The position numbers and the translations under genes were made by a program. This document shows positions 1 to 64,000 of a stretch of 64,000 nucleotides of DNA, in pieces (position 1 is the stretch's first letter; each line of letters opens with the position of its first letter). The notes below the pieces were generated by a model, which saw only the letters and a list, made by a program, of their open reading frames with translations, was not told the origin of the DNA and did no database searches. The DNA comes from Paenimyroides aestuarii (GTDB lineage: Bacteria > Bacteroidota > Bacteroidia > Flavobacteriales > Flavobacteriaceae): assembly GCF_024628805.1 (NCBI RefSeq), contig NZ_CP102382.1, forward strand, positions 682,001 to 746,000, in the 5' to 3' direction.

Positions 1-351
1 TCAACTATTGAATTATCTATTGAGGAAATAAGTTGGTTTTGCAATCAACAAGAAGATATTTTCATAGAGCTTGAAAAATTTCATACCGACACACAAACTC
101 AAAAAGAATTTCATACAGAAAAAGTTACATTTCAAACCATAGGCTTCAATAATGACTTTGAGCCATTTTCAAGCGTTTACAAAAAAATAAATCTTGAACA
201 AAAAGCCATTAATAAAAAGAATGACGAAAAGCACCAAATAGTAATAGAACAAGCCCAGCGAAAAGAAAGAAAGTCTAAACTTTTTGATTTAATTACCATG
301 TCGTTAATCGCATCAGTCTGCACTTTTTTCGGTTTTTTGGGATTTTTATAA
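1..351 (+). CDS. C-terminal part of a hypothetical protein with a terminal membrane segment
   Basis: The first frame is open from base 1 to a TAA at 349-351, so the start lies left of the window and 116 residues are visible. The visible part is charged, with a Lys/Glu/Gln-rich stretch that could form a coiled coil, then one hydrophobic segment of about 19 residues that ends the protein. This suggests a tail-anchored or single-pass membrane protein facing the cytoplasm. It is on the same strand as the other accessory genes and is followed by the first cassette-like palindrome. I do not recognise a family. Confidence 0.6.
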   Translation, partial: STIELSIEEISWFCNQQEDIFIELEKFHTDTQTQKEFHTEKVTFQTIGFNNDFEPFSSVYKKINLEQKAINKKNDEKHQIVIEQAQRKERKSKLFDLITMSLIASVCTFFGFLGFL

Positions 352-377
352 AAAATGAACTTAAAGGAGGATTAGTA

Positions 378-437
378 ATGTTCTTTTTTGCATTAATATG
401 TTGGCTTTATGTATATCTTAAACACATACGAAAATGA
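378..437 (+). CDS. possible 19-residue hydrophobic micropeptide
   Basis: A short ORF (MFFFALICWLYVYLKHIRK) begins 26 bp after the preceding stop and is preceded by AAAGGAGG at 363-370, a near-perfect Shine-Dalgarno sequence that is rare in Bacteroidota. The peptide is a single hydrophobic helix with a basic tail, as in small membrane peptides. Nothing else supports expression, so this is tentative. Confidence 0.25.
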   Translation: MFFFALICWLYVYLKHIRK

Positions 438-465
438 CAGAAAGAAAAGCACAATCGCACAACAA

Positions 466-591
466 GGTATTGCCAAAAGCGGGGCTAAAGTGCACATTTA
501 GAAATTTTTGCATATATTTGGCTTGAGGTATTTCTATTAGGCTTGGGAGCAAAAATCCCCGCCTTCGGCAATACCCGAACCGTTAGCTGAC
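466..591. repeat. cassette junction 1: attC-like imperfect palindrome
   Basis: GGTATTGCC (466-474) pairs with GGCAATACC (567-575), and GCGGGG (479-484) pairs with CCCCGC (557-562), with a 4-nt internal loop on each side. The right end is GTTAGCTGAC (582-591), which is repeated inverted just after the next gene (1799-1808). Two paired boxes per arm around a long apex, plus an end box matching the downstream gene's own 3' flank, is the architecture of an integron attC site. The end box does not strictly match the classical GTTRRRY core. Confidence 0.6.
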
Positions 592-625
592 ATATTTTCC
601 GAAAAGAACGACCAAACAAGTTTTT

Positions 626-1795
626 ATGAATTTAAAGGAACTAAAAGAACAAATTTCAACAACAATTGAGAATTTAAAAGACCACGGAAAATTTCCAAAA
701 GAAAATAATCTTTATGATTATAAAATGGAACTAAATTTTTATGGTTTAACAGAATGTATCGAAATTTTTATGAGGAATTTCGCAAAAGACATTTTATCTT
801 TCTCAAACTCAAATGGTGGAATACTTTTACTCGGAATAAAAGAAGATAAAAAGACTGGAACTTTGGAAGACATTGGATTAGATGTGAAAAATATTGACCT
901 TCTAAATCAAATAGATTTGAGTTTAGTTTGTCAGCAATTTAACAAAGTTGCTAAAGTCGGTGTAGATTTAGATTTGCAATCATTTCAAATAGGAACAAGA
1001 AATTTCTTTTATCTTCTAATTGAAAAACAAAATCAAATAATAATTCCAATTAATGATTTTAAAGAGTATAATTTAAAAAAAGGAGAAATAATTTACAGGG
1101 TTTCTGGGAAAAACGAAGTTGCTAACTCAACCACTCAAGATTTTAACAAATTTATACAAATCAAAGCAAACGAAAAGAACAAAGAGTTTATGGAAATATG
1201 GTCAAAACTTTTACCAGAAATGTTTGACATAAATCCAAGAGAAGTTTTAATTCTTAATCCGAAAAACAATACTGTTTACGGATATAACTCAAAAGAAAAC
1301 TTGCTTTCAAGTAGCGAAATTGACATTGACCAAACTGAAAACGGTATATTTAATATAATTCTTAATGCGATTTCTGCGGGAGATATTGGGAAGATTTCAA
1401 ACGATGAAGGTAAACCAATTTATAAAATCGTAGGAGAATTAAAGAGCAAAACTCCAAGAGATTTTATCTATTTTTCATCTTTATTTGACAAAATAAAAGC
1501 TCAATCAAATTATAATTTATCTTCCAATCAATTAAAATGTGTGTTTAAACATTTAAATTGGATTACAGACGAGAAACTTCCAATTGAAAATCCCGACGAA
1601 ACAAAAATAAACAATGAATTTAATCAGTTTATTTGGGTTGAAACACTTGATAAAACGCATAAAATTGTATTTTCTGAAAATGCTATTAACCCAATTGTCG
1701 AAGCAATAAATGATAACAAAAATCACAATTCCATTTTTGGAAAATCATTACAAAACAAAACAGTGAAATCAAAAACAAAAACAAAGACCAAATAA
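626..1795 (+). CDS. AlbA_2 (Schlafen-like) putative nucleic-acid-binding domain protein
   Basis: This 389-residue protein has, at about residues 30-150, the pattern of the AlbA_2 domain: an acidic/basic start (YDYKMELNF), then AKDILSFSNSNGGILLLGIK at 53-72, which matches the family's A.aNt.GG.l..GV core. AlbA_2 proteins are generally annotated as putative regulators or nucleic-acid-binding proteins; several relatives sit in defence or accessory loci. The C-terminal half is unrecognised and ends in a repetitive Lys/Thr tail. The ATG lies 35 bp after the junction box, and the TAA ends 4 bp before the inverted copy of that box, so the gene fills a cassette-like unit on its own. Function cannot be assigned. 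Confidence 0.7.
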   Translation: MNLKELKEQISTTIENLKDHGKFPKENNLYDYKMELNFYGLTECIEIFMRNFAKDILSFSNSNGGILLLGIKEDKKTGTLEDIGLDVKNIDLLNQIDLSLVCQQFNKVAKVGVDLDLQSFQIGTRNFFYLLIEKQNQIIIPINDFKEYNLKKGEIIYRVSGKNEVANSTTQDFNKFIQIKANEKNKEFMEIWSKLLPEMFDINPREVLILNPKNNTVYGYNSKENLLSSSEIDIDQTENGIFNIILNAISAGDIGKISNDEGKPIYKIVGELKSKTPRDFIYFSSLFDKIKAQSNYNLSSNQLKCVFKHLNWITDEKLPIENPDETKINNEFNQFIWVETLDKTHKIVFSENAINPIVEAINDNKNHNSIFGKSLQNKTVKSKTKTKTK

Positions 1796-1798
1796 TAC

Positions 1799-1935
1799 GT
1801 CAGCTAACAAGGGTTTTGCGTCAGGCGGGCTGAAATGCAAAATTCAACGGCAGTTTTTCAATTAAACTTTAGTAATAATATCGGCTTTCGTGCTTCGATT
1901 GCCCCATCATCGCAAAGATTCTGTGTTAAAAACCT
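1799..1935. repeat. cassette junction 2, left arm: attC-like repeat cut off by an IS element
   Basis: It begins with GTCAGCTAAC (1799-1808), the exact inverse of the box at 582-591, followed by a stretch (about 1811-1900) that recurs with clear similarity at 3960-4010 and 13,815-13,900 (core TTTTGCGTCAGGCGGGCTGA). A TTTGCG...CGCAAA pairing closes part of the palindrome. The expected right-hand end box is not next to it; a GTTACCGGC box appears only at 3257, beyond the IS110-type element. Confidence 0.55.
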
Positions 1936-1970
1936 AATGTTTTTTTATAATTTTGTAAAAATTAAAGCGA

Positions 1971-3026
1971 CTACAAGTTAGCTTCTATAGGGTGGAAATC
2001 TATTTGAGTTTTCGCCCTATTTTCTTCAAAGTTGACTTCGTAGAATGTTTTGGTTTTATATAAAATATACGTTAATTCTAATAATTTTCTCTGCACAGCT
2101 ACTAACCCCTTCATTTTAACTCCTGTTTTGTTTACTATGCGTTGATACAATTCACGGTGCTCTTGATTCAATTTTACTGCCGTCATTGATGGAAAATGAA
2201 GTGTTTTGCGTAAATTCCTGTTGCCCTTTTTGCTGATTCTTGCCTTGCCTTTTACCGATGTGCCTGATTGCTTTTCCCTAATATCCAACCCGGCATAACT
2301 GGTTAACTGTTTTTTGTTTCTTATCAGTTCAAAACCATTGGTTTCTGCTAAAATTGCAATGGCTGTGGCTTTTCCCACGCCTGGTATGCTACTCATATAC
2401 TGTATTGCTTGGCTAGCTTCTTGGCTGTTTTCTACCTCTTTCAACATATCGGTGTTGATTTCTTTTTCTTGTTTTTCCAGCAATGAAATTCTTGCTTTCA
2501 ATCGTTTGATTGTTCGTATATTGGGCATAGCTTCTGCCTTTTCTGCATGAAGCTGGTTCATACAAACCACGCGCTCGCTGATTACTTGGTTTTTCTCCCT
2601 GCTCAACTGCTGAAGCTCTTTGTAAACCTTATTTGACGGTTGCCACTCTTATAATTTTCTGCTTAATCCAAATTGTGCAATGGCGATGGAGCAACTTTTA
2701 TCGGTGATGGTTTTAATGTCTAAAGTACGCATGAAATTGCTGATTTTAGTAGGCAATACAATCACTACTTTTTCTCCTTTATCATAAAGAAAGTAAGCAA
2801 AACGCTCGTGATAAACTCCCGTAGACTCCATCACAAAAAAAACTTCTACGTCTTTAGATTTCGTTTTATCGACCCATTGTAATAGCGATTTAAAACCTTT
2901 TTCGTTATTACTGAAAACCTGATAATTTTTTGTTTCCGTTGTTAAATCTTCATGGAGGGTTCCTATAGCTACAACCAGCTCATCTTGTGCAACATCAACT
3001 CCCAAAACTTGTTTTAATATCTTCAT
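1971..3026 (-). pseudogene. IS110-family transposase interrupted by one in-frame stop
   Basis: Reading leftwards from ATG at 3026, the N-terminal DEDD RuvC-like domain (GVDVAQDE near residue 11, VMESTG near residue 68, ITDK near residue 110) runs to QFGLSRKL and meets TAA at 2649-2651. The same frame then continues without change (EWQPSNKVYKELQQLSREK) into a complete Transposase_20 domain (SIPGVGKATAIAILAE, SYAGLDIREKQSGTS) up to the stop at 1971. Only one codon is wrong, so a 351-residue enzyme was recently intact. At the position of the usual second Asp of the DKxD motif the sequence has Cys (DKSC); I am not sure whether that is normal for this subgroup. Internal restarts could give a 211-residue fragment, which would not be active. 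Confidence 0.8.
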
Positions 3027-3132
3027 ACGTTGTAAATTTTATTAAAGCAAAATCTTCCTTCGTTTTGTCTCCAAATTGTTATTCAAGATGTTTATAAAAC
3101 TCTTTACATTCTGTTCAAACTCTAAAAGAAGT

Positions 3133-3206
3133 AAAGGAATGAGGATGGTTCTTTGCGAGAATATATCTTTTAGATTATTAAGCCCCGAATGTTCTCTCAT
3201 TCCTTT
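3133..3206 (-). ncRNA. possible bridge-RNA stem upstream of the IS110 transposase
   Basis: AAAGGAATGAG (3133-3143) is perfectly complementary to CTCATTCCTTT (3196-3206), with an additional inner GAGAA/TTCTC pairing (3157-3161/3192-3196). It lies in the long non-coding region upstream of the transposase, where IS110-group elements encode their bridge RNA. The position and strong stem are seen; the RNA identity is inferred. Confidence 0.25.
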
Positions 3207-3284
3207 TGCTTTTTATCTGCAAATTTATTACTTTGCAAACATAGGAGCCCCGAAACGTTACCGGCAAGCTTAGACAACGACACA

Positions 3285-3956
3285 GTGGACAACAAAATTG
3301 AAACATATTCGACACTTTGGAACTTGGTTGACATTGACCAGACCGACCACAAGTTGAAGGACATTGCAACTCTGTTTTTGAACGCAATGAACGACTGGCC
3401 TACACAAGACCAAAGCAAAATTGCTAACTTTGTTCACGAACTCAAAGAGTATTTCGGTTCACCGCTGACAGTTGAGAAAATAGACGCAAGAAAATTCAAC
3501 GGACAAAATGCTTGGCACGTTGAAGCGGGAAGTTCGATAGCTGAACTCATTGACACTTCGACAAGATTTTGCAATGAAAGTAACTTCGACAATATCTTAA
3601 AAAACATTCTTGACTTCTACGAACAAGAGTTTAATAAGACAGACTTTATTGCAAAACTTACATATAGGACGACCGAACAAGGCGGTAGACAAACTCCTTT
3701 AAAAAGCGGTTACAGACCACAAGTAAAGTTTGACTTTACTGAAATGCAGACTTCGGGACAACAAACATTTATTGATAAAGAAATAGTTTTCCCTGGCGAC
3801 ATAGTTGACGCAAAAATCAAAATATTATCTCTAGACTATTTTGCAGGTAGCTTGACAGAAGGAATGCATTTTGAATTTAGAGAAGGTGTGACAGTTATTG
3901 GAACAGGAGAAATAAAATATATTGTAAACGACAAACTAGAAAAAGCCAGCCGGTAA
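3285..3956 (+). CDS. stand-alone EF-Tu domain 3-like (C-terminal domain) protein
   Basis: The last 100 residues match the third domain of elongation factor Tu: FIAKLTYRTTEQGGRQTPLK, SGYRPQVKF, a FPGD turn, then GMHFEFREG and TVIGTGEI, in the same order as the EF-Tu beta-barrel that contacts tRNA. No GTPase G1-G4 motifs are present, so this is not an elongation factor; NCBI-style names for such proteins are 'EF-Tu C-terminal domain-related'. The first half is unrecognised. An ATG exists at 3189 in the same frame, but it lies to the left of the cassette end box at 3257-3265, inside IS-associated sequence, so I prefer GTG at 3285. The TAA stop is embedded in the inverted box 3949-3957, as happens in compact cassettes. 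Confidence 0.6.
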   Translation: MDNKIETYSTLWNLVDIDQTDHKLKDIATLFLNAMNDWPTQDQSKIANFVHELKEYFGSPLTVEKIDARKFNGQNAWHVEAGSSIAELIDTSTRFCNESNFDNILKNILDFYEQEFNKTDFIAKLTYRTTEQGGRQTPLKSGYRPQVKFDFTEMQTSGQQTFIDKEIVFPGDIVDAKIKILSLDYFAGSLTEGMHFEFREGVTVIGTGEIKYIVNDKLEKASR

Positions 3957-4093
3957 CACGGGTTTTGCGTAAGGCGGGCTGACGTGTAAAATCGGGCGAC
4001 AGTTTTTCAAATTCCCCACCAGCACCAATACGTAAACCGATATAGCGAAATCTGCTTAAGCTTTTTTAGCTAGATTCGGGGCGTTGTCGGACA
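3949..4093. repeat. cassette junction 3: attC-like repeat
   Basis: It begins with GCCGGTAAC (3949-3957), the perfect inverse of GTTACCGGC at 3257-3265, so the EF-Tu-like gene is enclosed by its own end boxes. The body (CGGGTTTTGCGTAAGGCGGG and following) is related to junctions 2 and 9. The right end reads GTTGTCGGACATTTTAGA (4083-4100), which matches GTTGGCAGGCATTTTAGA at 7729-7746 at 15 of 18 positions, so the end boxes form a family. Confidence 0.55.
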
Positions 4094-4140
4094 TTTTAGA
4101 TACCCTGCTAAAGACAAATTTACGAAAAAATCAATATATT

Positions 4141-4157
4141 TGCGTAAATTATACGCA
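4141..4157. promoter_or_regulatory. NrtR-type operator, copy 1
   Basis: TGCGTAAATTATACGCA is an inverted repeat (TGCGTA/TACGCA around 5 bp) ending 8 bp before the regulator's ATG. The same 17-mer pattern, TGCGTAWWWTWTACRCA, occurs twice more before the next gene. This strongly suggests autoregulation by the Nudix regulator. Confidence 0.65.
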
Positions 4158-4165
4158 TATATAAA

Positions 4166-4858
4166 ATGGAATTAAAACAGAATATTAAACTAGCAGTAGA
4201 TGCAATAGTTTTTGGATATGCCGACAACAAGTTGAATGTTTTGCTGATTAAACAAAAATTTGGCATATTAAAAAACCAATGGGCTTTGGTTGGAGGTTTT
4301 GTTAAGGACAACGAAACCTTGAATGACGCAGTAAACAGAGAACTTAAAGAAGAAGCAGGAATAAAGGTGAATTATTTAGAACAACTCTACACATTTGGCG
4401 ATAATATTAACCGTGACCCAAGATTTCGAGTAGTTTCAGTCGCATATTTTGCACTGATAAACTCTACAAAGCTAATATTGAAAGCCGACAGCGATGCAGA
4501 AGAGGCTAAGTGGTTTCCAATAAATAACCTTCCCGAATTGGCTTTTGACCACAAAGAAATTATAGCTACTGCACAGCTTAGATTACAAAGTAAACTTACC
4601 TATCAACCTATTGGTTTCGATTTGCTTCCAAAAGAGTTTTTGTTTTCTGAACTTGAAAATCTTTATTGCACCATATTGAATAAAGAAATAGACCGTAGAA
4701 ATTTCAGAAAAAAAATTTTGAGTTATGATATAATTGAGGAAACGGAAAAATATGGTAATAAAATAAAAGGCAGACCAGCCAAACTTTTTAGATTTAATAA
4801 ACAGAAATATAGCAAATTACATAAGAGCGGATTTTTGTTCGAGATTAATTTTGCGTAA
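4166..4858 (+). CDS. nrtR: NrtR-family Nudix transcriptional regulator of NAD metabolism
   Basis: The N-terminal half is a Nudix domain with a complete box (GGFVKDNETLNDAVNRELKE followed by EAGI, residues about 43-66); the C-terminal 80 residues have the winged-helix character of NrtR (KEIDRRNFRKKIL, a GRPAKLFRF wing). NrtR proteins bind ADP-ribose or related products through the Nudix fold and repress NAD biosynthesis genes. The context supports this fully: the next genes are PRPP-synthetase-like, HAD and nicotinamide phosphoribosyltransferase, and a 17-bp inverted repeat lies directly before this gene and before the operon. The length, 230 residues, is normal. An intact Nudix box means hydrolase activity cannot be excluded. 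Confidence 0.85.
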   Translation: MELKQNIKLAVDAIVFGYADNKLNVLLIKQKFGILKNQWALVGGFVKDNETLNDAVNRELKEEAGIKVNYLEQLYTFGDNINRDPRFRVVSVAYFALINSTKLILKADSDAEEAKWFPINNLPELAFDHKEIIATAQLRLQSKLTYQPIGFDLLPKEFLFSELENLYCTILNKEIDRRNFRKKILSYDIIEETEKYGNKIKGRPAKLFRFNKQKYSKLHKSGFLFEINFA

Positions 4859-4868
4859 TATTTACACA
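4852..4868. promoter_or_regulatory. NrtR-type operator, copy 2
   Basis: TGCGTAATATTTACACA overlaps the stop codon of the regulator gene and lies 51 bp upstream of copy 3, matching the shared pattern with one weaker arm. Two spaced copies before one promoter would allow cooperative or looped binding. Confidence 0.5.
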
Positions 4869-4902
4869 AATTATTTGGCAGTTAAAATATTTAATCTAAC
4901 TT

Positions 4903-4919
4903 TGCGTATAATTTACACA
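4903..4919. promoter_or_regulatory. NrtR-type operator, copy 3
   Basis: TGCGTATAATTTACACA ends 12 bp before the start of the PRPP-synthetase-like gene, at a position where a bound repressor would block the promoter or initiation. It differs from copy 2 by two central bases. Confidence 0.6.
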
Positions 4920-4931
4920 AAATAAAAAACT

Positions 4932-5774
4932 ATGATATTGAATTTAGACAAAGATTTCAAGCCCAAACAAGGCGAAGAAATACAGTTTGAAAACTTTATT
5001 TTTTCAGGTGGTGAGCCACACATCAAAATAAATCCAAATTTTAATGTATCTGAAAGCATTACAATAACTCATAGACTTAACTCATTTAATGATTTAGGGT
5101 TGTTGTGTTTGGCAGTTGATGCTTTGAAAAGGATGGGAGCAAAATTAGAAAATTTGATTATTCCCTATTTTCCAGCAGCAAGGCAAGACAGAGTTATGAT
5201 AAAAGGCGAACCCCTTTCAGTAAAAGTTTATGCCGATATTATCAATACTTTCAATTTCAAAAAAGTTGTTGTTTTTGATGCTCATTCAGAAGTTACGCTA
5301 GCAGTTTTGAATAATTGCGAAGTGATTACCAATCATAAATTTATTCAGCAAGTAATTCAAGCAATTGGAAGCGAAGTTTTATTGATTTCCCCAGATGGTG
5401 GAGCTTTGAAAAAAATCTATAAAGTGTCCGAATTTTTGGGCGGAGTTGAAGTGGTGGAATGCAGTAAAAGTCGTAATGTAAAAACAGGTAAGCTAACAGG
5501 TTTTAAAGTATATGCTGATGATTTGCAAGGTAAAGATTGTTTGATAGTTGATGACATTTGTGATGGTGGTGGAACTTTCATTGGATTAGCCGAAGAACTA
5601 AAAAAGAAACATGCAGGAAAATTGTATTTGGCAGTTAGCCACGGTATTTTCAGCAAAGGTTTTCATGATTTAAAATGTTTTGAACGAATTTTTACTACTG
5701 ATTCGATCAAGAACATAGAAAGTGATTGTTTAACTCAAATAAAGATTAACAATGGACTTTTATCTCAACACTAA
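4932..5774 (+). CDS. PRPP-synthetase-like protein of the NAD salvage operon
   Basis: This 280-residue protein has the ribose-phosphate pyrophosphokinase layout: IPYFPAARQDR (ATP-binding flap, housekeeping form FGWARQDR), FDAHSEVT where housekeeping Prs has DLHADQ, LISPDGGALKK, and the PRPP loop IVDDICDGGGTF. It is shorter and clearly divergent from the housekeeping Prs at 42,797-43,738 (313 residues). It probably makes PRPP for the nicotinamide phosphoribosyltransferase two genes downstream. An alternative known from phage NAD-restoration operons is a Prs homologue that pyrophosphorylates ADP-ribose; sequence alone does not decide. It overlaps the next gene by 23 bp, indicating translational coupling. 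Confidence 0.8.
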   Translation: MILNLDKDFKPKQGEEIQFENFIFSGGEPHIKINPNFNVSESITITHRLNSFNDLGLLCLAVDALKRMGAKLENLIIPYFPAARQDRVMIKGEPLSVKVYADIINTFNFKKVVVFDAHSEVTLAVLNNCEVITNHKFIQQVIQAIGSEVLLISPDGGALKKIYKVSEFLGGVEVVECSKSRNVKTGKLTGFKVYADDLQGKDCLIVDDICDGGGTFIGLAEELKKKHAGKLYLAVSHGIFSKGFHDLKCFERIFTTDSIKNIESDCLTQIKINNGLLSQH

Positions 5775-6183
5775 AAAATCCTCGAACAGATTAATTGAGG
5801 AATATAATAAATACCGCACTTTGGTTATAGCTTTCGATTTTGACGATACCGTTTATGATTTTCACAAAAAAGGAAGAATCTACCATGATGTAATCAAACT
5901 TTTACAAGATTTAAAATCAATAAACTGCTACCTGATTTGTTGGACAGGACAAGAAGATGCCAACTTTGTAAAAGGTTATTTTAAAGAAAATAATATTCCT
6001 TTTGATGCTATTAATGAAAACCCACCTTTCCATAAATCAACAAGCAGAAAAATATATGCAAATGCATATTTAGACGATAGAGCAGGTTTAAAGCAAGTAT
6101 TTGACGAATTAAATAATTTAGTATTAACAACCAAAACAAAAAAATATGAATCCTTTACTATTAACAGATGGTTACAAAGTTGA
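5752..6183 (+). CDS. HAD-like phosphatase of the NAD salvage operon
   Basis: A 143-residue small HAD-fold protein. Motif I is FDFDDTVYD (residues about 29-37), motif II is CWTGQE (about 63-68), and the terminal acidic motif is AYLDDRAG (about 103-110). There is almost no cap domain. It overlaps both neighbours (23 bp and 38 bp), so the three proteins are made as a unit. The substrate is unknown; in a nicotinamide salvage operon a nucleotide or sugar phosphate is likely. It could alternatively be a 5'-nucleotidase or polynucleotide-kinase-phosphatase-type domain. Confidence 0.65.
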   Translation: MDFYLNTKKSSNRLIEEYNKYRTLVIAFDFDDTVYDFHKKGRIYHDVIKLLQDLKSINCYLICWTGQEDANFVKGYFKENNIPFDAINENPPFHKSTSRKIYANAYLDDRAGLKQVFDELNNLVLTTKTKKYESFTINRWLQS

Positions 6184-7594
6184 TCATAGAAGACAATACC
6201 CTAACGGAACGACATTGGTTTACTCAAATTGGACCCCCAGAAAAAGTCGTATTGAAGAAGTAGATGATGTTGTGCTTTTTGGACTGCAATATTTTATTAA
6301 AAAATACATTTTAGAAGACTTTGAAACCTATTTTTTCAAACAACCAAAAGAAAAAGTAGTTGCCGAATACTCAAGACGCATAAATAATTATTTGGGTGAA
6401 AATCAAGTTGGCACTAAACACATTGAAGATTTACACGATTTGGGATATATACCGATGGTAATAAAGGCATTGCCCGAAGGTGTAAGCGTACCTGTGAGAG
6501 TACCTATGTTTACCATGTACAACACCCTGCCCGAGTTTTTTTGGCTGACTAATTATTTTGAAACTTTGGTTTCGGCGGTGGTTTGGATGCCTTGCACATC
6601 TGCAACTATTGCCAAACAATACCGAAAAGTATTAGACAAATTTGCTCTTGAAACTTCATCAATCCCTGAATTCGTAGATTGGCAAGGTCACGATTTTTCA
6701 ATGAGAGGGATGGCAGGAATAGAGGCAAGTTTAATTTCAGCTAGTGGACACCTTTTGAGCTTTAGCGGAACAGATACCATTCCTGCAATCTCATTATTAG
6801 AAAAGTATTACAATGCTGATTCTGAAAAAGAACTAATTGGTGGTTCAGTTTCAGCCACCGAACACAGCGTAATGTGTATGGGAACTATTGAAGATGAAAT
6901 TGGAACTTTCCAAAGATTGATTTGCGATGTTTACCCAAAAGGCATTGTTTCAATAGTTTCTGACACTTGGGATTTATGGAAAGTACTTACCGAATATTTA
7001 CCCAAACTTAAAAACGAAGTATTAAACAGAGAAGGAAAAGTAGTTATTCGACCCGACAGTGGCGATCCTGTTGACATTATTTGTGGCAATCCAAATGGTA
7101 AAAATGACAATGAGAAAAAAGGCGTAATAGAATTGCTTTGGGAAACATTTGGTGGTACAACAAACGCTAAAGGATTCAAAGAATTAGACCCCCATATTGG
7201 TGCAATTTATGGCGACAGCATTACAGTGGCAAGAGCAACTCAAATATGTGAACGACTTAAAAAGAAAGGTTTTGCTTCAACAAACGTAGTTTTGGGAATT
7301 GGTTCATACACTTACCAATACAATACGAGAGATACTTTTGGTTTTGCCATGAAAGCAACTTACGGTGAAGTAAACGGACAAGGCAGAGAAATCTTCAAAG
7401 ACCCTGTTACTGACGATGGAACTAAAAAATCTGCAAAAGGATTAATGAAAATCGAACTCGAAAATGGCACTTACAAACTTATAGACCAAGCAACCTGGGA
7501 ACAAGAAAAACAAGGTGAATTGAAAGAAATTTTCAGAGACGGAGAATTATTGATTGACCAAACATTGGCAGAAATTAGAAAACGGATAAAATAA
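6146..7594 (+). CDS. nadV: nicotinamide phosphoribosyltransferase (NadV/NAMPT)
   Basis: This enzyme joins nicotinamide and PRPP to give nicotinamide mononucleotide. The 482-residue length is typical of the family. Positions corresponding to the human NAMPT active site are visible in order: FSMRGMAGIEAS, FSGTDTI, SATEHSVM (catalytic His), VIRPDSGDP, AIYGDSITV and GIGSYTYQYNTRDTFGFAMK. All key residues are present, so it should be active. It overlaps the HAD gene by 38 bp and is the last gene of the NrtR-controlled operon, followed by an attC-like palindrome. A nicotinamide ADP-ribose-transferring relative is possible given the unusual Prs partner, but the default reading is NadV. Confidence 0.9.
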   Translation: MNPLLLTDGYKVDHRRQYPNGTTLVYSNWTPRKSRIEEVDDVVLFGLQYFIKKYILEDFETYFFKQPKEKVVAEYSRRINNYLGENQVGTKHIEDLHDLGYIPMVIKALPEGVSVPVRVPMFTMYNTLPEFFWLTNYFETLVSAVVWMPCTSATIAKQYRKVLDKFALETSSIPEFVDWQGHDFSMRGMAGIEASLISASGHLLSFSGTDTIPAISLLEKYYNADSEKELIGGSVSATEHSVMCMGTIEDEIGTFQRLICDVYPKGIVSIVSDTWDLWKVLTEYLPKLKNEVLNREGKVVIRPDSGDPVDIICGNPNGKNDNEKKGVIELLWETFGGTTNAKGFKELDPHIGAIYGDSITVARATQICERLKKKGFASTNVVLGIGSYTYQYNTRDTFGFAMKATYGEVNGQGREIFKDPVTDDGTKKSAKGLMKIELENGTYKLIDQATWEQEKQGELKEIFRDGELLIDQTLAEIRKRIK

Positions 7595-7597
7595 ATA

Positions 7598-7740
7598 CGG
7601 CAGGCAAAGGGTATTTGAGTAATTGAAGCAGAGAAGGAAGTGATTCAACATTTGGAATTCTATTGACCTTTTCTGTTGAATTTGAGCTGACGGAATCCTA
7701 ATTTCCCAACTATGCAAATACTTCAACGTTGGCAGGCATT
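7598..7740. repeat. cassette junction 4: attC-like palindrome
   Basis: GTATTTG (7611-7617) pairs with CAAATAC (7715-7721) around an apex of about 100 nt, and the right end is a GTTGGCAGGCAT box (7729-7740) similar to the start of the NAD cassette at 4083. GGCAGGCA occurs in the same orientation at both ends (from 7599 and from 7731), which is not the inverted relationship expected of an intact junction, so this one may be a recombinant or degraded copy. Confidence 0.45.
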
Positions 7741-7846
7741 TTAGAACGACACATCAAAAATGAATCAACTTGAAAAAGAAGTTGAACTGTCCGTATAGAA
7801 ATAAATAGAAGAAAAATTAAGAAAGAACGCACAATACAGACAACCC
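7741..7846. other. cassette remnant without a usable ORF
   Basis: After the end box a start codon at 7760 opens only 12 codons before a TAG. There is no longer ORF before the repeated unit at 7847. This looks like the first bases of a truncated cassette. Confidence 0.35.
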
Positions 7847-8002
7847 TTGCACAATTCCCATTTTTCAGAAAACATATAGAATTTCAAACCTCGTTTAAGC
7901 TTTTTTAAGCGAGGTTTTTTTTGAAAAGTATTTTGAAAGGGAATTTTTTTGTACTTGTATAAAATAAGATTCTATTTTTTTTCTATTTTTGAGTGGTGCA
8001 AC
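7847..8002. repeat. ORF-less repeated unit, copy 1 (TTGCAC...GTGCAA ends)
   Basis: A 156-bp unit that recurs at 12,231-12,376 with most bases conserved, including an internal terminator hairpin and the final CTATTTTTGAGTGGTGCAAC. It starts with TTGCAC and ends with its inverse GTGCAA. The sequences outside the two copies are unrelated. It has no ORF. Confidence 0.7.
7886..7925 (+). terminator. rho-independent terminator inside the repeated unit
   Basis: AAACCTCG...CGAGGTTT with extended TTTAA/TTAAG pairing (7886-7898/7905-7917) is followed by a T run. It would end transcripts coming from the NAD operon side before the exosortase genes. Confidence 0.7.
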
Positions 8003-8010
8003 TAGCGAAT

Positions 8011-8135
8011 GGGGGTATGCAAGTTTGCAGAAGAAATATTAATAAATTTTTTTGTATAATTAAACAATTGATATTTTAATCAGTTTCTGTGCTAAAAATC
8101 CTCATCTGCAAAAAGCCGTTTTATAGTACCTCACA
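8011..8135. repeat. cassette junction 5: attC-like palindrome before the exosortase genes
   Basis: TTTGCAG (8024-8030) pairs with CTGCAAA (8106-8112). The right arm GTGCTAAAAATC (8089-8100) is identical to the right arm at 11,597-11,608 and close to that of junction 1 (GCAAAAATCCCC). The arms are weaker than in junction 1. Confidence 0.4.
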
Positions 8136-8143
8136 TATAAAAA

Positions 8144-8683
8144 ATGACAGTACAAACAAACAAGAACATACCATATTATTTGACAGCAGTTGGATTTTTC
8201 ATATTGCTGAAATTTGGTTTTACACTTGCTGACAATAACGACTTAACCTTTCTTCTCAATCCGACCGACAAACTTTTTGGACTTTTGACAGGCTCACATT
8301 CCATTTATCTCTCCGAAAGTGGTTATTTCCACGAAAACTTAAACATCATTATTGACAAATCTTGCTCGGGTTTTAATTTTTGGGTTTTGTGCTTCCTTCT
8401 TTTTACTTACTTGACAGTAAAACACTTTGACAAGACTTTAAGCAAAATCCTTACAATTCCGACTGCTTTAATTGGAGCTTATCTACTGACGATATTTGTA
8501 AATACATCAAGGATTTTTGCCTCTATCATTGTACAGACTCAGACAAAAGGCATTTTTCTGAACCAACAACATATCATACACGAAGCTATTGGCATAATTA
8601 CGAATCTGACTTTCCTGATTTTAGCTTACATACTAATTGAGAAATTATTAATCCACAAACGATACAATGCGAAATTTGCTTAA
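8144..8683 (+). CDS. xrtK: exosortase K (XrtK), membrane transpeptidase-like sorting enzyme
   Basis: A 179-residue polytopic membrane protein with the exosortase catalytic set: Cys74 in IIDKSCSGFNFW, Arg123 in VNTSRIF and His146 in IIHEAIGI, each at the membrane edge. It is much shorter than classical XrtA, as expected for type K. Exosortases recognise C-terminal sorting signals and process substrates at the inner membrane. The immediately overlapping next gene (17 bp) ends in an MSEP tail, the known dedicated substrate of type K enzymes, which makes the assignment strong. Confidence 0.88.
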   Translation: MTVQTNKNIPYYLTAVGFFILLKFGFTLADNNDLTFLLNPTDKLFGLLTGSHSIYLSESGYFHENLNIIIDKSCSGFNFWVLCFLLFTYLTVKHFDKTLSKILTIPTALIGAYLLTIFVNTSRIFASIIVQTQTKGIFLNQQHIIHEAIGIITNLTFLILAYILIEKLLIHKRYNAKFA

Positions 8684-11492
8684 TCCGAAATGGCTATTTG
8701 TTATAAACACGCTACCGTTGGTCGTGTTGTTCTTCCTTTTCTTTGGTCAGTTTAATATCATAAAAACATTATTGGAAGATGACAATATCCAACTTTGGAA
8801 AACTTTTGGCTTTTCGTTGGGAGTACTTGGTTTACTGAATTTTTCTTATGCTGTTTATTTGACTTTAAAGAAAAAGAATGTTTCTGTATGGTTTGGTTTA
8901 ATAGCTCTACTTTGCTACATACCATTCATTTACCTATACGGCTACCATTTAGACAAAATCATTCCATTTTCAATCCCTCAATGGATGGTTTCGGGCAACA
9001 TCTTTTTATATGTTGGGACATTTCTAATGCCGACACTAGCCTATTCATTATTCGTTTTGGTTTCTCATTTTACACCTGAAAGCAAAGAACATAAAGCTTG
9101 GATAAACTTTTTAATTGCAATTGGAATTCCGATTGCAGGTTACTTATTTACTCAAATCATTCTTCCATTATGGCAACCATTTGACAGGGACTTTAGCGTT
9201 CACGCAATAGTGATTCTTGTTATTACTGCTACTTTAGTTTTCCTCTTTTTCTTAATTCGGGGCGCTTTTATACTAGCTACCAAAAAGGCAGAAGTATGGC
9301 AGAAATACCAATTAGCTTGGAAAATTCCAATTGCTATAGTGCTTCCATTAATAGGATTAGCAGTAAACAACGGACACCTATTTAATAATTTCGGACCGAG
9401 TGATTCAGGGATTTTTGGAGATTTCAATAATGCTTGGTTTTATATTCTTGCTGTTGTTAATGGCATATTGGTTTGCTTACCCAACCTTGAAAACAAACTA
9501 TATCGACTATTTGTGTTCATCGGAAGAAGTGTAACATTTGCCTACACATTCTATTTCTTTTTAGTGTTTCTTCCCTTTTTGCCTTTATCAGTAATTGCAA
9601 TTATTGCAATAGGGACAGGATTTTTAATGCTAACCCCTTTACTACTTTTCGTTATTCACATCAACGAGCTTTCAAAGGATTTTACTTACCTAAAAACACA
9701 GCTTTCCAAAAAAATCATCATCGGAATTTCGTTATTGAGCTTTTTGGTAATTCCCGCTTTTATCACCATAACATATTTAAAAGACAAAAGCGTTTTAGAT
9801 GAAACCCTTTCATATTTATATAACCCTGATTACTCAAAACAATACAACATTGATAAAGTTTCGCTTCAAAAAACGCTTAATGTTATAAAAAGCCATAAAG
9901 ACCACAGAGATAGCAGGGGTGGAATATTTGGCAATGGAATTCCCTATTTGTCTTCGTATTTCAATTGGTTGGTTATGGACAACCTTACTTTGTCTGATTC
10001 TAAAATCAACACCGTTGAAAAAATATTTTTTGGCAACACTTCTTTTGATTTACGACCTGAAAATATCCAAAACGACAATGTTCAGTTAAGTAATATTTCC
10101 ACAAACAGCACTTACGATAAATCTCAAAATGCTTGGAAAAGTTGGGTTGACTTGGAAATAACCAACAAAAGTGGAAACACTTGGTTTTCTGAATATGCCA
10201 CAACGATTAATTTACCTGAAGGTTGTTGGATTAGCGATTACTACCTTTATGTTGGTGACGTAAAAGAGCCAGGTATTTTAGCAGAGAAAAAATCAGCAAT
10301 GTGGATATTTTCACAAATCCGAAATGAAAATAGAGACCCGGGAATTCTATATTATTTGACAGGGAATAAAGTTGCATTTAGAGTATTTCCTTTTGCAAAA
10401 GATGAAGTGAGAAAAACGGGAATAGAGTTCTTACATAAAGAGCCAATTACGCTCAACATTGACAACAACATAATTGAATTAGGAAACATTGAAGAAACCA
10501 TTTATGAAAAGATTGAAACTGAAAATATAGCCTACGTTTCAACCCGACAAAAACAAAAATTGAAAACGGTCAAACGTGAACCCTATTTTCATTTTTTGGT
10601 TAACGCTTCTAAAAACCAAAACAGTAATTCAACCGATTTCATTAAAAGAATTGAACAAGTTATTGAAGCCAATCAACCACTTTCGGAAAACGCAAAAATC
10701 AGTTTTGTAAACAGCTATGTAACTACCACTACTTTAGATAAATATTGGAAAGGAGAATATAAAAATCAAACTTTTGAAGGCGGTTATTATTTAGACAGAG
10801 CAATAAGAACAACCTTGTTTAATGCTTATCAAGATAAATCGAAAACATACCCTGTAATTGTAGTAGTGACAGACAGTATTGAAAATGCTGTTTTAGACAA
10901 AGATTTTGCAGACTTAAAATTTACTTTTCCTGAAAGCGACTTGTTTTTCAATCTTGACAAGAAAGGAAATTTAAGAGAGCATTCTTTGACAGAAAACCCA
11001 ATAAAAGAACTGCCTGAAATTCTAAGAGAATGTATGTTTTGTGAAACTGTTTTGGAATACAAGCTAACGGACAATTCTGTTGCCTATTTAGCGAACAATA
11101 ATCAACCAAGCATCATTTTGAGAAAGGATATTTTTGATGTTTCCGAAACAGAAATTAAAGAAAAGAATTGGCAATCTGCCTTGACAATGCAGGGGCAATG
11201 GATTTCGCAAATCCTGCATCCTGAAATTTCAGACAAAGAATGGTTGAATATGGTAAAATACAGTTTCATATCAAAAGTAATGACACCTGTAACATCATAT
11301 TTAGTGGTAGAGAACGAAGCACAAAAAGCAATGCTGAAAAAGAAACAAGAACAGGTTTTATCAGGTAACAAATCCTTAGACCTTGGAGAAGATACTCAAA
11401 GGATGAGCGAACCAAGCTTGATTTTGTTGATAATTCTTCTTGGACTAATATTATGGTTCAGAGAAAAACGAAAAAAACAATTGACCGAATAA
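8667..11492 (+). CDS. MSEP-CTERM protein, dedicated substrate of exosortase K, with VIT-like domain
   Basis: This 941-residue protein starts with about ten hydrophobic segments (residues 1-385), then a large soluble part. Residues about 500-600 resemble a VIT domain (INLPEGCWISDYYLYVGDVK, then KKSAMWIFSQI), and YPVIVVVTDSIENAV near 730 resembles a degenerate von Willebrand A strand; no MIDAS motif is obvious. The end carries MSEPS, a hydrophobic helix (LILLIILLGLILW) and a basic tail (REKRKKQ), the tripartite MSEP-CTERM sorting signal. A one-to-one enzyme/substrate pair in a translationally coupled operon is the known arrangement for exosortase K. The biological role of the substrate is not known. 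Confidence 0.88.
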   Translation: MRNLLNPKWLFVINTLPLVVLFFLFFGQFNIIKTLLEDDNIQLWKTFGFSLGVLGLLNFSYAVYLTLKKKNVSVWFGLIALLCYIPFIYLYGYHLDKIIPFSIPQWMVSGNIFLYVGTFLMPTLAYSLFVLVSHFTPESKEHKAWINFLIAIGIPIAGYLFTQIILPLWQPFDRDFSVHAIVILVITATLVFLFFLIRGAFILATKKAEVWQKYQLAWKIPIAIVLPLIGLAVNNGHLFNNFGPSDSGIFGDFNNAWFYILAVVNGILVCLPNLENKLYRLFVFIGRSVTFAYTFYFFLVFLPFLPLSVIAIIAIGTGFLMLTPLLLFVIHINELSKDFTYLKTQLSKKIIIGISLLSFLVIPAFITITYLKDKSVLDETLSYLYNPDYSKQYNIDKVSLQKTLNVIKSHKDHRDSRGGIFGNGIPYLSSYFNWLVMDNLTLSDSKINTVEKIFFGNTSFDLRPENIQNDNVQLSNISTNSTYDKSQNAWKSWVDLEITNKSGNTWFSEYATTINLPEGCWISDYYLYVGDVKEPGILAEKKSAMWIFSQIRNENRDPGILYYLTGNKVAFRVFPFAKDEVRKTGIEFLHKEPITLNIDNNIIELGNIEETIYEKIETENIAYVSTRQKQKLKTVKREPYFHFLVNASKNQNSNSTDFIKRIEQVIEANQPLSENAKISFVNSYVTTTTLDKYWKGEYKNQTFEGGYYLDRAIRTTLFNAYQDKSKTYPVIVVVTDSIENAVLDKDFADLKFTFPESDLFFNLDKKGNLREHSLTENPIKELPEILRECMFCETVLEYKLTDNSVAYLANNNQPSIILRKDIFDVSETEIKEKNWQSALTMQGQWISQILHPEISDKEWLNMVKYSFISKVMTPVTSYLVVENEAQKAMLKKKQEQVLSGNKSLDLGEDTQRMSEPSLILLIILLGLILWFREKRKKQLTE

Positions 11493-11502
11493 ATAAAGTA
11501 CG

Positions 11503-11641
11503 TGTAGTAACATCACTTATAAGAAAGTCTGGCGTTTCGTGCTTCGTAGGACAAGAAAGTGCTTAGCCAAAATGCAATTTTTCGGTTGAACTATTGTGCT
11601 AAAAATCTCCGCCTTCGCAAAGTGGTAAAACGCTATACAAC
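11503..11641. repeat. cassette junction 6: attC-like palindrome
   Basis: CACTT (11,514-11,518) pairs with AAGTG (11,620-11,624); the right arm GTGCTAAAAATCTCCGCC (11,597-11,614) is shared with junctions 1 and 5. The right end box near 11,630 (GCTATACAACAT) is only roughly the inverse of GTATAACATC just after the next gene (12,213-12,222). Confidence 0.4.
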
Positions 11642-11696
11642 ATATTGTGACTATATTTGAAAACACAAGTATTATATAATTAAACCAAAAATTGAC

Positions 11697-12218
11697 TTGG
11701 AAGAATTAAACTTTTATACAAACAAATTATCATCGTTTTTACTTTTATTTATATCTACAACGTTTGTTGTTTTCGGAATATTTCTCGGTGACAAAATGGT
11801 TGATTTTGAAGAAAAACCTTTTAAGAGTGTAATTCTTGTTTTAATTTTTTTATTAATTACTTTTGGAATTGTTTTATCAATTTTATTGTTGGGAAGAAAA
11901 AAACCACTTTTAGTAATTACTGATAAACAAATAATAATTCATAGTGTTTTAACTTCATCTAAAACTATTGAATTTAACAATGTGAAATCATTTTTTATAG
12001 TTAATAACTATTATTACGGAATTAAGACAAACAGACAAATATTTATTGAACTGAAAAAGCCAACAGAAAATTTTTCAAATATGTGGTTCTATAAATTTCT
12101 CAGCAAGATAAGTAAACCTTTAGCGAACGCACAATATTCTATTTATAAAGATTTTCTAAATATCAAGCAACAAAAACTACTCGAAATATTAAACAGAAAA
12201 ATGAAAAGCGTCGTATAA
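11697..12218 (+). CDS. two-helix membrane protein, possibly STM3941 family
   Basis: 173 residues with two hydrophobic segments (about 12-30 and 43-66) and a soluble C-terminal part that looks like a PH-like bacterial domain (LLVITDKQIIIHSVLTSSKT, then IEFNNVKSFFIV). The start is TTG; no in-frame ATG precedes the first helix. The arrangement resembles STM3941-type proteins, but I am not certain. It is alone between two cassette-like junctions, and the stop is followed directly by a TATAACATC box. Confidence 0.5.
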   Translation: MEELNFYTNKLSSFLLLFISTTFVVFGIFLGDKMVDFEEKPFKSVILVLIFLLITFGIVLSILLLGRKKPLLVITDKQIIIHSVLTSSKTIEFNNVKSFFIVNNYYYGIKTNRQIFIELKKPTENFSNMWFYKFLSKISKPLANAQYSIYKDFLNIKQQKLLEILNRKMKSVV

Positions 12219-12230
12219 CATCTGCAACCC

Positions 12231-12376
12231 TTGCACAATTCCCATTTATCAGAAAACATATAGAGTTTCAAACCTCGTTTAAAGCCTTATTAAGCGAGGT
12301 TTATTTTTTGAAAAGTATTTTTTTTGTACTTGCATAAAGTAAGATTCCATTTTTTTCTATTTTTGAGTGGTGCAAC
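12231..12376. repeat. ORF-less repeated unit, copy 2
   Basis: Second copy of the unit at 7847-8002, 146 bp, again bounded by TTGCAC (12,231-12,236) and GTGCAA (12,370-12,375). It lacks a 10-bp stretch of copy 1 and its hairpin (12,270-12,302) is followed by a poorer T run. The copies are direct repeats flanking 4.2 kb that includes the exosortase pair. With the next palindrome it fills the 307-bp gap before the following gene. Confidence 0.7.
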
Positions 12377-12480
12377 AAGAAAGTCGGTTTTGCAAAATCT
12401 CTTCCTAGGCAAGCTCGTAAAAAGAACTTCGCAAAACCGCCGCCTCAATGGCGTGCATTTGAAAAAAACGGTACGAAAAA
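12377..12480. repeat. cassette junction 7: hairpin after the repeated unit
   Basis: CGGTTTTGC (12,385-12,393) pairs perfectly with GCAAAACCG (12,431-12,439) around a 37-nt loop. The position, directly after the repeated unit and before the next ORF, matches junction 5. Confidence 0.4.
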
Positions 12481-12525
12481 CGAAAATTCAACTTTTATAA
12501 TCAAAATTTAAATTGAGAAAATTAA

Positions 12526-12924
12526 ATGAAATATATAATTAAATTATTTCTTATCATCTTACTTCTGACTTCTTGCAAATCGGACAACGAATAGTGGAAA
12601 ATTAAAAAAGTAGAACTTGGCAATGATAATAATGTATATTTAAAATCGTGGATTTGGGGATTAAGAGGAGAGCACTCTCGAACAATTATTTCGGAAAATG
12701 ATAAAAAAGACTATTCAGAAAATAAGGATATTGATATTGGGCAGTTCGTTGTAATTCGCTACAGAATTGAAAACGGAAAATTTATCTTATTGGAATCAAA
12801 CAATTACGGAATTCGAAAACAAATAAAAACTGAAATGGAAAATGTTGAAATACGATATGTTTCAGTTAATGAATTTCTGAATTCGAAAGAAAATTATGTA
12901 GAAAATTTTAAAAGTAAAAATTAA
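12526..12924 (+). pseudogene. small lipoprotein gene interrupted by one TAG
   Basis: ATG at 12,526 opens a clear lipoprotein signal (MKYIIKLFLIILLLTSCKSD, lipobox LTSC), then TAG at 12,592-12,594 (codon 23) interrupts. The same frame runs on for 109 codons with normal composition (WKIKKVELGNDNNVYLKSWI) to a TAA at 12,924. Only the single stop separates the secretion signal from the body. Either the gene is inactivated or the base is a consensus error. Family not recognised. Confidence 0.65.
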
Positions 12925-12942
12925 TAAACAAAAAAACGACAT

Positions 12943-13078
12943 GCTAACATTGTATAAAAATAATTACGGCTTAGTGCTTAATAAAAAATCATTAAGTATT
13001 TATAGTGCCTCATTTTTCTTCGGAAAATCCTTGCATACAAAACCGCAACTATTCTAATAAATAACCGTTATTGGCAAG
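12943..13078. repeat. cassette junction 8: attC-like palindrome
   Basis: GCTAAC (12,943-12,948) starts the unit, TTGTAT (12,950-12,955) pairs with ATACAA (13,035-13,040), and GTTATTGGCAAG (13,067-13,078) ends it. That end box resembles GTTACCGGCAAG at 3257. Confidence 0.45.
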
Positions 13079-13095
13079 TACATAACAACTACACA

Positions 13096-13788
13096 ATGAA
13101 AAAACAACTAACATTTTTATTTCTTACTTTGACAGTTTCTGTTTTTGGTCAAGTCAAACAATACAAAAATCCATCTGACTTTATACCAAAAGGATATGTA
13201 ATTCATAAGTATGAAGGCGGAATTTCATCTGGAAGTTGGGACGAAATAAAAGGAGACTTAAACAAAGATGGATTGGAAGATATTGTTCTTATTATTAAAG
13301 GAACTGACAAAAGTAAATTCATAAAAGATGAATACCGTGGAGAATTAGACCGAAATCGAAGAGGTATTATTGTACTATTTAACAAAGGAGCTTTTTACGA
13401 ATTAGCTTCAAAAAATTACGATTGTTTTTCTTCCGAGAATGAAGATGGCGGTGTATATTTTGCTCCTGAACTTTATGTTGAAATAAAAAAAGGAAAATTA
13501 CACATCAGTTATGGTCACGGAAGATACGGGAATTGGGGTTACACATTTAGGTATCAAAACGGAGATATGGAATTAATTGGTTACGACTCGTATTCAAGCC
13601 GTGGTCCAGTTCCGCAATATGAAGTGAGTATAAATTTTTTGACTAATAAGAAACTAACAAGAGATAATCTAAATAAATATGACGATGATGACTCCAATGT
13701 TAAATACAGAGAAACTTTGGAAAATATGAAAATAAAAAAAATTTTAAGATTATCTGAAATTAAGGATTTTGACGAACTTGAATTTTGA
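13096..13788 (+). CDS. exported protein with an FG-GAP-like calcium-loop motif
   Basis: 230 residues with a signal peptide (MKKQLTFLFLTLTVSVFGQV). GDLNKDGLEDIVLIIKG at about 53-69 is a DxDxDG-type loop as in FG-GAP or VCBS repeats, but only one repeat is visible. The remainder is unrecognised and rich in Tyr, Gly and Asp. It is the last cassette-like gene; the region beyond the following palindrome switches to minus-strand chromosomal genes. Confidence 0.6.
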   Translation: MKKQLTFLFLTLTVSVFGQVKQYKNPSDFIPKGYVIHKYEGGISSGSWDEIKGDLNKDGLEDIVLIIKGTDKSKFIKDEYRGELDRNRRGIIVLFNKGAFYELASKNYDCFSSENEDGGVYFAPELYVEIKKGKLHISYGHGRYGNWGYTFRYQNGDMELIGYDSYSSRGPVPQYEVSINFLTNKKLTRDNLNKYDDDDSNVKYRETLENMKIKKILRLSEIKDFDELEF

Positions 13789-13802
13789 TTAAAAAAACTG
13801 CT

Positions 13803-13942
13803 CTTAACGTATAAAACGTTTTGCGTCAGGCGGGCTGAAGTGCAAAATTCAACGGCAGTTATTCAATTAAAATTTAATAATAAATTCGGCTTTTGTGCCT
13901 CGAAATCCCTTACATGTCAAATCCGCCGCCACGTTAACATAT
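13803..13942. repeat. cassette junction 9: attC-like repeat at the end of the array
   Basis: TTAACGT (13,804-13,810) pairs with ACGTTAA (13,931-13,937). The body, including GTTTTGCGTCAGGCGGGCTG, is almost identical to junction 2 over roughly 80 bp, which makes these two the clearest sequence-related copies. No further cassette follows. Confidence 0.55.
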
Positions 13943-14052
13943 ATACAAAAAAGAGCCGGCTACACAAACAGTACATTTTGTTTGCCAATCGCAAAAAAGG
14001 ACTAATGAAACTGAAATAAAAAAGAGTGTATCGCTTTCTATAAACAAAACCA

Positions 14053-14076
14053 AAAGGAAGCCAATTGACTTCCTTT
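14053..14076 (-). terminator. terminator after the AAA+ ATPase gene
   Basis: AAAGGAAG/CTTCCTTT (14,053-14,060/14,069-14,076) forms a hairpin overlapping the end of the minus-strand ATPase gene. It also separates this gene from the plus-strand cassette region. Confidence 0.5.
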
Positions 14077-17000
14077 ATTTTTCTTTAATAACCTTAATAA
14101 TTCCTTCCAGATTTTCGTTTAAGTTCAGCATTTCGGCAAACACTTTATCATCTTTAGCCAAACCGCCGTGCTTGTTGTTTTTGCGGAACATTTCTTTAAT
14201 TTCATGCCAACGAATTTTCTCATTGGTTGTGAGTAGTCCGGCAAGCTCTTTTAGTTTTAACAAGTTGCTTTCGGTATCGGCAGTGAGCGTTTGTGATTCG
14301 CTTTCATAATGCGTGAGCATCAAATCGTTGATTTCTTTTTCGTTCATCATAGGCACTACTTGCGCCACCAATTTGTTCATATTTCGGTAGGAACCTTGCA
14401 TTTTAAATGCCGGTTCGGTGCGGTAAGCATCTTGCATGGCAGCACTTTGAATATATTCTTGGTTTACTTTAATCACCAAATTGCGAATTGTAATTAAATG
14501 TTTCATTACTGCCACAAAATCATCGATTTCTTGTTTGCTATAATTTCCTTCTAAATCAGGTAATTGCTCTGCATTTTGCGTCACAAAATCAACCAAAGTA
14601 TAAAAATCAGTGAACGATTTACTCACAATTTTTTCCAGGTATTTGTTTTCGACTGCTGCGTTTTCCAATAGGCTTAAATGAAACAAATGTTCGGTATCGC
14701 CTATCACATCACCCAAATTATACACATCGGCTCGGTTTGCCAACATATCCGGAATTTGAAACTTTGAACCGCTTTCGGTGTACGGATTTCCCGCCATCAC
14801 AATGCAAAAACGTTTCCCACGCAAATCATAGGTTTTACTTTCACCATCAAAAATCCCGTCAATTTTTCGCTGCCCATCGGCCAATGAAATAAATTTTTGT
14901 AAGAATTCCGAACTTAAATGCTGAATATCGTCTAAGTAAAGCATCACGTTGTCTGCCATTTCAAACGATAAATTGATTTTTTTCAATTCTTCGCGTTCAC
15001 CTGATGTTTTGGCTTCTAATGGATCGATCGATGTAATTGAATGCCCAATGGTGGGACCGTTTACTTTCACAAAGTGCAACCCCATTGTTTTTGCTAAATA
15101 TTCCATTAACGTGGTTTTTCCATAACCAGGTGGCGAAATTAAGAGCAACATTCCCATGCGCGCCGTGCGTTTATTATCGCCTGCCGTGCCCAATTGCTTT
15201 GCCAAATTGTTGCCAATCAGCGGAAAATAAACCTCGTTGATTAATTTGTTGCGCACAAATGAAGTAAGCACTTTTGGTTGTAATTCATTTATTTTTAGCG
15301 ATTTTTCATACGATGAACTCAATTGATTTTTTAATTGCACGAATGCTTCAAACCGAGGTGCTTTGTGCTGTGTGAAATCGGCTAATTTTTCTGTAAATTC
15401 ATAATAATCTATTTGAAACAATCCGTTTTGCAGGCTGTTGTGGTTTCCTTTTAAATCGTTTACTTCAATAGCATCGTTCGCAAAAATCAATTGGTATTCT
15501 TCGGTAGAAAATAATAAAAGAACGGCTGCCTCTTCGATATATTTTCGATAGCTTTCTAAATCAACATGCTCATCAACAAAAGCATGCAACCAATTTAAAA
15601 TTAAATAATAGCGATCGGTAGCAGAAAACTGCTCGTTTTGCACATCATTCTGAAAATCGGCGGCTAACCTTTTATCGTTTAAAACCCTTAAAAAATCTTG
15701 TTTTAAAAGTGTGCTGGTTTCGCTCACTGCAAATTTATTATACAAACTAAAGGTTTCAAACAAGTAATTTGCCACTTGCTTTTTATCAATTTTGGTAAGA
15801 TCTAGATGGGTTTCCCATTGCTCGAAACAAGCTTGTATCTGCACAATTGCCGATTGATAGTGTGGTGTGTTTGGAAACGTTTTCAACACCAAATGAGCCG
15901 ATTGAACATAGGCCTGTAATTTCTGTTGTACCGTATCTTGCAGCGAATGCCAAAACAACTGTGCAATAGCCCGGGTGGAAATGGAATACCGCAATGCGCC
16001 CAATTTATCTTCAACCGCAGCCAAGGCATTGTAAATAAGCAAAGCGTCGTGGTTGTGCACGCCTTTAATATATCCTTCGGAATATTTTTTTTCTACGGAT
16101 TGATTAATGAAATTTTCTGCTTGAAAATCTTTTTGATTTCGTGCCAAAAATGTTTGATATGCCAAATATGACGCGCGATACACTTCACTGTTTTCTGAAA
16201 CCAATTCCTGATTCCAAATATCTTTATAGTTAACCAAATCTTCGTTTTGAACCTTTTGGTAAAAACTGGTTCCGGTTAAATGATAAAAAAGTTCGTTGTT
16301 GCGGTTTACCAAGGTTAAACTCAATGCTTGTGTGTTCACCGAAAAATGGTGCTTTCCTAGTGCAATGATGTTTTCACCGTTTACATACAATTCTTTTTTA
16401 TCACGCAAAATGCGCAAGGTGTCTTCTTGTGCTTTTTTTAATAAATTTTCTAAATTTTCAGCCTTCGAAATATCGTTCAGTGTTTTTAGCTCGGTCACCA
16501 ATTGCCGTATTTTATCTACCATTAAATCAGAAGCAAAAAAGCTTAAAACAGCTTCTTTCGCTGTAAAGGTTTCTGCTTTGTTTTCAATGTTTTTAAGCAC
16601 GCGCAAACCAATTTGCTCTAAGGCATCAGCACGCTTGTTTATTTGTGATACAATTTGTTCGCGCTTGATATGAAAGGCTTTCACTACCTCATCGCGTTTA
16701 TCGGCAATTTTTAAAGCAAAATCATCAATATCTGCAAATTTACTTTCCAGTTCTTCTAGCTGAACAATGACTTTGGTGTAGTATTCATCGGTTTTTTCTG
16801 CCGATGTTGCTAATTCTAAATAATTTGTTACTGTTTGCTCTAGCAAGGTTAATTGTGCTGCAAATTCGGCACCGGCTTCTTGATTTCTTAGGGTTTGAAT
16901 TTTTCGGCTAAGTTGCGCACGAACTTCGTTTAAGGAGCTAAAAATAACCGATATTTTCTCAACAATTTTTGTTGTTTGTGTTGCATCTTCAATTTTTAAA

Positions 17001-18904
17001 CTGTTCAGCATGTCAATCAACAACTCTAATTCCGATGAAATTTCGTTATTTGTTTGCTCTACTGCTTTGGTAGCAAACACTTTTTCAATAGCTGCAACTT
17101 GTTCTTTTTGTGCTGCCACTTTTTGCTCATAAGGCAACAAAGCTTCGTCTTGTAAAAGAAACTCAATAGTTTGATTGGATAAATCGTTCACAAGTTCTTG
17201 TAAACGCACTGTAAGAGCTTCGATTTTTTCCAAAGGCATATACCGCACATTTTTTAAGTCGATAAATTCGCCTTGCAACTTTCGGGCAACTGCGAGCAAG
17301 TGCACCAATTGATCTAGTGTTTCAACCGTGGTGCTGTTTACCTTAAAAAGAAGTTCTTCGAGATTTTTTTGGGCATTTTGGTACAATTCATCTGCATGTT
17401 TGCGTTGTGCCTGAACTTTTACAAATTCATCGATTGCCGTATTGGCCACTTCTTTTAACTGACTTAATGGTGTTCCTAAATCGTTTAGTGAAGCATCGTT
17501 AATCCAAAAATAAGAATCGAGCAAGGTGGTGGTTTTTTTGAGAATTTCTTCATATAAACCTTCATACGAATCTTCTTTGTTTGCTAGCTGAATCACTTCT
17601 TGCGCTTCTGCCATTGCCTGCACAATTTGTTTGTTGCCCACTTTGTATAAAGGGTCGTTTTTGCGTGCTTCGTTTTCTTTTAAAACAGCCATATAAGGCG
17701 TTTCCCAAATCTGCACCTGATGATGGCGCGTTGCATCGGGTTCGGTTTTAAAATAGGTTAAACTACCGTCTTTAAAAATAGTGAATCCGTTACAAACAAT
17801 GGGCGTTTCAACCGCTTGCTGAATAATATTATACGACATAAGAATGAACGTATTGCTTTCACGATGGTTAAAAACATATAGAAAATCTTCTCCGTTTGGC
17901 GATGCAATCTTGCGAAGAAACTGAACGTTTTCCAGCTGTGAATCGAAGACTTTGTGCGTGCCATTTTGCAGATAATATCCGTTTGAAAAAATGATTCCCT
18001 GATTATCTGGCAACAAAATCGCTGAATGATTAAGCGATGGAAGATTGATCACCTCTTTAGTGCGCAAATTGAAAACATAAGCCCGAAAATCTTCTTGATA
18101 CGGCTTGATGCGAACGGCTATTAAATTACCTAAATCGGCATAATAGTATTCGGCATCGTCTAATTGCTGGTCTAAATGAGTTACTTTTTCACTAAAAACA
18201 CCTTTACCTGTTTCCGTATTATCTTCAATTTTAAAAGTTATATCGCCGTGCAATGCTTCAATAAAAACTTTATCTAAAATTGAAATATGAGGGAATTTTC
18301 CTAAGCGGCGGTCTTCTAAATTGGTTTTAATCCATTGAAATTCAAATTGTGCAGGTTGCTTTACTTCATGAATGCTGCGATCATCTTGATAAATCAATTG
18401 GCCGTCTTTGATCAACCATTTAAAAGCCTTTAAGTCATCTACACTTTTACTTGTTTGAAAAATCATGTACAAGTAATTTTCAGTTTTTCGGAACTTTGAA
18501 AAGATAGAATCGCGGTAATATTTATAAAGATTTTGATAATCGGTTATAAAATTAGCATCGTTTATTAAATCTAATGATTGGGGTATAAATTGATTGTTTT
18601 CAAATTGATAAATACTAAAAACATCGTTCAGTTTTATTTCGGTTCGCAAACCAAAATGTACATTATACCCAAAAATACAAAGATTTTCTATAGCCACAAT
18701 TCCTCTAGCCGCACAGGTATTTTCTGTGTCGATACGCTGGTTGGCTTTCAATACAAAGTTGGTGGAGTTGAAAACTTCTTTGCGTGCATTGTTTAGCTGA
18801 CTCAGTCGGTTTAGCAATTCCTCTTTCTGTGCCTGAAGCCGACGTTTAATGATTTCGTAGGTTCCAGAATCGAGCTGTATGTTTTGATTTTCTTGCATAT
18901 TCAT
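14075..18904 (-). CDS. giant AAA+ 'DNA repair ATPase' of the flotillin/PspA cluster
   Basis: About 1609 residues. The first 1200 are mostly helical and coiled-coil-like, with a beta-rich N-terminal part (residues about 60-420). The AAA+ module is near the C-terminus: Walker A ISPPGYGKTTLMEYLAKTMG at about 1256-1275, Walker B NVMLYLDDIQ near 1322, and FCIVMAGNPY near 1365. Homologues are annotated as DNA repair ATPases, but linkage to flotillin, NfeD-like and PspA genes suggests a membrane-remodelling or stress role. I start at ATG 18,904; a TTG at 18,916 in the same frame lies inside a tandem repeat and is unlikely. Confidence 0.8.
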   Translation of the reverse strand: MNMQENQNIQLDSGTYEIIKRRLQAQKEELLNRLSQLNNARKEVFNSTNFVLKANQRIDTENTCAARGIVAIENLCIFGYNVHFGLRTEIKLNDVFSIYQFENNQFIPQSLDLINDANFITDYQNLYKYYRDSIFSKFRKTENYLYMIFQTSKSVDDLKAFKWLIKDGQLIYQDDRSIHEVKQPAQFEFQWIKTNLEDRRLGKFPHISILDKVFIEALHGDITFKIEDNTETGKGVFSEKVTHLDQQLDDAEYYYADLGNLIAVRIKPYQEDFRAYVFNLRTKEVINLPSLNHSAILLPDNQGIIFSNGYYLQNGTHKVFDSQLENVQFLRKIASPNGEDFLYVFNHRESNTFILMSYNIIQQAVETPIVCNGFTIFKDGSLTYFKTEPDATRHHQVQIWETPYMAVLKENEARKNDPLYKVGNKQIVQAMAEAQEVIQLANKEDSYEGLYEEILKKTTTLLDSYFWINDASLNDLGTPLSQLKEVANTAIDEFVKVQAQRKHADELYQNAQKNLEELLFKVNSTTVETLDQLVHLLAVARKLQGEFIDLKNVRYMPLEKIEALTVRLQELVNDLSNQTIEFLLQDEALLPYEQKVAAQKEQVAAIEKVFATKAVEQTNNEISSELELLIDMLNSLKIEDATQTTKIVEKISVIFSSLNEVRAQLSRKIQTLRNQEAGAEFAAQLTLLEQTVTNYLELATSAEKTDEYYTKVIVQLEELESKFADIDDFALKIADKRDEVVKAFHIKREQIVSQINKRADALEQIGLRVLKNIENKAETFTAKEAVLSFFASDLMVDKIRQLVTELKTLNDISKAENLENLLKKAQEDTLRILRDKKELYVNGENIIALGKHHFSVNTQALSLTLVNRNNELFYHLTGTSFYQKVQNEDLVNYKDIWNQELVSENSEVYRASYLAYQTFLARNQKDFQAENFINQSVEKKYSEGYIKGVHNHDALLIYNALAAVEDKLGALRYSISTRAIAQLFWHSLQDTVQQKLQAYVQSAHLVLKTFPNTPHYQSAIVQIQACFEQWETHLDLTKIDKKQVANYLFETFSLYNKFAVSETSTLLKQDFLRVLNDKRLAADFQNDVQNEQFSATDRYYLILNWLHAFVDEHVDLESYRKYIEEAAVLLLFSTEEYQLIFANDAIEVNDLKGNHNSLQNGLFQIDYYEFTEKLADFTQHKAPRFEAFVQLKNQLSSSYEKSLKINELQPKVLTSFVRNKLINEVYFPLIGNNLAKQLGTAGDNKRTARMGMLLLISPPGYGKTTLMEYLAKTMGLHFVKVNGPTIGHSITSIDPLEAKTSGEREELKKINLSFEMADNVMLYLDDIQHLSSEFLQKFISLADGQRKIDGIFDGESKTYDLRGKRFCIVMAGNPYTESGSKFQIPDMLANRADVYNLGDVIGDTEHLFHLSLLENAAVENKYLEKIVSKSFTDFYTLVDFVTQNAEQLPDLEGNYSKQEIDDFVAVMKHLITIRNLVIKVNQEYIQSAAMQDAYRTEPAFKMQGSYRNMNKLVAQVVPMMNEKEINDLMLTHYESESQTLTADTESNLLKLKELAGLLTTNEKIRWHEIKEMFRKNNKHGGLAKDDKVFAEMLNLNENLEGIIKVIKEK

Positions 18905-18913
18905 TTTGTTTAT

Positions 18914-18993
18914 CAAGGCGTTGCCTTATCTTACAAGGCGATGCCTTATCTCCCAAGGCGATGCCATATCTCACAAGGCGATGCCATTGGGCT
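18914..18993. repeat. four tandem copies of a 20-bp palindromic repeat
   Basis: CAAGGCG begins at 18,914, 18,934, 18,954 and 18,974, an exact 20-bp period, with unit CAAGGCGATGCCTTATCTCC and few differences. Each unit contains AAGGC...GCCTT, so each can form a small hairpin. It lies at the very start of the ATPase gene's upstream region, between it and the REP-associated transposase. Confidence 0.85.
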
Positions 18994-19060
18994 ATTATAT
19001 GTTTTCCTTTCAGGGAAAATTCTTACCATTTCTTAAGGCTGAAGGCCTTTTCTATGTGAA

Positions 19061-19079
19061 CCCAAGGCAACGCCTTGGG
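19061..19079. repeat. REP-like palindrome next to a REP-associated transposase
   Basis: CCCAAGGCAACGCCTTGGG is an 8-bp stem with a 3-nt loop, followed by GGGCTGACATC and a second small hairpin (GCCCTGAAAGGGC near 19,102). A related CCTTGGGTTGATAC motif lies on the other side of the transposase gene near 19,608. Palindromes sharing AAGGC with the 20-bp tandem repeats suggest one common origin. Confidence 0.6.
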
Positions 19080-19123
19080 CTGACATCAATATCTAGACTT
19101 CGCCCTGAAAGGGCAGCATATAG

Positions 19124-19576
19124 TCACTTCCACAAGTAGTTCTCATCAAAATCAACCATATATTCCGACAAAAACTTCACATATTCATCCTGAGTAGAAA
19201 TCTTTTTATGATGTTCCTTCTGGTTTTCAATGTAATTTTTCACACGTTCCAAAACAGATTGACTAACCGAAAACCCGCCATATCCTCCTTGCCAAGCAAA
19301 ACTTTGAAATTTAGCATCTTTGGTTTTAATCCATCTACTGCTGTTTCGTTTAATTTCTTCTACTAATTTTGCTAAAGCGATATTCTTGGACATTGCTGCC
19401 AAAATATGAATGTGATCTTCTGTTCCTCCAATTTTTATAGGAATTGATTCATTTTTCTTAATGATTCCTCCGATAAATGCATACAATTCCTTCTCTATTT
19501 CTGGACTGATCAGAGGTTGATTGTGTTTGGTATGAAACACAATATGTACGTACAATTTTGATAAGGATTGCGCCAT
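19124..19576 (-). CDS. REP-associated tyrosine (IS200-like) transposase
   Basis: 150 residues of the Y1/HUH single-strand transposase family: the HUH motif is DHIHIL (residues about 53-58) and the catalytic tyrosine is in VKNYIENQKEHH (about 113-124), with AWQGGYGGFSVS between. The size and nearby REP-like palindromes on both sides fit the REP-associated class rather than an autonomous IS. It looks intact. It splits the ATPase gene from the flotillin gene, which are otherwise collinear, so it is probably a later arrival. Confidence 0.85.
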   Translation of the reverse strand: MAQSLSKLYVHIVFHTKHNQPLISPEIEKELYAFIGGIIKKNESIPIKIGGTEDHIHILAAMSKNIALAKLVEEIKRNSSRWIKTKDAKFQSFAWQGGYGGFSVSQSVLERVKNYIENQKEHHKKISTQDEYVKFLSEYMVDFDENYLWK

Positions 19577-19643
19577 AATCTGATTATCATTACTTCATCA
19601 ATATACCTTGGGTTGATACAGATTCCCTTTCAGAAAAGTTTAC

Positions 19644-21761
19644 CTACAACTTCTTGTTTGATATACCCAGGTTTTTTGCCAAGCCAAATAGCGAATTAAT
19701 AAAACCAGCATCTTCTTCATTGTTTTGGCTGCTTGCTGCTTGTTGCAATTTCATTAAGGCTGCCGAAACGGTAAGGTTTTTAATATCGTTTGATGAAATA
19801 CCGTATTTATCAGCCATGCCACGAATTTTCTCTGCTAAATCGCCTTTTCCATCTGGTCCCAATAACGATTCTTTTATATCTAACGCATGTTGCGAATTGT
19901 TGATTAAGTGATCAAATCCTTTTGAGTTAGAAACCTGACGAACAATGTTTTCAAAGAACATGGTTTCGCCACCAACGATATCAATTTTAGCTGTTTTCAA
20001 CGCTTCAGATAATACTTCGGCTTGTGCAGATGCAATATCTTTTTGGATATTGATATGCGCCAACTCTATTTCTTTTTCTTTTTGTAGTTGTAGTTTAAAC
20101 TCTTCGTGTTCTTTACCAACGCCGTCTAATTTTTTCATAGCTTCGGCTTTTTCTTCAATACCTTTAGCTTCTGCTAGTGCTTTTTCGCGAACAACTTCGG
20201 CTTGTGCCAAACCTTCTTTACGCATTGCTTCGGCTTTAATTTCGATAACCGCAGCGGTTTTTGTTCCTTGAATTTCTTCGGCTTCGGCTTTTGCAATCAT
20301 TACTTCTGCTTCTGATAATCCAATGGCAGCTTCTTCTTTCGCTTGTGCTTCGGCAATAATTTTACGTGCTTCGGCTTCTTTTGCAGCTGCTTCTTTCTTC
20401 GCTTCGGCATCGATCAATACTTCTTGAGCTTTGCGTTCTGCAACTAATTTTTCTGCTTCGGCATCGATTACTTTTTTCTCTTTTTCTTGCTCTGCTGCGA
20501 TTTTAGACGCTTCGGCTGCTTTTACGGTGGCAATTAAACGCTCTTCTGCTTCTTGCGATGCTGCAATTACGCCCGCTTGCTTTTTACGTTCCACTTCGCG
20601 ATACACTTCAACGTCGCGCACATTTTGCTGCTCTTCTACCACGCCTTTTTCTAGCTGAACACGCTCTTTAATCACATTTTGAATAGATTTTTTTTCGGTT
20701 TCAATTGATCGCTCTTTATCAATCTGTGCCAAGGTAACAATACGTTCTCTTTCGGTTTGCTCTAATGCACGGTCTTTTTCTACACGCTCTGTTTCAATGG
20801 CATCTGTACGGATTTTATTCTTCTCTGCAATAATAATTTGACGCAGTTTGTTTTCTTCCTGTACAGCCAATTGTTCTTCGGTTGAAATGCGCACGGTTTG
20901 CGATTTTAAACGTTCTTCTTCGCGCACTTTTGCAATTTCTGCTTCTTCGCGTGCTTTGATATTATCGATTTCTCGTTTTTGGCGTTCTTCTTTTTCTGCC
21001 AACTGACGCTCTAATTCTAGAATGGCTTCGCGCGCTTCTACGTTTTGTTTTTTGATTACTTTTTCTTCTTCCCGACGAATTAAATTGGCATTCATGTTTT
21101 GTTTTGCCGTTAATTCGGTGATTTTTTTAATTCCTTCTGAATCTAAAATATTGTTTGCGCTTAAAAACTGTAATTCAGTTTGTTCTAAATAATCAATGGC
21201 GCAATCGTCTAAAATATACCCGTTTAGATCGGTACCAATAATATTTAAAATTTCATCGCGAAATTCACGTCTGGCTTCATATAGTTCGATAAAATCGAAT
21301 TTTTTACCCACGGTTTTTAATGCTTCTGAAAACTTTGATTCAAAAATACTTTTCAACGTTTCGGGTTCACTTGCGCGGTCGCATCCTAGATTTTGAGCCA
21401 CATTGATGACATCGTCAACCGATTTGTTTACGCGCACGAAAAATGCTACTTTAATGTCGGCACGAATGTTGTCTTTACAAATTAAGCCATCGTGTTGCAT
21501 ACGCCCAATTTCGATTTTTTTTACCGAAATATCCATTATTTCCATTTTGTGGAATACCGGAATTACATACATTCCTTTGTTAAAAGCTACTTTAGAGCCG
21601 CCAATACCTGTACGAACAATTGCTTTTCCTTGTGGAATTTTTTTGTAGAACATGCTTAGTACTACAAAAAACGAAAGGATTAGGAATACAATTACGCCAA
21701 GTGCTAATAAAATTACGCCAGACACGCCCGAAAGCCCGTCGATAATTAATAATTTGTTCAT
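19644..21761 (-). CDS. flotillin-like SPFH/Band 7 protein
   Basis: 705 residues. One N-terminal membrane helix (VILLALGVIVFLILSFFVVL, residues about 16-35) is followed by an SPFH domain (about 45-210: GKAIVRTG, FNKGMYVIPVFHKMEIMDIS, IKVAFFVRV). A very long Ala/Glu/Lys coiled coil (about 220-560) carries many EAEK-type repeats, and a C-terminal flotillin tail follows. Bacterial flotillins organise ordered membrane domains and often pair with NfeD-like proteins; exactly such a gene precedes this one by 11 bp. The length and domain order are typical of the YqiK-type group. Confidence 0.88.
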   Translation of the reverse strand: MNKLLIIDGLSGVSGVILLALGVIVFLILSFFVVLSMFYKKIPQGKAIVRTGIGGSKVAFNKGMYVIPVFHKMEIMDISVKKIEIGRMQHDGLICKDNIRADIKVAFFVRVNKSVDDVINVAQNLGCDRASEPETLKSIFESKFSEALKTVGKKFDFIELYEARREFRDEILNIIGTDLNGYILDDCAIDYLEQTELQFLSANNILDSEGIKKITELTAKQNMNANLIRREEEKVIKKQNVEAREAILELERQLAEKEERQKREIDNIKAREEAEIAKVREEERLKSQTVRISTEEQLAVQEENKLRQIIIAEKNKIRTDAIETERVEKDRALEQTERERIVTLAQIDKERSIETEKKSIQNVIKERVQLEKGVVEEQQNVRDVEVYREVERKKQAGVIAASQEAEERLIATVKAAEASKIAAEQEKEKKVIDAEAEKLVAERKAQEVLIDAEAKKEAAAKEAEARKIIAEAQAKEEAAIGLSEAEVMIAKAEAEEIQGTKTAAVIEIKAEAMRKEGLAQAEVVREKALAEAKGIEEKAEAMKKLDGVGKEHEEFKLQLQKEKEIELAHINIQKDIASAQAEVLSEALKTAKIDIVGGETMFFENIVRQVSNSKGFDHLINNSQHALDIKESLLGPDGKGDLAEKIRGMADKYGISSNDIKNLTVSAALMKLQQAASSQNNEEDAGFINSLFGLAKNLGISNKKL

Positions 21762-21772
21762 TGATAAAAAAG

Positions 21773-22429
21773 TTAGTTTATATTATGTAGGGTTATATTT
21801 GGTTTTACTTCGTAGATATTGTTTTCTACGCTTTTGATAATCATTACTTCGGCACCATATTCAATGCGGATGCCTTGATAGCTTTTTACATTTAACCGAA
21901 AAACATCATTTTGAATAACAACTTCTAAAATACCCATCTTGTTGTTTTCAATGGTTGATTTCAATGTGCCGGTTCTTCCTAAAAAATCAATCGATTCGTC
22001 GCCGTTGTAGCCTAAATTTTTATACATTTTTACTAATGGTTTGGTTACAAAATGCATGATGATATAGGTAATTATAAAAACCGGAATGAGTATTAAAACC
22101 GATTTCATACCCCAACTTGCTAATCCTAAAAAAATAGAAGACAGCAAAGTAAGAATCCAACCGATGAATTTAAAAAGGGTAACGATTACCATTAAAGGCA
22201 TTTTACCGATATTGATAAATTCCATTACTTTAGAACCGAACGACATTTCGGCATCGGTTTCGGCAGCAACTTCTCCATCGGCCACATCACCCATGTGAAA
22301 TTCTGCATCGGTATCCATTCCATCACCCGAAAAAAACATAAAAACCCAGTACAGCAAAGATATTCCTGTAAGCACGGTCATGATTCCGTTTGATAAGGGG
22401 TGAAATAAAAGGTTTAAAAGTTCGGTCAT
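21773..22429 (-). CDS. NfeD-like (YqiJ-type) membrane protein with OB-fold tail
   Basis: 218 residues with three or four hydrophobic segments (about 17-34, 73-115, 118-145) and a C-terminal soluble beta-rich part (FLGRTGTLKSTIENNKMGIL, then VMIIKSVENNIYEVKPN) of the OB-fold kind found in NfeD/YqiJ proteins. These act with flotillins, and this gene sits directly upstream of a flotillin gene in an apparent operon. The acidic insertion MGDVADGEVAAETDAEM between the first helices is typical of this subgroup. Confidence 0.75.
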   Translation of the reverse strand: MTELLNLLFHPLSNGIMTVLTGISLLYWVFMFFSGDGMDTDAEFHMGDVADGEVAAETDAEMSFGSKVMEFINIGKMPLMVIVTLFKFIGWILTLLSSIFLGLASWGMKSVLILIPVFIITYIIMHFVTKPLVKMYKNLGYNGDESIDFLGRTGTLKSTIENNKMGILEVVIQNDVFRLNVKSYQGIRIEYGAEVMIIKSVENNIYEVKPNITLHNIN

Positions 22430-22441
22430 TTTTTATAATTG

Positions 22442-22633
22442 TTATATTTCTCGTTTGAAAGTTAGATGAAAACTGTAAGATGTTCCGCCAGTGTCTAAAC
22501 TTTCTTTTGTCACTAATTCCCAGCCTTGACTGCCCATATCGTTTAAAATTTTATCAATTTCAACAATATCGAATTTCCAACTCCAAGTGCCTTTTGGTTT
22601 AATTTCTATGGTTTTATATTCAAATCGCTTCAT
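22442..22633 (-). CDS. DUF4177-like small protein
   Basis: A 63-residue protein. FEYKTIEI at the start and MGSQGWELVTKES in the middle are the two conserved blocks of the DUF4177 family, which is widespread and of unknown function. It lies 12 bp before the NfeD-like gene in the membrane-stress operon. Confidence 0.7.
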   Translation of the reverse strand: MKRFEYKTIEIKPKGTWSWKFDIVEIDKILNDMGSQGWELVTKESLDTGGTSYSFHLTFKREI

Positions 22634-22756
22634 AAAAATGTTTTAATTTATTATTAATCCTTTTGAATTATTAATTGAACGAAGAAAACATTAGAGATTC
22701 CTCCTACGTCGGAATGACACACTTTACGCTAAAAACTAATAGCTAAACAACTGTTT
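22634..22756. other. spacer in the stress operon with a small palindromic element
   Basis: This 123-bp gap contains GATTCCTCCTACGTCGGAAT (from 22,695), a short ATTCC/GGAAT inverted repeat of a kind often scattered in intergenic DNA. No promoter is clear. It may separate the PspA transcript from the downstream genes. Confidence 0.3.
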
Positions 22757-23449
22757 TTACATGCCCAATTGTTTTTTTAAAGCCTCTAAATCGGCATCGG
22801 CAGAATGGTTGTTCAATGCTTGATCTATCTCGTCTGAAGCATTGGTTTGATTGTTTGCCATTTCGCCATAAGCCTTTGCCAAAGCTTCGTCTTCTTCAGC
22901 TTTTTCTTTCATTCGTTCCAACATGCTAATGGTGCTGTTTGAATCCATTTTTGCTAATTGTTTGTTTACAATTTTTGTTGCGTTTGCCACCCGAACACGT
23001 GCTTTAATGGTTGCCAATTCGCTTTCCCATTTGTTGATGTTGTATTTTAACACTTCAATGTTTTTGTGCACTTCGTTTGCCGAATCTTCGTGTGCATTTG
23101 CTTGATTTTCCAAGGTTTCGGCTTCAATTATATGTTGCTTTTTTAAATGCAATGCTTCTTTCGCCAAACGTTCGGCCAAATCGGCTTCCAATTCGTTTTT
23201 TTGAAGCTTTTGAAGCAACAAAATGGCTTTGCTTTCATAATCGGCAGCTGCGTTTCTTTTTTCTTCTGCCGCATTAAAAGTGCGAATTGCCAATGCTTTC
23301 ACTTTTGCATAAGCTTCCATTGCTTGATCTAAATCTTGCTTCATTTCACGGATTCCTTGTTCGGTCATTTTAACAGGATCCTCCATTTTATCAACCACCG
23401 CATGTATCTCGGCCTGACCTATTCTAAAAATTCGCTTAAAAATACTCAT
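22757..23449 (-). CDS. PspA/IM30 family membrane-stress protein
   Basis: 230 residues, nearly all helical. The N-terminus MSIFKRIFRIGQAEIHAVVD is an amphipathic helix, followed by the family's KMEDPVKMTEQGIREMKQDL. Long coiled coils with AKEALHLKKQH follow, and a short terminal helix ends LEALKKQLGM. PspA/IM30 proteins assemble into ESCRT-III-like rods on damaged membranes. Neighbours (YjfI/YbjN-like upstream, NfeD-like and flotillin downstream) match known PspA contexts, including the E. coli yjfIJ arrangement. Confidence 0.9.
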   Translation of the reverse strand: MSIFKRIFRIGQAEIHAVVDKMEDPVKMTEQGIREMKQDLDQAMEAYAKVKALAIRTFNAAEEKRNAAADYESKAILLLQKLQKNELEADLAERLAKEALHLKKQHIIEAETLENQANAHEDSANEVHKNIEVLKYNINKWESELATIKARVRVANATKIVNKQLAKMDSNSTISMLERMKEKAEEDEALAKAYGEMANNQTNASDEIDQALNNHSADADLEALKKQLGM

Positions 23450-23520
23450 ATCTTTTAATTTTTTAATTATTTATTCCACTTTCACTGTATCATTTTTTAA
23501 AAAAACTATTTGTAAAAGTT

Positions 23521-23907
23521 TTACTTTGAAAATTTTATCAGTTGTTCAGAATACTCACTCAACAACAAGCTTAATGAATTCAATGCTGCATCAAATTCAT
23601 TAAAATCTAAATTGTGAATTTGCAAGGTATATCTAAAGATTACCTTTGAACCATCATCTGTAAGTGCAAAAGCACCATGAATAATATCTCTGTTTTTCAT
23701 AAGCAGGCTTTTAAATATTTGTAAATTGTCTGCCTGCAAAGTGAACAGGTATTGCTCAAAAATTAACACCGGTGTGGCCACACCAACGATTAAGTTTTGA
23801 ACACCGTCTGCCAGATTTTCTATTACGAAAATACCTTCTTCTTTACTTTTATATTTGATACTATATCCGGTATCTAAAATATATTTTTCGACGTTTAAAA
23901 AATGCAT
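23521..23907 (-). CDS. YjfI (DUF2170)/YbjN-like protein upstream of PspA
   Basis: 128 residues, alpha/beta, with no signal or membrane segment. The pattern FKSLLMKNRDIIHGAFALTD near residue 64, followed by a hydrophobic strand and a helical C-terminus, resembles YjfI/DUF2170 and more loosely YbjN-type chaperone-like folds. Such genes recur beside PspA. Assignment to one of the two families is uncertain. It is divergently transcribed from an XRE regulator across a 90-bp intergenic region. Confidence 0.55.
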   Translation of the reverse strand: MHFLNVEKYILDTGYSIKYKSKEEGIFVIENLADGVQNLIVGVATPVLIFEQYLFTLQADNLQIFKSLLMKNRDIIHGAFALTDDGSKVIFRYTLQIHNLDFNEFDAALNSLSLLLSEYSEQLIKFSK

Positions 23908-23933
23908 TGTAAATTAATTTTGTATCTTGCACA

Positions 23934-23952
23934 TATCTTTTGCATAAAGATA
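23934..23952. promoter_or_regulatory. 19-bp palindrome between divergent stress-cluster genes
   Basis: TATCTTTTGCATAAAGATA has perfect 7-bp arms around TGCAT and is centred in the 90-bp divergent region. A partial copy (TGTATCTTGCACATATC) overlaps it on the left. It is a good candidate binding site for the XRE protein encoded to the right, which would control both directions. Confidence 0.5.
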
Positions 23953-23997
23953 CTACTTTTTGCAAATATAATTAGCAATTTTTTAATTTTTTTTGAA

Positions 23998-24660
23998 ATG
24001 AGTAAAATAGGTTACAATATAAAGAAGTTACGAAATGTAAAAAATTTGAGTCAACAAGCTTTTGCAGAACTATTTAGCTTAACACGTGGCAATATTTCTT
24101 CGTATGAAGAACAGCGTGCTGAACCCAAATTAGAAAGCGTTATAAAAATTGCTAATTATTTTAGCATACCATTGGAACATTTACTGACAAAACAACTCTC
24201 AGTAAACGAAATATTGAATTTTAACGACTATTTTAAGGAAGAAAGTCAAAAAAAATTGCAAAAAAATTTTACAAATATTCCCTTTATATCGCGCGAAGCC
24301 ATTCATCATATTAAAGAAGGAACTTTTGATATGCAGCGATTAGAACTGATTACGTTTCCCATGTATAGCTCGAACAAGTTTATTGCTTTGGAATTTACGC
24401 ACGAAATTGCTGCGCCTGCAAGTATGAATATGCCCGAATATACCATTTTGTTTTTTGAACAAGTACAAATTGATACATTGCACACCCTAAACAATCAGTA
24501 CGGAATGTTTTTAACATCCAACGAAATTTTTATTGGCACTTATAATCAAAATCAATCCACAATCAATTTGAAACTAAACGAATGGAAATCGGAAGATTTT
24601 AATACTGAAAACCTGCAAAGCTTTTGGAAATTATACGCTAAATTTGAAAAAAAAATATAA
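23998..24660 (+). CDS. XRE-family transcriptional regulator
   Basis: About 220 residues. A helix-turn-helix occupies residues 5-60 (IGYNIKKLRNVKNLSQQAFA, then LTRGNISSYEEQRAEP, IANYFSIPLEHLL). The C-terminal 150 residues resemble the LexA/CI-like peptidase fold positionally (FISREAIHHI, MNMPEYTILFFEQ), but no catalytic Ser-Lys pair is evident, so a ligand-sensing role is more likely. The ORF is open further upstream to 23,902, but the first 32 codons would be hydrophobic promoter-region sequence; ATG 23,998 is the natural start. Confidence 0.75.
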   Translation: MSKIGYNIKKLRNVKNLSQQAFAELFSLTRGNISSYEEQRAEPKLESVIKIANYFSIPLEHLLTKQLSVNEILNFNDYFKEESQKKLQKNFTNIPFISREAIHHIKEGTFDMQRLELITFPMYSSNKFIALEFTHEIAAPASMNMPEYTILFFEQVQIDTLHTLNNQYGMFLTSNEIFIGTYNQNQSTINLKLNEWKSEDFNTENLQSFWKLYAKFEKKI

Positions 24661-24661
24661 A

Positions 24662-25120
24662 ATGGTTCAGTCAAAATTAAGTAACACCGCCTATTTTTAC
24701 AGTTTATTAATTTTAAGTTTTCCGGTTTTAACGGCCTTTATTGTCAACAAATTTTTACGCATGTTTCAAGACACTTGGCATTGGGGCTTAACGGTATTTT
24801 TGGTTCTGTGCGGATTGGTAAGTTTGTTTGTTGTTATTTGGGGCTTTTTTATTGAAATGAACCTGCGCATGGCAACTGTAAAAATTTCCAACAACACCAT
24901 TGAAGTAAAACAACTGTTGGGATTTGGCACTAAAAAGATTTTTCAGATGGATGCTATTGATGGTTTTGCCATTCGCGATTTTAAACAACGAGCACAATAC
25001 CACGAATATTGTTATTTGATTCAAGACAAAAAAGCAATTGCCGTTTTTTCGAGTTTGTATTACAAAAACTACATGGAAGTGCGCGATGAACTGCAACAGC
25101 ACTTAGTGCTTTTGAAGTAG
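24662..25120 (+). CDS. two-helix membrane protein with PH-like domain
   Basis: 152 residues with two hydrophobic helices (about 10-32 and 42-66), then a soluble part (ATVKISNNTIEVKQLLGFGT, KKIFQMDAIDGFAI) resembling a bacterial PH-like domain. ATG at 24,662 lies 1 bp after the regulator's stop, implying co-transcription; an in-frame TTG at 24,644 overlaps the regulator and is less likely. No specific family recognised. Confidence 0.5.
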   Translation: MVQSKLSNTAYFYSLLILSFPVLTAFIVNKFLRMFQDTWHWGLTVFLVLCGLVSLFVVIWGFFIEMNLRMATVKISNNTIEVKQLLGFGTKKIFQMDAIDGFAIRDFKQRAQYHEYCYLIQDKKAIAVFSSLYYKNYMEVRDELQQHLVLLK

Positions 25121-25186
25121 ATTTTTCTTTTATTTCATAAACATATATATCCTAGTCAATTTAAAGAATTAATAAAAAAACACTCA

Positions 25187-25648
25187 ATGAAGAAATTTTT
25201 ATTATATCTAACATTGATTTTTACAATCATTAATTACTTTCCTTCATGTGGAAGAAAAAAAGCTTCTTTATTAGAGAAATTGTCTTTCGAATATGATAAG
25301 AAATATACTAATGATTATACGAATATGTTTATTATTATTGATTCCGTAAAGACAGATTACACATTAAATATTCATGTTGAAAAACTAAGGACTAAAAAGG
25401 AATTTTTAGGCACCTATTATGAAACATTTTTAACTGATGGAACAAATGTTACGATAAAAAACTACAATAAAACATTCAATACGAAAAATTTTATTAGTGA
25501 AAGATTAATTAAGCGAGAAGGAATAGAGAATAACTTAATTTTTAATGCTTCTGACGACAGAACATTATCCAATTTTAAATATATACATGTCACTTTTGAT
25601 ACTTTAGAAAAGAATATTAAAGCAATTCAAACTTTTGACTTTCAATAA
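25187..25648 (+). CDS. hypothetical lipoprotein
   Basis: 153 residues beginning with a lipoprotein signal (MKKFLLYLTLIFTIINYFPS followed by Cys21). The mature part is rich in Lys, Asn, Thr and Tyr and shows no recognised domain. It stands alone, downstream of an AT-rich 66-bp gap. Confidence 0.55.
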   Translation: MKKFLLYLTLIFTIINYFPSCGRKKASLLEKLSFEYDKKYTNDYTNMFIIIDSVKTDYTLNIHVEKLRTKKEFLGTYYETFLTDGTNVTIKNYNKTFNTKNFISERLIKREGIENNLIFNASDDRTLSNFKYIHVTFDTLEKNIKAIQTFDFQ

Positions 25649-25724
25649 GGACTGCAATAAAGTACATCAAAAAAAATATTTTTTTTTAATTTTAAAGAAA
25701 CACTTTTGTATCTTTAAAATAAAA

Positions 25725-26072
25725 ATGGGCAAAAATTGTTTAGAATGTGGCGAGAAAATCATTGGGCGTGAAGATAAAAAATTTTGTAACGACTCATGCC
25801 GCAACACTTACAACAATAAACTGAATAAAGATACCACCAATTTTATGCGAACGGTGAACTATACCCTTCGCAAAAATTACCGTATTTTATGCGAAAACAA
25901 TCCCGATGGGAAAACAAAAATCAACCGTAAAAAACTACTCGATTTAGGTTTCGATTTTTCGTTGTTCACTTCCATATACACCACAAAATCTAACGTAACC
26001 TATTATTTTGTTTACGATCAAGGATATATGCTCATAGAACATGATTGGCTGGTTCTTGTGAAAAAGAACTAA
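25725..26072 (+). CDS. small zinc-ribbon protein
   Basis: 115 residues. The N-terminus has two CxxC-like pairs, CLECGEK and CNDSCRN (residues 5-27), typical of a short treble-clef zinc ribbon related to DUF2116. The remainder is basic (TLRKNYRIL, KTKINRKKLLDLGFDFS) and may bind nucleic acid. The frame is open 30 codons upstream, but ATG 25,725 directly before the zinc motif is the sensible start. Confidence 0.65.
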   Translation: MGKNCLECGEKIIGREDKKFCNDSCRNTYNNKLNKDTTNFMRTVNYTLRKNYRILCENNPDGKTKINRKKLLDLGFDFSLFTSIYTTKSNVTYYFVYDQGYMLIEHDWLVLVKKN

Positions 26073-26244
26073 AATCAGTACAACTATGCCATGTTTTGGA
26101 GTTTTTTTTTGTTTCTATCAAATATTTTTTTCATTAAAAAAAACATCCGTGCAAATAAGATATTTCTTAACAAAGGAAATGGACTTTAGTTAAAACTTTC
26201 ACCACAAAATACACTATTTTTGATGTTTTGTAGTTATATCTTTA

Positions 26245-29200
26245 ATGAAGCAGTTTTTGTGTGTTCTATGGTGTTTGTTGTTTTTTTCTGTGGTCAATGC
26301 ACAGGAACGCAACACGCTGTATCAAACAAAAAAAATTACCGTTGATTCATTGACAACTGTTGTATATATCGATACGGTGGCTTTAAACAAAAACTATTTT
26401 CAAATCACCAACAATCAAGGAACTGCTATCGACACCGCTCATTTTTCAATAGATTTCAACAAAGCTAGCATCACTTTTAAAAAACCCATACACGATACAT
26501 TAACGGTTTCGTATCTCAATTATCCCGATTTTTTAACCAAAACCTACGCACTTTACGATACCAAACGAGTTATCCCCAACAAAGAAGGGGCATATGTATT
26601 CTCGGTTCCCGAAAAACAAGCAAATACTTTTACGCCTTTCGAGGGCTTGAATACCAACGGAAGTATCTCAAGGGGAATTACCGTAGGGAACAATCAAAAT
26701 CTGGTAACCAATTCCAATCTCGATTTGCAGATTGTGGGGAATTTATCAGATAAAGTTCAAATTCGGGCATCGCTACAAGACAGTAATGTTCCTTTGCAAA
26801 ACGGCGGCTATTCTCAAAAAATGGATGAGTTCGATCAGATTTTTATGGAACTGTTTTCAACTAATTGGAGCATTAAAGCCGGCGATTTGTTTTTAGAGAA
26901 CAGAGCTTCCCGCTTCTTAAATTTCAATAAAAAAGTACAAGGAATCTCAGGTACCTTAAAATTTGAAAACGACAAAAGCAAAACCACTATTGAAACAGCA
27001 GCTGCTTTGGTTCGCGGACAGTATGCAAAAAGCGAATTCATTGGTCAGGAAGGCAATCAAGGTCCGTATAAATTAAAAGGAAGTAACAATCAATTGTATA
27101 TTTTGATTATTTCGGGGTCGGAATCGGTTTTTGTAAACGGACGTAAATTAACCCGCGGCGAACAAAATGATTATGTGATTGATTACAATTCAGGTGAAAT
27201 TCGCTTTACTACACTTTTCCCAATTACGGCCGAAATGCGTATTGTAGTTGAATATCAGTTTACCGATAGAAATTATGCCCGATTTTTGGGTTATGGCGGT
27301 ATAAAACACGAACGCAAAAACTGGAATATTGCCGGATATGTTTATAATGAAACCGATATTAAAAATCAACCGGTACAGCAAAACCTCAACAAAGAGCAGG
27401 TGGATATTCTGAAGCAAGCCGGAGACAGTTTGGCGTTGATGATGGCTCCGTCTGCCTATCCTGATACGTATTCTGAAAACAAAACGTTGTACAAAAAAGT
27501 CAATCAAAACGGCTATGAATTTTATCAATATTCCAACACCCCAACCGATACTTTATACGCAGTTTCATTTAGCTATGTGGGGCCAAGCAACGGAAATTAT
27601 CGTTTGGCAAGCTCGGCAAGTATTGGTAAAATATATGAATTTATTGAACCCATAGATGGTGTGCAACAAGGTGATTATGAACCTTTAATTCAGTTGATTG
27701 CTCCTATGCGCTTAACATTGGCAACCGTTATGGGGCAATACAAACCAAAAGATTTTTCACAGGTTGACTTTGAGTTTGGGTTTAGCAACCACGACCAAAA
27801 CCTATTTTCGCCAATTGACAATGAAGACAACAAAGGCATTGCCGCCAATGTAAATGCCACACACAGAGTTTTAAACAATAAATGGAAAATTGATGTTTTT
27901 GGAAATGTGCAGTTGGTAACTGAACATTTCAAGACCATTGAACGTTTATATTCGATTGAATTTGATCGAGATTGGAATGTGTCAAACACTTTTGGTAATC
28001 AATCATTACTCACTTTTGGCTCTAAAATTTCACCAAACGAAAACAGCGCTTTAACCTATCAATACAGTCGATTAGAATACAGCAACAGCTACATTGGGCA
28101 CAAACAATCTTTGATGGGTACCTATCAATATAAAAACTTCCAGTTTAACACCAACACCAGCTTTTTAGCTGCAAAAGGATCGGTTTACAACACCAATTTT
28201 GCCCGAAGCAAAACACAAGCGGTTTATACCAAAAACAAAAATTGGGCGGGTTCGCGTTTAGATTTAGAAAATTATCAGGTAAAAGATGTAGCCACACAGC
28301 AATTTCAAACCTTATCACAAAAATACGCGCAAATGGATGCGTTTGTTGGTCGTGGCGACACCTTGAAAACATACGTGGAAATTGGTTATAAATTCCGTGT
28401 AAACGATTCGTTGCAGAATAATGTGTTGCGAAATGTTTCCAACGCGCATTCGTTTTATGTAAAATCACAGCTTTTTAAAACCCAAACCAGCGATTTGTCT
28501 GTTTATGCAAATTACCGTCGATTAAAATATACCGACACCGGCTTGGTTGAACCCACACTAAATTCGCGCATTACCTACAACGATCGTTATTTAAAAAACC
28601 TAATACAAACCAACACCATTTACGAAACCTCATCGGGAGCTGTGGCACAGCAAGAGTTTACATATATTAAGGTAGATCCCGGCTTGGGAACGCACATGTG
28701 GAACGATTACAATGGCAATGGAATTCAGGAATTGGAAGAGTTTGAAATTGCGCCTTACCCCGATTTGGCAGAATATGTGCGGATGTTTTTGCCCAACCAA
28801 ACTTTTGTAAAAACACACCAAACCAAATTAACGCAAGTTTTTAATTTTAACTTTAGCACTTGGCAAAACGAAAGCGGTTTTAAAAAATTTGCCAGTCAGT
28901 TTCATTTGCAATCTTCTTTTATAATCGATCGAAGCATTTTGAGAGATGGCAACGGAATTGCGTGGAACCCATTTGGATCTTCATCAGATGATTTGGTGGC
29001 AGAAAATGCAAATATTCGCAATTCTATTTATTTCAACCGCGGAAAACAAAAATACACAACCATCTATTCCTTGATAAACAACCGGGCAAAAAACCTGATG
29101 AATTTTGGTAGTTTAGACAATAAAATCACCACGCATCAAGTGCAATTTCAGCATTTGTTAAACAAGTGGTGGCTGGCACAATTAACCACAAAATTAGACC

Positions 29201-29646
29201 GAGTAGAAAGCATATCAGAAAACTACGGTTCTAAAAACTATTTGTTGCACAACAGCACCCTGAATCCAAAAATAAGTTATTTGTTTTCGCAAAATGCACG
29301 TGTGGAATTGTTTTATGAATGGAAAGATAAAGAAAATGTTCAAGGCGATTTAGAAACATTGGAACAACACCGCATTGGAACGGCATTTAATTGGAGTACG
29401 TCGCAAAAATTTACACTAAACGGAGAATTTTCGTTTTACAACAACAAATTTTCGGGCAATCCGTTATCGGCAGTGGCTTATCAAATGTTGGAAGGCTTGC
29501 AACCCGGAAAAAATATCACATGGCGCTTACTATTTCAACGCAATTTAACCAAGTATTTAGATGCCAACATAAGTTATCAAGGACGAACGAGCGAAACCGC
29601 AAAAACCATTCACACAGGAAGTATTCAATTGCGTGCATTTTTTTAA
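26245..29646 (+). CDS. large exported protein, probable outer-membrane beta-barrel
   Basis: 1133 residues with a signal peptide (MKQFLCVLWCLLFFSVVNAQ). After an N-terminal domain (20-150) with repeated ITFKKPIHDTLTVSY-type strands comes GLNTNGSISRGITVGNNQN, and then hundreds of residues of alternating amphipathic strands rich in Asn, Tyr and aromatic residues. It ends with IHTGSIQLRAFF, where the final Phe is the usual barrel signature. A conserved envelope protein of Bacteroidota is likely, but I do not recognise a named family. It is monocistronic, with a hairpin-poor 170-bp upstream gap. Confidence 0.6.
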   Translation: MKQFLCVLWCLLFFSVVNAQERNTLYQTKKITVDSLTTVVYIDTVALNKNYFQITNNQGTAIDTAHFSIDFNKASITFKKPIHDTLTVSYLNYPDFLTKTYALYDTKRVIPNKEGAYVFSVPEKQANTFTPFEGLNTNGSISRGITVGNNQNLVTNSNLDLQIVGNLSDKVQIRASLQDSNVPLQNGGYSQKMDEFDQIFMELFSTNWSIKAGDLFLENRASRFLNFNKKVQGISGTLKFENDKSKTTIETAAALVRGQYAKSEFIGQEGNQGPYKLKGSNNQLYILIISGSESVFVNGRKLTRGEQNDYVIDYNSGEIRFTTLFPITAEMRIVVEYQFTDRNYARFLGYGGIKHERKNWNIAGYVYNETDIKNQPVQQNLNKEQVDILKQAGDSLALMMAPSAYPDTYSENKTLYKKVNQNGYEFYQYSNTPTDTLYAVSFSYVGPSNGNYRLASSASIGKIYEFIEPIDGVQQGDYEPLIQLIAPMRLTLATVMGQYKPKDFSQVDFEFGFSNHDQNLFSPIDNEDNKGIAANVNATHRVLNNKWKIDVFGNVQLVTEHFKTIERLYSIEFDRDWNVSNTFGNQSLLTFGSKISPNENSALTYQYSRLEYSNSYIGHKQSLMGTYQYKNFQFNTNTSFLAAKGSVYNTNFARSKTQAVYTKNKNWAGSRLDLENYQVKDVATQQFQTLSQKYAQMDAFVGRGDTLKTYVEIGYKFRVNDSLQNNVLRNVSNAHSFYVKSQLFKTQTSDLSVYANYRRLKYTDTGLVEPTLNSRITYNDRYLKNLIQTNTIYETSSGAVAQQEFTYIKVDPGLGTHMWNDYNGNGIQELEEFEIAPYPDLAEYVRMFLPNQTFVKTHQTKLTQVFNFNFSTWQNESGFKKFASQFHLQSSFIIDRSILRDGNGIAWNPFGSSSDDLVAENANIRNSIYFNRGKQKYTTIYSLINNRAKNLMNFGSLDNKITTHQVQFQHLLNKWWLAQLTTKLDRVESISENYGSKNYLLHNSTLNPKISYLFSQNARVELFYEWKDKENVQGDLETLEQHRIGTAFNWSTSQKFTLNGEFSFYNNKFSGNPLSAVAYQMLEGLQPGKNITWRLLFQRNLTKYLDANISYQGRTSETAKTIHTGSIQLRAFF

Positions 29647-29686
29647 ACAAAATGCTTATATTTGTTTACTAATTAGAATTTTAAGC

Positions 29687-30205
29687 ATGAAAAAAATAAC
29701 AATTATTGCATTATTTGCTGCTTTAGGAATGATTTCTTGTAAAGATACAAAGGCAGAAGCAACCACAACAGAAACTACCACAACCACAGAAACTGCTCCG
29801 GCGGATCCGCATGCAGGTCACAACCATGCCCCAGGTGAAGGTCACGACCATGATCATGCAGCTCCGGCTACCACAACCAATACGGCTGCTACCGATACAA
29901 AAACGGCAGCAGGCATGAATCCACCACATGGACAACCGGGTCACCGATGCGATATTCCAGTGGGCGCGCCATTAAACTCGCCTCCAGGACAAGGTGCACA
30001 ACAGCAAGCAGCACAAACGGCACCGTCTGGTCAAGGTAGTGGATTTTTAGGCAGCGGCAACAACCAAGGAGCACCACAACAAGCAGCGCCACAACAACAA
30101 ATGCCACCCCAACAAACAGCTCCGGGAATGAAAGGGAAACCAAACCCGGCACACGGACAACCAGGTCACCGTTGCGATATTTCGGTTGGGCAACCATTAC
30201 CATAA
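29687..30205 (+). CDS. His-rich lipoprotein with a duplicated HGQPGHRCDI motif
   Basis: 172 residues. The lipoprotein signal is MKKITIIALFAALGMISC. The mature region starts with a Thr/Glu tract, then an HxGHNHxPGEGHDHDH metal-binding-like stretch (about 44-60). Two copies of P.HGQPGHRCDI.VG.PL (about 80-98 and 154-172) are separated by a Gln/Pro/Ala linker. Each copy carries His, Cys and His in fixed spacing, suggesting metal or haem coordination; this is inference. The start is ATG 29,687; an upstream extension overlaps the previous gene. A TATATTTG element at 29,657-29,664 fits the Bacteroidota -7 consensus TAnnTTTG. Confidence 0.65.
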   Translation: MKKITIIALFAALGMISCKDTKAEATTTETTTTTETAPADPHAGHNHAPGEGHDHDHAAPATTTNTAATDTKTAAGMNPPHGQPGHRCDIPVGAPLNSPPGQGAQQQAAQTAPSGQGSGFLGSGNNQGAPQQAAPQQQMPPQQTAPGMKGKPNPAHGQPGHRCDISVGQPLP

Positions 30206-30248
30206 TTAAGTTTTTAGCCTTTAGCTATAAGACAGATTTATAAATTAT

Positions 30249-30285
30249 AACCTGCGAGGTTTTAAAAACCTCGTAGGTTTTTTTT
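30249..30285 (+). terminator. strong terminator after the His-rich lipoprotein gene
   Basis: AACCTGCGAGGTTTT pairs with AAAACCTCGTAGGTT with one mismatch, followed by a run of nine T. Confidence 0.8.
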
Positions 30286-30302
30286 TATTACAATTAGAAA
30301 TA

Positions 30303-30758
30303 ATGAAACACTTTTTTAAACTTTTGCTGATTGCTATTCTGTTTGTTAGTAAAACATCTAATGCACAAAATGAACCAAATGTTTTTATTGGAAATTGGTT
30401 AGCAATAGATTTTTGGAACAACGAAAGTCCTTTAATTTTATCTGAAGACAACTATATTTCAATAACAATTAACGGAGATTTCATCGACGGAAAAAACTTT
30501 ATCGTTAAAGGTGGTAAGAATAATGGCAAGAAAGGGGAATTGAAATATTCTATAGATGCAGATAAAAATCCCATAGAAATTGATTTAATTGCTCTTATGG
30601 ACAATGATGAAAAAGGTAGGATTTTAGGTGCAATCAAGCTGATTAATGAAAATAATTTTGTGATGATTTTAAGCTTTGACGGAACAAGGAACACTAATTT
30701 TGATGATACAGATGAACAAAATATAATAAAAGTAAGAAGAATGGTTGATGACAACTAA
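30303..30758 (+). CDS. small exported protein, unknown function
   Basis: 151 residues with a signal peptide (MKHFFKLLLIAILFVSKTSN, cleavage near SNAQ). The mature part begins NVFIGNWLAIDFW and has the alternating strands of lipocalin-like or TIGR03067-type proteins, but this is not firm. The next gene overlaps its end by 14 bp, implying an operon. Confidence 0.5.
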   Translation: MKHFFKLLLIAILFVSKTSNAQNEPNVFIGNWLAIDFWNNESPLILSEDNYISITINGDFIDGKNFIVKGGKNNGKKGELKYSIDADKNPIEIDLIALMDNDEKGRILGAIKLINENNFVMILSFDGTRNTNFDDTDEQNIIKVRRMVDDN

Positions 30759-30981
30759 GAAGACTTTCGGATATATTTTTATAGTAATTGCAATTGTTTT
30801 AAGCTTTAGCTTCATTGCACTTCTGCCTAAATTTATGAAGGTATTACTTACTATGTTTAAAGCTGAGTCTAATAGTTATGAAATTGGATACAACGTAGGA
30901 TACATTGCTTTTTCGGTTATTAAAATAGTAATAACCGTACTTTTATGGAGCATTGGAATTCGTTGGACTAAACGATCTTAA
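30745..30981 (+). CDS. small two-helix membrane protein
   Basis: 78 residues with two hydrophobic segments (about 6-27 and 47-69) and basic ends. It overlaps the preceding gene by 14 bp and is probably translated together with it. No family recognised. Confidence 0.5.
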   Translation: MMTTKKTFGYIFIVIAIVLSFSFIALLPKFMKVLLTMFKAESNSYEIGYNVGYIAFSVIKIVITVLLWSIGIRWTKRS

Positions 30982-31003
30982 CAAGGGCAATTTTCAACTT
31001 CGC

Positions 31004-31114
31004 TTGCGTTAGGGATTGCAGCGGCATCCTTTTATCGGTGGCTGAGGCACTCAAAGCCCCGATAAAAGATATAGCGGAAAGCCCGACCGGCTCACTAAAA
31101 AGCCGGGAACGCCC
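31004..31114 (+). repeat. dispersed intergenic repeat with variable hairpin core, copy 1
   Basis: Conserved flanks (GCGTTAGGGATTGCAGCGGC on the left, AGCGGAAAGCCCGACC and GGGAACGCCC on the right) enclose a hairpin CTTTTATCGG/CCGATAAAAG (31,029-31,038/31,059-31,068). A second hairpin CCGGCT/AGCCGG follows. Related copies lie at 47,675-47,780 (inverted) and 54,021-54,177, with different but again self-complementary cores. It fills most of a 257-bp gap; no gene is visible there. Confidence 0.75.
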
Positions 31115-31238
31115 AAATAGAACTTATATTACTCATATAAGACACTTTAGTATTAAATTTTATTTATTATTTTTATTAATTTTTTGATTTTCAGTTAATT
31201 TTTACCACATTAGTTTTCCAATTAAAATTACTTCCACT

Positions 31239-31790
31239 ATGAAAAAACTACTATTTATATTAGCAATCATTGCTCTCTTTATTTCTTGTAACAAAGACGA
31301 CGACCCTACCCCAACACCTGTAAACCCAGTTGAGCAACTACCACCTGCCACCCAAAACGGTGCTGTTATGTTAGCATGTACCGTGAATGGCATACCGTAT
31401 ATTTGCAAAGACTACAGCCAAGTAACCAGCTATTACCAGTGGGTAAATGGCGGATATGGGTTTGTTATTACAGGCAGAAAAAAAACTAGTTTAATTTGGA
31501 GTATTTTTCTATCTAATCTTGGAAATTCACCTATTGAAAGTAATAATACATACATTCTAAATAGTAATAATCCTGGATACGGAGCGGGAGCAGATGTTGT
31601 AGACTTTAATAGTAATACCATTGAGAGAAGTAAAACCACTGCAACCTACACTGGTGAAATGACGATTACAAAATTTGATGTACAAAACGAAATTGTTTCA
31701 GGTACTTTTTGGTTTGATATACAAAACCCTTGGACGGGCGAAAAAATAGAAATTCGCGACGGGCGTTTCGATACCCGCTTTTCACAGTGA
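31239..31790 (+). CDS. DUF6252-like lipoprotein, array member 1 (divergent)
   Basis: 183 residues. The signal MKKLLFILAIIALFISC is followed by an acidic/Pro spacer (NKDDDPTPTPVNPVEQLPPA). The family's core ACTVNGIPY and the C-terminal block EIVSGTFWFDIQNPWTGEKI, EIRDGRFD are present. It is the most divergent of the seven paralogues. Its signal peptide and about 70 bp of upstream sequence resemble those of member 6, not those of members 3-5 and 7. Cell-surface location is likely; the function is unknown. Confidence 0.7.
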   Translation: MKKLLFILAIIALFISCNKDDDPTPTPVNPVEQLPPATQNGAVMLACTVNGIPYICKDYSQVTSYYQWVNGGYGFVITGRKKTSLIWSIFLSNLGNSPIESNNTYILNSNNPGYGAGADVVDFNSNTIERSKTTATYTGEMTITKFDVQNEIVSGTFWFDIQNPWTGEKIEIRDGRFDTRFSQ

Positions 31791-31970
31791 AACTGTTTAA
31801 AGCATTGGCATAATTATAAAACAACAATGCTTTAACGTTATTTACCAATGAATAGTACATTTTATAAACAAATGCTTAAAAAAGAAATAAAATATTCTTT
31901 AAAAAATTATTTTATTTTTTTTGTTTTAAATAAAAAAATAGCTATTTCAGCTTAAACAAAGCAAAATCTT

Positions 31971-32551
31971 ATGAAAAACACCCTGCTTTTTTAGTTACTA
32001 TCGCATTGTTTATTTCTTGCAACAAAGACGACCAAGCTCCGCAACCAACACCGGAACCTACCGAAATAGATAAGCTGCCACCTGCAACACAAACAGGAGC
32101 CAACAAAGTAGGCTGTTTGCTAAACGGTAAAGCTTTTTTACCTGAAGGACAATTACCTTCCAGTAGTAATCCTTATTGTGCATATTATCACGATGCCTTT
32201 GTTTTAGTTTTTAGGATTGTTAAAAATGAGGATAATATTACAGGAAACGGAACGGAATCTATTGGTGTATATAGCACTGATATAATTTTGGAAGAAAATA
32301 ACACTTATAGTTTGAAAATGGACAATACAAACCATTTTGGCGTGTACAGTATTATCAGTAGAACTAATTCCCAAAGTTATGAAACGAATGAAGACCATAC
32401 AGGTGAACTACATATAACCAAATTAGATAAAGAAAAAAATATTATATCAGGCACGTTTTGGTTTGATGCCGTAAACGAACAAGGTAAAAAAGTAGAAATC
32501 CGTGAGGGACGTTTTGATATGGTATTTGAAGGCTGGGCAGGAAAAGTTTAA
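31971..32551 (+). pseudogene. DUF6252-like lipoprotein, array member 2, frameshifted in the signal peptide
   Basis: ATG at 31,971 reads MKNTLLF and then hits TAG. Adding one T to the run of six T (31,987-31,992) restores MKNTLLFLVTIALFISC and joins the intact 180-residue body (NKDDQAPQPTPEPTEIDKLP onwards). The body is as well conserved as in the other members, so the loss is recent, reversible by slippage, or a consensus error. A TTG at 32,006 could start a protein without a secretion signal. Confidence 0.65.
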
Positions 32552-32571
32552 TAACAAAATAATAAATTATT

Positions 32572-33162
32572 ATGAAAAAAATATTTTTACTATTTGCAGT
32601 AGCTATACTGATGATAGCCTGCAACAAAGATGACGAAGCTCCGCAACCAACACCGGAACCTACCGAAATAGAAAAGCTGCCACCTGCAACACAAACAGGA
32701 GCCAACAAAGTAGGCTGTTTGCTAAACGGTAAAGCTTTTTTGCCAAGTGGCACTAATCCCACAGGTGGTAATCCAAATCCTTATTGTGCTTATTATCACG
32801 ACAATTTTGTATTAGCCTTCTCTATTGTAAAGAATGAAAATAACACTTCAATGTTAGGTTCTGAAACTATCGCGCTTTATAACAGCGATATAATTTTAGA
32901 AGAAGGGAGAACATATTTATTAAAGGTGTCAGCAAGTAATCACTCTGCTGTTTATACACATTACAATAATATAGTTAATCCTGACAGTTATGAAACTACT
33001 GAAAATCATACGGGCGAACTCCATATTACCAAATTAGATAAAGAAAAAAATATTATATCGGGCACGTTTTGGTTTGATGCCGTAAACGAACAAGGTAAAA
33101 AAGTAGAAATCCGCGACGGGCGTTTTGATATGGTATTTGAAGGCTGGGCGGGAAAAGTTTAA
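32572..33162 (+). CDS. DUF6252-like lipoprotein, array member 3
   Basis: 196 residues. The signal MKKIFLLFAVAILMIAC, the spacer and the block GANKVGCLLNGKAFLPSGTN are nearly identical to members 4, 5 and 7, as is the C-terminal block from ITKLDKEKNIISGTFWFDAV. The centre (about 75-140) is variable. The 20-bp gap before it is nearly identical to the gaps before members 4, 5 and 7, so the unit of duplication is gene plus spacer. Confidence 0.75.
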   Translation: MKKIFLLFAVAILMIACNKDDEAPQPTPEPTEIEKLPPATQTGANKVGCLLNGKAFLPSGTNPTGGNPNPYCAYYHDNFVLAFSIVKNENNTSMLGSETIALYNSDIILEEGRTYLLKVSASNHSAVYTHYNNIVNPDSYETTENHTGELHITKLDKEKNIISGTFWFDAVNEQGKKVEIRDGRFDMVFEGWAGKV

Positions 33163-33182
33163 TAACAAAATAATAAATTATT

Positions 33183-33767
33183 ATGAAAAAAATATTTTTA
33201 CTATTTGCAGTAGCTCTATTGATTATAGCCTGCAATAAAGACGACGAAGCTCCACAACCAACACCGGAACCTACCGAAATAGAAAAGCTGCCACCTGCAA
33301 CGCAAACAGGAGCCAACAAAGTAGGCTGTTTGCTAAACGGTAAAGCTTTTTTGCCAAGTGGCACTAATCCCACAGGTGGTAATCCAAATCCTTATTGTGC
33401 ATATTATCACGATGCTTTTGTTTTGTCTTTTTCTATTGTAAGAAATGAAAATAATACCTCTATGGAAGGAACTGAATCCATAGCTATTCATAGCAGTAAT
33501 GTAATTTTAGAAGAAAGTAAAACATATTCATTAAAAATTAATGATCAAAGAGCAGGATATTTAATAACAAAAAGATCGCCTAAATCAGATAGATACGACA
33601 CTACCGAAGAGCAAGTAGGCGAATTTCATATAACCAAATTGGATAAAGAAAAAAATATTATATCGGGCACGTTTTGGTTTGATGCCGTAAACGAACAAGG
33701 TAAAAAAGTTGAAATCCGCGAGGGGCGTTTTGATATGGTATTTGAAGGCTGGGCGGGAAAAGTTTAA
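33183..33767 (+). CDS. DUF6252-like lipoprotein, array member 4
   Basis: 194 residues. Signal MKKIFLLFAVALLIIAC and the first 85 residues almost match member 3, including the GTNPTGGNPNPYCAYYHD insertion. The centre diverges sharply (DQRAGYLITKRSPKSDRYDT) before the constant C-terminal block returns. This gives a clear mosaic pattern of constant, variable and constant parts. Confidence 0.75.
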   Translation: MKKIFLLFAVALLIIACNKDDEAPQPTPEPTEIEKLPPATQTGANKVGCLLNGKAFLPSGTNPTGGNPNPYCAYYHDAFVLSFSIVRNENNTSMEGTESIAIHSSNVILEESKTYSLKINDQRAGYLITKRSPKSDRYDTTEEQVGEFHITKLDKEKNIISGTFWFDAVNEQGKKVEIREGRFDMVFEGWAGKV

Positions 33768-33787
33768 TAACAAAATAATAAATTATT

Positions 33788-34360
33788 ATGAAAAAAATAT
33801 TTTTACTATTTGCAGTAGCTCTATTGATGATAGCCTGCAATAAAGACGATGAAGCTCCGCAACCAACACCGGAACCTACCGAAATAGAAAAGCTGCCACC
33901 TGCAACACAAACAGGAGCCAATAAAGTAGGCTGTTTACTAAACGGTAGAGCTTTTTTGCCCGTTGGGCAGTCAGGTGGTAGCAACCCTTACTGTGGATAT
34001 TATCACGATGCTTTTTCTTTAGTATTCAGAATAACTAAAAATGAGGATAATATTACCGGAAATGGTACAGAATCAGTGGCTGTGTATAGTTCGGATATTA
34101 TTCTTGAAGAAGGAATGATATATGTTCTACGTGCTGACAATAGTAATCATTCTGGTGCATATAGAATCAATAGGATAAATAACTTTCAGAGTTTTGAAAC
34201 TAATACAGAATACACTGGAGAACTTCATATTACCAAATTGGATAAAGAAAAAAATATTATATCTGGTACGTTTTGGTTTGATGCCGTAAACGAACAAGGA
34301 AAGAAAGTAGAAATCCGCGAGGGACGTTTTGATATGGTATTTGAAGGCTGGGCAGGATAA
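33788..34360 (+). CDS. DUF6252-like lipoprotein, array member 5
   Basis: 190 residues with the common signal and C-terminal block. The middle (SGGSNPYCGYYHDAFSLVFR, then ITGNGTESVAVYSSDIILEE) is closer to members 2 and 7 than to its neighbours 3 and 4. The last residues are WAG instead of the WAGKV of the preceding members, as in member 7. Confidence 0.75.
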   Translation: MKKIFLLFAVALLMIACNKDDEAPQPTPEPTEIEKLPPATQTGANKVGCLLNGRAFLPVGQSGGSNPYCGYYHDAFSLVFRITKNEDNITGNGTESVAVYSSDIILEEGMIYVLRADNSNHSGAYRINRINNFQSFETNTEYTGELHITKLDKEKNIISGTFWFDAVNEQGKKVEIREGRFDMVFEGWAG

Positions 34361-34495
34361 TATACCGTTAAACTAAATCAGCAATAAAACCAAGTGTTAT
34401 AAATATAAAACGTTGATTTAAAAAAAATTTTTTATTAAAGTTTTGATTTTTAGTTATTTTTTTACTAATTTACGTTTCAAATTAAAACTACTTTT

Positions 34496-35077
34496 ATGAA
34501 AAAACTACTATTTATATTAGCAACCATTGCTTTCTTTGTTTCTTGCAACAAAGACGACCAAGCACCACAACCAGAACCGCAAATAGCCGAAATAGACAAG
34601 CTGCCACCACCTACCCAAACCGGAGCCAATAAAATTGGTTGTTTGGTTAACGGTAAGGCTTTTTTACCTAAAGGGCAACTAACTGGTAGTAGCAACCCCT
34701 ACTGTGGGTATTACCATGATAAACTTTCTTTAGTTTTCAGTATTGTAAAGAATGAAGAAAATATAACAGGTAATGGAACCGAATCAATTGCCTTATATAG
34801 TTCTAATGTAATTTTAGAAGAAAATACAAAATACAAAATACAAAATAGCAGTAGCAATCAGTCAGCAATTTATGATATCACAAATTTCCCTAATTTTGAT
34901 ACTTATGAAACTACTAATGAGATAAATGGCGAACTTCATATAACCAAATTAGATAAAGAAAAAAATATTATATCGGGTACGTTTTGGTTTGATGCCGTAA
35001 ACGAACAAGGAAAGAAAGTAGAAATCCGCGAGGGACGTTTTGATATGGTATTTGAAGGCTGGGCGGGAAAAGTTTAA
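34496..35077 (+). CDS. DUF6252-like lipoprotein, array member 6
   Basis: 193 residues. The signal MKKLLFILATIAFFVSC and the preceding 70 bp are of the member-1 type, suggesting that a second transcription unit starts here. The body belongs to the main group (GANKIGCLVNGKAFLPKGQL) with a variable centre and the constant C-terminal block. Confidence 0.75.
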   Translation: MKKLLFILATIAFFVSCNKDDQAPQPEPQIAEIDKLPPPTQTGANKIGCLVNGKAFLPKGQLTGSSNPYCGYYHDKLSLVFSIVKNEENITGNGTESIALYSSNVILEENTKYKIQNSSSNQSAIYDITNFPNFDTYETTNEINGELHITKLDKEKNIISGTFWFDAVNEQGKKVEIREGRFDMVFEGWAGKV

Positions 35078-35097
35078 TAACAAAATAATAAATTATT

Positions 35098-35673
35098 ATG
35101 AAAAAAATATTTTTACTATTTGCAGTAGCTCTATTGATTATAGCCTGCTACAAAGATGACGAAGCTCCGCAACCAACACCGGAACCTACCGAAATAGAAA
35201 AGCTGCCACCTGCTACCCAAACAGGTGCCAACAAAGTAGGTTGTTTGGTTAATGGTAAAGCTTTTTTACCTGAAGGACAATTAACAGGCAGTAGTAACCC
35301 TTATTGCGGATATTTCCATGATGCTTTTTCTTTAGTATTTAATGTAGTTAAAAACAATGACAATATTACTGCTAACGGAACAGAATCTGTGGTCGTATAT
35401 AGTTCAAATACCTTTCTCGAAGAAGGGAATACATATGTTTTACAAGCAGAAAACAGTGACCATTCTGGGGGGTATAGAGTTTTTGATAGAAATGACTATC
35501 AATTTTATGATACAAATGACGAATATATAGGCGAACTTCATATAACCAAATTGGATAAAACAAACAATGTAATATCGGGTACGTTTTGGTTTGATGCGGT
35601 TAATGAGCAAAGCAAAAAAGTAGAAATCCGCGAGGGGCGTTTTGATATGGTATTTGAAGGCTGGGCAGGATAG
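35098..35673 (+). CDS. DUF6252-like lipoprotein, array member 7
   Basis: 191 residues. The signal is as in members 3-5 but the residue after the lipid-carrying Cys is Tyr (IIACYKDDE). The centre (YRVFDRNDYQFYDTNDEYIG) is unique, and the C-terminal block has drifted most (KTNNVISGTFWFDAVNEQSK). It is the last member before the T9SS lipase-like gene, 32 bp away. Confidence 0.75.
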   Translation: MKKIFLLFAVALLIIACYKDDEAPQPTPEPTEIEKLPPATQTGANKVGCLVNGKAFLPEGQLTGSSNPYCGYFHDAFSLVFNVVKNNDNITANGTESVVVYSSNTFLEEGNTYVLQAENSDHSGGYRVFDRNDYQFYDTNDEYIGELHITKLDKTNNVISGTFWFDAVNEQSKKVEIREGRFDMVFEGWAG

Positions 35674-35705
35674 AAAAGAATTTTAACTCTAAATATTAAG
35701 TCATT

Positions 35706-36670
35706 ATGAAGAAAAAATTACACAGGTTAGCGTAATACTACTAATGTGTATTTGTTTTACTGCAAATGCACAAGAAGAGGTAAGCACCGCATTCTTTGAG
35801 AATCAGGTGATGAGATTCGGTCAGTTAGACCCAACAAAAGTGCCCACGGGTATTTTGTACGAAGCAGGTTTTCCGTTTACGGATATTGAAACTTTTAACG
35901 GTACTGACTTACCAGATTCGCTTTATGTGAACGGCGGAACGGTTAAAAGTATTTACAAAACCATTTTTTCAAGTATTGTGGATGAAACCAACGAAAGTTT
36001 GTACAACCTTCAAATCCCTGACGAATACGAAGAAGAATGGTTGTCTGCACGTAATACCGATGAAGTTATTTTATCGGGGATGCTGTTTAAATACAATTTG
36101 TTTAAAGAAGATGCGTACCAGCAAGAACAGATTATGGTAAACGGTTCCGGAGCTTTGATAGATGTACCCGGGCAAAATCCTTATACCGAAAATTATACTG
36201 TGGGTATTGCCCCGGGCTTTAAAACCTTTTACGGAAAAGAAATGAACGTGAAGCTGCCGTCTTCTCTTTTTAAAAGCAACCTGCTTGAAAACATTGAAAA
36301 CATACAGATTGATTTTGGCGATGGCTTGGGTTTCAGAACCGTTACCTTTAATCAACCTATTGCGGTAACCTATGCAACCCCTGGCGACAAAGAATGGCGG
36401 TACAGAATTAGGATTTCCGGCGGACTAACACTTGACAGCCGATCTGTGATTGGTATTGTTGATTGGGAAAACCCTATACCTGTTACCGGAAGTGTTTACT
36501 GCGGAATGTGGAATATGACTAGAAAAGTTACGGCAACCAAAGCACATTTAGGCGAATACGGAGAGCTGAACCTTACAATCCGTTGTTCGGGCGACGGTAT
36601 CATCAACAATCCGTTGATTGTGGTAGAAGGTTTTGATATCGGGAACCTTTTTGACCCTGAAAGTAAATAA
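35706..36670 (+). pseudogene. N-terminal fragment of a T9SS-secreted lipase-like gene (frameshift and stop)
   Basis: ATG at 35,706 is followed by a run of six A (35,712-35,717). One extra A would restore MKKKITQVSVILLMCICFTA ahead of NAQEEV, a normal signal peptide, joined to the open frame that begins at 35,744. That frame is interrupted by TAA at 36,668-36,670, after NPLIVVEGFDIGNLFDPESK. Directly behind the stop the same frame continues (GTTNIGTFRDGVEFGSNDLR) into the next fragment. Together the parts would form one protein of about 1060 residues. Confidence 0.65.
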
Positions 36671-36736
36671 GGGACTACAAATATTGGAACTTTTAGAGAT
36701 GGGGTAGAATTTGGAAGTAATGATTTACGAAATCTT

Positions 36737-38893
36737 TTGTTTAATGCAGGACGTGAATATGACATTATTTATGTAGATTGGATCAACGGTATGGATTATA
36801 TGGAACGCAACGCTTATGCGTTAGAAGAAGCCATAAAATGGGTAAACAGCATCAAACAAGGCAATGAACCTAACGTTATTATTGGGCAAAGTATGGGCGG
36901 TGTGGTAACACGGTATGCACTTACCGATATGGAAAATAACAGTTTGGCACACGAAACCAATTTGTTTATTTCGCACGATGCACCACATCAGGGAGCAAAC
37001 ATTCCGGATAGTTACCAGTTTATGTACCGTCACTTAACGCAAATGTATGTTAAAGTAAAATCGGGTACAAGAATTTTAAATTTAAAGCTAATACCCAAAG
37101 ATCTCATTAACAAAATGAATAATGTTGTGGGTATGTTAGACCAACCCGCTTCAAAACAACTTTTAAGATATTGGGTTGCGGGTAATTATAGCTACAACAA
37201 CTCTGAGCATTATGCTTTCTACACAGCTTTAAGAGCAATGAATAGCAATGGAGGTTATCCAACATTGACAAGAAATATTGCTTTAAGCAACGGAAGCGAA
37301 TGTGGTGCTACACAATTTGATGTTCAGCCCAATGCCAACTTATTAAACATTCATTTTAGCAATAAACCTACAATATTAAGCGATGTTATAGGTAGCGCTA
37401 TTGGTCCCATTGCAGGTGCTTACGGAGCTTGGTTATTCAAAGATTGGAATGTTTTCTTAACAGGGTTAAAGGCTACTATATCATCTAAGAAAAAACTTAC
37501 CTTAGATTTATGGGCAAAAACAATGAGTGAAACAGCAAGTTTACAGCAACATGTGTATCATGCAGATTTAACTTATCATCAAAAGGTTTTATTTGTGATT
37601 AACGACAATACAAATATTTTTCATAAAGATGCTTATTCACGCTCAGGAACAGAATTTAGCCATTTTGGCGGTGGAAATTTTCAAATTTATGATGATACAA
37701 ATGTTGACCAAATTACTAAATTTAATTATACCGGAATAGTTGATTATAATATTAAACCGCGGTTTAACTTTATACCAACAACCAGTGCCTTAGATATCGG
37801 TAAATACATTCATACAATAGGCAGTAACAATCTACGTGCAAGCTACGTAGGCGCTACTCCACCCACAGGAATCTACTCATCTCCTTTTGCTAATTTTTCA
37901 ACTGATTTTAATCCAATAAATGACAACTATCATAATTTTCGTCATATTACTTTTAACCCAAGAAACGGACAATGGCTTGCAAGTGAACTGAATGCTGCAC
38001 GAAACTCTAACAATAATCAGCTTGTTACAGATTGTTCTATTTTCTGTGGAGAAAGTGAAATAACAGGTTCTGATTTTATATGCGATGGAGCTAATTACAC
38101 CTACAGTATTCCCGAATTAGCAGGAGTTACTATCAATTGGTCTGTAAGTGGATTGCAGATAGTTTCAGGTCAAAATACATCAAATTTAGTTGTAAAAGAT
38201 AATGGAGGAATAAACCCTAAAAGCATTCTTGTAACGATTAATTCAAGTACTTGTGGTGCGGTAACACTAAGTAAAAATGTCCATGCCGGAACACCATTCA
38301 TGATAGGAAGTATCGCAGGATGGAATGTTATTCAAACAAATGGTAATCAACAATTCAGTTTCCCACTAACTTATACTGCACCTAATACAACGGGAGCAAC
38401 TTATTACGAATGGATATTACCTGGTAACTATCAACTTGTAAGTCAGTTAGGTGTTCCTACGGATATACCTCAGAATTGGGAATTATTAGCTTCAACAGCT
38501 AATTCAAATATAATTTCTGTAAGGTCGCCCCTATCAGGAAGTGGGCAAATAAAAGTACGCGCATGTAATGAGTGTGGTTGTTCAACTTATATTTCATTAG
38601 ATGTGTCACACCAACACAATCCAGGAATGCCAGGATTTGAAATTGCACCTAATCCTACGACAGGCGATGTATTAAATATTATGCGAGTTGAAAGTGCTCC
38701 AGTAGTTGAATTCCCAGGAAATCGTACAGATGTATTTATATATAATTTACAAGCACAAAGAGTACACCAATTTGAAATAACGAACCAAGGTGGAAGTACA
38801 AATGTAGCACACCTAACAAATGGAATTTACAAAGTACATATTGATATGAAAAATGGAAGTTTTGAAGTTCTTAATTTAAGCATCTCAAGATAA
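36737..38893 (+). pseudogene. C-terminal fragment: alpha/beta-hydrolase with T9SS type A sorting domain
   Basis: 718 residues in the same frame as the preceding fragment. GQSMGGVVTRYAL near residue 52 is the GxSxG nucleophile elbow of a lipase/esterase, and HDAPHQGANIP near 82 is typical of PGAP1-like or lipase folds. An Ig/PKD-like domain (SDFICDGANYTYSIPELAGV) follows near 445. The last 80 residues (IAPNPTTGDVLNIM, LTNGIYKVHIDMKNG) form a type IX secretion sorting domain. It lacks its own signal peptide because of the upstream stop, so it is inactive as an exported protein unless the stop is an error. Confidence 0.75.
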
Positions 38894-38915
38894 AAACAAC
38901 CTTAATTTTATTGGC

Positions 38916-38954
38916 AAGCCTCTGCAATAGCTTTCTATTGCAGAGGCTTTTTTA
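38916..38954 (+). terminator. strong terminator after the lipase-like gene
   Basis: AAGCCTCTGCAATAG (38,916-38,930) pairs perfectly with CTATTGCAGAGGCTT (38,935-38,949), with a 4-nt loop and a following T run. Confidence 0.9.
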
Positions 38955-39044
38955 ATTTACAAACAGCGCATCAAACATTAAAAAACAATTAAATCGCAAC
39001 TATGCTTCATTAAAACCGTATAATTTTTGTAATTTTGTTAAAGA

Positions 39045-39566
39045 ATGAGTATGGTTAAAAAAAATACAAACGAAATTTTACATAAGTTAGATTTCATTGA
39101 TGATGCAGACGATGAAACGATTCTTATTGCTTTAAAATCAAATATTCCCGATTACAAAATGGCGTATTTGCTCAATAGGCATTTATCGGTTCGTTTTGAA
39201 AAAGCAACAGATGATATTTCTTTGACTACCGACACCGGCGTGGCTTATTTTAGAACCTTTGCGTTTCAGGACACAAAAAACCATTTGGTTTGGCGGCTTT
39301 TAGAAAACAAATCCAATCATTCTGAAAACATCACCGAACAACCTTATTCATTATTTACCAACGAAAACACCTTGTTTACTGCCACCAATTATTTAGTAAA
39401 CGAATGGAAAAACATCGATTTTTTTATTTTAATCGAAAATGCAGATCTGTTCTTTAACCCCGAAGAATTGCTGGAAAAACTGCAAGATATAAAGAACCTT
39501 TCAACGCATTTTTTAGTGGACTGGGATTCTTTAAGTATAAAAACACAAAAAAATTTAATTTTTTAA
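39045..39566 (+). CDS. IPExxxVDY-family protein
   Basis: 173 residues, cytoplasmic. Features are an acidic start (LDFIDDADDETILIALKSNI), YLLNRHLSVRFEKA, and a C-terminal block NIDFFILIENADLFFNPEEL with FLVDWDSLSIKTQKNLIF. This size and order, immediately before pyruvate kinase, match the Bacteroidota family named for its IPExxxVDY motif; its function is unknown. It ends 1 bp before pyk, so the genes are probably co-transcribed. Confidence 0.75.
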   Translation: MSMVKKNTNEILHKLDFIDDADDETILIALKSNIPDYKMAYLLNRHLSVRFEKATDDISLTTDTGVAYFRTFAFQDTKNHLVWRLLENKSNHSENITEQPYSLFTNENTLFTATNYLVNEWKNIDFFILIENADLFFNPEELLEKLQDIKNLSTHFLVDWDSLSIKTQKNLIF

Positions 39567-39567
39567 T

Positions 39568-40998
39568 ATGTTACCAAGAAAAAAAACAAAAATAGTCGCA
39601 ACCTTAGGACCGGCTTGTAGCACCAAAGAAATTATTAAACAAATGATTGAAGCAGGTGTGAATGTTTTTAGAATCAATTTTTCGCATGCAGACTATTTTG
39701 ATATCGAAGACAAGGTGCGAATTATCCGTGAGCTAAACGAAGAGTTTCAGTACAACACCTCGATATTAGCCGATTTACAAGGACCCAAATTGCGCGTAGG
39801 TGTGATGAAAGACGAAGTGGTTCTTAAAAAAGGCGACATCATTACTTTTTCAACTAAAGAAGAGTTTTTAGGAACAGCCGAAAAAGTGTATATGACCTAT
39901 AAAAGCTTTCCGCAGGACGTGAACCCCGGAGAAAGTATTTTGCTTGATGACGGCAAACTGATTTTCAACGTTTTGGATACCGATCGCGAACACGAAGTGA
40001 GAGCGGTGGTGGTGCAAGGCGGGCCTTTGCGTTCCAAAAAAGGCGTTAATCTACCCAACACTAAGGTATCGTTACCGGCATTGACCGAGAAAGATATTAA
40101 AGACGCTTTATTTGCCATTAAATTAAGTGTGGATTGGATTGCCCTTTCGTTTGTAAGAACGGAAGACGATTTGGAGGATTTGCGTTTATTGATTGAAGAA
40201 CATTCGGATCACAAAATTCCGATTATTGCAAAAATAGAAAAACCCGAAGCAGTGGCAAACATCAACAAAATTGTTTCGCATTGCGATGGATTAATGGTGG
40301 CGCGTGGCGATTTGGGTGTAGAAATTCCGGCGCAGGAAGTACCGCTCATCCAAAAACAATTGGTTCACAAGGCAAAATATGCGCGTATTCCGGTTATAAT
40401 TGCCACTCAAATGATGGAAACCATGATCACCAGCCTAACGCCTACTCGTGCAGAAGTGAACGACGTTGCCAACTCGGTAATGGATGGTGCAGACGCGGTA
40501 ATGCTTTCAGGCGAAACATCGGTGGGTAATTATCCAGTGCAAGTTATTGAACGGATGACACAAATCATCAACAGTGTGGAAGATTCCGATTTAATTAAAC
40601 TACCGGTGAATGATCCAAAAATAAAAACCAAACGCTTCATTACCAAATCAATCTGTTTCCACGCAGCCATTATGGCAAATGATATCGAAGCCAAAGTAAT
40701 TAACACCTTGACCAATTCTGGTTACACAGCGTTCCAAATTTCGGCTTGGCGACCAAATGCACACATTTTGGCTTATACATCAAACAAACACATGCTAACG
40801 CAGTTGAGCTTGCTTTGGGGCGTTACTGCTTTTTGGTATGACAAATACGAAAGTACCGATGTGACGATTGAAGACATTAACCAAATTGCTAAAGAAAACA
40901 ATTATGTGCAACCAGGCGATTACACGATTAATTTAGCTTCAATGCCATTAATTGAAAAAGGGATGGTAAACACGATTCGAGTTTCTGAAATTGAGTAA
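39568..40998 (+). CDS. pyk: pyruvate kinase
   Basis: 476 residues catalysing phosphoenolpyruvate + ADP to pyruvate + ATP. Diagnostic blocks: TKIVATLGPACS, FRINFSHA, ILADLQGPKLRVG, the active-site signature IIAKIEKPEAVANI, GLMVARGDLGVEIP, VIIATQMMETM and DAVMLSGETSVGNYP. The C-terminal regulatory domain is present. It is co-transcribed with the IPExxxVDY gene upstream and perhaps the lipoprotein directly downstream. Confidence 0.97.
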   Translation: MLPRKKTKIVATLGPACSTKEIIKQMIEAGVNVFRINFSHADYFDIEDKVRIIRELNEEFQYNTSILADLQGPKLRVGVMKDEVVLKKGDIITFSTKEEFLGTAEKVYMTYKSFPQDVNPGESILLDDGKLIFNVLDTDREHEVRAVVVQGGPLRSKKGVNLPNTKVSLPALTEKDIKDALFAIKLSVDWIALSFVRTEDDLEDLRLLIEEHSDHKIPIIAKIEKPEAVANINKIVSHCDGLMVARGDLGVEIPAQEVPLIQKQLVHKAKYARIPVIIATQMMETMITSLTPTRAEVNDVANSVMDGADAVMLSGETSVGNYPVQVIERMTQIINSVEDSDLIKLPVNDPKIKTKRFITKSICFHAAIMANDIEAKVINTLTNSGYTAFQISAWRPNAHILAYTSNKHMLTQLSLLWGVTAFWYDKYESTDVTIEDINQIAKENNYVQPGDYTINLASMPLIEKGMVNTIRVSEIE

Positions 40999-41394
40999 AT
41001 GAAGGTAAGAAATTCTGTATTTTTTGGTTTGATGCTATTGTGCATATCATGCTCTTCTGAATCTGAAAAATTTTTAGAAGAAAGGTTAGCAAAAGAAAAT
41101 TTTGATTTTTCCGATTTAAAACCGAAAAACAACTGGTTGCAATCCAATTTAAGCAATAGCGGTGTAGAGTATGGAATTATTAGTTTGAATAATGCGCAAA
41201 AAGTTAAATTTTGGTTTGTAAGCCATCATCTTATATCTGATAAAGGGGGAACAATTTATGAATTTCCCGACGGAGAAAAAAAGTTTATTAGCGGTATGCA
41301 TTGCTGTGAAGTTTTATTTAATGATACAGAATCTTTAAGGGATCTTTCAACATTTAAGAATTATCTCGAAGCCAATAATAGATTAAAACCTTAA
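40999..41394 (+). CDS. hypothetical lipoprotein after pyruvate kinase
   Basis: 131 residues. The lipoprotein signal MKVRNSVFFGLMLLCISCSS has a good lipobox. ATG follows the pyk stop with no gap. The mature part (FSDLKPKNNWLQSNLSNSGV, FISGMHCCEVLF) is unrecognised. Confidence 0.6.
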   Translation: MKVRNSVFFGLMLLCISCSSESEKFLEERLAKENFDFSDLKPKNNWLQSNLSNSGVEYGIISLNNAQKVKFWFVSHHLISDKGGTIYEFPDGEKKFISGMHCCEVLFNDTESLRDLSTFKNYLEANNRLKP

Positions 41395-41414
41395 AAATAT
41401 TTAACATCTAACAA

Positions 41415-41449
41415 CAAAAAGTCATTCTTAACCGAGAATGGCTTTTTAT
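41415..41449 (+). terminator. terminator of the pyk operon
   Basis: AAAGTCATTCT and AGAATGGCTTT form a hairpin with a short AACCG loop, followed by T-rich sequence. Confidence 0.65.
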
Positions 41450-41498
41450 TTTTTAGTCGAAAAACACCAAGTGTTCTGCAGGTTGCTGCCCAAAAGGG

Positions 41499-41849
41499 TT
41501 AGCTATTTTCAACTCCAGGAATTGAAAAAGGAAGTTCTTTAAGCCATGCCACTCCAAATTTTTGTGTTAATTGTTTGGCTATTTCTCTGTTGTTTTCTTC
41601 CGCTCGTTTTAAATCTGTTGGTAAAACTACGCAACTTTCAAACCGAAAACCAACTGCAAACTTATTTTTAAAAGAAAGAGCACTTTCGGAGTTGCTGTGG
41701 TCTGCAATTCCAAATAAAATAAAACTTACCGGAGTTTTTATTGTATCTCCTTTAATTGTTGATACACTGTGGGATTTTTGAGTTACTTTATAATCTTGGC
41801 TGTAAATGTTTAAGCTTACAAAAAAGATAAGTATTACTATAAGTTTCAT
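41499..41849 (-). CDS. small exported protein, unknown function
   Basis: 116 residues with a signal peptide (MKLIVILIFFVSLNIYSQDY). The mature part (VSFILFGIADHSNSESALSF, VGFRFESCVVLPTD) has no recognised domain. It is isolated, convergent with the pyk operon. Confidence 0.5.
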   Translation of the reverse strand: MKLIVILIFFVSLNIYSQDYKVTQKSHSVSTIKGDTIKTPVSFILFGIADHSNSESALSFKNKFAVGFRFESCVVLPTDLKRAEENNREIAKQLTQKFGVAWLKELPFSIPGVENS

Positions 41850-42121
41850 AACCGATTGTTTTTGATTGTTGTTATTTTATAAAAATACTAAAAAATATAT
41901 TTCTTTAACAAAAAAATTGAATGTAAAGAACGAAAAAATATAAAGTGAAACCTTATAGTATAATTTGGTTTTTGTGGAAGGTTCATTTTACAAAAGGGAT
42001 TACCTTCAGTCAATTCGACTAAAACCTCAAGTGCAGTAGAAATCCTTTTTGGAAATTATAAGCATAAATTTTTTAACATAAAGCCTAGTCCAAAGGGATT
42101 TGCCGAAATAATATAAAAAAA
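41850..42121. other. intergenic region without visible genes
   Basis: AT-rich sequence between two minus-strand genes. I see no ORF, RNA or repeat; it must hold the promoter of the small exported protein gene on its left side. Confidence 0.4.
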
Positions 42122-42122
42122 G

Positions 42123-42148
42123 AAAAGCCTCGAAAAATCGAGGCTTTT
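42123..42148 (-). terminator. terminator of the prs-rplY operon
   Basis: AAAAGCCTCGA and TCGAGGCTTTT form an 11-bp perfect stem with a 4-nt loop; on the minus strand it is followed by a T run. Confidence 0.85.
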
Positions 42149-42166
42149 GTGTATAAAAGGTTGAAA

Positions 42167-42769
42167 TTATTTTTTCTTTTTTGCTCCTTTTTCTGCTTTT
42201 GCAGCTTCTTGAGCAGCTTTCATAGCCGCACGAGAGATACGAACTTGAGCAACAACCGTGTTGTCTGGGTGTAACAATTTAAAGTTTTCGGTTGGCAACT
42301 TTGTAACGTATAATTTGTTACCCATTTCCAATTCGGTGATATCCGCTTCTACGAAATCTGGTAAGTTTGCCGGTAAAGCGCGCACTTTTAATTTGCGTTG
42401 GTTTAAACGCAATACACCACCTGCCATTACACCTTTAGAGTTTCCTACTACTTTTACAGGAACTTCCATAGTGATTTCTTTATCTTCGTGTAATTGGTAG
42501 AAATCGATGTGTAAAATTTTGTCTGACACTGGGTGAAATTGGATGTCTTGTAGAATAGCATCAATTTTTTTACCGTCTAAATCAATTGCAACTGTGTGTA
42601 CGTTTGGAGTGTACACCAAGTTTTTAAACGCTTTTTCTTCAGCTGTAAAATGCACTGGTTGTTCTCCTCCGTAAACTACGCAAGGAACCAATCCAGCATT
42701 ACGTGCGGCTTTTGTAGCTACTTTGCCCACGCTTTCTCTTTCTTGTCCTTTAATTGAAATTGATTTCAT
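42167..42769 (-). CDS. rplY: 50S ribosomal protein L25 (CTC-type general stress protein)
   Basis: 200 residues: N-terminal 5S rRNA-binding L25 domain ([40 protein letters not shown]) and the C-terminal TL5/CTC beta domain ([20 protein letters not shown]), then a basic Lys/Ala tail. It is encoded 27 bp after prs, the standard order in this group. Confidence 0.95.
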
Positions 42770-42796
42770 TTTGAATATATAAAAATTAATAAAAAA

Positions 42797-43738
42797 TTAC
42801 ATGATAAATTTATCGCTGATTGATGTGTTGTTTTGCACCATGTGCATCACGTCTGCGAATAATTCGGCACAGCTTAATACGCGTATTTTGCTGCTTTGTT
42901 TTTTTAACGGAATAGAATCGGTAACGATCAATTCGGTTAGTGATGAGTTTTCTATTTTTTCGTAGGCATTGCCTGATAAAATGGCGTGTGTGCAAATTGC
43001 TCGTACGCTTAATGCGCCACGCTCGATCATTACATCGGCTGCTTTTGCAAGAGTGCCGCCTGTATCAATCATGTCATCTACTAAAATTACGTTTCTACCG
43101 GTTACGTCTCCGATAAGCTCCATGGTGTCTATTACATTTGCTTTTTTGCGTTGTTTGTAACATACCACTACTTCGCTTTCTAGATATTTTGCATAGGCAT
43201 AAGCGCGTTTAGAACCGCCCATGTCGGGTGATGCAATGGTTAAATTCTCTAAACCCAATGATTGCACATACGGCAAGAATATGGTTGATGCATATAAGTG
43301 ATCTACTGGTTTTTCGAAAAAGCCTTGTATTTGGTCTGCGTGTAAATCCATAGTCATTACACGAGTTGCTCCGGCTGTTTCTAGCATTTTTGCTACTAAT
43401 TTAGCACCTATTGGCACGCGTGGCTTGTCTTTACGGTCTTGACGAGCCCATCCAAAATAAGGAATTACAGCGGTAATATGACGAGCCGACGCACGTTTGG
43501 CAGCATCGCACATTAACAATAATTCCATTAAATTATCTGCACTTGGAAAGGTAGAGCATACTAAGAACACGCGTAATCCGCGGATTGATTCTTCGAATGA
43601 AGGCTGAAATTCACCATCGCTGTAATGCGAAAAGGTAACTTTTCCTAGCTCTACTCCGTAATGCTTGGCCATTTTTTCTGCTAATTCTTTACTCTGCGAA
43701 CATGCAAACACTTTTGCTTCAGGTTCAAAGTAACTCAT
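42797..43738 (-). CDS. prs: ribose-phosphate pyrophosphokinase (housekeeping)
   Basis: 313 residues making PRPP from ribose-5-phosphate and ATP. Blocks: SDGEFQPSFEESIRG, IPYFGWARQDRKDKPRVPIG, MTMDLHADQIQGFF, SPDMGGSKRA and the PRPP loop ILVDDMIDTGGTL. All are canonical, in contrast to the divergent copy in the NAD operon. It forms an operon with rplY. Confidence 0.97.
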   Translation of the reverse strand: MSYFEPEAKVFACSQSKELAEKMAKHYGVELGKVTFSHYSDGEFQPSFEESIRGLRVFLVCSTFPSADNLMELLLMCDAAKRASARHITAVIPYFGWARQDRKDKPRVPIGAKLVAKMLETAGATRVMTMDLHADQIQGFFEKPVDHLYASTIFLPYVQSLGLENLTIASPDMGGSKRAYAYAKYLESEVVVCYKQRKKANVIDTMELIGDVTGRNVILVDDMIDTGGTLAKAADVMIERGALSVRAICTHAILSGNAYEKIENSSLTELIVTDSIPLKKQSSKIRVLSCAELFADVMHMVQNNTSISDKFIM

Positions 43739-43884
43739 TGTTGCTTAATTTAGTAGTTATTATTGCTTGTTGTATTGTGGGTGCAAATTTAGAAATAATT
43801 TTGATGTTGCTCACATTTTTTTAGATTTTTATTTGTTTTATTTGAAAATGTACTTACATTTGCAATCACAATTTCAAGCAAAAA

Positions 43885-43964
43885 GCCTGAGTGGCGGAAT
43901 TGGTAGACGCGCACGACTCAAACTCGTGTTCTTCGGAGTGTGGGTTCGATTCCCACCTCAGGTA
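43885..43964 (+). tRNA. tRNA-Leu (anticodon CAA)
   Basis: Cloverleaf: acceptor GCCTGAG/CTCAGGT, anticodon stem CACGA/TCGTG with loop CTCAAAC (anticodon CAA), a short variable arm (TTCTTCGGAGT region), and a T-loop GGTTCGATTCC. The discriminator is A and CCA is not encoded. Confidence 0.92.
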
Positions 43965-43967
43965 CAG

Positions 43968-43997
43968 AAAGCTCAACTGAAAAGTTGGGCTTTTTTT
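43968..43997 (+). terminator. terminator after tRNA-Leu
   Basis: AAGCTCAACT and AGTTGGGCTT pair around GAAA, followed by seven T; it overlaps the end of the convergent membrane-protein gene. Confidence 0.75.
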
Positions 43998-44481
43998 ATG
44001 TAGTTACCCAAACATTTTGAGCGTTTGTGGCATCGAGCACTTTTAGATTCAAAGAGCGGTGAAAGTTCATTGCCATTTTAAATGCGTCTTCTTTGTTGGT
44101 TGTCTTATAAAAAGTGATTCGTTTGCTGTTTTCATAAAACAAATTCACTTCATATATTTCTTCGCGCATGACTGTGGAGGCAGTAGCCACGCTAATTCTT
44201 TTACCTTCTGTGGTTTTAAAAACCGATACATAATCAAAAACAGGTAAAGGCTTCCATTTGCCAACGTGGATTGCAAAAATGGACTGTATATTTCGATATT
44301 TCTGGGTTTGAAAATCAATTTGCGAGCCTTCGGTTTTCATCAAACCAAATCCAATCACCGCAAATAGTAATCCAAAAAATATATTTTGATAAATTAAAAA
44401 ATACAATCCCGACACGAACAATAAAAAGGATATTAAATATTTTGTGAAAGGCACTTTCCGCAGATAGGTGATTCGATGCAT
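43996..44481 (-). CDS. membrane protein, unknown function
   Basis: 161 residues with two hydrophobic helices close together (about 13-30 and 32-48), then a soluble part (QIDFQTQKYRNIQSIFAIHV, FDYVSVFKTTEGKRISVATA) typical of bacterial PH-like membrane proteins. No specific family recognised. Confidence 0.5.
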   Translation of the reverse strand: MHRITYLRKVPFTKYLISFLLFVSGLYFLIYQNIFFGLLFAVIGFGLMKTEGSQIDFQTQKYRNIQSIFAIHVGKWKPLPVFDYVSVFKTTEGKRISVATASTVMREEIYEVNLFYENSKRITFYKTTNKEDAFKMAMNFHRSLNLKVLDATNAQNVWVTT

Positions 44482-44928
44482 GGTTGTTTTTTTAAAACAT
44501 TTTTAATAATTTCTAAATTTAATTTAAAACTTTAATTTTATCTATCAATTTAAAAAAAAACACTTTAAAAAATAAATAAAAAGTATATTTGTCTGAAAAT
44601 CAAATAATTTATTGTACATTTGTACTTTATTTACATCACAGGCTTCTGCCTATTGCCTTTTCTGAATAGTTTAAAGCATTTTTTTCTCTCAGTTTTTGCT
44701 TTTTTTCAGCTGCCACCAATACCATAATATTATGAACCACACAACTGGCAAACTGAAAACGATTATTTTTCATGAAAAAAACTTCTTTCATAGGGTTGAT
44801 ATTCCATTTGATTTATATTAAATGACATACACACATTTTGCTTGAAATTTTATGATTTATAAATTCCGTTTATTGATTAAATAAAACCCATAAAACATTT
44901 TAATACCAGCCCACGGGCACAATATATT
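44482..44928 (+). promoter_or_regulatory. long leader upstream of the DEAD-box helicase gene
   Basis: This 447-bp region has no long ORF. A Bacteroidota-like promoter motif TATATTTG occurs at 44,583-44,590, and TTTGTACTTT lies near 44,619, so the helicase mRNA could have a leader of about 300 nt. A 29-codon ORF lies at 44,732-44,821. A long leader before a helicase linked to cold-shock genes suggests temperature-dependent RNA regulation. Confidence 0.4.
44732..44821 (+). CDS. possible 29-residue leader peptide of the helicase mRNA
   Basis: ATG at 44,732 opens MNHTTGKLKTIIFHEKNFFH plus nine more residues to a TAA, on the helicase strand and 107 bp before its ATG. The composition is not random-looking (Lys, His and Phe rich), but there is no further proof of translation. 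Confidence 0.3.
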   Translation: MNHTTGKLKTIIFHEKNFFHRVDIPFDLY

Positions 44929-46050
44929 ATGACTTTTAAAGAATTACACATTATACCCAATATCCTAAAAGCTGTAGCAACAGCAGGATATACCAATGCA
45001 ACCGAAATACAAAAACAAGCAATTCCACCTATATTAAACGGAAAAGATGTGATTGGTTGCGCACAAACAGGTACTGGAAAAACAGCATCATTTGCTATTC
45101 CTATTTTACAACTACTTAGCCAAAAAACACCAACCAATAAAAATGCTATTCGCGCACTGATTTTAACACCCACTCGCGAATTAGCAATACAAATAAGCGA
45201 TAATTTCAGCACCTACGGAAATTTTCTTCCTATAAATCATTTGGCAATTTTTGGTGGTGTACCGCAAGGCAACCAACTAAAACAATTAAACAAAGGAACC
45301 GATGTGCTTATTGCCACACCCGGACGGTTATTGGATCTAATGGCGCAAGGATGCATCAATTTGCGTTCACTTGAAATATTTGTACTAGATGAAGCCGACC
45401 GAATGCTAGACATGGGTTTTGTGAACGATGTAAAGAAAATTCTAACTAAAATACCCACTAAAAGACAAAGTTTGCTTTTCTCTGCTACTATGCCTAAAGA
45501 AATACGAAATTTTGCGTACAGCTTTCTTCAAAATCCAACCGAAATTAGCGTAACTCCTGTTTCTTCTACCGCACAAACTGTAAAACAAGGGGTGTATTTT
45601 GTAGAAAAACCAGAAAAACTAAATCTATTGGTTCACATTCTGCAAGAGCAATCTATTGAGCGTTCTTTAATTTTTGCACGCACAAAATACGGCGCCGATA
45701 AATTGGTAAAACAACTAAAAAGAACGGGCATTCATGCCGCCGCTATTCATGGAAATAAATCGCAAAATGCCCGCCAAAAAGCGCTAGAAGATTTTAAAAA
45801 CAACCGAATTCAGGTTTTAATTGCAACAGACATTGCCGCACGCGGGATTGATATAGACGAACTGCCGCATGTTATTAATTTCGAACTGCCCAATGTTCCC
45901 GAAACGTATGTACACCGAATTGGACGCACCGGCAGAGCAGGAAATTCTGGCACCGCCGTTTCTTTTTGCGATGACGAACAAAAGAAAGACCTAAAAAACA
46001 TTCAAAAACTAATTGGGTTTACCATGCCGGTACTAACTGTTGCAAACTAA
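44929..46050 (+). CDS. DEAD-box RNA helicase (RhlE-like)
   Basis: 373 residues, a minimal helicase core without long extension. Motifs in order: Q motif ATEIQKQAIPP, motif I AQTGTGKT, Ia PTRELAIQ, Ib TPGRLLD, II VLDEADRML, III SAT, IV LIFARTK, V ATDIAARGIDID, VI HRIGRTGRAG. RhlE-type helicases unwind short RNA duplexes in ribosome assembly and cold adaptation, consistent with the two cold-shock-domain genes that follow. Confidence 0.93.
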   Translation: MTFKELHIIPNILKAVATAGYTNATEIQKQAIPPILNGKDVIGCAQTGTGKTASFAIPILQLLSQKTPTNKNAIRALILTPTRELAIQISDNFSTYGNFLPINHLAIFGGVPQGNQLKQLNKGTDVLIATPGRLLDLMAQGCINLRSLEIFVLDEADRMLDMGFVNDVKKILTKIPTKRQSLLFSATMPKEIRNFAYSFLQNPTEISVTPVSSTAQTVKQGVYFVEKPEKLNLLVHILQEQSIERSLIFARTKYGADKLVKQLKRTGIHAAAIHGNKSQNARQKALEDFKNNRIQVLIATDIAARGIDIDELPHVINFELPNVPETYVHRIGRTGRAGNSGTAVSFCDDEQKKDLKNIQKLIGFTMPVLTVAN

Positions 46051-46086
46051 TACCCTATTTATAAACTTAAAAATAACGATAAAAGT

Positions 46087-46515
46087 ATGGCCGATTCTTT
46101 TTCTAAAAAAGAAAATAATAAGAAAAAAACAAAAAAATTACAAGACAAACAATTACGACGCGAAGACCGTAAAACAAACAACAATAAAGGCAAAAGCCTC
46201 GACGATATGATTGTATATGTTGATATAAACGGAAATTTCACATCAGTGCCACCTCACCTTCAAAATAAAGAGGAAGATTTGGCAAAAGCACAAAAAAATG
46301 CAAAAAACCAAGCAATAGATGAACATGCTGTTTTCACAGGCATTGTAACTTATTTAAGCGACAAAGGCTATGGTTTTATTACCGAAGAAAAAACCGGCGA
46401 CAGTATATTTTTCCACATTGGTCAAACAACAATCGCAGTGAATAAACACGATAAAATTAGTTTTAAAAAAGAAATGACTCCAAAAGGTTTTCGAGCAATC
46501 GACTTGGAAAAGTAA
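46087..46515 (+). CDS. cold-shock-domain protein with basic N-terminal extension
   Basis: 142 residues. The first 45 are strongly basic (KKENNKKKTKKLQDKQLRRE), and a linker carries IVYVDINGNFTSVPP. The C-terminal 60 residues are a cold-shock OB fold (FTGIVTYLSDKGYGFITEEK, SIFFHIGQ), with the RNP1-like KGYGFI and RNP2-like IFFH motifs. It lies 36 bp after the helicase gene, so both probably act on structured RNA at low temperature. Confidence 0.85.
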   Translation: MADSFSKKENNKKKTKKLQDKQLRREDRKTNNNKGKSLDDMIVYVDINGNFTSVPPHLQNKEEDLAKAQKNAKNQAIDEHAVFTGIVTYLSDKGYGFITEEKTGDSIFFHIGQTTIAVNKHDKISFKKEMTPKGFRAIDLEK

Positions 46516-46544
46516 ACGAATAATTAATTTAATATATAGAAACG

Positions 46545-46736
46545 ATGCACGAAGGCACTGTAAAATTTTTTAATGAATCTAAAGGATTTGGATTTATTTC
46601 ACAAGCAAATGGTGATTAAGATATTTTTGTTCACACAAGTGGCTTGTTAGACAGAGTACGCGAAAACGATTTAGTTGTTTTTGACATGGAACAAGAAAGA
46701 AAAGGGATTACAGCAATAAATGTAAAAAGAAAATAA
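46545..46736 (+). pseudogene. CspA-like cold-shock protein with one in-frame TAA
   Basis: MHEGTVKFFNESKGFGFISQ leads to ANGD, then TAA at 46,617-46,619, then DIFVHTSGLLDRVRENDLVV and IKVNVKRK-like ending to the true stop at 46,736. In E. coli CspA the stop position corresponds to the Lys of GSKDVFVH, so a single A-to-T change is enough. Without it the protein would be a normal 63-residue cold-shock protein with both RNA-binding motifs. Confidence 0.8.
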
Positions 46737-46866
46737 CACCTGTTTTACTTTATCTAAGAAGGATATACCCAAAAAGTATACCCTTTTTTATAACACAAAA
46801 CTTAACATAAAAATCAAAAATACTTCAAGCATTTTTAATATATTTACTAAACAAAAACCTATCATT

Positions 46867-47151
46867 ATGAAAAAAGACGAATTAAAGAAAAAATTAAAAG
46901 CTCAAAACAAACAGCTTAAAAAACAAAAATCAATTATTAAATCATACAACAAACTTTTAGGCGAATACGAAGACTTAGCCAAACGCATGAAAAAAAGCAT
47001 TAAACGCTTTGAATCGTTACTAGAAGATATCGAAGTGGAAGAAGAGTTAACCGACGAAGAAATCGATCAAATCATGAATCAATTCAATGAACTAGACGAA
47101 GATGATCTTGATATAGACCTAGATAATTCTGAAGACACACAAGATAAATAG
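46867..47151 (+). CDS. small charged coiled-coil protein
   Basis: 94 residues: the first half is strongly basic (KKDELKKKLKAQNKQLKKQK), the second strongly acidic (LEDIEVEEELTDEEIDQIMN, DEDDLDIDLDNSED). It has heptad-like spacing and no signal or membrane part. Such bipolar proteins are common in Flavobacteriaceae; the function is unknown. Confidence 0.6.
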   Translation: MKKDELKKKLKAQNKQLKKQKSIIKSYNKLLGEYEDLAKRMKKSIKRFESLLEDIEVEEELTDEEIDQIMNQFNELDEDDLDIDLDNSEDTQDK

Positions 47152-47152
47152 T

Positions 47153-47178
47153 AAAATCCTCTCTATGGGGATTTTTTT
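47153..47178 (+). terminator. short terminator between the coiled-coil gene and recX
   Basis: AAATCC and GGGATTT pair around TCTCTATG, followed by a T run. Confidence 0.5.
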
Positions 47179-47199
47179 TATTTTAGCAAAAAAATTAAA

Positions 47200-47667
47200 A
47201 TGAACAAAAACCCACTTTCGGTAAACGAAGCAATAAAAAAATTAGAATATTATTGTTCGTATCAAGATCGGTGCTACAAAGAAGTTATTGCCAAACTAAA
47301 AACGCTGGGAATGTTTCAAACCGCCATAGACCACATCCTTACCCATTTATCTGAAAACAACTTTCTAAACGAAGAACGCTTTGCAAAAAGCTTTGCGCGC
47401 GGCAAACACAAATTCAAACATTGGGGCAAACGTCGCATAGAACAAGAGCTGAAATTCAGAGATATTTCCTCACACAACATTAAAACAGCTTTAAAAGAAA
47501 TAGAAACCGATTATTTAACCAATTTCTACAACCTAGCCGAAAAAAAATGGCAAACCCTCACCGACACTTCTCTTGAAAAGAAAAAACGCAGATGGACCGA
47601 TTATCTTTTACGCAAAGGCTATGAAACCCACTTAATATTTGATTTTTTGAAGGAGTTAAGCACATAA
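47200..47667 (+). CDS. recX: RecX regulatory protein
   Basis: 155 residues, all helical, with three RecX repeats: EAIKKLEYYCSYQDRCYKEV, LNEERFAKSFARGKHKFKHW with GKRRIEQELKFRDIS, and KKRRWTDYLLRKGYETHLI. RecX binds RecA filaments and limits recombination. recA is not in the window. The length is normal for Bacteroidota. Confidence 0.9.
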   Translation: MNKNPLSVNEAIKKLEYYCSYQDRCYKEVIAKLKTLGMFQTAIDHILTHLSENNFLNEERFAKSFARGKHKFKHWGKRRIEQELKFRDISSHNIKTALKEIETDYLTNFYNLAEKKWQTLTDTSLEKKKRRWTDYLLRKGYETHLIFDFLKELST

Positions 47668-47674
47668 AACATAT

Positions 47675-47780
47675 GGGCAATCCCTTCCACTACCGTTTCA
47701 GGTCGGGCTTTCCGCCGTCGCTTTTGTTTTTTCGCAAAAAACAAAGAGCTCCAACAAGGCTGCAATCCCTATTGCGGTTA
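47675..47780 (-). repeat. dispersed intergenic repeat with variable hairpin core, copy 3 (inverted)
   Basis: On the minus strand it reads CGCAATAGGGATTGCAGCC, then a hairpin from TTTGTTTTTT/AAAAAACAAA (47,723-47,732/47,736-47,745), then GGCGGAAAGCCCGACC and GGGATTGCCC. The flanks match copies 1 and 2 while the core sequence differs but still pairs with itself. Confidence 0.7.
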
Positions 47781-47813
47781 GCTGATGATTGGTCTTTTAG
47801 GTAGATTATATAG

Positions 47814-48015
47814 TTGTATAATGTAAATTGTACTGCTGTATATTGAAGAAAATAAGTGCAAATTTTGTGATCTGTGGTTTGCTTAAGATTTAAAGTTTCA
47901 AGTTCTTTTAGATGAACTTGTCTCGAACCATAGTTCGATGGTTATGATGCAAATTTACAATAGGCCTTAGCCACACTTCATGTATAATGTAAATTGTATT
48001 ACTGTATATTGTAGA
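47814..48015. repeat. short repeated motif TTGTATAATGTAAATTG in the rRNA downstream gap
   Basis: The motif occurs at 47,814-47,830, its last 16 bases recur at 47,981-47,996, and it recurs inverted at 53,996-54,012 on the far side of the rRNA operon. With the dispersed repeat and the duplicated terminators it fills the 570-bp gap between recX and 5S rRNA. No gene is seen. Confidence 0.6.
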
Positions 48016-48019
48016 AAAA

Positions 48020-48237
48020 AAGGCGACGACCCGAGCTTGCGAATTGCGCCGCACCACCCGAACGAAGCGAACGGTACGTAGTAAATAAAAAAAAGCCCGT
48101 CTTGAAAAAGACAGGCTTTATTAAAAAAAGGCGACCCGAGCTTGCGAATTGCGCCGCACCACCCGAGCGAAGCGAACGGTACGTAGTAAATAAAAAAAGA
48201 AAGCCTATCTTGAAAAAGACAGGCTTTACTAAAAAAA
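48020..48237 (-). terminator. tandemly duplicated rRNA operon terminator block
   Basis: Two copies of about 105 bp (48,020-48,127 and 48,128-48,235) share GACCCGAGCTTGCGAATTGC, the ACGGTACGTAGTAAATAAAA stretch and a hairpin. Each has AAAGCCTGTCTTTTTCAAGA with a complementary partner on the minus strand, followed by a T run. They lie directly after the 5S end and would give two successive terminators. Confidence 0.7.
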
Positions 48238-48345
<108 letters not shown>

Positions 48346-48548
48346 AATTTTTGTTTAAGGTTTAAAGTTTCTTTGTTTCAGGTTTTAACCTTGAACGCGT
48401 TAAACTTTCAACTTTAAACGCAGCTTTGCTGCAATATTGTTAACATATTTTCGATACTTTTATTTATTTGTAGATATTATTTCAGTCTTAATACTTAATA
48501 CTAAAATCTTAATACTAATACTATACTTTACAAAGCAACTTCCAGAGC

Positions 48549-51418
<2,870 letters not shown>

Positions 51419-51631
51419 GCTCTACTTTTTTAGTTCTATGTTGTAAGTTATAGCTTATAGGTTCGAAAACCTAAAACGTATTTCTTATAACGTACTACCA
51501 AAAAATGTGCTTTATATTATTTCTAATATCTTTTCTACTTTTTAAATGTATCTCAATATGTCAATGAACTTTTTGCTTCGCGCTTTACGCACTAGGCTTT
51601 TAGCTTTAAGCTTACAGCTTATTGCTTCTTG

Positions 51632-51705
51632 TGGAGAATAAGGGAGTCGAACCCTTGACCTCCTGCGTGCAAGGCAGGCGCTCTAGCCAGCTGAGCTAAT
51701 CCCCC
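51632..51705 (-). tRNA. tRNA-Ala (anticodon TGC)
   Basis: 74 nt in the 16S-23S spacer. Minus strand: GGGGGATTAGCTCAGCTGG, anticodon stem CCTGC/GCAGG with loop CTTGCAC (TGC), T-loop GGTTCGACTCC, acceptor ending TTCTCC plus A. Confidence 0.93.
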
Positions 51706-51793
51706 GTATCGTAGTTGTTAGTTAACAGTTTATAGTTAACAGTAACTGTAAGGTTAGCTAACCTCTAGAATTTCCTTTGAATAAAATACTTTG

Positions 51794-51867
51794 TAGTCCC
51801 GGGCAGACTCGAACTGCCGACCCCTACATTATCAGTGTAGTACTCTAACCAGCTGAGCTACGAGACT
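51794..51867 (-). tRNA. tRNA-Ile (anticodon GAT)
   Basis: 74 nt in the 16S-23S spacer. Minus strand: AGTCTCGTAGCTCAGCTGG, loop CTGATAA (GAT), T-loop AGTTCGAGTCT, acceptor CGGGACT plus A. The first base pair is A-U rather than the usual G-C. Confidence 0.92.
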
Positions 51868-51936
51868 CTGTATTTTTTATTCTGCTTTTTTTTGAACCAA
51901 CAGTTAAAGAGTAAAAGATGTTTAAACCATCTCTAG

Positions 51937-53449
<1,513 letters not shown>

Positions 53450-53649
53450 ATAATTTTTTATATTGTTGATGTGTCGTTTAAAACCTCTTGGTTATCCAAG
53501 AGCTTTTACTCTTTAATTCTCTGTTAATCCAATATGTCTATGAACTTATTCTTCTTATCTTCGCTTCTCTCTCAAAGCGGTTGCAAAAGTAAAACTTATT
53601 TTTTAATCAGCAAATTTATTTTTGCTTTTTTTTGAAAAAGTTTTTTTTG

Positions 53650-53724
53650 TGGGCGATGAGGGGTTCGAACCCCCGACCCCCTCGGTGTAAACGAGGTGCT
53701 CTGAACCAGCTGAGCTAATCGCCC
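53650..53724 (-). tRNA. tRNA-Val (anticodon TAC)
   Basis: 75 nt, 200 bp upstream of the 16S start on the same strand. Acceptor GGGCGAT/ATCGCCC, anticodon stem CCTCG/CGAGG with loop TTTACAC (TAC), T-loop GGTTCGAACCC, discriminator A. It may be the first product of the rRNA transcript or a separate gene. Confidence 0.93.
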
Positions 53725-53946
53725 TTTTTCTTTTTGAACGGACTGCAAAGATAATAACCTTTTTCTATACCATCCAAATTTATTTTTTACTTTTTTTCTA
53801 TGAACGTGGCTTTCGTTATCCTGAAAGCGGTTGCAAATATACTACTCTTTTTTTGGCTTTTGCAAATGGTTTTTCAAAGTTTTTTAATCTTTTTTGTAAT
53901 TGTTTGACAGCGTGTGGTTTTGAAGTTTAAACTAGGTGAAAATAAT

Positions 53947-53975
53947 CTTTGCCAAAGTTTGGAACTTTGGCAAAG
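53947..53975. repeat. 13-bp-arm palindrome upstream of the rRNA operon
   Basis: CTTTGCCAAAGTT and AACTTTGGCAAAG pair perfectly around TGG. There is no T run, so it is an interspersed palindrome rather than a terminator. It sits in the 516-bp gap between tRNA-Val and rpsA, which holds no gene that I can support. Confidence 0.65.
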
Positions 53976-53995
53976 TTGTACAATTTTACAAAACA

Positions 53996-54177
53996 CAATT
54001 TACATTATACAATAAAAACCGCGTTAGGGATAGCAGCGAAAATCCTTTTTGTGAGCTTGCGAACAAAAAGATTGTAGCGAATAGCCCGCCCCCTGTTTGC
54101 TTGCATTTTTCTGTGATGTACGAAATGGTGTGTGGGTTCTGAGCTTTGTTTTGAAACGGAATGGAAGGGGAACGCCC
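53996..54177 (+). repeat. dispersed intergenic repeat with variable hairpin core, copy 2, plus 17-bp motif
   Basis: CAATTTACATTATACAA (53,996-54,012) is the inverse of the motif at 47,814. GCGTTAGGGATAGCAGCG starts the repeat at 54,021, the core hairpin is CTTTTTGT/ACAAAAAG (54,045-54,052/54,063-54,070), and GGGGAACGCCC ends it. Together with copy 3 it forms inverted repeats around the rRNA operon. Confidence 0.7.
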
Positions 54178-54190
54178 ATATCATAAAAAA

Positions 54191-54221
54191 AATCCCGCCA
54201 CTTTTGAAAATGACGGGATTG
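54191..54221 (-). terminator. terminator of rpsA
   Basis: Minus strand: AATCCCGTCA and TGGCGGGATT pair with one mismatch and are followed by eight T. Confidence 0.8.
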
Positions 54222-54240
54222 AATATGTGTGAAAAACGTA

Positions 54241-56007
54241 TTAGTTTTTACCTTCCATTTTAGCTTTTAATTCTGCTAATGCGTCGATATCTCCTAATGT
54301 AGTTTTTTCGTTTGAAGCGTTGTTTGCTGCTGCTTTTTCTTCTGCTGCTTTGAAGTTTTTCTCTTCTTCTTCACGGAATGTTGCAGTGTGCGATGCTACT
54401 ACTCTTTTGAATTCTTTGTTGAATTCGATTACTTTGAAATCTGCTGTATCGCCTTTTTTCAATTTTTTTCCGTCTTCTTTTTCTAAGTGACGAGTTGGGA
54501 TGAAGGCTACTACATCTTCTTCAAAGTTAATGGTTGCTCCTTTATCGTTTAAGTCTGCAATTGTTCCGTTGTGAACAGTACCTACGCCGTAAGCTGCTTC
54601 GTGTGCATCCCATGGGTTGTCGGTAGTTTGTTTGTGACCTAAAGATAATTTGCGACCTTCTACATCTAATTCTAACACTACAACGTCTAATTTGTCTCCT
54701 ACGTTTACAAATTCTGATGGGTGTTTGATTTTCTTAGTCCAAGATAGGTCTGAAATGTAAACTAATCCGTCGATACCTTCTTCTAATTCAACGAAAACGC
54801 CGAAGTTTGTGAAGTTACGAACGGTGCCTGTATGTTTAGAACCTACTGGGTATTTAGATGTGATGTCTGTCCAAGGATCGTTTGATAATTGTTTGATACC
54901 TAATGACATTTTACGCTCTTCGCGGTCTAAAGTTAAGATAACTGCTTCTACTTCGTCTCCGATTTTAACGAAATCTTGAGCTGAACGTAAATGTGTTGAC
55001 CATGACATTTCAGAAACGTGGATCAATCCTTCTACTCCTTCTGCTACTTCGATAAATGCACCGTAATCAGCTAAAACAACTACTTTACCTTTTACTTTAT
55101 CTCCAACGTTTAAGTTAGCGTCTAAAGCATCCCAAGGGTGTGCGTTTAATTGTTTTAAACCTAATTGGATACGTGTTTTCTCGTCGTCGAAGTCTAAGAT
55201 TACTACGTTTAATTTTTGGTCTAATTCTAATACTTCAGATGGGTGGTTGATACGAGACCATGATAAGTCTGTGATGTGGATTAATCCGTCAACGCCACCT
55301 AAATCGATGAATACACCGTATGAAGTGATGTTTTTAACTACACCTTCTAATACTTGACCTTTTTCTAACTGACCGATGATTTCTTTTTTCTGAATTTCGA
55401 TATCAGCTTCGATTAATGCTTTGTGAGATACTACTACGTTTTTGAATTCGTGGTTGATTTTTACAACTTTAAATTCCATGGTTTTGTTAACGTATTGATC
55501 GTAATCGCGGATTGGTTTCACATCGATTTGAGATCCTGGTAAGAATGCTTCGATACCGAATACGTCAACGATCATACCACCTTTTGTTCTGCATTTAACA
55601 AAACCGTTTACGATTTCGCCTGTGTCATGAGCTGCAATCACGCGATCCCAAGCTTTGATGGTACGTGCTTTGCGGTGAGATAATACTAATTGTCCGTTTT
55701 TATCTTCGCGAACGTCGATTAGAACTTCTACTTTGTCACCAACTTTTAAGTTTGGATTGTAGCGAAATTCGTTTAAAGAGATAACACCTTCAGATTTAGC
55801 GTTGATATCAACAATTGCATCTCTGTCTGTGATTCTTACTACTACACCTTCTACAACTTCTTCATCACCGGTTGAGATAAATGTTTTTTCTACTAAGTCT
55901 TCGAATTCTTTAAGGTTTGAAGCATCTACTGCATCAATACCGTTTTCATAACTGTCCCAGTTGAAAGTGTCTAAGAATTCTTTTGTGTTTTGTGTTTGTT
56001 CAGACAT
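54241..56007 (-). CDS. rpsA: 30S ribosomal protein S1
   Basis: 588 residues with consecutive S1 RNA-binding OB repeats, for example GVVVRITDRDAIVDINAKSE, GVVKNITSYGVFIDLGGVDG, GKVVVLADYGAFIEVAEGVE, GTVRNFTNFGVFVELEEGID and GTIADLNDKGATINFEEDVV, separated by the usual HPWDAL-type linkers. S1 helps recruit mRNA, which is especially relevant where Shine-Dalgarno sites are rare. The length is normal for Bacteroidota, with an acidic/Ala C-terminal tail. Confidence 0.96.
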   Translation of the reverse strand: MSEQTQNTKEFLDTFNWDSYENGIDAVDASNLKEFEDLVEKTFISTGDEEVVEGVVVRITDRDAIVDINAKSEGVISLNEFRYNPNLKVGDKVEVLIDVREDKNGQLVLSHRKARTIKAWDRVIAAHDTGEIVNGFVKCRTKGGMIVDVFGIEAFLPGSQIDVKPIRDYDQYVNKTMEFKVVKINHEFKNVVVSHKALIEADIEIQKKEIIGQLEKGQVLEGVVKNITSYGVFIDLGGVDGLIHITDLSWSRINHPSEVLELDQKLNVVILDFDDEKTRIQLGLKQLNAHPWDALDANLNVGDKVKGKVVVLADYGAFIEVAEGVEGLIHVSEMSWSTHLRSAQDFVKIGDEVEAVILTLDREERKMSLGIKQLSNDPWTDITSKYPVGSKHTGTVRNFTNFGVFVELEEGIDGLVYISDLSWTKKIKHPSEFVNVGDKLDVVVLELDVEGRKLSLGHKQTTDNPWDAHEAAYGVGTVHNGTIADLNDKGATINFEEDVVAFIPTRHLEKEDGKKLKKGDTADFKVIEFNKEFKRVVASHTATFREEEEKNFKAAEEKAAANNASNEKTTLGDIDALAELKAKMEGKN

Positions 56008-56207
56008 GTCTGATAATAAATTTGTATTCTGTTTATTTAAGGATTGAAATGAAGTTTTAAACAGAAGTTGTTATTGATTATTGTTTTCACTTTTTAGCTC
56101 AATCCTTTTCTTCTGCTAAAAAGTGGTGCAAATTTACGTTGTTTTTTTTTATCTTCCTAGAAATCAATAAAAAAAGTCTAAAAAATGAATTCCAGACTTT
56201 TTTTTAT

Positions 56208-57857
56208 TTAGAAATTGGTTGTTAGGTTTACGGTTAATCCGTTTGATTCTGGCACGAACCTACATACACCGCCTACGCAGATTAAACCACCACGTTGACG
56301 TCCATAGTTTAGAGCGATACGTGTTGCTCCTTTGGAGAAGCTTCCTCCTACGCTGTAGTAATGAATACGACTTTCTGGATGTGAGTTTCCGTAGTTATAC
56401 ATATCGGTTACATAAAGGCTAAACATTGTGTTTGGAACAAACTCTAATAGCGCTGCTCCCCAATCACCTTTATCTGCGGTTGCCCACATATTTTGTAATT
56501 GCAAACGAACAGAGGTTGTTTCTGAAAAATTATATAAGCCTTCCACACTAGCTATATCTGTTTTAACATCATCAAACTTTCCTTCTAAAAGGGGTGCGTT
56601 GTAATATTGGTTCATATACATGGCAATCATTTGAAATTTTGTTGAGTATCTTTTTCTAACTTCAATTGCCAGATCCTTATAGTATTTTTCTCCAAATTGC
56701 AAAAATTCATCATTTAGGATATTGGTATCAAAGTTGTATGATGATTTTAGACCTGCCCAATAGGATCCATTAACGGCCAAATGGGTTCCATACTCACCTC
56801 CTAATGTTGTTCCTTCTACAAAATCATAGTAAAAATCATACTGTCCGCCAATTTCTCCATTTCTTTTCTCGAACCAATTAACCCCTCCTTGCGCTTGATA
56901 CACATAAATATTTTGCAGCGAAAAATCGTATTGTTTGGTTAGCGCAGGCACATAGTTTATCACTCCTTTATTATATACATTTCCGGTAAACTTTCTTTCA
57001 GAATAAAACATCATGTTTTCTAATCTACGCAGATTCACACTAGATCCAAAGTTATTTTTATTATATCCTAGGTTTACCAATATTGCATTCCCATCTAGAA
57101 ATGTTTCGTCAACATAATCATCATTTTCAAAAATGATATCTTTTTGCTTATGAATATATTCACCACTAAGGTTAAAACTACCTAACCCTAAGCTTACACG
57201 ACCTGAAAAGGCGTTGATAAGATCATTCACACCATTGTAGTCAACCACTTTTTCTTCATCTAATCTACCCACATAGCTGGCACCTAACCTTAAATCGGTA
57301 CTTTCAAATTTTAATGCGTCTGACAAGTTAAATTCTATATTAGTTCCCACTACATAGCTCTCAGACAGGTCAAATCCCATTCCAAAACGTTGTTTACCTC
57401 CTAAAGTGGTAAGGTCAAGGTTTTTTGTTAATCGTAATTTCGCATTCAAACCAAAAAGCGCATTGTTAATTCCTAACGCACGATCTTCCCATGAACGCAG
57501 AATTAATCCGCTGCCAAATTGCTCATAGAAGTGACCCAAAGTAATGTTTACACCATTATCAAAATCGTTATACTTTGCGTAAATGGTACCGATATGTACA
57601 TCCTGTAGATCTGGATTGTAGTTGATTATTGCTTTAGGATAGTAAGCTTCTATCTGGGTTCCAAACTCCCATTTGTTTTTAAAATAATCTAGTTTAATAT
57701 AGGTATTCGACCTTAGCCTTTCTTCCGCTTCTGTTTCGTCTATCTTAATTTTTTCATCGTCTATGTAATATTGACTATTTGATTCAATACCTACACGAAT
57801 TTGCGCATAAAAGAAAGACGACGTTAAGAACGCCGCCAAAAAAAATATTTTTTTCAT
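56208..57857 (-). CDS. outer-membrane beta-barrel protein (DUF6029-like)
   Basis: 549 residues with a signal peptide (MKKIFFLAAFLTSSFFYAQI) and then alternating strands through to a final NGLTVNLTTNF, with Phe last as in outer-membrane barrels. EQFGSGLILRSWEDRALGIN and LGGKQRFGMGFDLSES fit the Bacteroidota DUF6029 group. It is preceded 3 bp upstream by the TlpA-like gene and is probably in an operon with it. Confidence 0.75.
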   Translation of the reverse strand: MKKIFFLAAFLTSSFFYAQIRVGIESNSQYYIDDEKIKIDETEAEERLRSNTYIKLDYFKNKWEFGTQIEAYYPKAIINYNPDLQDVHIGTIYAKYNDFDNGVNITLGHFYEQFGSGLILRSWEDRALGINNALFGLNAKLRLTKNLDLTTLGGKQRFGMGFDLSESYVVGTNIEFNLSDALKFESTDLRLGASYVGRLDEEKVVDYNGVNDLINAFSGRVSLGLGSFNLSGEYIHKQKDIIFENDDYVDETFLDGNAILVNLGYNKNNFGSSVNLRRLENMMFYSERKFTGNVYNKGVINYVPALTKQYDFSLQNIYVYQAQGGVNWFEKRNGEIGGQYDFYYDFVEGTTLGGEYGTHLAVNGSYWAGLKSSYNFDTNILNDEFLQFGEKYYKDLAIEVRKRYSTKFQMIAMYMNQYYNAPLLEGKFDDVKTDIASVEGLYNFSETTSVRLQLQNMWATADKGDWGAALLEFVPNTMFSLYVTDMYNYGNSHPESRIHYYSVGGSFSKGATRIALNYGRQRGGLICVGGVCRFVPESNGLTVNLTTNF

Positions 57858-57860
57858 TAA

Positions 57861-58352
57861 TTATTTTTTTAAAATTTTCACCAATTCTTCTTCAATAATA
57901 TTTTCAATACCCGGTGTATAATTGGAGTGAGTAAACATCACTTTTCCTTTGTAAAGCACCATGGTATAGGGAACATTAACAACATTTAATGTTCTTTTAA
58001 GGTCTTGATTGGTGTCTAATAAAACATTGTATTTCCAGCTTTTAGATGCAACCATAGGCTTTACTCTATTAATGGTTTTTGAATCATCGATAGAAACAGC
58101 GATTAATTCCACACCATAGTCTTTTTTCCAGTGGCTGTATTTTGTTTTAATGGCTTCTAACTCTCTAATACATGGTCCGCACCAAGTAGCCCAAAAGCTA
58201 ACGATTACCGGTTTTGATGAGTTATTATAATTGGCTATATTGATTGCTTTGTTATCTAATGTTTTTAGGGATACATTTGGGAGTTTGTTCTGCGCTACAG
58301 CAATAGTAGCTATAAAACAACACACAATTAATAATGATGTACGTAATTTCAT
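57861..58352 (-). CDS. TlpA-like periplasmic thiol-disulfide oxidoreductase
   Basis: 163 residues with a signal peptide (MKLRTSLLIVCCFIATIAVA) and a thioredoxin fold. The redox motif is FWATWCGPCIRELE (Cys-Gly-Pro-Cys), with GVELIAVSIDD and the cis-proline region NVNVPYTMVLY-like (VVNVPYTMVLYKG). It likely reduces or transfers electrons to exported proteins. Operon partner: the barrel gene; the opposite strand carries the Omp28-like gene 126 bp away, which also has a CxxC motif. Confidence 0.88.
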   Translation of the reverse strand: MKLRTSLLIVCCFIATIAVAQNKLPNVSLKTLDNKAINIANYNNSSKPVIVSFWATWCGPCIRELEAIKTKYSHWKKDYGVELIAVSIDDSKTINRVKPMVASKSWKYNVLLDTNQDLKRTLNVVNVPYTMVLYKGKVMFTHSNYTPGIENIIEEELVKILKK

Positions 58353-58478
58353 GATACTTTAAGATTCTATTAAAAAATGATTTCCAAAAGTAAGAATAAA
58401 ATAATTACATAAAGAATTTTGTAACTATTATTTTTTTTTTACTTTTACATATTATTAACTTATTATTAACTTATTTCT

Positions 58479-59384
58479 ATGTTTACTAAAAAATTATTGC
58501 CCGCTTTGCTATTTGGAATAGCATCTATTGGTTTTGTTGGTTGTTCAGGTTCTGATGATTCAGCTGACACACCAACAGAGGTAGATTTTACAAAAGGAGA
58601 ATACAAACAAAAAGTATTAGTTGAAGATATTACTTCTGCAAGTTGTATGTGGTGTCCGCTAGGTACTGTTGCAATTGAAGGATTAGAAGGTTCTGACTAT
58701 AAAGATAGAGTTATTGGTGTTGGTGTGCACGGTGATTTTAACCCAAACAGCGTAAAAGATCCATTTGTTTTACCAGGTATGACCAATCTTATGAAAGCTA
58801 TTAAACTAAAAGGTTGGCCACATTTAAGTTTTAACCGAAATACCACCATTCCTGGAACTGGGTTTCAAAGTTTTATTCCTGCAACTGCTTCAGGGGTTTA
58901 CTCCTTTTCTGCTGATAGATTTGAAACTTTCCAAAAGAAATATAAACTTTTAAACGAAGGATCTCCAATCGGAATCAAAATTGAATCAAACTTAGGTGCA
59001 ACAAGCGGTAAAGTTGATGTGAGCTTAAAATTCAGCCAAAACATTGATCAAGAACTTAAATATGTTGTTTATTTATTGGAAGATGGCTTAGTGTTTCAAC
59101 AAGCAAATGCTACTGCTATGTTTGGCAACAACTCAGGAGAACCAGCTTGGTCAATGAATTTTGTTCATGATCACGTGGTACGTGCTACTAATAATTTCTT
59201 AGGGGAGCCTGTTCCTGCTGGTCAAAAAACATCAAACGAATTCAAAGCTTCTGCAAGCTTATCATACACTATTGAAGATCTTTCAAAAACAAGTGTGGTT
59301 GTTGCAGTTCTTGATAAAGACGGAAACGTGGTAAATGCTCAAAAAGCAAAAGCTAATACCACACAAGACTACGAAAAAATGTAG
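58479..59384 (+). CDS. Omp28-related lipoprotein with CxxC motif
   Basis: 301 residues. The lipoprotein signal ends GIASIGFVGC. The N-terminal domain has LVEDITSASCMWCPLGTVAI, a thioredoxin-like CMWC motif typical of Omp28-related outer-membrane proteins, then VIGVGVHGDFNPNS and GWPHLSFNR. The C-terminal half is a beta domain (VDVSLKFSQNIDQELKYVVY). It is divergent from the TlpA-like gene, which may be a functional partner. Confidence 0.82.
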   Translation: MFTKKLLPALLFGIASIGFVGCSGSDDSADTPTEVDFTKGEYKQKVLVEDITSASCMWCPLGTVAIEGLEGSDYKDRVIGVGVHGDFNPNSVKDPFVLPGMTNLMKAIKLKGWPHLSFNRNTTIPGTGFQSFIPATASGVYSFSADRFETFQKKYKLLNEGSPIGIKIESNLGATSGKVDVSLKFSQNIDQELKYVVYLLEDGLVFQQANATAMFGNNSGEPAWSMNFVHDHVVRATNNFLGEPVPAGQKTSNEFKASASLSYTIEDLSKTSVVVAVLDKDGNVVNAQKAKANTTQDYEKM

Positions 59385-59407
59385 AAATATTTAAAAATCA
59401 ATTCTAA

Positions 59408-59440
59408 GAAGCTGTCCAAAACAGTGGGCAGCTTTTTTGC
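59408..59440 (+). terminator. terminator between the Omp28-like gene and dinB
   Basis: AAGCTGTCCA and TGGGCAGCTT form a hairpin around AAACAG, followed by six T. It lies between convergent genes. Confidence 0.8.
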
Positions 59441-59441
59441 T

Positions 59442-60518
59442 TTAAAACCGAAATTTTAATTGCACATACTCTGCTTTTTTTTGGTTGATGTTTAAGTTGC
59501 TTATTTGAATTCCTATTAACCGTACAGATGTTTTTAAATCACTGTTTGCAAGCAGATCCAGGGCTGTGTCTAGTAACAAATCGTAGCTGCTTATGTAATA
59601 AGGCAAGGTGGTGCTTTTGGTTTGAAGCGTAAAATCGCTGTACTTTATTTTAAGGGTAAGAGTTTTCCCCGATAAATTGCGTTTTTGTAAGCGTATAGAA
59701 ACTTCTTCGCAAACGTCTTTTAGTTTATCTTGCAAAGGAATGATTGAGGTGAAGTTTTCTGTGAAGGTTCGTTCGGCACCAATTGATTTCGGCAATCGGT
59801 TGGGTACTACTGGTGAATTGCTAATACCACGTGCCAATTGATAAAAGTGTAGTCCTGAATTGCCAAAATGCTCCTCTAGAAAGTCTATTGATTTCATTCG
59901 CAGGTCGCTGCCCGTAAATATCCCTAAATGATACATTTTTTCACAGGTTTTCTTCCCTACTCCAAAAAAACGTTTAATTTCTAAAGCATCTAAAAAAGGA
60001 ATGATTTCTTCGGGGCGAATGGTTTTTTGTCCGTTGGGCTTATTGTAGTCGCTGGCTATTTTGGCTAAAAACTTATTCACTGAAATTCCTGCAGATGCTG
60101 TTAAACCAGTAGTTTCGAAAATTTTTCTGCGAATTTCCTCTGCAATGTTTGTAGCGCTTTTCAGGTTTTTTTTATTGATGGTAACATCTAAAAATGCTTC
60201 GTCTAAAGACAAGGGTTCTACTAAATCGGTATATTCTAAAAAAATGGCACGAATTTGTTGCGACACTTCTTTGTAGCGATCAAACCTGGGTTTCACAAAA
60301 ATAAGTTCCGGACATTTTTTTATAGCTAATTTTCCGCTCATAGCACTTCGCACACCAAATTTCCGTGCTTCATAGCTTGCTGCAGAAATCACACCTCGGA
60401 TTTCTGAACCACCAACTGCCAATGGTTTGTTTCGCAATTCGGGAAAATCGAGTTGCTCTACCGAAGCGTAAAACGCATCCATATCGATATGTATTATTTT
60501 TCGATGCGCTGCCGTCAT
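59442..60518 (-). CDS. dinB: DNA polymerase IV
   Basis: 358 residues, Y-family translesion polymerase. Catalytic blocks: IIHIDMDAFYASVEQLDFPE, GVISAASYEARKFGVRSAMS, EPLSLDEAFLDVT; the helix-hairpin-helix IKRFFGVGKKTCEKMYHLGI; and the little-finger domain with ERTFTENFTS. No typical C-terminal beta-clamp peptide is obvious (ends VQLKFRF). It is 11 bp from the recombinase-like gene upstream. Confidence 0.95.
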   Translation of the reverse strand: MTAAHRKIIHIDMDAFYASVEQLDFPELRNKPLAVGGSEIRGVISAASYEARKFGVRSAMSGKLAIKKCPELIFVKPRFDRYKEVSQQIRAIFLEYTDLVEPLSLDEAFLDVTINKKNLKSATNIAEEIRRKIFETTGLTASAGISVNKFLAKIASDYNKPNGQKTIRPEEIIPFLDALEIKRFFGVGKKTCEKMYHLGIFTGSDLRMKSIDFLEEHFGNSGLHFYQLARGISNSPVVPNRLPKSIGAERTFTENFTSIIPLQDKLKDVCEEVSIRLQKRNLSGKTLTLKIKYSDFTLQTKSTTLPYYISSYDLLLDTALDLLANSDLKTSVRLIGIQISNLNINQKKAEYVQLKFRF

Positions 60519-60529
60519 TTATTATTCAT

Positions 60530-62566
60530 TTACAAGTTTTCCTTATTTCTCTTTGGGAAAAAGAAATGAAGAGGGTGTTTTTTAAAGTGTTGCCAAACCG
60601 ACTTTTGTAGCGCGAATACTTCAATCAAAGGAATGTTTCTGGAACGGAAAGCCAATCCTAAAGACAATCCAAAACTGACAATAAAGTTCATAAATCCTAC
60701 AAAAAACAATCCTAGCAAACACCATAACCAGGTTTCTGTGGGCAATTGAAAATCGGCTCCATAAGCACCCAATGCAATGTTTCCACCCACGAAGGTTATA
60801 TGGCGAATATCTAAATTCAGTCCCAAGAAAATTCCAATAGAGTGTGTACTGCCCATAAACACACCAAACCAAAAGTTTGATATAATACCCGGCCATTTTT
60901 TTTCGAGCCAAGTAGCCAATCGATGCGATTTGTAAGCACCAATCGTGCTTTTTAGAAATGGATTTTCTTGAATGCGGTAATACACTTGGTTGTGTTTGTT
61001 TTTGTTGGATACATTTCCAGAAATAATTCCAGAAAGAAAAAGAAAAACACCTGCAATACCTGCATGCAAAATTGCCCAAGAATGCACAGGGCTGGCATCT
61101 TTTAGCAGCGTGTGCCATTTGGTATCGGTGATATTGATGCCCGTAATACTGTCTATACACCAAATAAGCAGCAAAGCAACTAAAAATGCCATAATTACAT
61201 TGCCTACAAATGCAATAAATTGCGAACGAAACAATCGGGCAAACAATCGGGCAAAAGCAGTATGCTGTTCGGCAGACGATTGGTTTTTGCGGCCTTCTTC
61301 TATCGCTTTAATAATGGTTGACGCTGTCATAGCAGGCTGTTTGGTTGCTAAAGCAAAGCCTAACAAATAAATCACGATGAATCCAAAAGCATAGTTCATA
61401 CTGTACAAAAAGGCAAATCCAAAATCGCTGGTATCGGCCTTAGACAGCAATACTTTAAAGATACACAAAAAACCCACTATTAACCCGGCGCCTAATGAAG
61501 CTTTGAACATTCCAAAATATTCTTTAACAGTTTCGGTAATGTAATGTTCTCCGGTTTTGGCGGTATATTGTGTAATTTCGTAGGAAACTACTTGCGTGCT
61601 TTCTGCGATTAGTTTGCTTACATTGTTTTTATAGCAATTGTATTCGATTAATCTGAGTGACAATTTAATGGTATTGGTGAGTTGGTCTTGTTTGGTATCA
61701 ACCACTAATAAATCCATTAAAAATTTGATGCGATCTAATTGCTGCCTGATACGCAATAAACTTTGGTTTACTTTAAGCGTAATTCCGAATACAGAACTGT
61801 TTTTATAGGCATGTTTCACCAACTCTACACATTGATTGTGCAAAATAACTAATTGTTTATAGTTTAAATCATTGGCATCAACAAACTGAATTTCGCCTTT
61901 GCGCAAGCGGCTTTCTATTTCTAAAAATTCACTTTCGAAACCTAAAAACGGACTCGCCAAATGGTTGTATTTAGGAATCATGTTTAAAATACTGGTTTCC
62001 ATGGAACGACCACTCATTCGTTGGGTGAGCAATCCCATGGCATAAAGCATTTCAGACATGGCACCTTCATCGGCTTTTTCAAACTGATAAATATCTTTTA
62101 TTTGCAAAATTTCAAGCAGCTCTACCAATTCGGTCAGTGGTATTTTATTAATCCAAATAAAATCGTTTTCTTTATAAAACACCTGATTTAAAACATATTC
62201 TAATGTTTCTTTCTGGGGCTGATAGGGCAAAACTTTAGCCGAGATGCGCTTTCTAATTTCATATATAAAATCAGAATCTTGCAGAATACCGGCGTCTGAA
62301 GCCATTAAGTGAAACTTTCTTCCTGAAAGAATATTTTTTAAATAATCACTTAACGTTTTTCGATCTTTATCAAATTCAATTAAATGATCCAACAATTCGC
62401 GAAGGGTGATGTTTGCTACACGTTTTGGATTTTTCGGACGAATATATCGAACCAAATCGTACAAAAAATACAGGCTATCTTGCAACATTACTTGATCTTC
62501 TACGATATACTTCGCAAAGATTTCGCTAATGTTTTTATAGGTAAAGTTCTTTTTTAATAAACTCAT
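60530..62566 (-). CDS. 'site-specific recombinase' family membrane protein (PF10136-like)
   Basis: 678 residues. The first 330 are soluble and helical (LYFLYDLVRYIRPKNPKRVA, GRKFHLMASDAGILQDSDFI, RMSGRSMETSILNMIPKYNH). The second half has about seven membrane helices with conserved FALATKQPAMTASTI, GNVIMAFLVALLLIW and FWFGVFMGSTHSIGIFLGLN. This matches the family historically named Gcr site-specific recombinase, for which enzymatic recombinase activity is doubtful given the membrane topology. It is upstream of dinB on the same strand. Confidence 0.82.
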   Translation of the reverse strand: MSLLKKNFTYKNISEIFAKYIVEDQVMLQDSLYFLYDLVRYIRPKNPKRVANITLRELLDHLIEFDKDRKTLSDYLKNILSGRKFHLMASDAGILQDSDFIYEIRKRISAKVLPYQPQKETLEYVLNQVFYKENDFIWINKIPLTELVELLEILQIKDIYQFEKADEGAMSEMLYAMGLLTQRMSGRSMETSILNMIPKYNHLASPFLGFESEFLEIESRLRKGEIQFVDANDLNYKQLVILHNQCVELVKHAYKNSSVFGITLKVNQSLLRIRQQLDRIKFLMDLLVVDTKQDQLTNTIKLSLRLIEYNCYKNNVSKLIAESTQVVSYEITQYTAKTGEHYITETVKEYFGMFKASLGAGLIVGFLCIFKVLLSKADTSDFGFAFLYSMNYAFGFIVIYLLGFALATKQPAMTASTIIKAIEEGRKNQSSAEQHTAFARLFARLFRSQFIAFVGNVIMAFLVALLLIWCIDSITGINITDTKWHTLLKDASPVHSWAILHAGIAGVFLFLSGIISGNVSNKNKHNQVYYRIQENPFLKSTIGAYKSHRLATWLEKKWPGIISNFWFGVFMGSTHSIGIFLGLNLDIRHITFVGGNIALGAYGADFQLPTETWLWCLLGLFFVGFMNFIVSFGLSLGLAFRSRNIPLIEVFALQKSVWQHFKKHPLHFFFPKRNKENL

Positions 62567-62614
62567 ACAATCTTTTTTACGATATTTGATTCTTTAGTAA
62601 AACTTAAAAAAATC

Positions 62615-63088
62615 ATGTTTGAAATTGAACGAAAATTCAGCGTTAAAAGTACTACTTTTTTGGCGAATGCTAAAAAAAGCTATAAGATTACGCAAGGTTA
62701 TTTGAATTCTAACGAAAACCGAACGGTTCGGGTGCGTATTAAAGGCGATAAAGGTTTCATTACGGTAAAGGGAATAAGCAGTGCCGATGGTTTAAAACGG
62801 TTTGAATGGGAAAAAGAGATTGCTGTTGAAGAGGCAGAAGCTTTGCTATTGCTTTGTGAGGATTTCATCATCGATAAAACCAGATATATAGTTTTGAATG
62901 GCGATTCAGTGTTTGAAGTGGATGTTTTTGAAGGATTAAACACCGGTTTGGTTATTGCCGAAATTGAATTGCAAACTACCGATGAACATTTTGAAAAACC
63001 CGATTGGCTGGGCGATGAACTTACAGGTGATAAGCGATTTTACAACTCTTATTTAAGCAATCATCCGTTTGCTAATTGGGTGGATTAA
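62615..63088 (+). CDS. CYTH-domain (triphosphate tunnel) protein
   Basis: 157 residues. The hallmark EIERKF (ExExK) is at residues 3-8, with RTVRVRIKGDKGFITVKG, RFEWEKEI and FEVDVFEGLNTGLVIAEIEL giving the alternating charged strands of the tunnel. Members hydrolyse or bind triphosphates such as inorganic tripolyphosphate; the substrate here is unknown. Its last 17 bp overlap the convergent RlpA-like gene. Confidence 0.9.
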   Translation: MFEIERKFSVKSTTFLANAKKSYKITQGYLNSNENRTVRVRIKGDKGFITVKGISSADGLKRFEWEKEIAVEEAEALLLLCEDFIIDKTRYIVLNGDSVFEVDVFEGLNTGLVIAEIELQTTDEHFEKPDWLGDELTGDKRFYNSYLSNHPFANWVD

Positions 63089-63464
63089 CCAATTCTAATT
63101 TCACTTTTAGCTTACCTGCTTTTTTATCGTGGGAAATGGCATTGAACGCTTTTTTGCTTAGGTCAATTTCTAAGCCTTTTGTGAATGGACCGCGGTCGTT
63201 AATCAGCACCTCAACACTTTTGTTGTTTGCAAGGTTGGTTACTTTTACTTTTGTGCCAAATGGAAGGATTTTGTGAGCGGCCGTTTGCTTATTATTTGAA
63301 AAAATTTCTCCATTGGCAGTGGTTCTCCCATTGAATTTATCGTGGTAATAACAAGCAAAAACCTCATTTTTAAACAATGAGGTTTCTATTTTTTTGTTTG
63401 TTTTGGCGGTTTTGCAACTTGCCAAACACATTAATATTAGTATAAAAAATACGTTATAGCGCAA
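63072..63464 (-). CDS. RlpA-like double-psi beta-barrel lipoprotein, copy 2
   Basis: 130 residues. The lipoprotein signal is MRYNVFFILILMCLASC. The DPBB domain is complete: ACYYHDKFNGRTTANGEIFS, TAAHKILPFGTKVKVTNL and INDRGPFTKGLEIDLSKKAF, with the catalytic-type Asp in NDRGPF. RlpA proteins act on peptidoglycan at the septum or serve as structural lipoproteins. There is no SPOR domain. Its start overlaps the stop of the upstream paralogue by 11 bp, indicating a coupled tandem duplication. Confidence 0.88.
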   Translation of the reverse strand: MRYNVFFILILMCLASCKTAKTNKKIETSLFKNEVFACYYHDKFNGRTTANGEIFSNNKQTAAHKILPFGTKVKVTNLANNKSVEVLINDRGPFTKGLEIDLSKKAFNAISHDKKAGKLKVKLELVNPPN

Positions 63465-64000
63465 ATTCGTTTAAATCTAAATCTTCTGGAATAGAAGTAA
63501 TGATACTCAACTCTTCTTGCAATTCGCTTTTTCTTTCTTCGTAATTTTCTGGTAAAACTTCTATTTTAACAGGTAAAACACCACGACCTTTATTGCTTGC
63601 TAAGTCCATAAAAGCGGTTTTGCTTAAATCTAGTTTTCGACCTTTCACAAAAGGGCCGCGATCGTTTATTTCTACAATTATTTCGCGATCATTTCTTAAA
63701 TTGGTCACGCGTACTTTGGTACCAAAAGGAAGTGTTTTGTGAGCCGCAGTATATTTTTTATTGCTAAAAATGGCACCACTTGCTGTTTTTCTACCGTTGA
63801 ATTTGTCGTGGTAATATGAAGCATTTGTTTCTTCATGCACCACCTCTACTTCCTCTTCCAAGGCTTCTAATTCGGCATTTAATTTAACTAATTCGCTTTT
63901 TAAGTCTGCTTCTTTTTCGTTTATTTTAGAAGAATCTTTCCCCAAACTGTTAGCTGTTGCTACTTCTGCAAACGCTAATTCTTTCCCCACAACTTTTTCG
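63454..64000 (-). CDS. RlpA-like double-psi beta-barrel protein, copy 1 (5' end outside the window)
   Basis: The DPBB domain is ASYYHDKFNGRKTASGAIFS, AAHKTLPFGTKVRVTNLRND and INDRGPFVKGRKLDLSKTAF, very similar to copy 2. Before it lies an acidic, probably coiled-coil segment (EADLKSELVKLNAELEALEE). The frame stays open to the window edge (EKVVGKELAF), and no signal peptide is visible, so the true start is to the right of base 64,000; a GTG at 63,990 is only a nominal start. The C-terminal tail after the domain is longer than in copy 2. Confidence 0.82.
   Translation of the reverse strand, partial: EKVVGKELAFAEVATANSLGKDSSKINEKEADLKSELVKLNAELEALEEEVEVVHEETNASYYHDKFNGRKTASGAIFSNKKYTAAHKTLPFGTKVRVTNLRNDREIIVEINDRGPFVKGRKLDLSKTAFMDLASNKGRGVLPVKIEVLPENYEERKSELQEELSIITSIPEDLDLNEFAL

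Follow-up and report, generated by a model that had tools for sequence, protein, structure and literature searches.

Chromosomal (sedentary) integrons of the Vibrio type combine a recombinase gene beside an attI site with a one-directional array, hairpin attC sites, cassettes that start inside their own inverted box, and arrays lacking an integrase (CALIN). All these traits recur in Paenimyroides aestuarii, whose system differs from Vibrio-type integrons in a recombinase that lacks the ~42-residue IntI patch and carries an extra N-terminal stretch of ~80 residues (without a Pfam match), in an R box that reads GTTR, in nearly fully paired arms and in a promoter-like attI core, TATATTTG. Cassettes can also be inserted at non-attI sites (attG); here too arrays lie distant from the integrase gene, but unlike attG insertions they begin at a copy or variant of one attI core. 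The XerA-type recombinases (NF040815, ‘site-specific tyrosine recombinase/integron integrase’) are likewise patchless and give the best NCBIfam match to the present protein, which, unlike them, scores just under their cut-off (211.5 bits against 220, passed by two of the five relatives tested) and is linked to cassette arrays. Smyshlyaev et al. (2021, PMC8138268) describe an integron-like subgroup of simple tyrosine recombinases, of which the protein could be an insertion-less member; the excerpts consulted give no function for such members, which are here tied to attC arrays. The IntI patch has been reported as essential in integron integrases, and an excerpt of PMC7790495 holds that these enzymes passed from double- to single-strand recombination via the patch helix, intermediates being lacking. 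The analysis presented here points to an integron-type gene-capture system whose enzyme is very probably a 355-aa tyrosine recombinase without this patch.

The window, the whole 64-kb stretch of DNA that was analysed, holds the inner portion of one array in its first 14 kb. The sites located by the initial annotation at 466..13942 were confirmed, but the array starts ~2 kb upstream of the window, at an attI-like site at genome position 680016. The features are as follows.

454..591, + strand: intact attC, with R'' box ATCGCACAAC (454-463), stem arms and the R' box of the next cassette, GTTAGCTGAC (582-591)
582..1808, + strand: cassette with ORF 626-1795 for a Schlafen AlbA_2 domain protein, its two ends being exact inverses over 10 bp
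1799..3256, + strand: attC of the Schlafen AlbA_2 cassette, right arm split by an IS110-family insertion (parts 1799-1917 and about 3248-3256)
about 1918..3247, - strand: IS110-family element interrupting junction 2, ends defined by comparing copies
3257..3957, + strand: cassette whose ORF (EF-Tu C-terminal-like domain) stops at 3956, its two ends being exact inverses over 9 bp
3949..4082, + strand: degenerate attC, left arm in repeat family D1; next GTT at 4083
4166..7594, + strand: four-gene block of NrtR-type regulator, ribose-phosphate diphosphokinase (4932-5774), small ORF (5752-6183, no family match) and nicotinamide/nicotinate phosphoribosyltransferase
7602..7734, + strand: decayed attC, model match of 32.5 bits
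8144..11492, + strand: exosortase K gene and MSEP-CTERM target gene (TIGR04287 and TIGR04286, above cut-off)
11505..11638, + strand: decayed attC, model match of 25.2 bits (E 0.003)
12942..13073, + strand: attC, model match of 53.7 bits
13809..13939, + strand: decayed attC, the last of the array, model match of 31.8 bits; D1/D2 repeat

The two box pairs quoted by the initial annotation are exact (GTTAGCTGAC at 582-591 with GTCAGCTAAC at 1799-1808, and GTTACCGGC at 3257-3265 with GCCGGTAAC at 3949-3957), and the R'' box ATCGCACAAC is the inverse of the start of the upstream cassette, GTTGTGCGAT, at genome position 681642. A covariance model trained on 24 sites recovered six window junctions with E<=0.003, each of them on the + strand within 457-13939; of these six the training set held only 457-588 (98.4 bits), and the split attC was matched at 1802-1931 (53.5 bits). 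Weaker + strand matches lie at 8018 (E 0.03), 3951 (the degenerate attC, matched at 3951-4045 with 15.1 bits, E 0.39) and 3234 (E 0.52). Beyond 14 kb the first match is 47848-47904 at E = 1, and such palindromes are thus not equally frequent elsewhere in the 64 kb. No window junction matched an Rfam family at the gathering threshold. The distal junctions at 7602, 11505 and 13809 have low scores and yielded no box pairs, so that the nine palindromic junctions originally counted include decayed ones; the homologous left arms noted at junctions 2, 3 and 9 correspond to repeat family D1. The uniform orientation claimed for the array holds for the sites detected by the model and is broken by the IS110-family element. 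Its transposase frame is interrupted (ORFs 2649-3026 and 1971-2606, both with Pfam IS110 domains), and intact copies lie at genome positions 2182736-2183791 and 2193093-2194148, the domain being confirmed in one of them. All three IS110 copies are inserted at one point of an attC, and each of the six group II intron copies sits within an R'' box, directly behind its AA.

Across the 2.96-Mb genome the model gave 44 matches, 43 of them within five arrays; the palindromes are not equally common off the cassettes. The box logic was assessed on all 123 locus rows and 31 own-genome rows, using cassettes bounded by two covariance-model matches and requiring at least 6 of 7 variable bases to agree. 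The start of a cassette matched the inverse of its own end in 84 of 100 cassettes (17 of 21 in the own genome), as against 265 of 9900 non-own pairs (2.7%); some of the 16 that failed contain a missed attC or an IS, though not every failure is explained. A simple box-chain detector had returned chains of 3 to 8 cassettes near the recombinase but also plainly accidental ones (e.g. at loci L067, L056 and L059), and was for this reason replaced by the test with model-delimited cassettes. The attC can be folded as an imperfect hairpin with nearly invariant AAC/GTT ends, and compensatory double changes occur in 16 of 17 stem pairs (covariation 0.647, against 0.151 in shuffled and 0.06-0.10 in slid alignments). 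The R box reads GTTR in 94 of 96 readable boxes and GTTRRRY in four. Classical attC have extrahelical bases on the bottom strand; the present sites show top-strand mismatches, at one of which A stands in all 104 sites, opposite C in 94, and they retain unequal spacers.

Cassettes are also shared between arrays. An Algibacter array and one of the own genome have 988 bp in common (89.6% identity), with breaks at GTT boxes and different neighbours, and loci L051 and L053 share 2389 bp (99.9%) starting at a cassette GTT. In the one cassette common to two own-genome arrays the homology begins at the GTT and breaks 33 bp into the attC rather than at the next GTT. Common cassettes between genera are few, with different neighbours and breaks at or near boxes, which is not the invariable gene order that would have spoken against the initial annotation. 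Together with the five arrays, box logic and covarying stems, this bears out the original proposal of a divergent integron-like cassette system in Bacteroidota.

All five own-genome arrays start at TATATTTGNGT^GTT or a variant of it, and each of the three exact copies of TATATTTGNGTGTT in the genome is an array start. A longer form of this attI occurs six times in 246 genomes, all within four genomes that have the close recombinase clade (its reversed pattern, none), and is absent from five of nine close-clade genomes; if one mismatch is allowed, the attI 14-mer occurs at 16 places, no more often than the reversed control with 22. Read by eye, a core resembling TATATTTG lies between the recombinase gene and the first cassette in 12 of 12 close-clade loci. 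A box pair is present at the attI boundary in eight of them; in L052 and L054 GATGT stands behind the core instead of GTT, and no box pair was found at the boundary in L048 and L050. Three of the own-genome arrays distant from the recombinase adjoin a duplicated ssb gene. The 158-base ssb-attI module matched 22 of 150 genomes of the genus, the own genome included; since the other 21 matches are confined to the first 100 bases, the pairing of ssb with attI is seen only in the own genome.

The window array has indeed no integrase of its own, as first noted, but a recombinase adjoins another array 1.5 Mb away. The candidate enzyme is a 355-aa tyrosine recombinase encoded at genome position 2199491-2200558, divergent from the largest array, and is one of only three PF00589 proteins in the genome, the other two being Xer-like as judged by family match. 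The suggested search for a tyrosine integrase with the IntI patch thus yielded a recombinase without it: the protein spans 67 residues in a region that takes up 109-110 in four canonical IntI, and aligned to IntI4 (2A3V) it shows a gap at the patch. The relatives examined that bear arrays likewise lack it. In the recombinase tree the patch is found only in rows L137, L141, L142 and L147, and is missing from L126, L138 and L146; as its deep forks are weakly supported, no direction of gain or loss was drawn. Against TIGR02249 (cut-off 265) the protein scores 200.4 bits and five relatives 195-211, while four canonical IntI reach 439-488. R213, K238/K240/K241, H302, R305, H328 and Y337, invariant in the 12-row alignment (A1), are presumably the catalytic RKHRHY residues of tyrosine recombinases.

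Sampling one genome per species, attC was detected in 147 of 296 Bacteroidota genomes and the recombinase family (E<=1e-40) in 93. Both were present in 81 genomes, attC only in 66, the recombinase only in 12 and neither in 137; the order sample (246 genomes, the best 11-13 attC candidates scored in each, with a model trained partly on genomes of the same sample) gave 64, 44, 6 and 132. The association corresponds to odds ratios of 14 (phylum) and 32 (order), all these counts ignoring kinship, and a recombinase match at this cut-off is absent from 66 of 147 and 44 of 108 attC-bearing genomes, respectively. An attC was found near the recombinase family in 17 of 20 chosen loci of the order, in 21 of 40 Bacteroidota loci and in none of 40 other loci of the genome_contigs set. 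Patchless relatives adjoin arrays in many genera. One array is located on a Chryseobacterium plasmid, and cassette cargo includes a cyclase of CBASS type together with a 2TM effector.

The sequences themselves show the box logic, the covarying stems, the conserved attI, the proximity and co-occurrence of the recombinase, and shared cassettes that break at or near boxes; cassettes presumably move by recombination. The patchless recombinase would excise cassettes and insert them at the attI-like sites TATATTTGNGT^GTT, probably cutting at G^TT. Recognition would most likely involve a single strand of the attC in folded form, probably the bottom strand. Its own array would be served in cis, and the four integrase-less arrays, that of the window included, in trans. 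The attI core resembles the consensus of the Bacteroidota -7 promoter element, and may act as a promoter, in which case a newly inserted cassette would lie directly behind it.

Dispersed palindromic repeats (REP-like or terminator-like) among co-oriented genes, with immobile cassettes, would also place long palindromes behind single genes in a single orientation. The cassette-specific inverse boxes already contradict this, and REP-like repeats and plain terminators were rejected on that ground; site clusters moreover begin at one conserved site type and homology between genera stops at or near boxes, making such repeats an extremely improbable explanation. It is also very unlikely that a canonical, patch-bearing IntI built the arrays and was later lost, leaving the patchless recombinase as a bystander. 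Integrase-less arrays are common according to the part of PMC9024848 at hand, the AAC...GTT logic is common to classical and present sites, and the Vibrio atypicus positive-control locus has box pairs too. However, none of the three recombinases of the genome bears a patch, as judged for the two Xer-like ones by family match, patchless relatives adjoin arrays in many genera and co-occur with attC, and in the close clade attI lies between the patchless gene and the first cassette. The attC model found no match at four canonical IntI loci, a weaker point as it was trained on Bacteroidota sites.

Hairpins of the CTX phage are recombined by XerCD (an excerpt of PMC7790495), and attC is present in genomes without a recombinase match, as would be expected if housekeeping XerC/XerD recombined the sites and the 355-aa protein were irrelevant. 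The recombinase gene nevertheless adjoins attI, and attC has a patchy distribution that follows the recombinase family (the odds ratios above), whereas Xer is, to our knowledge, near universal; a role for XerC/XerD is very unlikely. Recombination on double-stranded DNA or an extruded cruciform, rather than on a single bottom strand, is a doubtful but more serious possibility. The enzyme is Xer/XerA-like and has no patch for docking extrahelical bases, one-sided wobbles in stem pairs are about equal per strand (62 G-T and 55 A-C on top), and when whole sites, loop and all, are folded, the top strand is more stable in 25 of 104. Yet the arms, at least ~75 nt apart, covary, which requires a strand to fold, and for the arms alone the bottom strand is more stable in 93 of 104 sites.

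Judged from its sequences, the system appears to be a variant of the integron type that is distinguished by a patchless integrase. No patchless Bacteroidota integron was found in open-access literature, preprints excluded, so that a printed description may exist; the portions consulted of PMC9668308, PMC8618304, PMC2426708, PMC9024848, PMC5458099, PMC7790495, PMC8352920, PMC8138268 and PMC5637372 contain none. For Bacteroidetes, IntegronFinder 2.0 lists a single complete integron, that of Salinibacter (PMC9024848), compared with attC in 147 of 296 genomes here, which suggests that surveys defining IntI by its patch overlook this family. It seems reasonably likely that single-strand hairpin capture of the integron type operates without the IntI patch, and that a large branch across Bacteroidota, absent from the surveys consulted and based on patchless recombinases, represents either a pre-patch state or an independent solution. 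A natural patchless family tied to attC arrays makes the claim of patch acquisition directly testable. Given the CBASS-type cyclase and 2TM effector among its cassettes, the system may be one of the main ways in which accessory genes are exchanged in the phylum.

A covariance model of attC-type junctions (R1), trained on 24 junctions from the genome of Paenimyroides aestuarii and relatives, finds six + strand sites in the window at E<=0.003. They are confined to 457-13939, and five of them lie outside the training set. The two inverted box pairs and the arms common to several junctions described in the initial annotation are present where it had placed them, and the palindromes are concentrated in the array region, the first R1 match beyond 14 kb reaching only E = 1. 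Across the whole genome (2.96 Mb, one contig, window at 682001-746000), with 150 candidates scored, R1 identifies 44 sites at E<=0.1. Of these, 43 fall into five clusters, the 44th being an isolated partial match outside them.

attC clusters found with R1 in the P. aestuarii genome
Cluster 1: 680.7-695.9 kb
Cluster 2: 1228.6-1238.1 kb
Cluster 3: 1734.3-1740.5 kb
Cluster 4: 2068.5-2078.0 kb
Cluster 5: 2174.6-2198.6 kb

The larger ORFs of the 2174-2198 kb array point away from the gene of a 355-aa tyrosine recombinase (2199491-2200558), except for IS110 insertions and a single small ORF within an attC. Near decayed junctions, the window also carries a 165-bp repeat (7841-8005 and 12225-12379, 86% identical) with a terminator-like hairpin, found at a third place at 1239.2 kb of the genome. 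Two Flavo-1 RNA matches lie at 30997-31092 and 54013-54095 of the window.

Over the training set of 24 sites, pairing is preserved by two-sided changes at 16 of 17 stem pairs. With the three AAC/GTT pairs included, 93.7% of cells pair vs 64.2% when shuffled; covariation scores 0.647, compared with 0.151 for shuffled and 0.06-0.10 for slid alignments. As the arms lie ~75 nt or more apart, this covariation points to attC arms that fold within one DNA strand. Among 104 sites aligned to R1, which were chosen by the model itself, AAC and GTT are almost invariant, and one unpaired A occurs in all 104, with a C opposite in 94. The bottom strand forms the more stable fold in 93/104 sites when the arms are taken alone; for arms plus loop, it is the top strand that folds more stably in 25/104. 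GTTR fits 94 of 96 readable boxes and GTTRRRY just four, in agreement with the misfit to the strict consensus noted from the start. Several attC loops (e.g. genome 2198398-2198597) contain, as read by eye, promoter-like TAnnTTTG/TAnnTTAG motifs, which may drive the next cassette. At a patchless recombinase locus of Rufibacter (L084) the sites are very short, with box-to-box gaps of 52-53 bp vs ~118.

The cassettes show the box logic of integrons when bounded by two consecutive R1 hits (all 123 hits around recombinase-family loci and the 31 of the own genome), box matching not being used for delimiting. In 84 of 100 cassettes (17/21 in the own genome alone), 6-7 of the seven bases that follow GTT agree with the inverse of that cassette's end, compared with 265 of 9900 pairs (2.7%) when a start is set against another cassette's end. 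Among the 16 cassettes that fail, some run across a missed attC or an insertion. Perfect 9-10-bp boxes occur in the five attI-proximal cassettes of the window array and no box pairs were found in the distal cassettes, the pattern predicted by entry of new cassettes at attI.

A TATATTTG-like core is seen by eye in the interval separating the recombinase gene from its first cassette in 12/12 loci of the close clade, the nearest relatives of the 355-aa recombinase. The boundary at this core is backed by a box pair in eight of them; at L048 and L050 a box pair was sought and not found, and in L052 and L054 the core is followed by GATGT, not GTT. The exact 14-mer TATATTTGNGTGTT has three copies in the genome (680005, 1741228, 2199343), each at an array start. 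One mismatch adds 13 further places, one of which (2081036) starts a fourth array, and since the reversed control is commoner at that level (22 vs 16 places) only the exact matches carry weight. A fifth array begins at the variant TATATATTTGT^GTT (1228112). The longer form TTCGTATATTTGNGNGTT has six copies in the 246 genomes of the order sample (reversed control 0), restricted to four of the nine genomes holding the close recombinase clade; one copy, in genome G120, lies away from its recombinase gene. The core resembles the Bacteroidota -7 promoter element, and a promoter-like core would put the first cassette behind a promoter. Upstream of the recombinase gene in L048-L050, L053 and L054, the likely promoter of that gene is seen by eye to lie between the halves of an inverted repeat (TTCGCATT...AATGCGAA type), which may be an operator.

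Short palindromic elements starting with GATGT, also read by eye, apparently take the place of a cassette but lack a starting GTT, and are possibly minimal non-coding cassettes or attC-specific MITEs.

GATGT elements
L052 and L054, after attI
Own genome, near 2176.8, 1738.1 and 2071.5 kb
Window, ~4030-4083

Three identical 107-aa ssb genes are each divergent from an attI, in a duplicated ssb-attI stretch (94-97% identical) whose end coincides with GTT when the window and 1741-kb copies are compared and lies near GTT in the others; a fourth ssb elsewhere in the genome is 39% identical.

Identical ssb copies (genome coordinates)
679509-679829
1227605-1227925
1741417-1741737

Three tyrosine recombinases are found in the genome by PF00589: one above the XerD cut-off, one nearest XerC with a score under the XerC cut-off, and the 355-aa protein, divergent from the 2174-2198 kb array. 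Aligned to V. cholerae IntI4 (2A3V), the latter has 18 residues vs 61 between two aligned segments. Its KDR-to-HxLR spacing is 67 residues (67-68 in seven array-bearing relatives, 109-110 in four canonical IntI), and it reaches 200.4 bits on TIGR02249, for which the cut-off is 265, with 195-211 for five relatives and 439-488 for four canonical IntI. The search for a patch-bearing integrase proposed at the outset has yielded an array-linked recombinase which, judged by its sequence, lacks the IntI patch. Passages in PMC9668308, PMC2426708, PMC8352920, PMC8138268 and PMC7790495 hold this patch to be defining or essential.

Signs of cassette movement are found between genera. A cassette with its attC is common to P. 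aestuarii and Algibacter onchidii (988 bp, 89.6%), the homology setting in five bases ahead of one GTT and stopping with the last base of the following GTT. Loci L051 and L053, of two genera, have 2389 bp in common (99.9%), a stretch that opens at a cassette GTT and closes shortly after another GTT, and L053 and L055 about one cassette (99.0%), ending near the boxes. A counter-case is a cassette in two own-genome arrays, where the match starts at GTT (plus four bases before) and stops 33 bp into the attC. Three IS110-family copies (Pfam) have an identical insertion point in the attC right arm, and a group II intron, identified by the end that its copies have in common, interrupts the R'' box behind AA in all six copies; RF02001 is assigned to four of these (Rfam, three loci). 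Elements targeting attC are known from classical integrons (IS1111-attC, group IIC-attC). The cargo of the recombinase-linked array, from which ten proteins were searched, includes a CBASS-type cyclase and a 2TM effector together in one cassette, and further matches are to a cation efflux protein and to one resembling NusG; several of the ten had no match. The window's cargo includes a Schlafen-type protein, an NAD-salvage block and an exosortase K pair.

A scan of genome contigs for recombinase relatives, of which the best 80 were kept (40 Bacteroidota by title), gives attC (E<=0.01) in the fetched stretch of 21/40 Bacteroidota loci and 0/40 others, four canonical IntI loci included, absence from a locus being weak evidence as the stretches differ in length. 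Among hand-picked order-sample loci, 17/20 have attC. Uncorrected for relatedness, the order sample holds 108 genomes with attC, 70 with the recombinase (E<=1e-40), 64 with both and 132 with neither, and the overlapping phylum sample (296 Bacteroidota genomes) 147, 93, 81 and 137, respectively. On a Chryseobacterium plasmid, a recombinase 43% identical is followed by six attC sites. In the close clade the array is divergent from the recombinase gene, as in class 1 integrons; around more distant relatives (L070, L075, L076, L083, L098, L102, L128) it lies mainly downstream, in the same direction as the gene.

Integrons in Bacteroidota are mentioned in passages of PMC8618304 and PMC9668308, and IntegronFinder 2.0 gives one complete Bacteroidetes integron, in Salinibacter (PMC9024848). 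No report of a patchless integron family was found in the portions of the open-access literature covered. The system differs from a classical integron in that the 355-aa recombinase fails the IntI test and the boxes fail the GTTRRRY test; as far as its site, cassette and attI features can be judged from sequence, it functions as an integron does.
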